A stretch of DNA of 38,851 nt from Rhodospirillales bacterium (lineage in GTDB: Bacteria; Pseudomonadota; Alphaproteobacteria; Azospirillales; Azospirillaceae). Location of the stretch: NCBI GenBank assembly GCA_947457845.1, contig CANGXM010000005.1, positions 1 to 38,851 on the forward strand, given 5' to 3'. Below the pieces are notes generated by a model. The model made no database searches and was not told the origin of the DNA. It was given only the letters and a program-made list of their open reading frames with translations. The translations under genes were made by a program, and so were the position numbers. Numbering within the stretch: the first letter of the stretch is position 1; every line of letters begins with the position of its first letter. Of the stretch, positions 1 through 38,851 are shown piece after piece.

Positions 1-1600
1 CGCGTTCGCCGCGGGCCGGCAGCGCTGGCGTCGGCATCGCGGTCGCCGGCCCCTCGACGGCGACGGGCGCCCCCTCGATCCGCGCCGCCGGCACGGATCC
101 ACGGAGCCGGAACCCGGTCATAGGGAGGCGTCCCTCGGCCCTGTCGAGCGGCGCGAAGGCGATGTCCAGGACGCCGGTCGAGAGATCGACGGTCCCCCGC
201 CCGGCGAACCGCTGCGGCGGCGAGACGAGCCCGATCGAGGGAAGCGTCACCAAGCCTCCGCCGATCGTGAAGGCGGCCGACAGGCCGTCGAGCGGGAGCG
301 GCGCATCGAGGCCGAGGACGCCCACGCCCACGCGCCCGCTGGTGAGCACGAGTCGGCCCTCGCCGACGAGGCGCGCAGGGGCCGGGCCGCCGGCCCCCGA
401 CGCCGGAAGCCGCCAGTCGACGACCCCGCGCAGGTTCCCCGACGCGGCGGGACCGGCGCCGAGTGCGCGCAGGAGGCGCTCCGCGTCCACACCGTTGAGA
501 CGGACGGATCCGGACAGGGCCGCGTCGCCGCCCCGCGCGTCGATCGCCACGCCGCCCGCGACCGAGCCGTCGAACAGGACGGCGTCGGCCAGAATGGCGG
601 AGAGGACGGTGCCGACGCGCCGGACCGCGACGGCGGCGATGCCCAGTTCCACCTCGCCCCAGGTGACGCCGGCGAGCCGCAGGTCGAGCGCGACCGGGGC
701 CGTCGTCCGGGCCAGCGCCAGCGCGGGCGCCACGAGCCGGTCGAACGGGACCCGCCCGGCGTCGAGCCGGCCTTCGAGGCCACCGGGTCCCCACCGAACC
801 GATCCGGCGACGTCGCCGACGTCGAGCTGTCCGCGGATGCCGTCCAGCGCGACGCCCGCCGAATCGACCGTCAGCGCCGCCGTCAGCTCCGCCGCCCGAA
901 CGGGGAGGAGGTCGGACGGCACGCCCAGCAAAGCGAGCGACTGCGCAAGCGCCGGCGCGTTCACCGCGAGCCGCCCGGCCGCTGCCCCGTCCCTGCGCTC
1001 GCCCTCGAACCCGACCGTGTCGCCGCCGCGCGTCGCCCGGATGCGAAGGGGCCGCCGGCCGTCCGCCGCGACGGGCCCCGACACCACGACGAGGGCGATC
1101 GCGCCGTCGGCGCCGAGACGGAGGTCGGCCGAGATCCCATCACCCCCCGTCCCGCGGAGGCTGCCCGCGATGGCGAGGTCCGGAAGGCCGCCGCCGGGCA
1201 CGAGGCGCCCATCGACAACGTCGACTCCGCCCGCCGGCAGGGTGACGCCGTCGCGGCCGGCTCCCTCGGCGAGGACGACGACGGCCCCGACGAGACGGAC
1301 GCCGGCGGACACGAAGCGACCCCGCAGCAGCGTTCCCGGATGGGCGACGATCTCCACCCGGGCGGCGCGGATCTCTGCGATGCCGGGGATCGTCAGGCGG
1401 ACGTCCTGCGCAAAGGCGCGCGGCGAGGGCAGGACGGCGAACCCCGTGCCGCCACCGACGACGACCGAGACGCCCGCCGCCTCCGCCCAGGCCGCCAGCG
1501 CCGTATCCGAGGACGCCCGCGCGACGACGACGGACGCGACCACGAGCCCGGCGATGCCGAGGGCGGCGATCGCCAGGACCGCGAGCAGGAACCTGCGCAT
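1..1600 (-). CDS. AsmA-like envelope protein, C-terminus beyond the window edge (partial)
   Basis: The frame opens at an ATG at 1600 and stays open to base 1, so at least 533 residues are present and the C-terminus is missing. The product starts [14 protein letters not shown], a short basic N-terminus followed by one hydrophobic helix, as in AsmA-like proteins anchored in the inner membrane with a large periplasmic part. The rest is rich in Ala, Gly, Val, Leu and Asp with repeated short beta-strand-like stretches (residue patterns such as [18 protein letters not shown] near residues 65-85), which is the general look of AsmA/DUF3971 lipid-transfer-type proteins. The opposite strand also has a long open frame here, but its product is Arg/Pro/Thr-rich low-complexity sequence typical of a shadow. 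The gene is divergent from moaA with 178 bp between the starts. The family assignment rests on composition and topology, not on a decisive motif. Confidence 0.6.
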
Positions 1601-1778
1601 GGAGACCCGTCCGGATGGAAGGCGTGGGCGCCGCTGGCGTGCGCGGGCCCGATCCCCATATCACCCGGGGGGCGCCGGGCGCAAACCCACGGACGGCGAC
1701 GGTTGTGTCGGGCCCGCCGTCCCCCTTATCCTCGTCGAGGAAGGCGGGGAACGCCGCTGGACCGGGAGGGAACGGGAC

Positions 1779-2837
1779 ATGGACGGTGTGGTTCGGACGG
1801 ACGGGGCGCCGGTCACGGTGCGGCCGCAGCCGGCGGTCGACCCGTTCGGTCGCACGATCACCTACCTGCGGGTCTCGGTGACCGACCGCTGCGACTTCCG
1901 CTGCGTCTACTGCATGGCGGAGGACATGACCTTCCTCCCCAAGCGCGACCTGCTGACGCTGGAGGAACTCGACCGGGTCTGCTCCACCTTCGTGGCGCTC
2001 GGCGTGCGCAAGCTGCGGCTGACCGGCGGCGAGCCGCTGGTCCGGCGCAACGTGATGTCGCTCGTCCGTTCGTTGTCCCGGCACCTGAAGTCGGGCGCGC
2101 TGAAGGAACTGACGCTGACCACCAACGGCAGCCAGCTGGCGAAGCATGCGGCGGAACTGGCCGAGTGCGGCGTGCGGCGGATCAACGTCTCGCTCGACAC
2201 GCTGGACCCCGCCCGCTTCACCGAACTGACCCGCTGGGGAAAGCTCGATCAGGTGCTCGACGGGATCGCCGCGGCGAAGGCGGCGGGCATCCACGTCAAG
2301 ATCAACGCCGTGGCGCTCAAGGGCGTGAACGACGCGGAGTTCGACGACCTCATCCGCTGGTGCGGGACCCATGGCCACGACCTCTGCCTGATCGAGGTCA
2401 TGCCGATGGGCGACATCGACGGCGAGGGCGGCGCGCGCACCCGGGCCGACCAGTACCTGCCCCTCTCGCTGGCCCGCGCCGATCTCGCGCGACGCTGGAC
2501 GCTGGAGGACACGGATTACAGGACGGGCGGGCCGGCGCGTTACGTGAACGTGCGCGAGGCCGGCATCCGGCTCGGTTTCATCACGCCGCTGACCCACAAT
2601 TTCTGCGAAAGCTGCAACCGCGTGCGCCTGACCTGCACCGGCCAGCTCTTCATGTGCCTCGGGCAGGAGGACGCGGCCGACCTGCGGGCGCCGATGCGGG
2701 CGAGCGCCGACGACGCGCCGCTGGTCGACGCGATCCGCGAGGCCATCACCCGAAAGCCCAAGGGGCACGACTTCGTGATCGACCGGCGGCGCTCCGGTCC
2801 GGCCGTCCCGCGCCACATGAGCGTGACCGGCGGCTGA
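1779..2837 (+). CDS. moaA: GTP 3',8-cyclase MoaA (molybdopterin biosynthesis)
   Basis: This is a radical SAM enzyme that converts GTP to 3',8-cyclo-GTP, the first step of molybdenum cofactor synthesis. The 352-residue product has the N-terminal radical SAM cluster motif Cys38-x3-Cys42-x2-Cys45 in the context [10 protein letters not shown], the SAM-binding stretch LTGGEPL, and the C-terminal second [4Fe-4S] motif Cys276-x2-Cys279-x13-Cys293. It ends in the Gly-Gly pair that MoaA needs for catalysis. Length is normal for the family. The frame is open far upstream (to 162), but the ATG at 1779 has a good ribosome binding site (GGGAGGG at 1764-1770), and the upstream part is low-complexity shadow of the opposite-strand gene. 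No other moa gene is in the window. NAD kinase follows 65 bp later. Confidence 0.96.
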
Positions 2838-2890
2838 CGCGTCCGGGTGACGACGTCGATCGGCCTTCCGGATCGACCGGAACCGTGCTG

Positions 2891-2896
2891 TAGAGT
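2891..2896 (+). promoter_or_regulatory. -10-like box in front of nadK
   Basis: TAGAGT lies 7 nt before the nadK ATG at 2903. If it is a real -10 element, transcription would start at or next to the A of the ATG, giving a leaderless or nearly leaderless mRNA. No Shine-Dalgarno sequence is visible before this ATG, which fits. I see no good -35 hexamer at the expected distance, so support is weak. Confidence 0.3.
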
Positions 2897-2902
2897 ACGG
2901 CC

Positions 2903-3700
2903 ATGTCCGATCGTCGCCCGCCCGGCCCGCTCCCAGCCTCCCTCCGGCTGCATGTCACCGCAGCCGCCACGCCGGAGGCCACGGACGCGCACCGCGATCT
3001 CGTGCGCCGGTACGGCCAGGCCCCGATCGAGACGGCCGACGTGGTCGTGGCGCTCGGGGGCGACGGCTTCCTGATAGAGACCCTGCACGAGACGCTGCAC
3101 CGGCACGTCCCGATCTTCGGGATGAACCGGGGATCGGTCGGCTTCCTGCTGAACGAATGGTCGCCCGAAGGGCTCGGCGAACGGCTGGCACGGGCCCAGC
3201 GCGTCACGCTCAACCCGCTGCGAATGGTGGCGACGCGTGAAAGCGGGGAACGGGTGGAGGGGCTCGCCCTCAACGAGGTCTCGCTCCTGCGGGAGACGCG
3301 CCAGTCGGCCAAGCTTCGCATCCTCGTGGATGGCATCGTCCGGCTGCCCGAACTGATCTGCGACGGCGCCCTCGTCGCCACGCCCGCGGGCAGCACGGCC
3401 TACAACCTGTCCGCGCATGGACCGATCGTCCCGTTGGGGGCGAACGTCCTGGCGCTCACCCCGATCAGCGCGTTCCGGCCGCGCCGCTGGCGGGGCGCGC
3501 TCGTGCCGCGGACGGCGGAGATCGTGTTCGAGGTTCTGGAGGCGGCGAAGCGGCCGGTCAGCGCCGTGGCCGACTTCACCGAGGTCCGGGACGCCGTGCG
3601 GGTGACCGTCCGCGAGGAGACCGCGATCTCGCTGGATCTCCTGTTCGACCCCGACCAGAACCTCGACGAGCGGATCCTCAAGGAACAGTTCGCAAGCTGA
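2903..3700 (+). CDS. nadK: NAD kinase
   Basis: The enzyme phosphorylates NAD at the 2'-hydroxyl of the adenosine ribose to make NADP in the cytoplasm. The 265-residue product carries the family hallmarks: the GGDG motif at residues 52-55 ([14 protein letters not shown]), the Asn124-Glu125 pair in [10 protein letters not shown], and the conserved segment [19 protein letters not shown] at about 153-171. The length matches the compact alphaproteobacterial form (about 255-270 residues). The ATG at 2903 is the only sensible start; no Shine-Dalgarno sequence is visible upstream, but a -10-like TAGAGT at 2891-2896 suggests a very short leader. The gene lies 65 bp after moaA on the same strand, so it may also be read from the moaA transcript. 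No functional link to the ABC importer that follows is evident. Confidence 0.95.
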
Positions 3701-3768
3701 GGCATCCGGCGGCACGCGGAGCCTTCTGCCGAAACCGTGGGCCTTTCAGCATTCGGGCGCCTTCGGGA

Positions 3769-3815
3769 TTGAAAGCGCCGGGCCAAGTATGCTTGATACG
3801 TATGGCAGCCATACG
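3769..3815 (+). promoter_or_regulatory. Candidate promoter/operator of the branched-chain-type ABC operon
   Basis: A perfect 17-bp inverted repeat, CGTATGGC-A-GCCATACG, occupies 3799-3815, 61 bp before the start of the first ABC gene. Upstream, TTGAAA at 3769-3774 resembles a -35 hexamer, and the palindrome falls where the -10/+1 region or an operator just downstream would lie. The 8-bp arms with a 1-bp centre suit a dimeric regulator (GntR-, LacI- or TetR-type). No regulator gene is adjacent, so the binding protein is unknown. The palindrome itself is certain; its role is inferred. Confidence 0.5.
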
Positions 3816-3876
3816 AACGGGCCGCCCACACGTCACACCGGATCAACCGGCGGGCGGAGAACCACGGGGGGACGCG

Positions 3877-4621
3877 ATGTCCGGCTTCATTCTGGAGACG
3901 GAAGGGCTGACGAAGGAATTCCGCGGCTTCGTCGCGGTCAAGAACGTCTCGCTGAAGGTGCGGCGCGGGTCCACCCACGCGCTGATCGGGCCGAACGGCG
4001 CCGGCAAGACGACCTGTTTCAACCTGCTGACGAAGTTCCTCCCGCCCTCGGCCGGCCGCATCGTCTACAACGGTCGCGACATCACGCGCGAGAAGCCGTC
4101 GAGCATCGCGCGGCTGGGGCTCGTCCGCTCGTTCCAGATCTCCGCCGTGTTCCCGCATCTCTCGGTGCTCGAGAACGTGCGCATCGCGCTCCAGCGGCAA
4201 CGGGGCTTCTCGTTCGACTTCTGGCGTGCCGAGGGCGTGCTGGCCGAATACAACGACCGCGCGGCCGAACTGCTGGAGGCGGTCGGGCTGCAGGAGTACG
4301 TGGCGCACACCGCGGCGGAACTCCCCTACGGCCGCAAGCGCGCGCTCGAACTGGCGACGACGCTGGCCCTCGACCCCGCGATGCTCCTCCTCGACGAGCC
4401 CACCGCCGGCATGGGCCACGAGGACGTGGGGCGCATCATGGAACTGATCGGCCGGGTGGCGAAGGACCGGACCGTGCTGATGGTCGAACACAACATGACC
4501 GTCGTCTCGACCCTCGCGCACACCATCACCGTTCTCGCCCGCGGCGAGGTGCTGGCGGAGGGGGACTATGCGACCGTCTCGAAGAACCCGGACGTGATCC
4601 AGGCCTACATGGGAACGGCCA

Positions 4622-4629
<8 letters not shown>
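3877..4629 (+). CDS. ABC importer ATP-binding protein, LivG-type
   Basis: This is one of two ATPases that power uptake through the permease pair encoded downstream (branched-chain amino acid/amide/urea-type ABC importer, HAAT family). The 250-residue product has Walker A GPNGAGKT at residues 38-45, an LPYGRKR signature at about 149-155 (the LivG variant of the ABC signature, in place of LSGGQ), and Walker B with Asp173-Glu174 in MLLLDEPTAGM, then a switch His in MVEHNM. The frame is open from 3769, but the ATG at 3877 gives the expected LivG length and has a GGGGGGA ribosome binding site at 3866-3872. The residues encoded upstream of it do not look like an ABC protein. The 3' end overlaps the start of the next ATPase by 8 bp, indicating translational coupling. 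Confidence 0.92.
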
Positions 4630-5356
<727 letters not shown>

Positions 5357-5373
5357 GCGGACGCCGCAAGGGA

Positions 5374-5390
5374 CGGGCCCGACGGGCCCG
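5374..5390 (+). promoter_or_regulatory. Short hairpin between livF-type gene and binding-protein gene
   Basis: Two copies of the self-complementary octamer CGGGCCCG (5374-5381 and 5383-5390), separated by one A, can fold into a compact stem just upstream of the ribosome binding site (GGGAGA at 5401-5406) of the binding protein gene. It has no T-run, so it is more likely an mRNA processing or stability element than a terminator. Confidence 0.35.
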
Positions 5391-5415
5391 GGTCACAACA
5401 GGGAGAGAAACGAAC

Positions 5416-6627
5416 ATGTTCAGGAAGATGCTGCTCGCTTCCGCACTGGCGCTGGCCATCGCCGCGCCGGCCTCGGCCCAGTCGCCGGTGCGGGTGAAGT
5501 TCGGTGTGCTGAGCGACATGTCTGGCATCTACGCCGACGCGACCGGCCAGGGCTCGGTGATCGCCGCGCAGATGGCGATCGAGGACTTCCAGGCTTCGCA
5601 GAAGGGCATCCAGGCCGAGGTGGTCGGCGCCGACCACCAGAACCGTCCGGACGTCGGCTCGAACGTCGTGCGCCAGTGGTTCGACCGCGAGAACGTCGAC
5701 GTCGTCCTCGACACGCCGACCTCGTCGGTGGCGCTGGCCGTCTCCGAGGTGACGCGCGAGCGCAACAAGGTGTTCCTGAACTCCGGCGCCGCCTCGTCCG
5801 ACCTGACCGGCTCGGCCTGCTCGCCCAACACGATCCACTGGACCTACGACACCTGGGCGCTGGCCAACGGGACCGGCGGCGCGCTGGTGGCCGAGGGCGG
5901 CGACACCTGGTTCTTCCTCACCGCCGACTACGCGTTCGGCCACGCGCTCGAGCGCGACACGTCGAACTTCGTGACGTCGAAGGGCGGCCGGGTGATCGGC
6001 GCGGTCCGCACGCCGTTCCCGTCGTCGGACTTCTCGTCCTTCCTGCTCCAGGCGCAGGCCTCGCGGGCGAAGGTGATCGGCCTCGCCAACGCGGGCGGCG
6101 ACACCATCAACTCGATCAAGCAGGCGGGCGAGTTCGGCATCACCCAGGGCGGTCAGCGCCTCGCCGGCCTCCTCGTGTTCGACACCGACATCCACTCGCT
6201 CGGGCTGCGGACCGCGCAGGGCCTCGTGCTCACCGCGCCGTTCTACTGGGATCGCGACGACGCCACCCGCGCCTTCGCCGCCCGCTACGAGCAGCGCCAT
6301 CCGCGCCGGCTGAAGCCCACCTACGTGCATGCGGGCGTCTATTCCTCGGTCATGCACTACCTCAAGGCGCTCGAGAAGACCCGCTCGGCCGCCGACGGGG
6401 CGAAGATGGTCGCCGAGATGAAGGCCATGCCGACCGACGACCCGCTGTTCGGCAAGGGCGAGGTGCGGCAGGACGGCCGCAAGATCCATCCGATGTACCT
6501 CTATCAGGTGAAGACCCCGGCCGAGTCGCGGGGTGCGTGGGACTACAACAAGCTGCTGCGGACCATCCCGGCGGCGGAGGCCTTCCGTCCGCTCCGCGAC
6601 GGCGGCTGCTCGCTCGTCAGGTCCTGA
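5416..6627 (+). CDS. Periplasmic substrate-binding protein of the branched-chain-type ABC importer
   Basis: The 403-residue product begins with a clear Sec signal peptide (MFRKMLLASALALAIAAPAS, likely cut after Ala21 in ASA-Q) and continues with VRVKFGVLSDMSGIYAD, the standard start of a type I periplasmic binding domain (Peripla_BP_6, LivJ/LivK-like). It would capture the substrate in the periplasm and deliver it to the permeases encoded downstream. The typical second-lobe segments are present, including FFLTADYAFGHALERD and the VRTPFPSSDFSSFLLQAQAS stretch. The sequence does not fix the ligand: this family binds branched-chain amino acids, amides, urea or aromatic compounds. A good ribosome binding site (GGGAGA, 5401-5406) supports the start. 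Next comes a perfect palindrome (6642-6667), then the permeases. Confidence 0.92.
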   Translation: MFRKMLLASALALAIAAPASAQSPVRVKFGVLSDMSGIYADATGQGSVIAAQMAIEDFQASQKGIQAEVVGADHQNRPDVGSNVVRQWFDRENVDVVLDTPTSSVALAVSEVTRERNKVFLNSGAASSDLTGSACSPNTIHWTYDTWALANGTGGALVAEGGDTWFFLTADYAFGHALERDTSNFVTSKGGRVIGAVRTPFPSSDFSSFLLQAQASRAKVIGLANAGGDTINSIKQAGEFGITQGGQRLAGLLVFDTDIHSLGLRTAQGLVLTAPFYWDRDDATRAFAARYEQRHPRRLKPTYVHAGVYSSVMHYLKALEKTRSAADGAKMVAEMKAMPTDDPLFGKGEVRQDGRKIHPMYLYQVKTPAESRGAWDYNKLLRTIPAAEAFRPLRDGGCSLVRS

Positions 6628-6641
6628 TCCAACGAACCGCA

Positions 6642-6667
6642 CGCCGCGCCCCCCGGGGGGCGCGGCG
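6642..6667 (+). promoter_or_regulatory. Perfect 26-bp palindrome (hairpin) between binding-protein and permease genes
   Basis: Left arm 6642-6654 (CGCCGCGCCCCCC) and right arm 6655-6667 (GGGGGGCGCGGCG) are exact reverse complements, giving a very stable GC-only hairpin 14 nt after the binding-protein stop codon. It lacks a T-run. In many binding-protein operons such hairpins protect the upstream mRNA from 3' exonucleases or partly terminate transcription, so the binding protein is made in excess over the permeases. That role is inferred from position here. Confidence 0.6.
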
Positions 6668-6701
6668 CCTCGCGACCGCCTGAAGGGATCTGCAGCCGAC
6701 C

Positions 6702-7595
6702 ATGATGACCTTCACGATCTTCGGGGTGTCCTCCGTCGCGCTGTTCGGCCAGCTCCTGCTGGGGCTGATCAACGGCGCCTTCTACGCGATGCTGAGCCTC
6801 GGGCTCGCGGTCATCTTCGGCATGCTGAACATCATCAACTTCACCCACGGCGCCCAGTACATGATGGGCGCGTTCGTGGCGTGGATGCTTCTGGACTACC
6901 TGGGCATCGGCTACTGGCCGGCCCTGGTCCTCGCGCCGGTGATCGTCGGTATCACCGGGGTGATCATCGAGCGCACGATGCTGCACAGGCTCTACAAGCT
7001 CGACCATCTCTACGGGCTTCTGCTGACCTTCGGCCTCGCGCTCACGATCCAGGGCCTGCTCCGCAACCAGTACGGCGCCTCGGGCCTGCCCTACGCCATC
7101 CCTGACGAGTTGCGCGGCGGGACCAACCTCGGCTTCATGTTCCTGCCGAACTATCGCGGCTGGGTGGTCGTCGCCTCGCTCGTGGTCTGCCTTACGACCT
7201 GGTTCGTGATCGAACGGACGAAGCTCGGCGCCTATCTGCGCGCGGCGACGGAGAACCCGACGCTGGTTCAGGCGATGGGCATCAACGTGCCGCGCATGAT
7301 CACGCTCACCTACGGCACCGGCGTCGGGCTCGCCGGGCTCGCGGGCGTGCTCGCGGCCCCGATCTACTCCGTCAACCCGAACATGGGCGCCGACCTGATC
7401 ATCGTGGTGTTCGCGGTGGTCGTGATCGGCGGCATGGGCTCCATCCTCGGATCCATCGTCACGGGCTTCGGCCTCGGCGTGGTGGAGGGCCTGACGAAGG
7501 TCTTCTATCCGGAGGCATCGGCCACCGTGATCTTCGTGATCATGGTGATCGTGCTGCTGACCAAGCCCGCCGGCCTCTTCGGAAGGAACGCCTGA
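6702..7595 (+). CDS. ABC importer permease, LivH-type
   Basis: This is one of the two inner-membrane permeases forming the translocation channel. The 297-residue product is strongly hydrophobic with about eight membrane segments. It contains the LivH-family segment GQLLLGLINGAFYAMLSLGL near the N-terminus followed by FGMLNIINFTHG, and the cytoplasmic coupling region LRAATENPTLVQAMGINVPR at about 176-196. The ATG at 6702 is directly followed by a second ATG at 6705; either may be used. The only purine-rich ribosome binding candidate (GAAGGGA, about 6682-6688) is rather distant. The gene ends 3 bp before the next permease gene. Confidence 0.93.
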   Translation: MMTFTIFGVSSVALFGQLLLGLINGAFYAMLSLGLAVIFGMLNIINFTHGAQYMMGAFVAWMLLDYLGIGYWPALVLAPVIVGITGVIIERTMLHRLYKLDHLYGLLLTFGLALTIQGLLRNQYGASGLPYAIPDELRGGTNLGFMFLPNYRGWVVVASLVVCLTTWFVIERTKLGAYLRAATENPTLVQAMGINVPRMITLTYGTGVGLAGLAGVLAAPIYSVNPNMGADLIIVVFAVVVIGGMGSILGSIVTGFGLGVVEGLTKVFYPEASATVIFVIMVIVLLTKPAGLFGRNA

Positions 7596-7598
7596 GCC

Positions 7599-8570
7599 AT
7601 GGCCACCGTCACCGCCGGCGAGATCCGCGCCGCCACCCACGAGGGCCTGCCGCGCCAGCAGGTCGTGGCCTTCGTCATCATGGTGGGCGCGCTGGTCGCG
7701 GCCCCCTTCTTCTTCTATCCCGTCTTCTTGATGAAGGTGCTGTGCTTCGCGCTCTTCGCGTGCGCCTTCAACCTGCTGATCGGCTACGTCGGGCTGCTGT
7801 CCTTCGGCCACGCCGCCTACTTCGGCATGGGAAGCTACGTCGCGGCCCACGCGGCCAAGGTCTGGGGCCTCCCCACCGAACTCGCGATCCTGGCCGGGAC
7901 CGCCGTCGCGGGCGTGCTCGGCGTCGTGTTCGGCTGGCTCGCGATCAAGCGGCAGGGCATCTACTTCGCCATGATCACCCTGGCGCTGGCCCAGATGGTC
8001 TTCTTCTTCAGCCTGCAGGCGCCCTTCACCGGCGGCGAGGACGGCATCCAGTCGGTGCCGCGCGGACACCTTTTCGGCGTGATCGACCTGCGCAGCGATC
8101 TCGCCATGTACTTTTTCGTCCTCGCCATCTTCCTGATGGGCTTCCTGTTCATCTACCGCGTGATCCATTCGCCGTTCGGGCAGGTTCTCAAGGCGATCCG
8201 GGAGAACGAGGCCCGCGCCACCTCGCTCGGCTATCGGCCCGACCACTACAAGCTGACGGCCTTCGTGCTCTCCGCGACGCTCGCCGGCCTCGCGGGCGCG
8301 ACCAAGGCCATCGTGTTCCAGCTGGCCTCCCTGACCGACGTCCACTGGTCCATGTCTGGCGAGGTCGTGCTGATGACGCTCGTCGGCGGCCTCGGCACCG
8401 TGTTCGGCCCCGTGGTCGGCGCGCTGACGATCGTGACGATGCAGAACTATCTCGCGAGCTTCGGCGCGTGGGTGACGGTGATCCAGGGCGTGATCTTCAT
8501 CGTCTGCGTCATGGCGTTCCGCCGCGGCGTCATCGGCGAGATCGCGAACGTCCTGAAGAAGCCGCTCTGA
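7599..8570 (+). CDS. ABC importer permease, LivM-type
   Basis: The second permease of the importer has 323 residues and about nine to ten hydrophobic segments. The family-specific stretches LLIGYVGLLSFGHAAYFGMGSY (about residues 58-80) and KAIRENEARATSLGYRPDHYKL (the cytoplasmic EAA-like coupling loop, about 201-222) are both intact, as is the late segment LVGGLGTVFGPVVGA. The ATG at 7599 follows the livH-type stop codon after three bases, so the two are translationally coupled. This is the last gene of the five-gene transporter operon; a 12-bp stem-loop starts two bases after its stop codon. Confidence 0.93.
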   Translation: MATVTAGEIRAATHEGLPRQQVVAFVIMVGALVAAPFFFYPVFLMKVLCFALFACAFNLLIGYVGLLSFGHAAYFGMGSYVAAHAAKVWGLPTELAILAGTAVAGVLGVVFGWLAIKRQGIYFAMITLALAQMVFFFSLQAPFTGGEDGIQSVPRGHLFGVIDLRSDLAMYFFVLAIFLMGFLFIYRVIHSPFGQVLKAIRENEARATSLGYRPDHYKLTAFVLSATLAGLAGATKAIVFQLASLTDVHWSMSGEVVLMTLVGGLGTVFGPVVGALTIVTMQNYLASFGAWVTVIQGVIFIVCVMAFRRGVIGEIANVLKKPL

Positions 8571-8679
8571 CCGCCGTGGACGCGGGGCGCGCGCAGCCGC
8601 CCTGCGTCCACGGCGCTTGGCCGCCGCCGCGCGCCTGCCCATAGTCCGTGCGTCGCGCGGCGGGTTCCGCCGTGGACGC
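8571..8679 (+). promoter_or_regulatory. Three-armed repeat between livM-type gene and aspartoacylase-like gene (alternative hairpins)
   Basis: The 12-mer CGCCGTGGACGC occurs at 8572-8583 and again at 8668-8679 as a direct repeat, while its exact reverse complement GCGTCCACGGCG sits between them at 8604-8615. The middle arm can therefore pair with either outer arm: a compact hairpin (20-nt loop) right after the livM stop, or a longer one (52-nt loop) whose 3' arm abuts the purine-rich ribosome binding site at 8681-8688. The first behaves like a terminator stem without a T-run. The sequence matches are certain; a switching role is a hypothesis. Confidence 0.5.
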
Positions 8680-8692
8680 CAGGGGGGCGCGA

Positions 8693-9649
8693 ATGACGGA
8701 AACGATGCCCCGGGTGGAGCTGGTGCCGCCCGACATCGCCGCCTACCGCAACGGCAACGTCGGGGTCGACTGGGTCTGGCGGTGGACCGCCGCGGCGCCG
8801 GGCCCCCACGTGGCCGTCGTCGCCGCCGTCCACGGCAACGAACTCTGCGGGCCGATCGTCGTCGACCGGCTGCATCGGCTCGGAATCCGTCCGGCGCGGG
8901 GCACCCTTACGCTCGCGCTCGCCAACGCCGCCGCCTATCTCAGCTTCGACGCGCAGCGGCCGACGGCATCGCGCTTCCTCGACGAGGACATGAACCGCGT
9001 CTGGGACCCCGCCGTCCTCGACGGGCCGCGTCGCACCGCCGAACGCGTCCGCGCGCGGGCGCTCCGGCCCCTGCTCGCCGAGGCCGACGCGCTGCTCGAC
9101 CTCCACTCGATGCTCCACGAGGGCGATCCCCTCATCCTCAGCGGGCCGACGGCACGGGGAGCGGCCCTCGCCCGCGCGATCGGCCTTCCGGCCTGGGTCG
9201 TCGCCGACGCCGGGCATGCGGCGGGGCTCCGCCTGATCGACATGCCGCCCTTCGGCGATCCCGATGCGGCGCAGACGGCCATCCTGGTCGAGTGCGGGCA
9301 GCACTGGCGCCGCGCGACGGCGGCGGTGGCGCTCGAGGCGACGATCCGGTTCCTCGCCCACTTCGGCATCGTGGATTCCGCGGTCTTCGCCGCCCACCGG
9401 CCGGCGCCCGGGCCGCAGGCCGCCGGCGGCTTCGTCCGCGTGACCGACGTGGTGACCGTTCGGACCGACCGGTTCCGCTTCGCGCCCGACGCGCACGGCA
9501 TGTCCGTCGTTCCCCGCGCGGGGACGGTGATCGCCTGGGACGGGGACGACGCGGTCCGGACGCCCTACGACGACTGCGTGCTCGTCATGCCCTCCCGCCG
9601 GGCGCGGGCGGGACAGACCGCGGTCCGGCTGGGGCGGCGGGAACCATGA
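8693..9649 (+). CDS. Succinylglutamate desuccinylase/aspartoacylase-family zinc deacylase
   Basis: The 318-residue product belongs to the AstE/AspA branch of M14-like zinc enzymes, which cleave N-acyl amino acids or similar amides. The Zn-binding motif His47-x2-Glu50 is visible in VAAVHGNELCGP, the third ligand is His138 in DALLDLHSM, and the conserved DEDMNRVW segment at about 97-104 lies between them. Length is typical. A GTG at 8648 would add 15 residues, but the ATG at 8693 has a strong purine-rich site (AGGGGGG, 8681-8687) and gives a natural N-terminus. The stop overlaps the start of the AbrB-like gene (ATGA), so the two proteins are probably made together. The substrate cannot be told from sequence. 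Confidence 0.85.
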   Translation: MTETMPRVELVPPDIAAYRNGNVGVDWVWRWTAAAPGPHVAVVAAVHGNELCGPIVVDRLHRLGIRPARGTLTLALANAAAYLSFDAQRPTASRFLDEDMNRVWDPAVLDGPRRTAERVRARALRPLLAEADALLDLHSMLHEGDPLILSGPTARGAALARAIGLPAWVVADAGHAAGLRLIDMPPFGDPDAAQTAILVECGQHWRRATAAVALEATIRFLAHFGIVDSAVFAAHRPAPGPQAAGGFVRVTDVVTVRTDRFRFAPDAHGMSVVPRAGTVIAWDGDDAVRTPYDDCVLVMPSRRARAGQTAVRLGRREP

Positions 9650-10752
9650 CGGCGGCGGACGCCGGCCGCCTCGCGGTCACCCTGGCCATCGGGTCCGTCG
9701 GCGGCGCGCTGTTCGCGTGGTGGCAGTTGCCGCTCGCCTGGATGCTGGGGGCCATGGGCTTCACGCTGGTGGCCTCCATGGCGGGCGCACCGACCACGGT
9801 CCCCGCCCCGCTGCGCAACGCGATGATCACGGTGCTGGGCGTCATGCTCGGCTCCGCCTTCTCGCCGGAGCTCGTCGACCATCTCGACGAATGGCTCGTC
9901 ACCGGGGCCTTCCTCGCGGTCTACGTGGTCGTCTCGCTGGCGGCCGGCCTCCTCTTCCTGCGGCGGGTCGCGCGCTACGACCGGGTGACCGCCTTCTTCA
10001 CCGCCGCACCCGGCGGCTTCAACGAGATGGTCACGGTCGGCAGCGCGCTCGGCGGGGACGAGCGCGTCATCTCGCTGTCGCACAGCCTGCGAATCGTCCT
10101 CGTGGTGATCGCCATCCCCTTCGTCTTCCAGTATTTCGCCGGCTACGAGCGCGGTGCCGGCGGCGGCCTCGGGCCGATCGTGCCGGACCTCGGCGCGGTG
10201 GACGCCGTGCTGCTCGCCGCATGTGCCGTCGCGATCCCGCCCGCGCGCTGGCTGCGGCTGCCGGCCCCGTGGATGCTCGGCCCGATGGTCGCATCGGCGA
10301 CGATCCACGTCGCGGGCCTCACGCACTCCAAGCCGCCGGCCCTGTTCGTGATCGCGGCGATGATCGTCATCGGGGCGTCGATCGGGGCGCGGTTCCGGGG
10401 CGTCAGGATGCGGACGCTGTTGCGCACGCTCGTCGTCTCGCTCGTGATGAGCCTGATCCTGCTGGCGCTGTCGCTCGCCAGCTCCTGGTTCCTCCACGCC
10501 GTCACCGGCCTGCCGTTCGGCTCGATCCTGCTGGCCTACGCGCCGGGCGGATTCGCGGAGATGAGCCTCGTGTCGCTGGCCATGGGCCTCGACCCGGCCT
10601 TCGTCTCCTCCCACCACCTCGCGCGCGTGATCTTCGTGATCGCGCTGGTCCCCATCGCCTTCCGGCTGGTCGAACGCTGGTCCCCCCTGCCGGCACCCCC
10701 CCTGCCGGCACCCCCCCTTGCGGCACCGCCGCGCGGGGCGGCGGACGACTGA
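9646..10752 (+). CDS. AbrB-family (AmoR/YcjO-unrelated, PF05145-type) integral membrane protein
   Basis: The 368-residue product is a polytopic membrane protein with about ten hydrophobic segments and an obvious internal duplication: LPLAWMLGAMGFTLVASMAG (about 28-47) is repeated as LPAPWMLGPMVASATIHVAG (about 204-223). Likewise APGGFNEMVTVGSALGGDER is mirrored by APGGFAEMSLVSLAMGLDPA. This repeat pattern is the signature of the AbrB-duplication family (formerly labelled ammonia monooxygenase), whose transport role is unproven. It is unrelated to the DNA-binding AbrB. The start ATG overlaps the preceding deacylase stop (ATGA). The C-terminus is a proline-rich tail made by a 15-bp tandem repeat. 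Coupling to a deacylase suggests transport of its substrate or product, but that is inference. Confidence 0.85.
   Translation: MTAADAGRLAVTLAIGSVGGALFAWWQLPLAWMLGAMGFTLVASMAGAPTTVPAPLRNAMITVLGVMLGSAFSPELVDHLDEWLVTGAFLAVYVVVSLAAGLLFLRRVARYDRVTAFFTAAPGGFNEMVTVGSALGGDERVISLSHSLRIVLVVIAIPFVFQYFAGYERGAGGGLGPIVPDLGAVDAVLLAACAVAIPPARWLRLPAPWMLGPMVASATIHVAGLTHSKPPALFVIAAMIVIGASIGARFRGVRMRTLLRTLVVSLVMSLILLALSLASSWFLHAVTGLPFGSILLAYAPGGFAEMSLVSLAMGLDPAFVSSHHLARVIFVIALVPIAFRLVERWSPLPAPPLPAPPLAAPPRGAADD
10682..10730 (+). repeat. 15-bp tandem repeat encoding a Pro/Ala tail
   Basis: A unit close to CCCCTGCCGGCACCC is present twice exactly and a third time in degenerate form (CTTGCGGCACCG). It encodes the PLPAP-PLPAP-PLAAP tail at the extreme C-terminus of the AbrB-family protein. 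Such a repeat is likely to vary in copy number by slippage. Confidence 0.7.
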
Positions 10753-10770
10753 CCACGCACGGGGGCGCCC

Positions 10771-11001
10771 CTAGTAGCGGCCCATCCAGCGCGAGGCGAG
10801 CGGGGTGCCCGTCGCCAGCGAGACGACATGGGCGAGGAGCACGACGGCGAGGACGCCGCACAGGAGGATCACGCCGCGCCAAGGCACGAGCCCGGGCGCC
10901 GACGGATCGAACGGCCGCCGCGCCCGTCGCTCGGCCACGACGAGAAGCACCAGCACGCCCCCCAGCGCCGCCAGCGTCGGCGTCCAGCCCATCTCCACCA
11001 T
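10771..11001 (-). CDS. Small two-helix membrane protein, unknown function
   Basis: The 76-residue product (starting MVEMGWTPTLAALGG) has two predicted membrane helices, TLAALGGVLVLLVVAE and GVILLCGVLAVVLLAHVVSL, joined by a short basic loop (RRARRPFDPSAPG), and ends in a Tyr-terminated basic tail. The frame extends upstream to 11067, but the ATG at 11001 has a matching ribosome binding site on its strand (GGGAGA about 7 nt before it). The upstream part is not hydrophobic and reads as shadow. It is convergent with the AbrB-family gene (18 bp between stops) and divergent from the nucleoside hydrolase. I do not recognise a named family. Confidence 0.6.
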   Translation of the reverse strand: MVEMGWTPTLAALGGVLVLLVVAERRARRPFDPSAPGLVPWRGVILLCGVLAVVLLAHVVSLATGTPLASRWMGRY

Positions 11002-11075
11002 CTCGATTCTCCCGTGGCGCGACGGCCCGCTCCCGGGCACCCTCGCCGTTCCCGTCAGGACGACCACAGGCTCCC

Positions 11076-12014
11076 ATGGCGCGCAAGCTCATCATCGACT
11101 GCGATCCCGGCATCGACGACGCGATCGCTCTCCTCCTCGCGATGGCGTCGCCGGAGGACGTCGACCTTCTCGGCATCACCGTGGTCGGCGGGAACGTCGG
11201 GGTGGAGCGGACGCTGGCCAACGCGCTCGCGGTGACCGAACTAGCGGGGCGTGCGGTTCCCGTCGTCGCCGGCGCCGACCGCCCGATGGTCGTCGAACTG
11301 CAGACGGCGGCGCACATCCACGGCGAGGGCGGGCTGCGCGGCGCCGACCTGCCGCCGCCGACGCGGACGGCCGTCCCGGGCCACGCCGTCGACTGGCTCC
11401 GCGCCACACTGCGCGCGGCGGCACCCGGATCGGTCACGCTGTGCGCGATCGGACCGCTGACGAACGTGGCCCTGGCGCTCCTGCTGGAGCCCGGGATCCG
11501 GACGGCGCTCGACCGCATCGTGCTGATGGGCGGCGCCATCGGCCTCGGCAACGTCACCCCTGCGGCCGAGTTCAACATCTTCGTCGACCCGCACGCGGCG
11601 CAGATCGTGCTCGGGGCGGGCGTCCCGGTCGTGATGGCGCCGCTCGACGTGACCCACAGGGCGATCACGAACCCGGCCCGCGTCCACGCCATCCGCGCGC
11701 CGGGCGGGCCCGTCGCGCGGGCCGTGGCGGGGATCCTCGACGCCTATCCGAGCAAGGCCAAGTTCGGCGGCGAGGGCGGGCCCATCCACGACGCCTGCGC
11801 GGTGGCGTGGATCCTGCGGCCGGAGATGATGTCCGGCAGGACCTGCAACGTCCGCGTCGACACCGGCGACGGGCCGTCGCGCGGGCGCACCCTGGTGGAC
11901 TGGTGGGGCGGCGACCGGAACGGCCCTGCGAACGCGCTGGTGCTGGACCGGATCGACGACGAGGCGTTCTTCGCGCTGCTGACCGAACGCCTCGCCCGCT
12001 ACGCGGCTGACTGA
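11076..12014 (+). CDS. Inosine-uridine-type nucleoside hydrolase
   Basis: The enzyme hydrolyses the N-glycosidic bond of ribonucleosides to give base and ribose (salvage or catabolism). The 312-residue product has the calcium-binding motif Asp10-x3-Asp14-Asp15 in IIDCDPGIDDAIAL, the segment CAIGPLTNVALAL, the substrate-loop Asn167 in AEFNIFVDP, and His238-Asp239 in PIHDACAVAW, where the catalytic His of IunH-type enzymes sits. Length matches the family. The ATG at 11076 gives the natural MARKLIIDCD start, although no strong ribosome binding site precedes it. The 3' end overlaps the 3' end of the opposite-strand membrane protein gene by 16 bp. Purine versus pyrimidine preference cannot be assigned. 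Confidence 0.92.
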   Translation: MARKLIIDCDPGIDDAIALLLAMASPEDVDLLGITVVGGNVGVERTLANALAVTELAGRAVPVVAGADRPMVVELQTAAHIHGEGGLRGADLPPPTRTAVPGHAVDWLRATLRAAAPGSVTLCAIGPLTNVALALLLEPGIRTALDRIVLMGGAIGLGNVTPAAEFNIFVDPHAAQIVLGAGVPVVMAPLDVTHRAITNPARVHAIRAPGGPVARAVAGILDAYPSKAKFGGEGGPIHDACAVAWILRPEMMSGRTCNVRVDTGDGPSRGRTLVDWWGGDRNGPANALVLDRIDDEAFFALLTERLARYAAD

Positions 12015-13432
12015 TCGGCGGCCGCGGCGATCGGGCGCAGGGACGCCGTGCCCTCCGCGCCCGTGGCCTCCCACAGGGCGGGGTCCGGCACCGCGTCCTG
12101 GGTCGCGGCGTCCGCCGTCGCGCGGTCGGGAAGCGAGCCGTCGGCGAGCGAACGCGCACGGATCGCCGCCTCGACGGCGTCGGCGTCGGTCGCGATGCCG
12201 AGGCGCATCGCCCCGTCGCCGGCCAGGCGAAGGAGTTCGGACGCGACCGAGACGGCGGGCAGGGATCGCTTGAACAAGAGCGTGTGCGCCGTCGCGTCGC
12301 CCCGGTCGGACGCGCCGTTGGCGGACGCGAGCTGACCGATGCGCCGCTGGAGGTCGCCCTTGCGGTCGGCGGCCACGGTCCGGGCGATGAGGCAGACGAG
12401 GGCGGTCATCGGCGGCGGGGCGGCAGATCCCACATCCGAAGCCGCCGAGTCGTTCCACCACGCGATCGCCCGTTCGAAGGCATCCGGATCGTTGCCGTCC
12501 CACGCCGTGGCGCCGGCCTCGGCCATGCGCCCGTTCCGCTCGTTCTCGAACATCGCGTAGCCGCGGGCGACGAACGTCTCGATCGCCTCCGGGCTGTCGC
12601 CGATCCGTTCCAGCAGGATGCGCAGGAAGTCCCGCTGGCGCTCCTCCGGCCCGGCCGGAGCCATTGCCTTCGCCATGCCGGCGAGGAACAGGCGGAACCC
12701 GAGCCAGCCGAAGGCGTCCAGACCGTCGCGGACCCGGCGGAACCCCTCGTCGACGAGGCCGATCCCCTGGCGGACGAGCATGTCGGGATCCTCGATCGGG
12801 GCGGACGCCGTCGCGTCCGCCTTGGCCGCCTTGCCGGCGGCGGACCGCGGCCGGGGTGTCGCCATGGCGATGTGCAGGGCGCCGCTGCGCCAAGTCCGGA
12901 TCAGCGGCCGCGCGACCGCCAGCACGATGGCGGCGAGGAGAAGGTAGCGGATCACGTCGAGAAGACCCTGATACTCGGCCGGGACGTTGCGCACCCGGTC
13001 GACCACGAGGATCGAGACCGCGGCGCCGACGACGATGACGCCGGCCTTGAACCAGTCTCCGAGATCGAGGATCGACGGCCCCCGCGACCGATCCGTCCCC
13101 GAGCCCTGGGCGGCGGGGCCGAGCGCCGGCCGCTCGCCGGGCGGCTTGTCCCACATCGGCGGCGGCAGCGGCTTTCCGGCGTAGAGCGGCTTTCCGTCGG
13201 CCGACAGGACGAAGGGCGGGAGCCCGTCGCGCTTGTCGCGGCGGATGATGACCCGCATGCGCGTCTCGCCGTTGCGGGCCACCTCCTCGCTCGTCACCCG
13301 GACGCCAAGCACGCGATGGCGGATGTAGACGCCGGAGACCAGAGGCTCCAGTTCGGTCCGCTCCCCCTCGAAGGCCTGGATGAGGGTCCAGTTGCTTCCC
13401 TGAAACGCATAGATTTCGAAATAGCGTGCCAT
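11999..13432 (-). CDS. Hypothetical membrane protein, 477 residues
   Basis: I do not recognise this protein. The N-terminal about 95 residues (MARYFEIYAFQGSNWTLIQAF...) look like a small soluble domain with alternating strands and many basic residues. A low-complexity linker (PPPMWDKPPGERPALGP) leads to two or three membrane segments, including DWFKAGVIVVGAAVSILVV at about 127-145 and GLLDVIRYLLLAAIVLAVARPLI at about 155-178. The remaining 300 residues are mostly helical and soluble, with conserved-looking stretches such as RVRDGLDAFGWLGFRLFLAGMAKAM and FVARGYAMFENERNGRM. The opposite-strand frame over the same interval gives an Arg-rich shadow product. The start ATG at 13432 faces the rfbB-type gene with 259 bp between them. 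The 3' end overlaps the nucleoside hydrolase gene by 16 bp. Confidence 0.75.
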   Translation of the reverse strand: MARYFEIYAFQGSNWTLIQAFEGERTELEPLVSGVYIRHRVLGVRVTSEEVARNGETRMRVIIRRDKRDGLPPFVLSADGKPLYAGKPLPPPMWDKPPGERPALGPAAQGSGTDRSRGPSILDLGDWFKAGVIVVGAAVSILVVDRVRNVPAEYQGLLDVIRYLLLAAIVLAVARPLIRTWRSGALHIAMATPRPRSAAGKAAKADATASAPIEDPDMLVRQGIGLVDEGFRRVRDGLDAFGWLGFRLFLAGMAKAMAPAGPEERQRDFLRILLERIGDSPEAIETFVARGYAMFENERNGRMAEAGATAWDGNDPDAFERAIAWWNDSAASDVGSAAPPPMTALVCLIARTVAADRKGDLQRRIGQLASANGASDRGDATAHTLLFKRSLPAVSVASELLRLAGDGAMRLGIATDADAVEAAIRARSLADGSLPDRATADAATQDAVPDPALWEATGAEGTASLRPIAAAADQSAA

Positions 13433-13691
13433 GGGTGCCTCCCGCCGGTCCGGTCGTCGCCGGACCCCACGACCGATTCAGGTTCCGGTCCGAAGGTACC
13501 TCGACCGGTCGGGGAGCACTGTAACTTCTGTGCGCCCGCGGGATATCCGGACATGCGGCCGATGCCAAGCGGTCGGAAGGCGGGACGAGCCGTCCGCGCG
13601 GAATAAGCGGTCCGGCCATGCGTTCACCGCGATGGACCGATCCCGTCCCTTCCGGACACGGCTTTGGCAAAGCGGAGCGATCTAGCCAATC

Positions 13692-14807
13692 ATGACGACC
13701 GCCGTTAGAACTTCCCCCATGTCCAGCAGCCATGCCCGCACCGACGCGCCGATCCTCGTGACCGGCGGCGCCGGCTTCATCGGTTCCTGCTACGTCCGGC
13801 GCGCGATCGCCTCCGGACGTCGCGTGGTCAACCTCGACGCCCTCACCTACGCCGGGACGCTGACCCGGCTGGCGTCGGTGGCCGACGACCCGCTGCACCG
13901 GTTCGTGCACGGCGACGTCCGCGACTCCGCCCTCCTCGCCCGGCTGTTCGACGAGGAGCGGCCCGACGCCGTCGTCCACTTCGCGGCCGAGAGCCATGTG
14001 GACCGCTCGATCAACGACGCCCGTCCCTTCATCGACACCAACGTCGGCGGGACGACGGCGCTGCTCGGCGCGGCGCTGGCGCATTGGGACGGGCTGTCGG
14101 GGGCCGAGCGCGAGGCGTTCCGGTTCCTCCACATCTCCACCGACGAGGTGTTCGGGACGCTGGGCCCCACCGGCGCCTTCACCGAGACGACGCCCTACAA
14201 TCCACGGTCGCCCTACGCGGCGTCGAAGGCCGCCTCGGACCATCTGGTCCGATCCTTCGGGTTGACCTACGGCCTGCCGGTTCTGATCACGAACTGCTCG
14301 AACAACTACGGGCCGTTCCAGTTTCCCGAGAAGCTGATCCCGCTCACCTTCGTCCGCGCGATCGGCGGCCGCCCCCTGCCCGTCTACGGCGACGGCTCGA
14401 ACGTGCGCGACTGGATCCACGTCGAGGACAGCTGCGCCGCCTTCGAGGGCGTGCTGTCCAGGGGCGTCCCGGGCGAGAGCTACTGCATCGGCGCCGACGC
14501 CGAGCGCACCAACCTCGACACGGTCCGCGACATCTGTCGCCTGCTCGACGGGCTGACCCCCAAGGCCGACGGCGGGCGCCACGAGGACCAGATCACCTTC
14601 GTCACCGACCGGCCGGGACACGACTTCCGCTACGCGACCGATTGCGCCAAGGCGCGGCGGACGCTTGGCTGGTCCGGCGGACGGCCGTTCGCCGAGGGGC
14701 TGGAGCAGACGGTCCGCTGGTATCTGGAGAACCGCGCCTGGTGGGAGCCGATCCTCGCCGGCGTCTATGACGGGGAACGTCTCGGCCTGCGCGGCCGGGC
14801 GGCCTGA
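13692..14807 (+). CDS. rfbB: dTDP-glucose 4,6-dehydratase
   Basis: This extended SDR converts dTDP-glucose to dTDP-4-keto-6-deoxyglucose, the branch point for dTDP-deoxysugars and amino sugars. The 371-residue product has the NAD-binding GGAGFIGS at residues 25-32, the catalytic Thr150-Asp151-Glu152 triad in HISTDEVFG (the Asp-Glu pair separates dehydratases from epimerases), and Tyr175-x3-Lys179 in SPYAASKAA. NCSNNYGPFQFPEKLIP and DGSNVRDWIHVED are also classic RmlB stretches. A second in-frame ATG at 13719 would give 362 residues; 13692 has GGAG about 12 nt upstream. No rfbA, rfbC or rfbD is in the window. It heads a four-gene operon that ends with a sugar aminotransferase, so its product is probably aminated rather than turned into rhamnose. 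Confidence 0.95.
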   Translation: MTTAVRTSPMSSSHARTDAPILVTGGAGFIGSCYVRRAIASGRRVVNLDALTYAGTLTRLASVADDPLHRFVHGDVRDSALLARLFDEERPDAVVHFAAESHVDRSINDARPFIDTNVGGTTALLGAALAHWDGLSGAEREAFRFLHISTDEVFGTLGPTGAFTETTPYNPRSPYAASKAASDHLVRSFGLTYGLPVLITNCSNNYGPFQFPEKLIPLTFVRAIGGRPLPVYGDGSNVRDWIHVEDSCAAFEGVLSRGVPGESYCIGADAERTNLDTVRDICRLLDGLTPKADGGRHEDQITFVTDRPGHDFRYATDCAKARRTLGWSGGRPFAEGLEQTVRWYLENRAWWEPILAGVYDGERLGLRGRAA

Positions 14808-14841
14808 GCCCAGGGCGCGATCGATCCGGCGGGAGGTGGTG

Positions 14842-17136
14842 GTGTCGACAGTCGTTTCGCGGACGGGGGAGGCCACCGACGCGCGCCCCGCCGTTCTCGC
14901 CCTCGTCTTCGGCCTTTTTTTCGCATCGGGCTTCAGCGCGCTCGTCTACCAGACGGCTTGGCAGCGCATGCTGGGCCTGTTCGGCGGCGCGGATACGGTT
15001 GCCGCGTCGCTGGTCGTCGGCGCCTTCCTCCTCGGCCTGGGGCTCGGCAGCCTGTGGGCGAGCGTCTTCGCCGACCGGATCGGGCGGCGGACGGCCTACG
15101 TCCTGTTCGGCCTCGTGGAGATCGGGATCGGCCTGTTCGGCGCGGTCAGTTCCTGGATCTTCTACGACGTGCTGTTCGGCCGCTTCGTCGGCTTGGCGCA
15201 ATCCCCTGCCATCGTGTTCGCCGCGGCCTTCGCCGGCCTGCTCTGGCCGACGATCCTGATGGGGCTGTCGCTGCCGCTGCTGTCGCGGGCGATCGTGCGC
15301 GACATCGCCACGTCGTCGCGGACGATCGGCTGGCTCTACGCGGTCAACACCTTCGGCGCGGCGCTCGGCACCTTCGCCGCCGGCTGGTGGCTCATCGGCA
15401 CCTTCGGCTACGAGCCGGTGATCTGGATGGCGGCGGCGATCAACGTGGCTGTCGGGGTGGGCGCCCTCCTCGTGGCGATGGGCCAGACGGAGGCGGGCGA
15501 CGGCGCCGCGACCGGAGCGGCGGCCCACCGCCTGCGCGACACGCCCGCGCCGGTCTGGCGCTGGTGCGTGCTGGTGTTCGTGTCCGGCTTCCTCATCATC
15601 TCGCTCCAGATCGTCTGGTACCGGCTCCTGGGCACGATGATGCAGTCGTCGGCCTACAGCTTCTCGCTGGTGCTGGGCCTGTTCCTCGTCGGCGACGCGG
15701 TCGGTCTCGTCTGGGGCGGGGCGCTGGCCCGTCGGCTCCCCGATCCGCGCCGATTCTTCCTGTGGATGCAGGGCGCGACCATCCTCTACTCGATCCTGGT
15801 GATCTGGGCCGTCTGGCTGGCCTTCGGCGCCGATGCCGTTTCTGGCCAGTTCGTCGACCGGTTCGTGGTCGTCGCGGACTGGCGCCCGCTCCTGATGATC
15901 GTGTCGCTGACGGCGCTCGTGGTGCTGCCGGGCAGCCTGCTGATCGGCATGTCGTTCCCGCTGGTGCAGCAGGCGATCCAGACGGACGCGAACCTCGTCG
16001 GACAGCGGGTGGGGCTGATCCAGCTCGCCAACATCGGGGGCAACAGCCTCGGCGGGATCGTCACGGGGCTGGTGCTGATCCACCTGTTCGGCACCGACGG
16101 GACGATCCGGCTTCTTCTGCTGGCCGGGCTCGGCTTCATGGTGCTGCTGTGGGCGACCAGCATCGCCGACCGGCGGACGGGCAACGCCGTCCTCATGGCC
16201 GGACTCGTGGCGCTCCTCGTCGTCTTCCCCGCCGGGGACGCGTTCTGGTCGCGCCTGCACGGCGCCCGGGCGCAGGAGAGGGCCATCGTCGGCGAGGACA
16301 GGACCGGCGTGGTCGTGCTCCGCCACGACGGCGCCGGCAACGGCCGCGTCTTCATCGGCGGCCACGCGCAGAGCTGCATCCCCTTCTGCACGGTGCATGG
16401 CTTCCTCGGGATGATCGGCCCGCTCGCCCATCCCGCGCCGACCGACGTGCTCGTGATCGGCGTGGGGAGCGGCGGGACGCCGTTCGGCGCCGGCGTCCGG
16501 CCGGAGACGTGGACCGTGCTCGCGATCGAGCTGGTCAGCCCGGTCTACGACGTGCTGCGCCGCTATCTGGCCGAAGAGGCGGGAAAGCCCGGGCGGTCGG
16601 CCGAGGCGCGGGCGGGCATCGGGCGGATGTTCTCCGATCCGCGCTTCAATCTCGTGGTCGGCGACGGCCGCCACCTGCTCTACACCGACGACCGCAAGTG
16701 GGACGTCATCGAGGCCGATGCGATCCTGCCGCAGACGGCGCACTCGGGCGCCCTCTACTCGATCGAATACTACGAACAGCTCCGGAGCAAGCTGAAGCCC
16801 GGCGGCATCGCCGTGCAGTGGGCGCCGACGGAGCGGTCGATCGCCACCTTCCTGCAGGTGTTCCCCTACGTCACGATGGTCCATCCGGCCATCATCGGCA
16901 GCGACGCCCCGATCGAGATCACACGGGAGAAGCTTCTCGCCGCTGTGGACCGGCCCGACGTGGTCGAGTATGTCCGGTCGGCGGGCATGGACGTCGCCGA
17001 CCTCCGGTCGTGGTTCGACACCAAGCGCCCGGAGGTCTGGCGCCCGGGCGACCCGCGGCGGGGAATAGACGTGAACGCCGACCTGTTCCCCAAGGACGAG
17101 TACTACCTCAACAACGCGCAGATCTTCCCCCGATGA
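14842..17136 (+). CDS. Fused membrane transporter-like / spermidine-synthase-like protein
   Basis: The 764-residue product has two parts. Residues about 15-475 are strongly hydrophobic with around a dozen membrane segments (starting VLALVFGLFFASGFSALVYQTAWQRML, the signature of MFS-like/spermidine-synthase fusions). Residues about 485-764 form a SpeE-like Rossmann domain with the SAM-binding glycine loop VIGVGSGG near 535-542, an AIEL acidic loop, and the block VIEADAILP at about 622-630. In true aminopropyltransferases this block reads DSTDP; here it is D626-A-I-L629-P, so the second, amine-binding Asp is Leu. Three GTG codons follow each other at 14836-14844. The last (14842) is placed best after GGGAGG (14831-14836). 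The stop overlaps the next start (ATGA). Its role in a sugar operon is unknown. Confidence 0.82.
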   Translation: MSTVVSRTGEATDARPAVLALVFGLFFASGFSALVYQTAWQRMLGLFGGADTVAASLVVGAFLLGLGLGSLWASVFADRIGRRTAYVLFGLVEIGIGLFGAVSSWIFYDVLFGRFVGLAQSPAIVFAAAFAGLLWPTILMGLSLPLLSRAIVRDIATSSRTIGWLYAVNTFGAALGTFAAGWWLIGTFGYEPVIWMAAAINVAVGVGALLVAMGQTEAGDGAATGAAAHRLRDTPAPVWRWCVLVFVSGFLIISLQIVWYRLLGTMMQSSAYSFSLVLGLFLVGDAVGLVWGGALARRLPDPRRFFLWMQGATILYSILVIWAVWLAFGADAVSGQFVDRFVVVADWRPLLMIVSLTALVVLPGSLLIGMSFPLVQQAIQTDANLVGQRVGLIQLANIGGNSLGGIVTGLVLIHLFGTDGTIRLLLLAGLGFMVLLWATSIADRRTGNAVLMAGLVALLVVFPAGDAFWSRLHGARAQERAIVGEDRTGVVVLRHDGAGNGRVFIGGHAQSCIPFCTVHGFLGMIGPLAHPAPTDVLVIGVGSGGTPFGAGVRPETWTVLAIELVSPVYDVLRRYLAEEAGKPGRSAEARAGIGRMFSDPRFNLVVGDGRHLLYTDDRKWDVIEADAILPQTAHSGALYSIEYYEQLRSKLKPGGIAVQWAPTERSIATFLQVFPYVTMVHPAIIGSDAPIEITREKLLAAVDRPDVVEYVRSAGMDVADLRSWFDTKRPEVWRPGDPRRGIDVNADLFPKDEYYLNNAQIFPR

Positions 17137-18161
17137 CGCCCCCTCCGCCCGACGACCGCACGGTACCCGCCCGCCCGGATCCCGCCTGGTGGTCGGGGCG
17201 CCGCGTCCTGGTGACGGGGGGCCTCGGCTTCATCGGCTCCACGCTGGCGCATCGCCTGGTCGAGCACGGGGCCGACGTCGTGCTGGTCGACAGCCTCGTG
17301 CCGGAGTACGGCGGCAATCCGGCCAACGTCGCCGACATCACCGACCGGGTCCGCATCAACATCTCCGACATCCGCGATCCCCACAGCTTCCGGCACCTCG
17401 TGCAGGACCGGGAGGTCATCTTCAACCTCGCGGGCCAGACGTCCCACCTCGACAGCATGCGGGACCCCTTCACGGACCTCGAGATCAACTGCACCGCGCA
17501 GCTCCGTCTGCTCGAGGTCTGCCGCGCGGCGGCCCCGCAGGTGAAGATCGTCTACGCCTCGACGCGCCAGATCTACGGCCGCCCGGACTATCTGCCGGTC
17601 GACGAGCGCCATCTGCTGCGCCCGACGGATGTCAACGGCATCAACAAGATGGCCGGCGAGTGGTACCACATCCTGTACAACAACGTTTACGGGCTGCGGG
17701 CCTGCGCGTTGCGGCTGACGAACACCTACGGGCCGCGCATGCGGATCAAGGACGCGCGCCAGACCTTCCTGGGCGTCTGGGTCCGGCTCGCGGTCGAGGG
17801 ACGGCCGTTCGAGGTCTGGGGCGGCGAGCAGAAGCGCGACTTCACCTACGGCGAGGATTGCGCGGACGCGCTGATGCTGGCCGCCGAGCGGCCGGAGACG
17901 GACGGGCGGATCTTCAACCTCGGCGGCGACGGGATCGTGTCGCTGACGGAACTGGCCGAGCTGCTGATCGCCGCCAACGGCGGCGGGCGGTTCGAGGTCC
18001 ACGAGTTCCCGGCCGAGCGCAAGCGCATCGACATCGGCGATTACTACGCCGACGATGCCCTCTTCCGCGAGACGGTGGGCTGGCGCCCGGCCACCCCGCT
18101 CGCGGCCGGCCTCGCCGCCACGCTCGCCTACTACCGCGAAACCCTTCCCCGTTATCTCTGA
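17133..18161 (+). CDS. Extended SDR, NAD-dependent sugar epimerase/dehydratase-like, catalytic Tyr replaced
   Basis: The 342-residue product is an extended SDR with the NAD-binding TGGLGFIG at residues 28-35 and the nucleotide-sugar segments expected of the family (ASTRQIYGRPDYLPVDE, LRLTNTYGPRMRIKDARQTF, GEQKRDFTYGEDCADAL). At the position of the catalytic Tyr-x3-Lys, however, the sequence is Asn168-Gly-Ile-Asn-Lys172: the Lys is there and the Tyr is Asn. I recall this Val-Asn-Gly-Ile-Asn-Lys form from a recurring subgroup of these proteins, so it is probably a subfamily trait rather than a mutation. Classical hydride-transfer chemistry with a Tyr base is thus doubtful. The gene overlaps its upstream neighbour (ATGA) and is 14 bp from the aminotransferase. 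Confidence 0.87.
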   Translation: MTPPPPDDRTVPARPDPAWWSGRRVLVTGGLGFIGSTLAHRLVEHGADVVLVDSLVPEYGGNPANVADITDRVRINISDIRDPHSFRHLVQDREVIFNLAGQTSHLDSMRDPFTDLEINCTAQLRLLEVCRAAAPQVKIVYASTRQIYGRPDYLPVDERHLLRPTDVNGINKMAGEWYHILYNNVYGLRACALRLTNTYGPRMRIKDARQTFLGVWVRLAVEGRPFEVWGGEQKRDFTYGEDCADALMLAAERPETDGRIFNLGGDGIVSLTELAELLIAANGGGRFEVHEFPAERKRIDIGDYYADDALFRETVGWRPATPLAAGLAATLAYYRETLPRYL

Positions 18162-18175
18162 CGGATCCGCCCGCC

Positions 18176-19318
18176 ATGACCGACGTCGCGCCCATCCCGC
18201 AGACCGATCCCCGCGCCGGCTATCTCGCCGCGCGAACGGACATCGACGCCGCGGTCGCCCGCGTGCTTGAGAGCGGCTGGTACATTCTCGGCAAGGAGGT
18301 CGCGGCCTTCGAGGCCGAGTTCGCCGCCTTCGTCGGGCCCGGGCAGCACGGGATCGGCGTCGCCAACGGGACCGACGCGCTGGTGCTGGCCCTGCGCGCG
18401 CTCGGCGTTGGCCCGGGCGACGGCGTGGTGACGGTGGCGCACACGGCGGTCGCCACGGTCGCCGCGGTCGAGCTGGTCGGCGCGACGGCGATCCTGGCCG
18501 ACATCGACCGCGGGTACACGCTCGACCCCGTGTCCTTCGCCGCCGCGCTGGAACGGCCGCCGGTGCCGGTCAAGGCGGTGATCCCGGTGCATCTCTACGG
18601 CCAACCGGCCGACATGGGACCGATCCTGGAGATCGCGCGGGCGCGGGGGATCGCGGTGATCGAAGACTGCTCCCAGGCGCACGGCGCGGTCTGGAACGGC
18701 AAGGCGGTCGGCAACTGGGGCGACGTCGCCGCCTACAGCCTCTATCCGACCAAGAACCTCGGTGCCCTGGGGGACGGCGGCATCGTGACGACGCCCGATG
18801 CGGCGCTGGCCGACCGGCTGCGCATGCTTCGGGAGTACGGCTGGAAGTCGCGCTACGTCAGCGACATCCCCGGGCAGAACACCCGCCTGGACGAACTCCA
18901 GGCCGCGATCTTGCGCGTGAAGCTGGCGCGCCTTCCCGCGGAGAACGCGCGGCGCCGGGCCGTCGCGGCGGCCTACGACGCGGGCCTCGCCGACGCGGCG
19001 TTGGAGCGGCCCTGGCGCCGGCCGGACACCACCCATGTCTTCCATCAGTACGTCCTGCGCCACCCGGACCGCGAGGGCCTGAAGGCTCGGCTGCGGGACC
19101 GGGGCGTGATGACAAACGTCCACTATCCGGTGCCGGTCCACCTCCAGCCCGCATACCGGGATCGCGTGGCCCTCGCGCCGGGCGGCCTGCCGAACACCGA
19201 GGCGGCCGCGCTCGCGATCCTCAGCCTGCCGATGTTCGCGCAGCTGTCGGATGCGGACGTGGGGCGGGTGGTCGAGGCGGTGCGGGCCAGCGCCGACCTG
19301 GCCCTGGCAGCGGAGTGA
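18176..19318 (+). CDS. DegT/DnrJ/EryC1/StrS-family sugar aminotransferase
   Basis: This PLP enzyme transfers an amino group from glutamate to a keto-sugar nucleotide. The 380-residue product has the PLP-lysine Lys193 in the context SLYPTKNLGALGDGG, the PLP-ring Asp164 in VIEDCSQAHGA, and the N-terminal GVANGTDALVLALRAL phosphate-binding stretch. The NLGALGDGG form is the one found in sugar 3-aminotransferases (FdtB, QdtB, DesV type) and differs from that of 4-aminotransferases such as ArnB. With the dehydratase gene in the same operon, a dTDP-3-amino-3,6-dideoxyhexose is the likely product. That would also need a 3,4-ketoisomerase (FdtA/QdtA), which is not in the window. The ATG at 18176 is 14 bp after the SDR stop. 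The gene converges on the small flippase gene. Confidence 0.92.
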   Translation: MTDVAPIPQTDPRAGYLAARTDIDAAVARVLESGWYILGKEVAAFEAEFAAFVGPGQHGIGVANGTDALVLALRALGVGPGDGVVTVAHTAVATVAAVELVGATAILADIDRGYTLDPVSFAAALERPPVPVKAVIPVHLYGQPADMGPILEIARARGIAVIEDCSQAHGAVWNGKAVGNWGDVAAYSLYPTKNLGALGDGGIVTTPDAALADRLRMLREYGWKSRYVSDIPGQNTRLDELQAAILRVKLARLPAENARRRAVAAAYDAGLADAALERPWRRPDTTHVFHQYVLRHPDREGLKARLRDRGVMTNVHYPVPVHLQPAYRDRVALAPGGLPNTEAAALAILSLPMFAQLSDADVGRVVEAVRASADLALAAE

Positions 19319-19334
19319 GCGGCGGCCGGCGTCG

Positions 19335-19664
19335 TCAGGCGTAGAGCAGGACGACGCCGATGCTGATCAGCGCGATGCCCGCGAGCTTCATTGGTCCCAG
19401 CGCCTCGCCGAACACCAGCATCGACACGAACGCCACCACGACGTAGCTGGCCGAGACGCTGGGGTAGGCGACCGACAGCGGGATCTGCCGCAGCGCCAGC
19501 ATGTAGAGCATCGCCGACAGGAAGTAGCAGCCGAGCCCCGCGATCGAAGGGGGTGCCAGGAGCTGCTGCACCAGCCCCTCGGCCGATGCGCCCATCTTCA
19601 GCAGGAACTGCCCGGTCACGCCGAGCAGGATCGCGCCCACGAGCGCCGCGTGGAAAAGGGTCAT
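19335..19664 (-). CDS. Small SMR/EamA-type membrane protein, putative lipid-linked sugar flippase subunit
   Basis: The 109-residue product (MTLFHAALVGAILLG...) has four membrane helices and the SMR-like segments LGVTGQFLLKMGA near residues 14-26 and LSVAYPSVSASYVVVAFVSMLVFGEALGPMKLAGIALISIGVVLL in the second half. Proteins of this size beside DPM-type glycosyltransferases include ArnE/ArnF, which move aminoarabinosyl-phospho-undecaprenol across the inner membrane. That role fits here. The frame extends upstream to 19736, but the ATG at 19664 starts the hydrophobic protein and lies 10 bases after the stop of the glycosyltransferase gene, so the two form one transcription unit. A multidrug exporter is the alternative reading; the context favours a flippase. 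Confidence 0.8.
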   Translation of the reverse strand: MTLFHAALVGAILLGVTGQFLLKMGASAEGLVQQLLAPPSIAGLGCYFLSAMLYMLALRQIPLSVAYPSVSASYVVVAFVSMLVFGEALGPMKLAGIALISIGVVLLYA

Positions 19665-19674
19665 GGGGGCGATC

Positions 19675-20688
19675 CTACCTGACGGGCGCGTCGAGGGAGG
19701 CAGGCCGGGACCGCTCGGTCTCGGCGCCGGGCGCATGGACCTCCCGGACGACGAACTGCGGCTTCCGGTTCACCGTCAGGAACAGGCGGCCGAGATACTC
19801 GCCGATGAGGCCGAGCATCACGAGCTGCACGCCGGCCAGCAGCAGGATGGCGCTCGCCAGCGACGCATAGCCCTCCGGCGTCCGGCCCATCGCCCATTCG
19901 AAGAGGATGACGAGGAAGCCGAGCCCGCCGAGCGCGCCGAGCCCCGTGCCGAGCAAGCCGCTCACGCGCAGCGGCATGACCGAGAAGTTGAGGAACATGG
20001 CCGACCAGAGGCGGATCAGGCGGCGGATCGTGTAGTTCGACCGCCCCTCCGCCCGCGACAGATGCCGCACCTGCAGGCGGCCGATGTTCTGGGTCACTTG
20101 CATCAGCAGGCCGTCGACGTAGGGATAGGGACCGGCGTGGTGCAGGATCTCGCGCACGGCGAAGGCGCTCATGCAGCGGAAGCTGGAGAGGTAGAGGCCC
20201 TTCGGCTTGTCGAGGAGCTGGTCGGCGCACCAGTTGGTGAAGCGGCTGCCGAGGTTGCGCCACCAGGCGTGCTGCTTCTCCGCATAGTAAGTGTAGACGA
20301 CGTCGTAGCGGTGATCGCGCGCGTGAAGGAACAGGCGGACCACCTCCTCCGGCGGGTTCTGCAGGTCGTCGTCCATGGTGATGATGAACGACCCCCGGGC
20401 CTGGGAGAGGCCGGCCATCACCGCGTTGTGCTCGCCGAAGTTCCGCGCGAGGTCGACCAGCGTCACCGGCACGTCGGTCCGGCGCACGAGCGCGAGGCAG
20501 ACGTCGCGGCTGTTGTCCGGCGAGCCGTCGTTGACGAGCACGATCTCGTGACCGCCGGGGATTTCGAGCCCCGCCAGCGCATCGACGAGCGCGCCGACGC
20601 TGTTCGCCCCGTTGTAGACGGGCACGACGATCGAAAGGGCGAAAGTTCGGGACAAGGGACGCACCCTCTCGGTCGGAACGGGGCGCAC
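19675..20688 (-). CDS. Polyprenyl-phosphate glycosyltransferase, DPM1/GtrB/ArnC type
   Basis: The 337-residue product has a GT2 catalytic domain (SIVVPVYNGANSVGALV at about 19-35, VNDGSPDNS at 52-60, metal-binding Asp106-Asp107-Asp108 in ITMDDDLQNPPEE), the YVDGLLMQVTQNIG acceptor segment, and two C-terminal membrane helices at about 235-260 and 270-298. This layout is that of GtrB/ArnC, which load a sugar from a nucleotide donor onto undecaprenyl phosphate at the inner face of the membrane. The start is the GTG at 20688; a GTG at 20664 is possible, and no strong ribosome binding site decides between them. A -10-like TATAGA lies about 15 bases upstream on this strand. The flippase gene follows directly. 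Confidence 0.88.
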   Translation of the reverse strand: MRPVPTERVRPLSRTFALSIVVPVYNGANSVGALVDALAGLEIPGGHEIVLVNDGSPDNSRDVCLALVRRTDVPVTLVDLARNFGEHNAVMAGLSQARGSFIITMDDDLQNPPEEVVRLFLHARDHRYDVVYTYYAEKQHAWWRNLGSRFTNWCADQLLDKPKGLYLSSFRCMSAFAVREILHHAGPYPYVDGLLMQVTQNIGRLQVRHLSRAEGRSNYTIRRLIRLWSAMFLNFSVMPLRVSGLLGTGLGALGGLGFLVILFEWAMGRTPEGYASLASAILLLAGVQLVMLGLIGEYLGRLFLTVNRKPQFVVREVHAPGAETERSRPASLDAPVR

Positions 20689-20809
20689 GTGCGCGCCGGA
20701 ACTCTATAGTCGAGCCGGCGGACGCTCGCCAGACGGGGCGTCGGCGCCGGGTCTCGACGGGATGAACGATCCGCTGAGGACCCTATTCCCCGCGGACCGG
20801 CACATGTCC

Positions 20810-20895
20810 ATCCGAAGGTATCGGATTCTCCGCGCGGCCACTGGACGATATGTCGCAAGTGGAATAAACACGAATCGGATGTGTTCTGGTCGGAT
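20810..20895. repeat. Cluster of TCGGAT boxes in the divergent control region
   Basis: TCGGAT occurs at 20821-20826, 20875-20880 and 20890-20895, with an inverted copy (ATCCGA) at 20810-20815 that forms a 6-bp stem with the first. All lie between or near the divergent starts of the ArnC-like glycosyltransferase and the GT-C-like protein, in a locally more AT-rich stretch. They may be regulator sites, but a 6-mer cluster of this size could be chance. Confidence 0.25.
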
Positions 20896-20943
20896 GCGGC
20901 GCGTCCGGCACCCGTCGCAACTCCGGTTCGCTCGATCGACAGC

Positions 20944-22569
20944 ATGGCTCCCTCCGACGGTTCCTTCACAGACGTCGTCCGACGGACAGCGCCGGTCCCC
21001 GCCTGGGGTGCCTGGGCCGTCGACGGCGACGTGCTTCTCGCGCGGGCGCTGCTCGGGGCCTTCGTCCTGATCCCCCTCGCCTGGGCGTGCGGCTTCCTCT
21101 GGCCGCCGATCAACCACGACGTCGCTGCGAACCTCGACATGGCGCGCCGCTGGCTGGCGGGGGAGCGGCTGTATCGCGACGTCATCGACGTCAACACGCC
21201 ACTCGTCTTCCTCGTCTACGCCGTGCCCGAGGGCCTCGCCCGGCTGTTCGGCGGGTCCGGGGCCATCTGGATGGTCGCCTGCGTGATCGCGGGCGTGACC
21301 GCGTCGAGCATCGTCAGCCACAGGATCCTGCGGCGGCTGTTCGCGGGGGAACAGTCGGTCGGCCTCGTTCTGCTGTCGCTGCTGGCGCCGTTCCTCCTCG
21401 TGGTCCTGCCGCCGGACAACAGCTTCGGCCAGCGCGAACATCTGATGACGATCCTGGCGCTGCCCTACGTATTCGCCGCGGTCGCCCGTGCCGACGGCCG
21501 GCCCCTGCCGGCGGGCCTGCTGCTCGCCGTCGGCGTCGCGGCGGGCATCGGCTTCTCGCTGAAGCCGCACTTCGTCGCGATCCCGATTCTCGTGGAAGGC
21601 TACGTGCTGACGCGGCGGTCGCTGCGCGTCGGCCTCGCCGACCCGCTGCCCTGGGGCATCGCCGCCGCGGTGACGGGGCACGTGCTCTTCGCCCTCACGA
21701 TCACGCCCGACTACGTCACCTTCGTCCTGCCCTTCGTGTTCAAGTACTACACGCAGATCGGCGGCAGCGGCGCGGTGGAGGTGCTGACCGGGCGCTACAT
21801 CCTGCCCTCGCTGCTCGCCTGCGCCTTCGCGGCCCTCCTCGCGCCGGCCGTCCTGCGGCCGCGGGTCGCCCCGATCGCCGCCCTGTTCGCGTTCGGCGCC
21901 GCGCTCGCGGCGGTCGCCCAGGGAAAGGGCTGGGCCTACCAGTCCTACCCGGTGATGGCGATGGCGGCCGTCGCCATGGCAGCCACCGTCGCCGGCCTCG
22001 TGGACCGCCACGTCCCGCTGTCGGGTCGCGCCGGGCACCGGGCGGCGGTGTTCATCGCCAGCGCGGTGCTCGGTCTGTTCTACGTGCAGGACGCGCTGAT
22101 GGACCAGCCGTTCCGCAAGCAGCAGCAGTACGTCGGATCGCCGCTCCAGCAGTTGACCCAGGCGGTGCAGAAGAACGCAACCAACGGCCGCGTCCTGGTG
22201 ATGTCGCCGGGAATCTTTCCCCACTACCCGATGATCAACTATGCGGGTGTGGAGATGGTGATGCCGTTCCAGACCATGTGGCCGCTCCAGGGGATCTACG
22301 CGAACTGTCTGCCGGGCGGGCACCTCTACAACGAGCCGGCGGAGATGAGCGAGGGCGAACGCTTCGTGTTCGAGAGCATCGCCGGCGCCTTCGCCACCAA
22401 GCAGCCCGCCCTCCTCATCGTCGACCGCGTGCCGGGCATCCCGCGGTGCCGGACCGAGGTGTTCAGCTATCTCGAGTACTTCCTGCGCCACCCGGACTTC
22501 GCGGCAGCCTTCGAGAACTACGAACCCTTCATCGAGAAGGAGCGGTACGTCGTCTACAAGCGAAACTGA
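20944..22569 (+). CDS. Polytopic membrane glycosyltransferase-like protein (GT-C fold, ArnT/GT39-like)
   Basis: The product has about 541 residues, around ten to twelve membrane helices, and a C-terminal soluble domain of about 130 residues (from QQQYVGSPLQQLTQ onward) that would face the periplasm. The first periplasmic loop reads INHDVAANLDMARRWLAGERLYRDVIDVNTP, the layout of GT-C enzymes such as ArnT and Pmt, where an acidic residue and a following Arg/Tyr-rich stretch bind the lipid-phosphate sugar. Such proteins transfer a sugar from a polyprenyl carrier to a periplasmic acceptor. The frame also has a GTG at 20881 (adding 21 residues). I prefer the ATG at 20944 because the extra residues are not hydrophobic, but neither has a strong ribosome binding site. 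It diverges from the ArnC-like gene, which suggests a joint function. Confidence 0.75.
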   Translation: MAPSDGSFTDVVRRTAPVPAWGAWAVDGDVLLARALLGAFVLIPLAWACGFLWPPINHDVAANLDMARRWLAGERLYRDVIDVNTPLVFLVYAVPEGLARLFGGSGAIWMVACVIAGVTASSIVSHRILRRLFAGEQSVGLVLLSLLAPFLLVVLPPDNSFGQREHLMTILALPYVFAAVARADGRPLPAGLLLAVGVAAGIGFSLKPHFVAIPILVEGYVLTRRSLRVGLADPLPWGIAAAVTGHVLFALTITPDYVTFVLPFVFKYYTQIGGSGAVEVLTGRYILPSLLACAFAALLAPAVLRPRVAPIAALFAFGAALAAVAQGKGWAYQSYPVMAMAAVAMAATVAGLVDRHVPLSGRAGHRAAVFIASAVLGLFYVQDALMDQPFRKQQQYVGSPLQQLTQAVQKNATNGRVLVMSPGIFPHYPMINYAGVEMVMPFQTMWPLQGIYANCLPGGHLYNEPAEMSEGERFVFESIAGAFATKQPALLIVDRVPGIPRCRTEVFSYLEYFLRHPDFAAAFENYEPFIEKERYVVYKRN

Positions 22570-22640
22570 CGGGCGCTTGACCGTGCGGGCAAACCCGTGC
22601 AAAGGCGATCCGGCATCCGATCGCTGATGGGCGGGGCATC

Positions 22641-23708
22641 ATGGACGACGGGACGCGGTTTGCGGGAACCATGCCGGTCGCGGAGCGGCACCGGTTCGAC
22701 ACCGACGCCGTCGCCCGCTGGATGGCGGGTGCCGTCCCCGGCTTCCGGGGGCCGCTGTCCGTCGAACAGTTCCGCGGCGGCCAGTCGAACCCGACCTTCC
22801 GGCTCACGAGCCCGTCGGGCCGGTACGTCCTGCGCCGAAAGCCGCCGGGCAAGCTCCTCCCCTCCGCCCACGCCGTCGACCGCGAGCACCGGGTGATGAC
22901 GGCGCTCGGCGCCGCCGGCATTCCCGTGCCCCCGACCTACGGCCTGTGCGAGGACGAGGGCGTCATCGGCACGGCCTTCTTCGTGATGGGGTTCGTCGAG
23001 GGGCGGATCTTCTGGGACCCGCTCCTGCCCGGGCTCGAACCGGCGGAGCGCGCGGCGATCTTCGACGGGATGAACGACACGCTGGCGCGGCTCCACCGGG
23101 TCGACCCCGTCGCCGCCGGTCTCGCGGACTACGGGCGGCCGGGCAGCTATCTCCAGCGCCAGATCGCACGGTGGTCCAAGCAGTACAGCGCGTCGGAGAC
23201 GGAGCGCATCCCCGCGATGGACCGCCTCGTCGAATGGCTGCCCGCGCACGTGCCGGCCGGCGAGGAGACGGCGGTCGTCCACGGCGACTACCGCCTCGAC
23301 AACCTGATCTTCCACCCGAGCGAAGCGCGCGTGGTCGCGATCCTCGACTGGGAACTCTCCACGCTCGGCCACCCGCTCGCCGACTTCGCCTATCACGCCA
23401 TGGCGTGGCGGCTCGAACCGGGCCTCTTCCGCGGGATCAAGGGCGCCGACCTCGCCGCCCTCGGCATCCCGTCCGAGGAGGCCTACGTCGCCGCCTACTG
23501 CCGTCGGACCGGCCGCGACGGCATCCCGCACTGGGACTTCCATCTCGCCTACAACATGTTCCGCCTCGCCGCGATCCTCCAGGGGATCCTCGGGCGCGTG
23601 GCCGACGGGACGGCCGCGAGCGAGCATGCACGCGACATGGGCGCGCGGGCGCGCCCCGTGGCCGAGGCCGGCTGGGCGACGGTCGAACGCATCCTGGCGG
23701 CGGGCTGA
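22641..23708 (+). CDS. Phosphotransferase-family protein, ACAD10/APH type
   Basis: The 355-residue product has an aminoglycoside-phosphotransferase/choline-kinase fold: the N-lobe FRGGQSNPTFRLTSPSGRYVLRRKPPGKLLPSAHAVDREHRV, the catalytic loop His214-Gly-Asp216-x4-Asn221 in VVHGDYRLDN, and the metal-binding Asp236 in ILDWELSTLGHPL. The GQSNPT and RKPPGKLLPSAHAVDREHRV blocks are those of the ACAD10 N-terminal kinase-like group, which phosphorylates 4-hydroxyacyl-CoA in 4-hydroxy-acid breakdown in the characterised cases. That role is known for relatives, not shown here. An SDR follows after 35 bp and is probably cotranscribed, a common pairing with this family. No acyl-CoA dehydrogenase gene is next to it. 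Confidence 0.87.
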   Translation: MDDGTRFAGTMPVAERHRFDTDAVARWMAGAVPGFRGPLSVEQFRGGQSNPTFRLTSPSGRYVLRRKPPGKLLPSAHAVDREHRVMTALGAAGIPVPPTYGLCEDEGVIGTAFFVMGFVEGRIFWDPLLPGLEPAERAAIFDGMNDTLARLHRVDPVAAGLADYGRPGSYLQRQIARWSKQYSASETERIPAMDRLVEWLPAHVPAGEETAVVHGDYRLDNLIFHPSEARVVAILDWELSTLGHPLADFAYHAMAWRLEPGLFRGIKGADLAALGIPSEEAYVAAYCRRTGRDGIPHWDFHLAYNMFRLAAILQGILGRVADGTAASEHARDMGARARPVAEAGWATVERILAAG

Positions 23709-23743
23709 CGCCCGTCCGCGATCCGCGGTCGGAGGACCGGACC

Positions 23744-24505
23744 ATGGCCTACACGATCTCCCTCGCCGGCAAGGCCGCGCTCGTCACGGGCGCGTCGAGC
23801 GGGCTTGGCGTGCGCTTCGCCACCCTTCTCGCGGAGGCCGGCGCGGCGGTGGCGCTCTGCGCCCGCCGGACCGACCGGCTGAAGGACGTCGAGGACCGCA
23901 TCGTCGAGGCGGGCGGGCGGGCGGTGTCGATCGGCATGGACGTGACCGACGTCGCCAGCATCCGGTCCGGCGTCGCCGCGGCGGAGGCTGCGCTCGGTCC
24001 GATCGGCATCCTGATCAACAACTCGGGCGTGTCGGGCGAGCAGCGCCTGACGGACGTGGACGAGGCGACCTTCGACCGAACCTTCGACACCAACGTCCGC
24101 GGCGCCTTCTTCGTCGCCCAGACGGTCGCGGTGTCGATGATCCGCACGGGCACCGCCGGGCGCATCGTGAACGTCGCCTCGATCGCCGGACTGAAGCCGT
24201 TCGGCCGGATCGGCGTCTATTCGATGTCGAAGGCCGCGGTCGTGATGATGACGCGCTCGATGGCGATCGAGTGGGCGCGGCACGGCATCAACGTCAACGC
24301 GATCTGCCCCGGCTACGTCGAGACCGAGATCAACGCCCACCATTGGGCGACGGAGGCCGGGCAGAAGCTCGTACAGATGCTGCCGCGGCGGCGGATCGGC
24401 CGGCCCGAGGATCTGGACGCCGTCGTTATGATGATGGTCTCCGACGGCGCGCACTTCGTGAACGGCGCGATCGTCGCCGCCGACGACGGGATGGTCGCCG
24501 GCTGA
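23744..24505 (+). CDS. Short-chain dehydrogenase/reductase (3-oxoacyl reductase-like)
   Basis: This is a classical SDR of 253 residues with every hallmark: the NAD(P)-binding TGASSGLG at 15-22, NNSG at 92-95, catalytic Ser146, Tyr159 and Lys163 (VNVASIAGL, then VYSMSKAA), and the PGYVETEIN substrate-loop start. The acidic/basic pattern after the second strand (CARRTDRLKD) suggests NADP(H) is accepted. Its relatives act on 3-hydroxyacyl substrates or small alcohols; the substrate is not defined here. The start ATG has a GGAGGA ribosome binding site at 23731-23736. It lies 35 bp after the ACAD10-type phosphotransferase gene, so the pair may act on a hydroxy-acid or its CoA ester. A DnaA-box-like element and an inverted repeat lie after it. 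Confidence 0.92.
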   Translation: MAYTISLAGKAALVTGASSGLGVRFATLLAEAGAAVALCARRTDRLKDVEDRIVEAGGRAVSIGMDVTDVASIRSGVAAAEAALGPIGILINNSGVSGEQRLTDVDEATFDRTFDTNVRGAFFVAQTVAVSMIRTGTAGRIVNVASIAGLKPFGRIGVYSMSKAAVVMMTRSMAIEWARHGINVNAICPGYVETEINAHHWATEAGQKLVQMLPRRRIGRPEDLDAVVMMMVSDGAHFVNGAIVAADDGMVAG

Positions 24506-24518
24506 TACCCACGCCCGC

Positions 24519-24560
24519 TGTGGACACTTGTCCCCCGGCCCCTGTGGATAACGGGGACAA
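24519..24560. promoter_or_regulatory. Inverted repeat with a perfect DnaA-box-like 9-mer
   Basis: TGTGGATAA at 24543-24551 is the exact complement of the DnaA box TTATCCACA, and a weaker relative, TGTGGACAC, is at 24519-24527. Around the first, TTGTCCCC (24528-24535) and GGGGACAA (24553-24560) form an 8-bp inverted repeat with a 17-bp spacer. The element begins 14 bp after the SDR stop. It could bind DnaA or act as an mRNA hairpin; there is no T-run and no sign of an origin (no dnaA, parAB or AT-rich unwinding stretch nearby). Confidence 0.35.
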
Positions 24561-24623
24561 CCCGCGCCGCGCCCTTTCCCGGCCTGTCCTCCCGCTCTGC
24601 CGGCGCTGTGGGCGGCGTGGCGG

Positions 24624-24651
24624 TTGTCATTGCCCGGGCGGCTGCTACAGT
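24624..24651 (+). promoter_or_regulatory. Predicted promoter of the dCTP deaminase gene
   Basis: TTGTCA (24624-24629, five of six bases as in the consensus -35) and TACAGT (24646-24651, four of six as in the -10) are separated by 16 bp. Transcription would begin near 24658, 44 bases before the ATG at 24702. This argues against longer starts for the gene that would fall inside the promoter. Confidence 0.5.
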
Positions 24652-24701
24652 CGGGCGAGGGACCGCGACGCGGCCCGCACGATCGTCGAGTGCGCCTTAC
24701 C

Positions 24702-25781
24702 ATGTCCTCATCCCCACTCCCGCAGGAACCGGAGCGCGCGTCGGGCGTCCTGCCGAGCCAGGCGATCCGGGCGGCCGTCGCCGACGGGGTGATCCGGGCG
24801 GATGCCGGCATCGGCGAGGACCAGATCCAGCCCGCGAGCCTCGACCTGCGCCTGGGGGAGGTCGCCTACCGGGTGCGGGCGAGTTTCCTGCCGGGTCCGA
24901 ACGCGACCGTGGCCGAGAAGCTGGTCGAGCACGTGCTCTACACGGTCGACCTCACCGACGGGGCGGTGCTGGAGCAGGACTGCGTCTACATCGTCCCGCT
25001 GCTGGAACGGCTGTCGCTGCGGCGGCGTTGCTCGGCGCTCGCCAACCCGAAGAGCTCGACCGGCCGCCTCGACGTGTTCTGCCGCGTCATCACCGACCGC
25101 GGGGCGGAGTTCGATCAGGTCCGCGAGGCCTACGACGGCCCCCTCTTCGTCGAGATCGCGCCGCGGAGCTTTCCGATCCGGGTCCGCACGGGCTCCCGCC
25201 TGACCCAGATCCGCCTGCGCCGCGGGCTGCCGACCGGTTCGGACGCGACGGCCGACGTCGCCAAGGGCGGCAGCCGGATCGCCTTCACCGTGGACATGGC
25301 CGGCCACGGCGAGGGCGACCTCGTCGGCTACAAGGCGCGGACCGGCGCGGGCCTCGTCGATGTGGACCTCGTCGGGCACTACGATCCGGCCGAGTTCTGG
25401 GAGCCCGTCCTCTCCCGCCGCAGCGGGATCATCCTCAACCCCAACGACTTCTACATCCTCGCCTCGAAGGAGGCGGTGTCGGTCCCCGCGGACCTCGCGG
25501 CGGAAATGCTGGCCTACGACACGCTGGTGGGCGAGTTCCGCGTCCACTACGCCGGCTTCTTCGACCCCGGCTTCGGCATCGCCGAGGCGGGCGGACAGGG
25601 CAGCCGCGCGGTCCTCGAGGTGCGGGCGCGCGACGTGCCCTTCGTGCTCGAGGACGGGCAGGTCGTCGGCCGGCTCGTCTACGAGCAGCTCACCAGCCGC
25701 CCCGACAAGCTCTACGGCCAGGGGATCGGCAGCAACTACCAGCGTCAGATCCTCGCGCTCGGGAAGCAGTTCCGCCGCTGA
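24702..25781 (+). CDS. dcd: 2'-deoxycytidine 5'-triphosphate deaminase, two-domain alphaproteobacterial type
   Basis: The enzyme deaminates dCTP to dUTP, feeding dTMP synthesis. The 359-residue product is about twice the length of E. coli Dcd and looks like two dUTPase-fold halves. The first has QPASLDLRLGEVAYRVRASF and the nucleotide-binding block NPKSSTGRLDVFCRVITDRGAEFDQV. The second has the related block LVGEFRVHYAGFFDPGFGIAE and the closing GQVVGRLVYEQLTSRPDKLYG, with Gln/Tyr/Gly residues placed as in Dcd C-termini. This double form (PF06559) is typical of Alphaproteobacteria. I chose the ATG at 24702 because a promoter-like element at 24624-24651 lies upstream, although the frame is open from 24624. 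The gene appears to be transcribed on its own. Confidence 0.9.
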   Translation: MSSSPLPQEPERASGVLPSQAIRAAVADGVIRADAGIGEDQIQPASLDLRLGEVAYRVRASFLPGPNATVAEKLVEHVLYTVDLTDGAVLEQDCVYIVPLLERLSLRRRCSALANPKSSTGRLDVFCRVITDRGAEFDQVREAYDGPLFVEIAPRSFPIRVRTGSRLTQIRLRRGLPTGSDATADVAKGGSRIAFTVDMAGHGEGDLVGYKARTGAGLVDVDLVGHYDPAEFWEPVLSRRSGIILNPNDFYILASKEAVSVPADLAAEMLAYDTLVGEFRVHYAGFFDPGFGIAEAGGQGSRAVLEVRARDVPFVLEDGQVVGRLVYEQLTSRPDKLYGQGIGSNYQRQILALGKQFRR

Positions 25782-25795
25782 ACGGCACGCGGAGG

Positions 25796-25824
25796 TTGTT
25801 TTCAGACCGTCCCTCCTCTAGAAT
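25796..25824 (+). promoter_or_regulatory. Predicted promoter of the 36-codon ORF/glycosyltransferase pair
   Basis: TTGTTT (25796-25801) and TAGAAT (25819-25824, five of six -10 consensus bases) are separated by exactly 17 bp. Transcription would start near 25831, about 27 bases before the ATG at 25858. This is one of the better sigma-70-type promoters in the window. Confidence 0.5.
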
Positions 25825-25857
25825 CGGGCTGCCGCGATGCGGGGAGACGGATCGATC

Positions 25858-25968
25858 ATGCTGCGCCGTCGACGCTGCGTCGGGGGCCGGGACGCCGGCG
25901 ATGCGCTGTTGCTCCGGATGGTGGCCGCCTTCCTCGCACGGTTCGGCCACCCGGACGGGTCGCCATGA
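25858..25968 (+). CDS. Short basic ORF (36 residues) overlapping the glycosyltransferase start
   Basis: An ATG at 25858, preceded by GGGGAGAC (25841-25848), opens a 36-codon frame reading MLRRRRCVGGRDAGDALLLR and ending GHPDGSP. Its stop overlaps the start of the following glycosyltransferase (ATGA). It begins about 27 bases after the predicted transcription start, so it is the first ORF of the mRNA. It is very basic at the N-terminus and has one short hydrophobic stretch (ALLLRMVAAFLARF). It may be a leader peptide that couples translation to the glycosyltransferase, or a small protein in its own right. I recognise no family, and nothing but position and ribosome binding site supports it. 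Confidence 0.4.
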   Translation: MLRRRRCVGGRDAGDALLLRMVAAFLARFGHPDGSP

Positions 25969-26765
25969 CGGACGCCGGCACCGCCGCCGCCGCGACGCCC
26001 GTCAGCGTGGTCACGGTGGTCAGGAACGATCGTGCCGGGTTCCTGGCGACGCGAGCCAGCCTTCGTGCGCAGGGCTTCCGCGGTTTCGAATGGATCGTCG
26101 TGGCCGGGACGTCGTCCGACGGGACCGACGGGGCGATCGCCGACGCGGTAGCGGCCGGCGAGGTCGCGCACCATGTCCGCGGCGTCGACGGCGGTCCCTA
26201 TCGCGGCATGAACCAAGGCGCCGATCTGGCCGCCGGACGGTTCCTCCTCTTCCTCAACGCCGGCGACCGGCTGGCCGACGCCGACGTGCTCGGCCGGGTC
26301 GCGGCCCGCCTCGCGGCCGGGGGCGTCGATCTCCTCTATGGCGATCATGTCGCCGACCGCCACGACGGCTCGGCCCGCCTCGTTCCGGCGCTCTCCCCCG
26401 ATTCGATTGCTAGCCGAATGTTCGCGAGCCACCAGTCCATCCTTTATGCGGTGTGGCTCCTCCGTCGTTTCGGCTTCGATCCGCAGTATGCAGTCGCCGC
26501 CGACTACGTGCTGACGCTACACGCTTTGATGGGGAATATCCGAGTCGTCGGGGTGCCCTATGCCATCAGTCGGGTCGCACCCGCAGGTATCTCCGCCCGG
26601 CAGGCCCTGCGGGGGCGGGTGGAACAGGCCCGTGCAAGACGTCGTATCCTTCGGCACTCCTTGTTTCGGGTCACCTCGATATTCCTTCTGCAGACCGCCG
26701 CCTGGCGGCTGCGCTGCGTCCTGCCCGGCCTATACGAACGGATAAGGCGCCATCGCAGGGTGTAG
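25965..26765 (+). CDS. Family 2 glycosyltransferase (WcaE-like)
   Basis: The 266-residue product has a GT2 fold: PVSVVTVVRNDRAGFLATRASL near the N-terminus, WIVVAGTSSDGTDGAI (the nucleotide-binding Asp), and DGGPYRGMNQGADLAAGRFLLFLNAGDRL at about 76-104. In relatives such as the colanic acid enzyme WcaE this last block holds the metal-binding residues (here Asn-Ala-Gly-Asp). A C-terminal amphipathic/hydrophobic stretch, SLFRVTSIFLLQTAAWRL, suggests membrane association. It would add a sugar to a lipid-linked oligosaccharide in the cytoplasm. The start is coupled to a preceding 36-codon ORF. From about base 26395 the codon usage is noticeably less GC-rich than in the first half, and the following intergenic DNA is AT-rich, which may mark a transfer or recombination joint. 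Confidence 0.85.
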   Translation: MTDAGTAAAATPVSVVTVVRNDRAGFLATRASLRAQGFRGFEWIVVAGTSSDGTDGAIADAVAAGEVAHHVRGVDGGPYRGMNQGADLAAGRFLLFLNAGDRLADADVLGRVAARLAAGGVDLLYGDHVADRHDGSARLVPALSPDSIASRMFASHQSILYAVWLLRRFGFDPQYAVAADYVLTLHALMGNIRVVGVPYAISRVAPAGISARQALRGRVEQARARRRILRHSLFRVTSIFLLQTAAWRLRCVLPGLYERIRRHRRV

Positions 26766-26892
26766 AGATTGCCTTGAGTTTGATGGTTAATGATTTGTTT
26801 ACGGTTACGAGCGGTTGTATTTCAAACTTGTTGGGCCAGGGGAAACAGTATACATCGAAACAGTAACCGTCGCGGTTGCCGGCGGAGAAGGC
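26766..26892 (+). promoter_or_regulatory. AT-rich control region of the XRE regulator gene, with ACGGTTAC/GTAACCGT inverted repeat
   Basis: This 127-bp region is far more AT-rich than its surroundings. ACGGTTAC at 26801-26808 and its exact complement GTAACCGT at 26863-26870 form an inverted repeat 54 bp apart, each arm followed within a few bases by GCGGTTG (26811-26817, 26872-26878). Possible -10 elements include TATACA at 26849-26854, between the arms. The paired sites flanking a promoter suggest an operator, plausibly for autoregulation by the XRE protein encoded next, but this is inference. The ribosome binding site GGAGAAG is at 26884-26890. Confidence 0.45.
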
Positions 26893-27357
26893 ATGAAAGG
26901 TCTATCCATGAAGGCACCTTTAGCGTCCGCCCACACGATCTCGCGGCGCGGTGAAGGCCCGAACCCGATCGACATCCACGTCGGGCAGAAGCTGCGTCTG
27001 CGTCGGACCCTGCTGGGTCTCAGCCAGGAGAAGCTGGGAGAGGCGGTCGGAATCACGTTCCAGCAACTGCAGAAGTATGAACGCGGCGCGAACCGCATCA
27101 GCGCGTCCCGCCTGTTCAACCTCTCGCAGGTTCTCGGCGTGCCGGTGACCTACTTCTTCGAGGACCTGCCGCCTCCCGGAGACACGCTGGATCGGCTGGA
27201 TACGGAGCAGGTCGAGGGCGACGAGATGGACGCGATGGCCCGGCGGGAGACGCTTGAGCTCGTGCGCGCCTATTATCGCATCGTCGACGGCGGTGTCCGC
27301 AAGCGGACATTCGAACTGGTGAAGGCGCTCGGCGGCGACCGGACGGACGCCCTCTGA
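26893..27357 (+). CDS. XRE-family transcriptional regulator (alphaproteobacterial PraR/SinR-like)
   Basis: The 154-residue product has one HTH_3 domain at about residues 27-87: IDIHVGQKLRLRRTLLGLSQEKLGEAVGITFQQLQKYERGANRIS, with the recognition helix in GITFQQLQKYERG. It is followed by the stretch LFNLSQVLGVPVTYFFEDLPPPG. This arrangement is widespread in Alphaproteobacteria; the characterised relative PraR of Rhizobium represses surface-polysaccharide and attachment genes, which would suit the gene neighbourhood. The short helical C-terminus (ELVRAYYRIVDGGVRKRTFELVKAL) may serve dimerisation. The start at 26893 has a good ribosome binding site; the ATG at 26908 is an alternative, and the open frame further upstream lies in AT-rich control DNA. 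It converges on the WaaE-like glycosyltransferase gene, with 7 bp between the stops. Confidence 0.88.
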   Translation: MKGLSMKAPLASAHTISRRGEGPNPIDIHVGQKLRLRRTLLGLSQEKLGEAVGITFQQLQKYERGANRISASRLFNLSQVLGVPVTYFFEDLPPPGDTLDRLDTEQVEGDEMDAMARRETLELVRAYYRIVDGGVRKRTFELVKALGGDRTDAL

Positions 27358-27364
27358 CCCGCAA

Positions 27365-28210
27365 TCAGCGGCGGCGGACCTCCGCGTCCGTCGCGCGCTT
27401 CACGTCGATCATCCAATAGTAGACCGCGCGGGCCATCGCGTAGTGGGCCCCGGCCCGCCCGTCGAGGAAGCCGAGACACCAGGCGTAGCTGTCGAGGAAC
27501 GCGAGAAGGGGGCGAGCGGGCAAGCGGGCGACGATCAGCTTCAGCCGGCGGCGCGGTCCCGTCTCCGCCGCGACGAGATCCGCCATCCGTCCGTCCCCCT
27601 CCATCCGCGCCATCCAGTCCGTATAGCGGTTGTGCCGCGCGATCCAGGCCGAGAAACGGTCGCCGTCGCGATGCTCGATCGGCGGGCGGATCGCCCCGAC
27701 GCGGCCGTCGACCCGCGGCTGATAGTGCCCCTCAACCTCCCACATCGTCGCCACGTCCAGGTCGTCGACCGGCAGGAACCGGCATCGACGACGGTCGAGC
27801 AGCGCGATCTTGCGGTGCCGCCGGCCGAACCGCAGCCGGCGCCCCAGCATCGTCGGCCGGGCGGTGATCCATGCGGCCGCGACGTCGCCCGCCGCCACCG
27901 TCGCGTCCACCGCGTCGACGAAGGCGTCGTCGAGGCGCTCGTCGGCATCGACGAACAGCACCCAGTCGACCGTGAACGGCAGGGTCTCGAGGCACCATTG
28001 TTTCTTCTTGGGATAGGCGCCGTCCCAGCTGAACGGGACGACGGTCGCGCCCATCGCCGCGGCGAGGTCGGGCGTCCCGTCCGTGCTCGCGCTGTCGACG
28101 ACGAAGACCTGGGCGAACCGCCGGCCGACCGACGCGAGGCAGCCGACCACGTTCGCCGCCTCGTCCCGCGTCATGACCACGACGGCCGCGGGGATGGCCC
28201 GACCGGTCAT
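27365..28210 (-). CDS. Family 2 glycosyltransferase, WaaE/KdtX-like
   Basis: The 281-residue product has the compact GT2 organisation of WaaE/KdtX-type lipopolysaccharide core glucosyltransferases: AAVVVMTRDEAANVVGCLASV at about 8-28, VVDSASTDGTPDLAAAMGATVV at 37-58, the typical FSWDGAYPKKKQWCLETLPFTVDWVLFVDADERL block with the metal-binding Asp-Ala-Asp-Glu at 88-91, and a later VEGHYQPRVDGRVGAIRPPIEHRD segment. Two C-terminal hydrophobic stretches (RPLLAFLDSYAWCLGFLDG and YAMARAVYYWMI) suggest membrane attachment. It would extend a lipid-linked glycan in the cytoplasm. Its ATG overlaps the stop of the polymerase-like gene (ATGA), so the two are translationally coupled. A long open frame in another register upstream is only shadow. 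Confidence 0.88.
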   Translation of the reverse strand: MTGRAIPAAVVVMTRDEAANVVGCLASVGRRFAQVFVVDSASTDGTPDLAAAMGATVVPFSWDGAYPKKKQWCLETLPFTVDWVLFVDADERLDDAFVDAVDATVAAGDVAAAWITARPTMLGRRLRFGRRHRKIALLDRRRCRFLPVDDLDVATMWEVEGHYQPRVDGRVGAIRPPIEHRDGDRFSAWIARHNRYTDWMARMEGDGRMADLVAAETGPRRRLKLIVARLPARPLLAFLDSYAWCLGFLDGRAGAHYAMARAVYYWMIDVKRATDAEVRRR

Positions 28211-30252
28211 GCGCCGCTCCGCCCCCGGACCAGCACGATCAGGAGCCCCGCCGCAAAGCCGCCGAGGGCCGCGACGGCCAGCACGACGACCGGATCGGGG
28301 TCGTCCGGCCGCACCGAGGCGACGGGGCCGTGGACGAAGACGATGGCGTGGGACCGGTCGGCCGCGAGAAGGAGGCGTCGTCTTTGCTGATCCTCCAGGA
28401 GCGACGCGAGGGCGAGCCGGCGGTCGGTGGGACCGGACCCGTCCGCCAGCAGGCTGCCGAGGTGCGCGATCAGCACCTCCGCCTCGTCCTGGTCCGATCG
28501 TCGCAACCGTGCGTCCGCGCTTGCCACGGAGAGCGCGACCACCATCTCCGCGACCCGCGGATCGGCATGCCGGTAGGTGATGCGCCGGAGCCCCGGCTGC
28601 GCGGTGGGCTCGATCCGGAAGCGGGTCCGCAGATGGGCCGCGAGACGATCGGTGTCCGGCCGGTCGGCGACCGGCCGGCCGGCGAGGGCGGCGACCAGTG
28701 CGACCGTCGCGGTGCCCCTCGCCGCCCCGTCGGCGAGAACGGTGCCCAGCAGCCCCGGCCGCGCGGCGAGGTCGTCGGCGAGCAGGCCGCCCGCGAGTAG
28801 TTCCGCTGCGAGGACGAAGGGCACGACCCCCGTGGCCGGATCGTCGGAGGGGCGCCCGCACGCGTCACCGGGCGTCGCCACCACCGCGGCCGGCCCGACG
28901 ATCGCCACCGCGGTGTGCAGCGGTTCGGTCGACCGGAGCCAGACCACGCCGACGACCAGCGCCAGTGCGGTCGCGGCGAGGGGCGGCACCGCAGGCGCAA
29001 GGAAGGCGACGACTGAACGCGAACCGGACAAAAAGGTGGTCATGGACGACCGATATACACTTTTTGATTGTCTTTCCAGAGCCATCGCACGCCCCGTCGT
29101 CAGGAGGGCGAGGACGAGACCGAAGGTGAGGAACTTGTGGCTGGTGTGGACGGTCAGCCCGATCGCCAGCGTGGGCAGCGCGGCGAGGACCGGCGCGGGC
29201 ACACGCGAGAGACCCTCCTGCACGACCGGTGCGGCGAGCGCGATCACGAAGACCGCACCGGCCGCCGCACCGGTCATCCCCGCCTTGACGATCAGGTGGA
29301 CCGGCTGCCCGTGGGCGTAGCGGACCGGATCGCCCCCTGTCGCGGGGTTGACGAAGAGCGCGCCCCACCCCTGGCCGAAGGGCAGGCCGAGCGGACCGTC
29401 GGCGGCGGCCGCGATCGCCGCTGCGAGTTCCGCGGGACGGGCGTTGAGCCCGACCGACGCCGTCTTTCGAAGAAGGCCGTCGAACGCCCCGAGCGGACCG
29501 TCCGCCAGGCCGGCGACCGCGGCGGCCGAGAGGGCGACGATCGCGAGCACGAGCCGCCCGCACGCCATTGGGCCTTGGGCCGAAGCCGTCGCCACGAGGA
29601 CGACGGCGAGTACGCCCGCCCGGTGACCGGCGGCGAGCAGGACGCCGAGGATGCCGACCGCCGCCATCGCCGCGGCGACGACGGCGGGACCGTTGGCCCG
29701 CAGCGCGACCGCCGCGGCGAGGGCGGCTGCGAAGGTCACCGAGGGATCGTTGAGCAGCAGGTCGCCCGCCCACGGCGCATCCGGCATCCCCTCCACCGGC
29801 CAGGGCGCGCGAAACCCCGTCGCGACCCGCAGCGCGATGACCGCACCCGCAACGGCGAGGCCCGCCGCGAGCCAGCCGACCATCCGGCCCGCCTCCGCCG
29901 CGGGCGGGAGGATCAGGGCGAGGGCGAGAAAGCCCAAGGGAACGAGATCGCGGACCATGTCCCCGGGCGGGGTCCCGGTGCCGGCCGCGAGGATGAGCGG
30001 CGGCCAGAGGAGAAGATGGAACCCCACGACGGCCACGCGCGGAACCTGATCGAACGGGACACGCCGACCAAGGAGAAGGAGGCCGATGGCCCGGCGCCAG
30101 TCGACCGCCGCTGCCAGGACGAGGCCGACCAGCAGTTCGACCGGACCGACGGCGGGCGGCGCCGTCTCCCCCGCCACGCCGTGGACGGCACAGGCGGCGA
30201 ACAGGGCCACCGGTCGGAGGCAGGCGAGGTCTGGCGGTCGGCGGCGATCCAT
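28207..30252 (-). CDS. O-antigen polymerase/ligase-like protein fused to a Wzz-like chain-length domain
   Basis: This single 681-codon frame encodes two units. Residues 1-403 are strongly hydrophobic with about ten or more membrane helices. They include a large-loop segment, PFGQGWGALFVNPATGGDPVRYAHGQPVHLIVKAGMTG, whose His and Gly/Gln-rich core is typical of Wzy/WaaL-type O-antigen polymerases and ligases. At Met404 (ATG at 29043) a second unit begins. It has one membrane helix (about 414-435), roughly 215 residues of Arg/Asp/Leu-rich soluble sequence with helical periodicity, and a second helix at the extreme C-terminus, which is the topology of Wzz/Wzc chain-length regulators. The joint (29041-29085) is the most AT-rich part of the gene. 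No stop separates the units, and no ribosome binding site precedes Met404. The assignment of both halves rests on topology and weak motifs. Confidence 0.62.
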   Translation of the reverse strand: MDRRRPPDLACLRPVALFAACAVHGVAGETAPPAVGPVELLVGLVLAAAVDWRRAIGLLLLGRRVPFDQVPRVAVVGFHLLLWPPLILAAGTGTPPGDMVRDLVPLGFLALALILPPAAEAGRMVGWLAAGLAVAGAVIALRVATGFRAPWPVEGMPDAPWAGDLLLNDPSVTFAAALAAAVALRANGPAVVAAAMAAVGILGVLLAAGHRAGVLAVVLVATASAQGPMACGRLVLAIVALSAAAVAGLADGPLGAFDGLLRKTASVGLNARPAELAAAIAAAADGPLGLPFGQGWGALFVNPATGGDPVRYAHGQPVHLIVKAGMTGAAAGAVFVIALAAPVVQEGLSRVPAPVLAALPTLAIGLTVHTSHKFLTFGLVLALLTTGRAMALERQSKSVYRSSMTTFLSGSRSVVAFLAPAVPPLAATALALVVGVVWLRSTEPLHTAVAIVGPAAVVATPGDACGRPSDDPATGVVPFVLAAELLAGGLLADDLAARPGLLGTVLADGAARGTATVALVAALAGRPVADRPDTDRLAAHLRTRFRIEPTAQPGLRRITYRHADPRVAEMVVALSVASADARLRRSDQDEAEVLIAHLGSLLADGSGPTDRRLALASLLEDQQRRRLLLAADRSHAIVFVHGPVASVRPDDPDPVVVLAVAALGGFAAGLLIVLVRGRSGA

Positions 30253-30299
30253 CCGGCGACGGTGCCATCGCCGTCGCCGTCACGCCACCTCAGGGTGCA

Positions 30300-30539
30300 T
30301 CAGGGCAGGAAACTTCTCGGCCGACGCGACGATCGCGACCCGGCCCATTCGATCATCGCGGCGACGAGCCGCTCGAGATGGGGCCTCAGGAGGCTTGCCC
30401 CCTCGTTCCGGAAACCCCAGGGCGGTCCGGCGTCCATGTCGAGGTCCCGTGCGATGCCGAGTTGCACAGCGTGGATCCCCGACGCCGGATCGGCGTGCCG
30501 GCGACCGGTGAAGCCGTTCGGCTTACCACGCGCTCGCCC
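30300..30539 (-). pseudogene. Probable 3' remnant of an N-formylglutamate-amidohydrolase-like gene
   Basis: On the minus strand a frame ending at a TGA at 30300-30302 encodes about 75 residues reading GKPNGFTGRRHADPASGIHA and continuing VQLGIARDLDMD, then a helical tail (LLRPHLERLVAAMIEWAG). It resembles the C-terminal block of N-formylglutamate amidohydrolases, in which a Tyr-Gly-rich segment is followed by HALQIEI and LYMDE. Here HAVQLGI and LDMD stand in the same order. No start codon, catalytic N-terminal part or coherent upstream reading frame exists between 30540 and the ArsR gene, so the gene is 5'-truncated or broken. The rest of the 445-bp gap (30253-30697) holds nothing else I can recognise. 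Confidence 0.35.
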
Positions 30540-30697
30540 GCGTCCGGCGGGCGTCCGTCCCGGTCGATCGCCTCCCCCCCGCGAGCGTCGTCGTCGGCCG
30601 CGGGGTCCGTGACGGGTCTGCGACGTCGATCCTTAGCGGTCAACAGATCTTCTTTGCACTGCAGCAGGACGCGGGCGAGATCGCCGGATGGGCGACG

Positions 30698-31048
30698 TCA
30701 GGCCTCGTCGTCCTCCTCCTCGGCGACGTGATCCGCCATGTCCGAGAGGACGCGGCGGATGTGCTCGTCGGTGATGAGGTAGTAGACGCGGTTCCCCCGC
30801 CGCTCCGCCTGGATGAGCCGGCCCGCGCGCAGCAGGCGCAGATGATGGCTCACCAGCGACGGCGAGAGCCCGAGTTCGGACGCCATCTCCCCGACCGAGA
30901 CCGGCTCGCTCAGGCAGGACAGGATGATCTTCAGCCGCGAGGGATCGCTCATCAGCCGGAACATATCCGCGAGTTCGCTGGTCTTGTCGTCCGACAGGCG
31001 AAGGCGACCGGTGCGGTGGGAGACTGGCTTCAGCATCGGGGCGTCCAT
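30698..31048 (-). CDS. ArsR/SmtB-family metal-sensing repressor
   Basis: The 116-residue product is a winged-helix repressor with the ArsR core ELADMFRLMSDPSRLKIILSCLSEPVSVGEMASELGLSPSLVSHHLRLLRAGRLI and the wing RRGNRVYYLI. Near the C-terminus it has Asp94-x-His96-x10-His107-x2-Glu110, exactly the spacing of the alpha-5 metal site of SmtB (Asp, His, His, Glu), which binds zinc. The only cysteine is Cys45, so the arsenic-type alpha-3 site is absent. It should therefore leave its operator when zinc (or cobalt/nickel) rises. The ATG at 31048 is preferred: a -10-like TATAGT (31079-31084 on this strand) and a 16-bp palindrome (31062-31077) lie just upstream, which rules out the GTG at 31090. No metal transporter is adjacent; the photolyase diverges from it. 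Confidence 0.88.
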   Translation of the reverse strand: MDAPMLKPVSHRTGRLRLSDDKTSELADMFRLMSDPSRLKIILSCLSEPVSVGEMASELGLSPSLVSHHLRLLRAGRLIQAERRGNRVYYLITDEHIRRVLSDMADHVAEEEDDEA

Positions 31049-31061
31049 GTTCGGCCGCGCG

Positions 31062-31084
31062 GCAGGGCCGGCCCTGCGACTATA
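31062..31084 (-). promoter_or_regulatory. Promoter and 16-bp palindromic candidate operator of the ArsR-type gene
   Basis: GCAGGGCCGGCCCTGC at 31062-31077 is a perfect 16-bp palindrome. It sits immediately downstream of a minus-strand -10-like TATAGT (31084-31079), i.e. over the expected transcription start of the repressor gene and 14 bp before its ATG. That is the usual place for an autoregulatory ArsR-type operator. It is more GC-rich than known SmtB/CzrA operators, so binding by this protein is a hypothesis. Confidence 0.45.
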
Positions 31085-31141
31085 GACCACCCTCCGCCCC
31101 TCCGCACGCGGGCTTCAAGGCCCGGACGCGGCGCCTACCTC

Positions 31142-31155
31142 GTTCGCATGCGAAC
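31142..31155 (+). promoter_or_regulatory. 14-bp palindrome centred on the photolyase start codon
   Basis: GTTCGCATGCGAAC is a perfect palindrome whose centre is the ATG (31148-31150) of the photolyase gene. An operator overlapping the start codon, or an mRNA hairpin masking it, would give tight control. The arms GTTC/GAAC recall DNA-damage operators, but the alphaproteobacterial LexA box is a direct repeat (GTTC-N7-GTTC), so this does not match it. Confidence 0.35.
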
Positions 31156-32680
31156 AGACCCCGCCTCGCCTCTCCAGATCGTCTGGTTCAAGCGCGACCT
31201 GCGGGTGGCGGACCATGCCCCCCTGACGGAGGCCGCGCGTCGCGGGCCGGTGCTCCCGCTCTATGTGGTGGAACCGGACCTCTGGTCGGAGCCCGACGCC
31301 TCCGGGCGCCAGTGGGCCTTCGTTCGCGAGGCGCTCGAGGCGCTGCGGGCCGATCTCGCGGCGCTCGGCCGGCCCCTCGTGTTGCGGACGGGCGAGGTGG
31401 TCCGCGTCCTCGAGGGGCTCGGCCCCTTCGCGGCGCTGTGGAGCCACGAGGAGACCGGGAACGCCCGGACCTACCGGCGCGATATCGCCGTCGGCGCCTG
31501 GTGCCGGGCGCGCGGGATCGTCTGGACCGAACTGCCGCAGTTCGGCGTCGTCCGCCGCCTGCGCTCGCGCGACGGATGGGCCCGCCGATGGGAGACGCGC
31601 ATGGCGTCCGCCCCCGTCCCGCCGCCGGACGCCCTGCCCCCGCTGACCGGCGTCGACCCGGGCGCGATCCCGGACGTGCCGGTCCCCGGCCTCGCCGCCG
31701 ATCCCTGCCCCGGGCGACAGCCCGGCGGCCGGGCGGCCGGCCTCGCGACGCTCGAAAGCTTCCTCGGCGAGCGGGGTCGGACATACCACCGCGACCTGTC
31801 GAGCCCCGTGACTGCGTTCCGCGGCTGCTCCCGCCTGTCGCCGCACCTCGCCCACGGGACGCTGTCGATGCGGGAGATCGTGCAGGCGGCCCGCGCGGAC
31901 CTGCCCGGCGCCGATCCGGTGCGCCGGCGCGCGATCGGCGCGTTCGTCGAACGGCTCCACTGGCACTGCCACTTCATCCAGAAGCTGGAGAGCCAGCCCG
32001 ACCTCGAGGTCCGGAACGCCCACCCGGCCTACGACGGCCTTCGCGACGGTCCGGCCGACGCGGCGACGCTGGCGGCGTGGGCACGGGGGGAGACCGGCTG
32101 GCCGCTCGTCGACGCCTGCATGCGCGCGCTGATCGCCACCGGCTGGATCAACTTCCGCATGCGGGCCATGCTGGTCGCCGTCGCCAGCTACCATCTCTGG
32201 CTCCCCTGGCGGGACACGGGCCTGCATCTCGCCCGGCTGTTCACCGACTACGAGCCCGGCATCCACTGGAACCAGATGCAGATGCAGAGCGGCACGACCG
32301 GCATCAACACCATCCGGATCTACAACCCGGTCAAGCAGTCGCAGGACCACGATCCGGAAGGCCGCTTCATCCGCCGCTGGATCCCGGAACTGGCCCGGGT
32401 TCCCGACCACGCGATCCACACGCCCTGGACGCTGGACCGTACCGGGCAGGCGGCGGCGGGCTGCCGCATCGGCACCGACTATCCGGCGCCCGTCGTCGAC
32501 CATCTGGAGGCCGCGCGCGCGGCGCGGGACCGGGTCTGGGCGGTGCGGCGCGGCGGCGCCTTCACCGCTGAGGCCGACCGGATCCAGGAGACCCACGGCA
32601 GCCGGCGCAGCGGGCTGCCCCCCTCCAACCCGACCCGCCGACGCAAGGCCGATCCGGGCCAGACCGTGCTGGACCTCTGA
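31148..32680 (+). CDS. FAD-binding photolyase/cryptochrome
   Basis: The 510-residue product begins with a photolyase alpha/beta antenna-binding domain ([21 protein letters not shown] and [18 protein letters not shown]) and continues with the FAD-binding domain: [54 protein letters not shown], and [20 protein letters not shown] followed by [18 protein letters not shown] and RRWIPEL. These place it firmly in the photolyase/cryptochrome superfamily. The YEPGIHW...[15 protein letters not shown] block differs from E. coli-type class I CPD photolyases, so the repair specificity (CPD, 6-4 or none) is open. The ATG at 31148 lies at the centre of a palindrome. A 59-codon gene starts within its stop codon (TGATG). 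Divergent from it is a SmtB-type repressor. Confidence 0.9.
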
Positions 32681-32859
32681 TGCCGAGGATGCGACGAAAG
32701 GCCGACCTGCCGACGAAGACGTGCGTGGCCTGCGGCCGGCCGTTCGCGTGGCGCAAGAAGTGGGAGACGGTGTGGGACGAGGTCCGCTACTGCTCGGACG
32801 CCTGCCGGCGCGGAAAGGTGCCCCGGCGCGAACCGGCCCCGCGCGACCAGCCGCACTGA
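32680..32859 (+). CDS. DUF2256-like small Cys-rich protein (probable zinc ribbon)
   Basis: The ATG at 32680-32682 shares its A with the photolyase stop codon (TGATG), so translation is coupled. The 59-residue product is [20 protein letters not shown], then [25 protein letters not shown] and a Pro/Arg tail. It has two Cys pairs (Cys15-x2-Cys18 and Cys38-x3-Cys42) that can bind one zinc ion, with the CxxCxRPFxWRKKWExxWxxVxYCSxxC layout of DUF2256 proteins. Members of this family are often found next to photolyase/cryptochrome genes; their function is unknown. Nucleic-acid binding or a role in assembling or assisting the flavoprotein are possible but untested. Confidence 0.85.
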
Positions 32860-32871
32860 CGGGGCGGTCCC

Positions 32872-33801
32872 ATGACCGATGAGGCCGACACGGCACCACG
32901 GCCGTTCGGCCGGGCCGTGCACGTGGCGCCCGAGGGGTTCGTCGCCGACCTTCTGGCCGAACTCGGCCCCGGCTGCGAGGCGCACGGGCGCCTCGTGTTC
33001 GCGCCGGACCGCGCGGCATCGCCCGCCTGGGCGCACGCGACGTGGATCGACCCGGTGCTGGTTCCGATCGCCTCGATCAAGGACGGCGCACGGCGGCTGA
33101 AGGCGATCCAGCGGAACTGGCACCTGCACCCCGTCGCCCATTTCCGGCGGGCCGAGTTGATCGCGGGGCTCCTGCCCCACGTCTCGGCGAAGCCCCTCGC
33201 CTTCCCCGCGGACCCGCCGGCGGCGCCGCTCGGCGCCTGGACCCTGCTGGAGCCGGACCTGATGCTCGCCGCCGCGCGGACGACGAGCCCGTTTCCCGAC
33301 GGGGAGCCCCGGTTCGTCGAGGACCGCGAGGCGCCGCCGAACCGCGCCTATCTCAAGCTCTGGGAGGCGTTCACCCGCATCGGCGCACGGCCCGGACCCG
33401 GCGACCGCTGCCTCGACCTCGGCGCGTCGCCGGGCGGCTGGACCTGGGTCCTCGCCTCGCTCGGCGCCTCGGTCACGTCCGTCGACAGGGCGCCGCTCGA
33501 TCAGCGGATCGCGGCCATGCCGGGGGTCGCGACGCGGCAGGAAAGCGCCTTCGGCCTCGATCCGCGGACCTTCGGCCCGGTCGACTGGCTGTGCTCGGAC
33601 GTGATCTGCTATCCGTCGCGGCTGCTGACGCTCGTGCGGCGCTGGGTGGACGCGGGCGCGGCCCGGAACTTCGTCTGCACCCTCAAGTTCCAGGGGGAGA
33701 CGGACCACGCGACCGCCGCCGCCTTCGCGGCGATCCCGGGATCGCGGCTGATGCACCTCGCCCACAACAAACACGAGCTGACCTGGACGCTCGTGCGTTG
33801 A
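32872..33801 (+). CDS. RlmM-like SAM-dependent 2'-O-methyltransferase (FtsJ fold)
   Basis: The 309-residue product has a THUMP-like N-terminal region and a C-terminal FtsJ-type methyltransferase domain with the SAM-binding DLGASPGGWT at 182-191 and the full catalytic tetrad of ribose 2'-O-methyltransferases: Lys162 (YLKLWEAF), Asp243 (LCSDVICYP), Lys272 (CTLKFQG) and Glu302 (NKHELTW). This pattern matches RlmM, which methylates C2498 of 23S rRNA. This protein is somewhat shorter than E. coli RlmM (about 366 residues) at the N-terminus, so the exact target is not assured. The gene starts 12 bp after the DUF2256-like gene and is probably in the photolyase transcript. Its 3' end lies in a 16-bp tandem repeat. 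Confidence 0.85.
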   Translation: MTDEADTAPRPFGRAVHVAPEGFVADLLAELGPGCEAHGRLVFAPDRAASPAWAHATWIDPVLVPIASIKDGARRLKAIQRNWHLHPVAHFRRAELIAGLLPHVSAKPLAFPADPPAAPLGAWTLLEPDLMLAAARTTSPFPDGEPRFVEDREAPPNRAYLKLWEAFTRIGARPGPGDRCLDLGASPGGWTWVLASLGASVTSVDRAPLDQRIAAMPGVATRQESAFGLDPRTFGPVDWLCSDVICYPSRLLTLVRRWVDAGAARNFVCTLKFQGETDHATAAAFAAIPGSRLMHLAHNKHELTWTLVR

Positions 33802-33839
33802 GGCGCCCGTGCGATGAGGCGGCCGTGCGATGAGGCGGC
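33792..33839 (+). repeat. 16-bp tandem repeat, three copies, over the end of the RlmM-like gene
   Basis: Units at 33792-33807 (CGTGCGTTGAGGCGCC), 33808-33823 and 33824-33839 (both CGTGCGATGAGGCGGC) are head-to-tail. The first contains the TGA stop of the RlmM-like gene, so the repeat duplicates its 3' end. It fills most of the 54-bp gap before the convergent hydroxylase gene. Strand slippage is the likely origin. Confidence 0.7.
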
Positions 33840-33855
33840 GGGCGCGGACCGGGCG

Positions 33856-36147
33856 TCAGACCTGCACCGGCACCTCGCGCACCGTCAGCCGCTCCGCCTG
33901 TGCCTTGCCGGCCAGATAGGGCTTCGGCCACCATTGGGCGGCGTGCCCCTGGGCCACCGCCGCGCGCAGCGTCCAGGCCGGATCGGCGAGGTGCGGGCGG
34001 GCGAGCGCGCAGAGGTCGGCGCGGCCGGCCGCGAGGATCGAGTTCACCTGGTCGAAGTCGGTGATGTTGCCGACCGCCATCGTCGCGATGCCGGCCTCGT
34101 TGCGCACCCGGTCGGCGAAGGGCGTCTGGAACATGCGGCCGTAGACCGGCTTCGCCGCCGTCGACGTCTGCCCGGCCGACACGTCGATCAGGTCGGCGCC
34201 GGCCGCCTTGAAGGCCCGCGCGATCTCCACCGCCTCGTCGGCCGTGTTGCCGCCCTCCACCCAGTCGTGGGCGGAGATGCGGACCGCCATCGGCCGGTCG
34301 ACCGGCCACACGGCGCGCATCGCCCGGAACACCTCCAGCGGGAACCGCAGGCGGTTCTCCAGCGATCCGCCGTAGGCGTCGGTCCGCGTGTTCGTCAGCG
34401 GCGTCAGGAAGGCCGACAGGAGGTAGCCGTGGGCGGCGTGCAGCTCGACCATGTCGAACCCGGCCTCGACCGCCGACTGGACCGCCTGCCGGTGCTGGTC
34501 GACCACCATCGCCATGTCGGCCGCGGTCATGACGCGGGGCATCTGGTTCTCGGCGCTCCACGCCACCGCAGACGGGCCCCAGATCGGCCAATTCCCGGTG
34601 TCGAGGGGCACGTCGTACCCCTCCCAGCCCACCTTGGTGGAGCCCTTCGGGCCGGAGTGGCCAAGCTGGAGGCAGATCTTCGCCTCCGAGCGCGCGTGGA
34701 CGAAATCGACCACCCGCTTCCATGCCGCGACGTGCGCGCGGTCGTACATGCCCGGGCAGCCGGGCGTGATGCGGCCCTCGGCCGAGACGCAGGTCATCTC
34801 GGTGTAGACGAGCCCCGCACCGCCCATGGCGCGCGCGCCATAGTGAACGAGGTGGAAGTCGTTGGGCGCGCCGTCGACGGCGCTGTAGGTCGCCATGGGG
34901 GAGACGACGACCCGGTTCGCGAGCGTCATCCCGCGCAGCGCGAAGGGGGCGAACATCGGCGGAACGGGCATCTGCTGCGGCCGGCCGGCCGCACTGTCGC
35001 CGAACCAGCGCTCCATGTCCTCGACGAACGACCGGTCACGCAGGCGTAGGTTCTCGTGGCTGATGCGCTGACTGCGCGTCAGCATGGAATAGACGAACTG
35101 CTCCGGCTCGAGGTTCTCGTAACGCGACACGCTCTCGAACCATTCGGTCGAGTTGCGCGCGGCGGCCTGGATCTTCAGCACCTCGATCTTGCGCTCGTCC
35201 TCGTAGGCGGTGAGCGCGGCGCGCACGTCGCCCGGGTGCTTCTCCACCTCACGGGCCAGCGCGATGGCATCCTCGAGCGCGAGCTTCGTGCCCGAGCCGA
35301 TCGAGAAATGCGCCGTGTGCGCCGCATCGCCCATCAGGACGACGTTGTCCTTCACCCAGGTCTCGCAGGTGATCCGCGGGAAGCTGATCCACTGGGAGGA
35401 GCGGAGGTGGCGCATGTTGGTGAGAAGCGGGTGGCCATCCAGCCATTCGGCGAACAGGTCCGAGCAGAACCGCACGGTCTCGTCCGCGTCGCCCGTGTCC
35501 AGCCCGTGGGCGCGCCACGTCTCCTCGCGGGTTTCGACAATGAAGGTCGAGTGCTCGCGGTCGTAGCGATAGGCGTGGACCTGGAACCAACCGTGCTCGG
35601 TCTTCTTGAAGATGAAGGTGAAGGCATCGAACAAGCGCGTGGTGCCGAGCCACACGAACTTGTTCTTGCGGACGTCGATCGACGGCCTGAAATGGTCGGC
35701 CCAACGGCTGCGCACCTTGCTGTTGAGGCCGTCGGACGCGATGATCAGGTCGGCGTCGGCGAAGCGCGTCGTCAGGTCGTCGACCTCGATCTCGCTCTCG
35801 AACTCCAGCCGCACCCCAAGGTCGCGCGCGCGGTCCTGGAGGATGTTCAGCAGGCGCTTGCGCCCGATCCCGCAGAAGCCGTGACCGCCGGACGTGATCG
35901 ACCGGCCCTTGAAGTGGACGTCGATGTCGTCCCAATGGGCGAAGGCGTCGAGGATGTCCTGCTTGGACGGCTCGTCCGCGCCGGCGAGATTCTGGAGCGT
36001 CTGGTCGGAGAAGACCACGCCCCAGCCGAAGGTGTCGTACGGGCGGTTCCGCTCGTACACGACGATGTCGTGCGACGGGTCCTGCTTCTTCAGGAGGATC
36101 GAGAAATAGAGGCCGGCCGGCCCCCCGCCGATGCACACCACCCGCAT
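33856..36147 (-). CDS. Bifunctional salicylyl-CoA 5-hydroxylase/NADH:flavin oxidoreductase-type fusion
   Basis: The 763-residue product has two enzyme domains. Residues 1 to about 380 form a class A flavoprotein monooxygenase: FAD-binding Gly-x-Gly-x2-Gly at 7-12 ([19 protein letters not shown]), a late FAD-ribose block [26 protein letters not shown], and an aromatic-CoA-hydroxylase-like core. Residues about 397-763 are an Old Yellow Enzyme domain with [14 protein letters not shown], the active-site [25 protein letters not shown] block and [20 protein letters not shown]. This exact order occurs in bifunctional salicylyl-CoA 5-hydroxylase/oxidoreductases that act in aromatic-acid breakdown via CoA thioesters. 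The ATG at 36147 follows GGGAGAC, a good ribosome binding site. The longer frame reaching 36954 is shadow. A MarR gene diverges from it. Confidence 0.9.
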
Positions 36148-36234
36148 GGTCCGTCTCCCGCACGCACCGGGCCGCGCCTTGGCGGCCCGCAAAGAGGAAA
36201 GAGGATAGGATGGTTGCCGGCCCTCGCCAACTCC

Positions 36235-36250
36235 TTTAGGTTTAAAACAT
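36235..36250. promoter_or_regulatory. AT-rich candidate MarR operator/promoter between divergent genes
   Basis: In a 171-bp GC-rich intergenic region, one AT-rich stretch (TTTAGGTTTAAAACAT) stands out. It has the near-palindromic core GTTTAAAAC, similar in style to MarR operators in aromatic-degradation loci. It lies about midway between the hydroxylase and MarR starts and would suit control of both. Confidence 0.35.
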
Positions 36251-36318
36251 CGGCCCGGGCGGTGCGGCGCGTTGGCGCGACCGGCGGGGCCGGCGACATC
36301 GTCCGCGAAGCGCCGCCC

Positions 36319-36801
36319 ATGACCGCGAAGCCCCTGGTCGACGACTACGAGACCGCCGCCGACCGGCACGGGCCCGAGCTGCGCCTGTGGCTGCGCCTGC
36401 TCACCTGCACGACGATGATCGAGGGCGAGGTGCGCGCCCGCCTTCGCGCGACCTTCGACGTCACCCTCCCCCGCTTCGACCTGATGGCCGCGCTCGACCG
36501 CACGCCGGAGGGCCTGACGATGGGGGAACTGTCGCGCCGGTTGATGGTTTCCAACGGGAACGTCACGGGCGTCACCGACCGTCTCGTCGCCGAGGGTCTC
36601 GTGTCCCGCCATGTCGACCCGCGCGACCGGCGGAGCGCCGTGGTCCGCCTGACCCCGGCGGGACGGACCGCCTTCCGGACGATGGCGTCGGCCCATCAGG
36701 GCTGGATCGCCGACCTCTTCGCGGGACTTTCGCGCGACGAGGTGGCCCAACTGATGGACCTGCTGGCGAAGACGAAGACGTCCCTGCGACGCGAACGATA
36801 G
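36319..36801 (+). CDS. MarR-family transcriptional regulator
   Basis: The 160-residue product is a winged-helix MarR protein: the N-terminal dimerisation helices ([34 protein letters not shown]), the recognition helix region [33 protein letters not shown], and the wing [17 protein letters not shown]. Proteins of this family near aromatic-CoA genes usually repress them until an aromatic acid or its CoA ester binds, so it probably controls the divergent salicylyl-CoA hydroxylase fusion. The ATG at 36319 is the best start; a GTG at 36262 is in frame but would begin next to the AT-rich operator-like stretch. The Bug-type gene downstream has its own upstream region of 137 bp. Confidence 0.9.
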
Positions 36802-36938
36802 ACGATCCGTCAACTTCGTACCGAGTCGGCCATTGTCCGTCATGACTGCGCAACCGATATCCCCCCGAACGTGTCGGCGGACCGGCACGGGCAGGAGCGC
36901 CGTCAAGCGCGCTTCCAACAACGGGAGGTTCTCCAACG

Positions 36939-37913
36939 ATGACGATGAAGGCACTCGCGCTCGGTCTTGCCGGCGCGATCACGATCAGCCTGGGCGCGGC
37001 GGCACAGACCTATCCGAACCGTCCCATCACCATGGTCGTGCCCTTCGCGGCCGGTGGCCCGACGGACACGGTGGCCCGGCTGATCGGCCAGTCGATGACC
37101 CAGACGCTCGGCCAGCAGGTGGTGATCGAGAACGTCGGCGGCGCCGGCGGCACGCTCGGCGCGGCGCGCGTCGCGAAGGCGACGGCGGACGGCTACACCG
37201 TCCTTCTCCACCACATCGGCCACGCCACGTCCGCGACGCTCTACCGCAAGCTGCCGTACGACACGATCGGCGACTTCGAGCCGATCGGCCTGGTCACCGA
37301 CGTGCCGATGACGATCATCGCGAAGAAGGACCTGCCGCCCAACAACTTCCAGGAACTCGTCGCCTTCATGAAGGCGAACAGGGACAAGGTGTCGCTCGCG
37401 AACGCCGGCGTGGGCGCGGCGTCGCACCTGTGCGGCATGCTGTTCCAGTCGGCGATCCAGACGGTCGTGACCACGGTTCCCTATCGCGGCACCGGCCCGG
37501 CGATGAACGACCTGACCGGCGGCCACGTCGACGTGATGTGCGACCAGACCACCAACACGACCGGCCAGATCACCGCCGGGGCCGTGAAGGCCTACGCCGT
37601 CACCGCGCCGGCCCGCCTCTCGACCCTGCCGAACCTGCCCACCGTGGGCGAGGCGGGGATGCCGCAGCTCGAGGTCGCCGTGTGGCACGGCCTCTACGCC
37701 CCCAAGGGCACGCCCAAGCCGGCCATCGACCGGCTGACCGCAGCCCTGCAGGCGGCCCTGCAGGACGCGACGGTGAAGGCGCGCTTCGCCGACCTCGGGA
37801 CCGAGCCGGTCGCGCTCGCCCGCGCCACGCCGGACGCGCTGCGCGCCCACCTGACGGCGGAGATCGACCGCTGGGCGCCGATCATCAAGGCGGCCGGCGA
37901 ATACGCCGACTGA
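36939..37913 (+). CDS. Bug-family periplasmic solute-binding protein (tripartite tricarboxylate transporter type)
   Basis: The 324-residue product has a signal peptide ([20 protein letters not shown], likely cut after AAA at about residue 22) followed by the family opening [29 protein letters not shown], then [26 protein letters not shown] and [23 protein letters not shown], the standard Bug/TctC blocks. Such proteins bind small carboxylates in the periplasm. No TctA/TctB membrane genes lie beside it, so it is an orphan, as often in Bug-rich genomes; its ligand may be an aromatic acid given the adjacent hydroxylase, which is inference. GGGAGG (36923-36928) serves as ribosome binding site. A weak promoter candidate (TTGTCC 36833-36838, 17 bp, GATATC 36856-36861) precedes it. 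A strong terminator follows. Confidence 0.93.
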
Positions 37914-37941
37914 TCCGTCACCCGCTCACGGGTGTCGGCGG

Positions 37942-37980
37942 CGGCCGGTCCGGGACCTCCCGGGCCGGCCGTTTCCGTTT
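37942..37980. terminator. Intrinsic terminator between the Bug gene and the convergent YfhO-like gene
   Basis: Arms 37942-37954 (CGGCCGGTCCGGG) and 37959-37971 (CCCGGGCCGGCCG) form a 13-bp stem with one G-U wobble and a 4-nt loop. TTTCCGTTT follows on the plus strand. It ends transcription of the Bug gene (stop at 37913) and overlaps the end of the convergent gene. Confidence 0.8.
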
Positions 37981-38851
37981 CAGCGGTCGAGGCGCCGGCG
38001 CAGCGCGTCGGCGGACAGGGGCGCGAACCGCACCACGATCGCGTGCCGCCCGGCCGGCAAGGCCAACGCCATGAACAGGCGGTTGGCGGGCACGAGGTCC
38101 GCCGGCGCGCCGTTCACGGTGGCGATCCACCCCGGATGGCGGATCTCGTTGACGACGACGACGCCGGGCCGGTCGAATACGACCTCGGCCTCGATCCGCC
38201 CGGGTCCCCAGCCCCGGATCGCCACCGTGCCCGGGGGCCGGGCCGCCGGCGGAAGGGCGTCGACCGGTGACGAGGCGTAGGCCAGTGCCACCGTCCTCTC
38301 CGGATCGGCCGGGATCGTCGCGCCGTCGACGATGGCCCCGCCGACCGCGAGCAATCGGGGCAGCGGCGCCGGCGGTCGGTAGAGCCACGCCGGCCCCTCG
38401 TGGCCCAGCGGCTCGAGCCCCGCGGTCGCAGCGGGGGGCAGCATCGTCTCGATCGGCGCACCGGTGGCGACGACCCGGATGCCAAGAAGCCGAGCGAGGG
38501 GCGCACCATAGCCACCGAAATCGGCCGTGAGGGTCCGCCGCGCCTCGTGCGCGTTCTGCCGCGCGCCCATCGCCCGGTCGTAGGCGACGAACCGCAGCGG
38601 GGAGTATCCGAGCGTCTGTTCGATCCCGTGCACGCGCGGCGCGTTCTGCCAGTCGCCGCCGAGGCCGAAGACCTCCGCCCGCCCCGGCCCAGGCCCCGCG
38701 TCCGCGAGATCGCGGATGCGCGCTGCGAGCGCCCGCCCCTCCGCGGCGTATGGCGCGACGGTCGCCGTGGCGACGGCGTTGAACGGCCGGCCCGACCCGT
38801 GCCAGACGAGGTCGGCCGCCAGCAGACCGAGCGGCACCGCCACAAGGGCCG
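37980..38851 (-). CDS. YfhO-like membrane protein, C-terminal part (partial at window edge)
   Basis: The frame ends at a TGA at 37980 and is still open at base 38851, so the N-terminal part, expected to hold most membrane helices, lies outside. About 289 residues are visible. A hydrophobic end of a helix (LVAVPLGLLAADLVWHG) is followed by a long soluble region with the features of YfhO/DUF6044-type proteins: RVHGIEQTLGYSPLRFVAYDRAMGA (a GxxTxxGYxPL-type block), LARLLGIRVVATG (where such proteins read LNVKYVI), and a closing beta-rich domain with VVVNEIRHPGWIATVNGAPADLVPANRLFMAL, which matches the SxxYYPGWxAxVDGxxxxxxxAxxxFxGV pattern of the family. These proteins are thought to act in glycan assembly at the membrane; a GT-C-like fold is usually proposed. 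Confidence 0.75.
   Translation of the reverse strand, partial: ALVAVPLGLLAADLVWHGSGRPFNAVATATVAPYAAEGRALAARIRDLADAGPGPGRAEVFGLGGDWQNAPRVHGIEQTLGYSPLRFVAYDRAMGARQNAHEARRTLTADFGGYGAPLARLLGIRVVATGAPIETMLPPAATAGLEPLGHEGPAWLYRPPAPLPRLLAVGGAIVDGATIPADPERTVALAYASSPVDALPPAARPPGTVAIRGWGPGRIEAEVVFDRPGVVVVNEIRHPGWIATVNGAPADLVPANRLFMALALPAGRHAIVVRFAPLSADALRRRLDR

Follow-up and report, generated by a model that had tools for sequence, protein, structure and literature searches.

One open reading frame with two predicted folds

The window, that is, the whole stretch of 38,851 nucleotides that was analysed, carries on its minus strand an uninterrupted open reading frame at 28207–30252, which bears out the frame of the single polypeptide that a preliminary description of the DNA had proposed there. 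Its 681 codons contain no internal stop, the plus strand does contain stops across the same interval, and a search of the genome found the frame once. On either side of the joint between its two halves, the ORF frame has the best codon-usage log-odds of the three frames, although a few windows fall below 0. The features of the locus are the following.

28207–30252, minus strand: fusion open reading frame, 681 aa, ATG at 30252, stop at 28207–28209
29044–30252, minus strand: polymerase/ligase-like half (residues 1–403), predicted polytopic GT-C fold of the Wzy/WaaL type
28207–29043, minus strand: co-polymerase half (residues 404–681 and the stop), in the predicted structure a mixed domain between two terminal helices
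29023–29100, minus strand: AT-rich linker (about residues 385–410), net positive by reading, with no coding signal, matching the gene junction of relatives
29041–29043, minus strand: ATG, putative start of a free co-polymerase by internal initiation, overlapping a TGA of another frame (ATGA)
27365–28210, minus strand: downstream glycosyltransferase of family 2 (PF00535), also present in the loci of relatives
26893–27357, plus strand: XRE-type HTH regulator (PF01381), convergent, a conserved neighbour in relatives
25965–26765, plus strand: GT2, the second family 2 glycosyltransferase of the locus (PF00535), from its Pfam match and the loci of relatives

The stop of the fusion frame and the start of the downstream glycosyltransferase share 4 bases (ATGA). 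Elsewhere in the window, two adjacent 15-nt repeats that are 80% alike (26842–26871) form a candidate operator in the AT-rich stretch that precedes XRE, and two NAD-dependent epimerase/dehydratases with a DegT-type aminotransferase, which are sugar-nucleotide genes, lie at 13692–19315, over 6 kb away from the fusion.

The division at residue 403/404 that had been described earlier is correct: the polymerase-like family HMM covers residues 11–396 of the frame and the co-polymerase HMM covers 405–678, both resting on alignments that included the window's own sequences. At threshold, Pfam and NCBIfam offer no family for either half or for the whole protein. Because co-polymerase rows in a mixed alignment were 18–25% identical to the window and seemed to be placed against the wrong half, the two halves were modelled apart.

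For residues 1–403, an AlphaFold2 model made with relatives as the alignment (pLDDT 84.3, pTM 0.85) predicts a WaaL-like polytopic GT-C fold. The best Foldseek match of this model is WaaL (7tpg, E 1.5e-4), and in VIA the same protein aligns over 324 residues with a Z of 17.4 and an rmsd of 4.9; transferases from the FtsW and RodA complexes come next (Z 8.4–11.9). The fold fits both a polymerase and a ligase and does not tell them apart. Sequence identity to 32 aligned relatives is 29–36%; these are 32 of the 35 named polymerase relatives, the remainder having untrimmed starts. In common with the WaaL/Wzy superfamily (7tpg, PF04932), the half has the predicted fold and keeps family-invariant H, R and K sites, namely R101, H210, R211, H314 and K323, which are alignment-based positions and candidate counterparts of the catalytic periplasmic His/Arg residues of WaaL. 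In contrast to that superfamily, it gives no match to PF04932 (Wzy_C), even at E <= 10, and its C-terminal extension is a second protein. Among 19 polymerase-like members of the alignment, the window row included, PF04932 matches two others at E <= 1 (best 1.1e-5), and a sequence-profile search of the PDB returned no match for this half.

For residues 404–681, the AlphaFold2 model (pLDDT 82.3, pTM 0.74) resembles polysaccharide co-polymerases. Foldseek finds Wzc, WzzE, KpsE and FepE, with E down to 4.3e-9, and VIA places co-polymerases at Z of about 9 to 15, with KpsE best (14.8) and WzzE at 11.2. The predicted terminal helices (8–38 and 251–277 of the 278-residue half) enclose the PCP domain, would insert into the membrane and are accompanied by no cytoplasmic kinase, which is the PCP-1 layout. 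Thus, the half shares with class 1 Wzz proteins (PF02706; WzzE 8p3p, FepE 3b8n), KpsE and periplasmic Wzc the terminal helices, an alpha/beta domain with long helices and the absence of a kinase domain, whereas it differs from class 1 Wzz in bearing a polymerase on its N terminus, in having 20 of 40 near-invariant sites changed and in giving no PF02706 (Wzz) match at E <= 10. Its 278 residues compare with 301–335 aa in relatives, whose starts were chosen by a script. The Pfam search of this half gave sub-threshold matches only (Adeno_E3, E 0.062; GNVR, E 0.58), and the PDB sequence-profile search gave only a chain-length determinant at E 0.16 and a ribosome recycling factor at E 0.23. PF02706 does match 18 of the 20 co-polymerase alignment members at E <= 1 (best 2.1e-5), the window half not being among them. 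The separate co-polymerase alignment holds 28 of 31 named relatives; the others had untrimmed starts.

In effect, the nature that had been assigned to both halves is upheld by the predicted structures and by the families of their relatives, while the direct Pfam searches, for which PF04932 and PF02706 had been named, found neither in the window protein.

Relatives of the locus and the joint

Of 82 genomes searched within the family, one of which is the query genome, 68 gave a match. By a count from these matches, both halves occur in 66 relatives and the co-polymerase alone in one (G085). The named relatives belong chiefly to Azospirillum, Skermanella, Niveispirillum, Oleisolibacter and Aerophototrophica. 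A first contig scan gave no close relative of the full protein; 35 relatives were found for an alignment, which omits loci L041, L048 and L049. From the matches, 65 loci were fetched, some genomes being included twice under two numbers, and 10 of these hold only one half. In the 55 loci holding both, the halves are always on the same strand and always in two ORFs, never in one, which confirms the split versions that the preliminary description had suggested looking for. Some relatives carry the halves on separate contigs or at a great distance from each other (for instance, G011, G015, G020, G071, G076 and G087).

The polymerase and co-polymerase genes are direct neighbours in 11 different genomes; elsewhere they are mostly 1.2–1.5 kb apart and once 4.0 kb, the space being occupied by a GT4-type glycosyltransferase in the one locus checked (L033). 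Both genes, the glycosyltransferase, the XRE gene and GT2 are all present in 30 of 35 named loci, and gene order agrees in the six relatives compared, with gaps in the gene calls. Since the window has the same neighbours, its locus is orthologous to that of the relatives. An intact second fusion was considered in G013 and G100, where a frame of 749 or 746 aa is apparent, and was rejected because one TGA separates the halves. Two further observations concern individual loci: in G003 (L048) the polymerase-like match falls in two pieces in different frames, and L107 encodes at 1240–3423 (minus strand) a 727-aa Wzy_C protein with its match at 486–641 and no Pfam match at E <= 0.01 in the first ~480 residues.

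The joint is as AT-rich as had been described. Among 350 60-nt windows along the ORF, with a mean GC of 0.746, the minimum of 0.43 falls here (centres 29050–29056). Only three places in the window have a 60-nt GC of 0.50 or less, the joint included, the longest of them being the spacer ahead of the HTH gene (centres 26760–26850). The codon-usage log-odds of the three frames are −13.4, −23.2 and −4.5 at centre 29063 and −11.8, −24.3 and −9.1 at centre 29027, so that none of them reads as coding.

The location of this minimum corresponds to that of the gene junction in relatives with adjacent genes. From the conserved HTS motif of the polymerase to the AT minimum there are 59 nt in the window, against 58 to 73 nt in 8 of the 11 loci whose genes are adjacent (3, 6 and 139 nt in the remaining ones), and in these 11 loci the first polymerase stop comes 81 to 126 nt after the motif. 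Between the motif and the conserved start of the co-polymerase domain lie 231 nt in the window and 285–380 nt in the 11 loci, which makes the stretch across the joint 54–61 nt shorter than in eight of them and shorter still in comparison with the other three. In all likelihood, the joint is thus the former gene junction, minus its stop and somewhat shortened. Around it, 8 of 26 codons are one substitution away from a stop, and in L039 and L092 the two genes share a frame with exactly one TGA between them (8740–8742 and 2315–2317, respectively); taken together, these observations imply that fusion requires one small step. Read-through of the single TGA in L039 and L092 could itself yield a natural, low-level fusion.

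With respect to signals in the nucleic acid, the joint has no promoter-like site, and one weak terminator-like site lies at it among three in 26600–31200, where 1.3 are expected; neither kind of signal was adopted for the joint. RNA folding gives 60-nt dG values of −10 to −14 at centres 29026–29062 against a mean of −24.7, which places the joint among the least structured stretches of the ORF. An operator that the joint might share with the spacer preceding XRE was also sought, and no common site stood out in 24 upstream regions. A few 8-mers of the joint recur, the commonest in 9 and 6 of these regions as raw counts.

Divergence of the locus and the published Wzz–Wzy complex

Both halves of the frame are strongly diverged. 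In the polymerase half, 19 of 71 near-invariant sites are changed, as compared with at most 5 in any relative, and in the co-polymerase half 20 of 39, as compared with at most 6. End branches are correspondingly long, at 3.54 and 4.09 for the two halves against maxima of 0.82 and 1.18 in other rows. The adjacent glycosyltransferase (8 of 95 changed; relatives at most 6) and the XRE gene (4 of 92; relatives at most 5) are not markedly decayed. GT2 has a raised count too, with 10 of 48 sites changed and a maximum of 4 in relatives, which means that the polymerase half does not stand alone in its divergence. The changes also differ in kind between the halves. Near-invariant R/K/H/D/E/N sites of the polymerase half are retained at 17 of 18 positions, against 36 of 55 for other sites (Fisher p 0.016), whereas no such preference is seen in the co-polymerase half (6 of 10 against 14 of 30; p 0.72). 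This one modest test suggests that the catalytic framework of the polymerase half is conserved and that the co-polymerase half is relaxed.

The locus is eroding in its gene content too, with part of it lost in the query genus. The sister species G001 lacks the fusion and the adjacent glycosyltransferase, both genome-wide and at the XRE site, where its XRE gene, 78% identical to that of the window, stands directly beside ArsR; no GT2 was seen beside XRE at that site. When L113 9340–10356 (G001) is compared with window 26893–31090, the ArsR orientation is opposite relative to the window. The SLBB/Wza-like exporter of the relatives' locus, searched with one query (L033), has no match in the query genome at E <= 1e-3 and was not found in G001, and the same query matches six of six control relatives. 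The GT4 gene of relatives was not found in these two genomes either, a result given no weight because the search had no positive control. Elsewhere in the query genome, PF02706 and PF04932 each give two other matches over the cut-off.

The closest functional parallel is the WzyE–WzzE pair of the enterobacterial common antigen system, which consists of the same two kinds of protein. There, WzzE and WzyE form a complex of about 8:1, with one polymerase within an octameric ring, and a Wzz:Wzy ratio of 9.6 +/- 1.8 was obtained by blot (PMC10030265). In that system the two are separate proteins, while here they form one chain. The tagged C terminus of WzyE was located at the cytoplasmic face in the centre of the ring (PMC10030265), a placement compatible with a connection to the N terminus of Wzz, so that a link from the polymerase to that terminus on the cytoplasmic side is topologically possible. 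The preliminary description had also suggested that a covalent polymerase-regulator would fix the ratio of the two proteins. Against the published ratio of about 8:1 (PMC10030265), a fixed 1:1 ratio would be odd rather than useful, and this suggestion gained no support. Eight polymerases in each ring would hardly fit; either there is no normal ring, or free co-polymerase is also made, or the gene is being lost.

Origins of the fused frame and what it would mean

The explanation with somewhat better than an even chance of being correct is that two neighbouring genes of an Azospirillaceae exopolysaccharide-type locus, one WaaL/Wzy-like and one Wzz-like, have genuinely fused in frame, specifically in this lineage and probably recently. 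Its recent date is probable because the joint resembles an old intergenic gap and relatives encode the halves apart. As for its origin, the loss of a stop codon that had been proposed agrees with the spacer-like joint and the separate genes, although a short deletion or a sequencing indel fits too. The AT-rich spacer would have lost its stop by a point change or short deletion, and the product would be a single inner-membrane protein. Its probable order is a polytopic transferase, a C-terminal tail that is probably cytoplasmic, the positive linker and a periplasmic co-polymerase domain with a membrane helix on either side. The transferase half would still join lipid-linked glycan units at the periplasmic face. 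The co-polymerase half, with half of its conserved sites changed, may serve as a tether or a weak length regulator instead of forming a normal ring.

Several points count against this explanation. The basis is one draft genome in 375 contigs, the other-frame TGA that overlaps the ATG of the second half looks like the junction expected of coupled genes, both halves are exceptionally diverged, as in a decaying gene, neither reaches any Pfam family, and the known Wzz:Wzy stoichiometry is about 8:1. The first two of these leave room for a sequencing or assembly indel, that is, by two overlapping, coupled genes whose frames are merged by a miscounted base near the joint. This explanation is unlikely. 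The separate genes of relatives and the short homopolymers at the joint (GGGG, AAAAA) favour it, as does the occurrence of the same ATGA overlap between the fusion stop and the next gene's start; nevertheless, ATG followed by A is common, so that such an overlap is weak evidence. In addition, the frame and coding signal are consistent on either side of the joint as sequenced, and, given the stop in the other frame, the indel would have to fall within only ~57 nt. The divergence, in turn, is what would be expected of a decaying relic, where fusion would mark a stage in the loss of an exopolysaccharide-type locus that has ceased to work in the genus. This has a considerable probability, short of an even chance, and is compatible with the favoured fusion. 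It draws on the lost genes of G001, the missing exporter, the long end branches and many changed sites of both halves and GT2, and the other polymerase-like and Wzz-like genes of the query genome. By contrast, the preferential retention of polar near-invariant sites in the polymerase half and the adjacent glycosyltransferase and XRE genes without marked decay speak against such a relic, as do 681 codons that remain open with ORF-frame codon usage, although stops arise slowly in a GC-rich genome and an open frame alone is thus weak evidence.

Two further readings concern how the product might work. A working single chain, with the polymerase tethered to its regulator, either in an assembly other than 8:1 or as a mixture of fused regulator chains and free ones initiated inside the former intergenic region, is rather improbable. 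Also improbable is a dual output, in which a low level of the long chain accompanies free co-polymerase started at the joint, so that a ring of free subunits surrounds one tethered polymerase. The retained ATG at 29043 and the little-structured RNA of the joint would suit such initiation, and known rings have about one polymerase per eight Wzz (PMC10030265). However, no Shine-Dalgarno-like sequence is seen before this ATG, low RNA structure follows from low GC by itself, and many conserved sites of the co-polymerase half are altered. On balance, the preferred reading is that the transferase is active and its regulator weakened while the locus erodes; plain decay follows closely and overlaps with it.

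No natural Wzy–Wzz fusion was recognised in the literature by title, abstract opening or exact phrase, a coverage outside which most subscription papers fall. The frame brings together a known pair of proteins, and its importance is unproven. If it is a relic, it is a record of a polysaccharide locus decaying through read-through of neighbouring genes, which would be ordinary. The contact and stoichiometry of Wzy and Wzz are hard to study because the complex consists of separate membrane proteins. A real and active fusion would provide a naturally tethered Wzy–Wzz and would show whether a 1:1 linkage permits length control. A 1:1 fusion that works would be notable, given that the published complex has about eight Wzz to one Wzy (PMC10030265).
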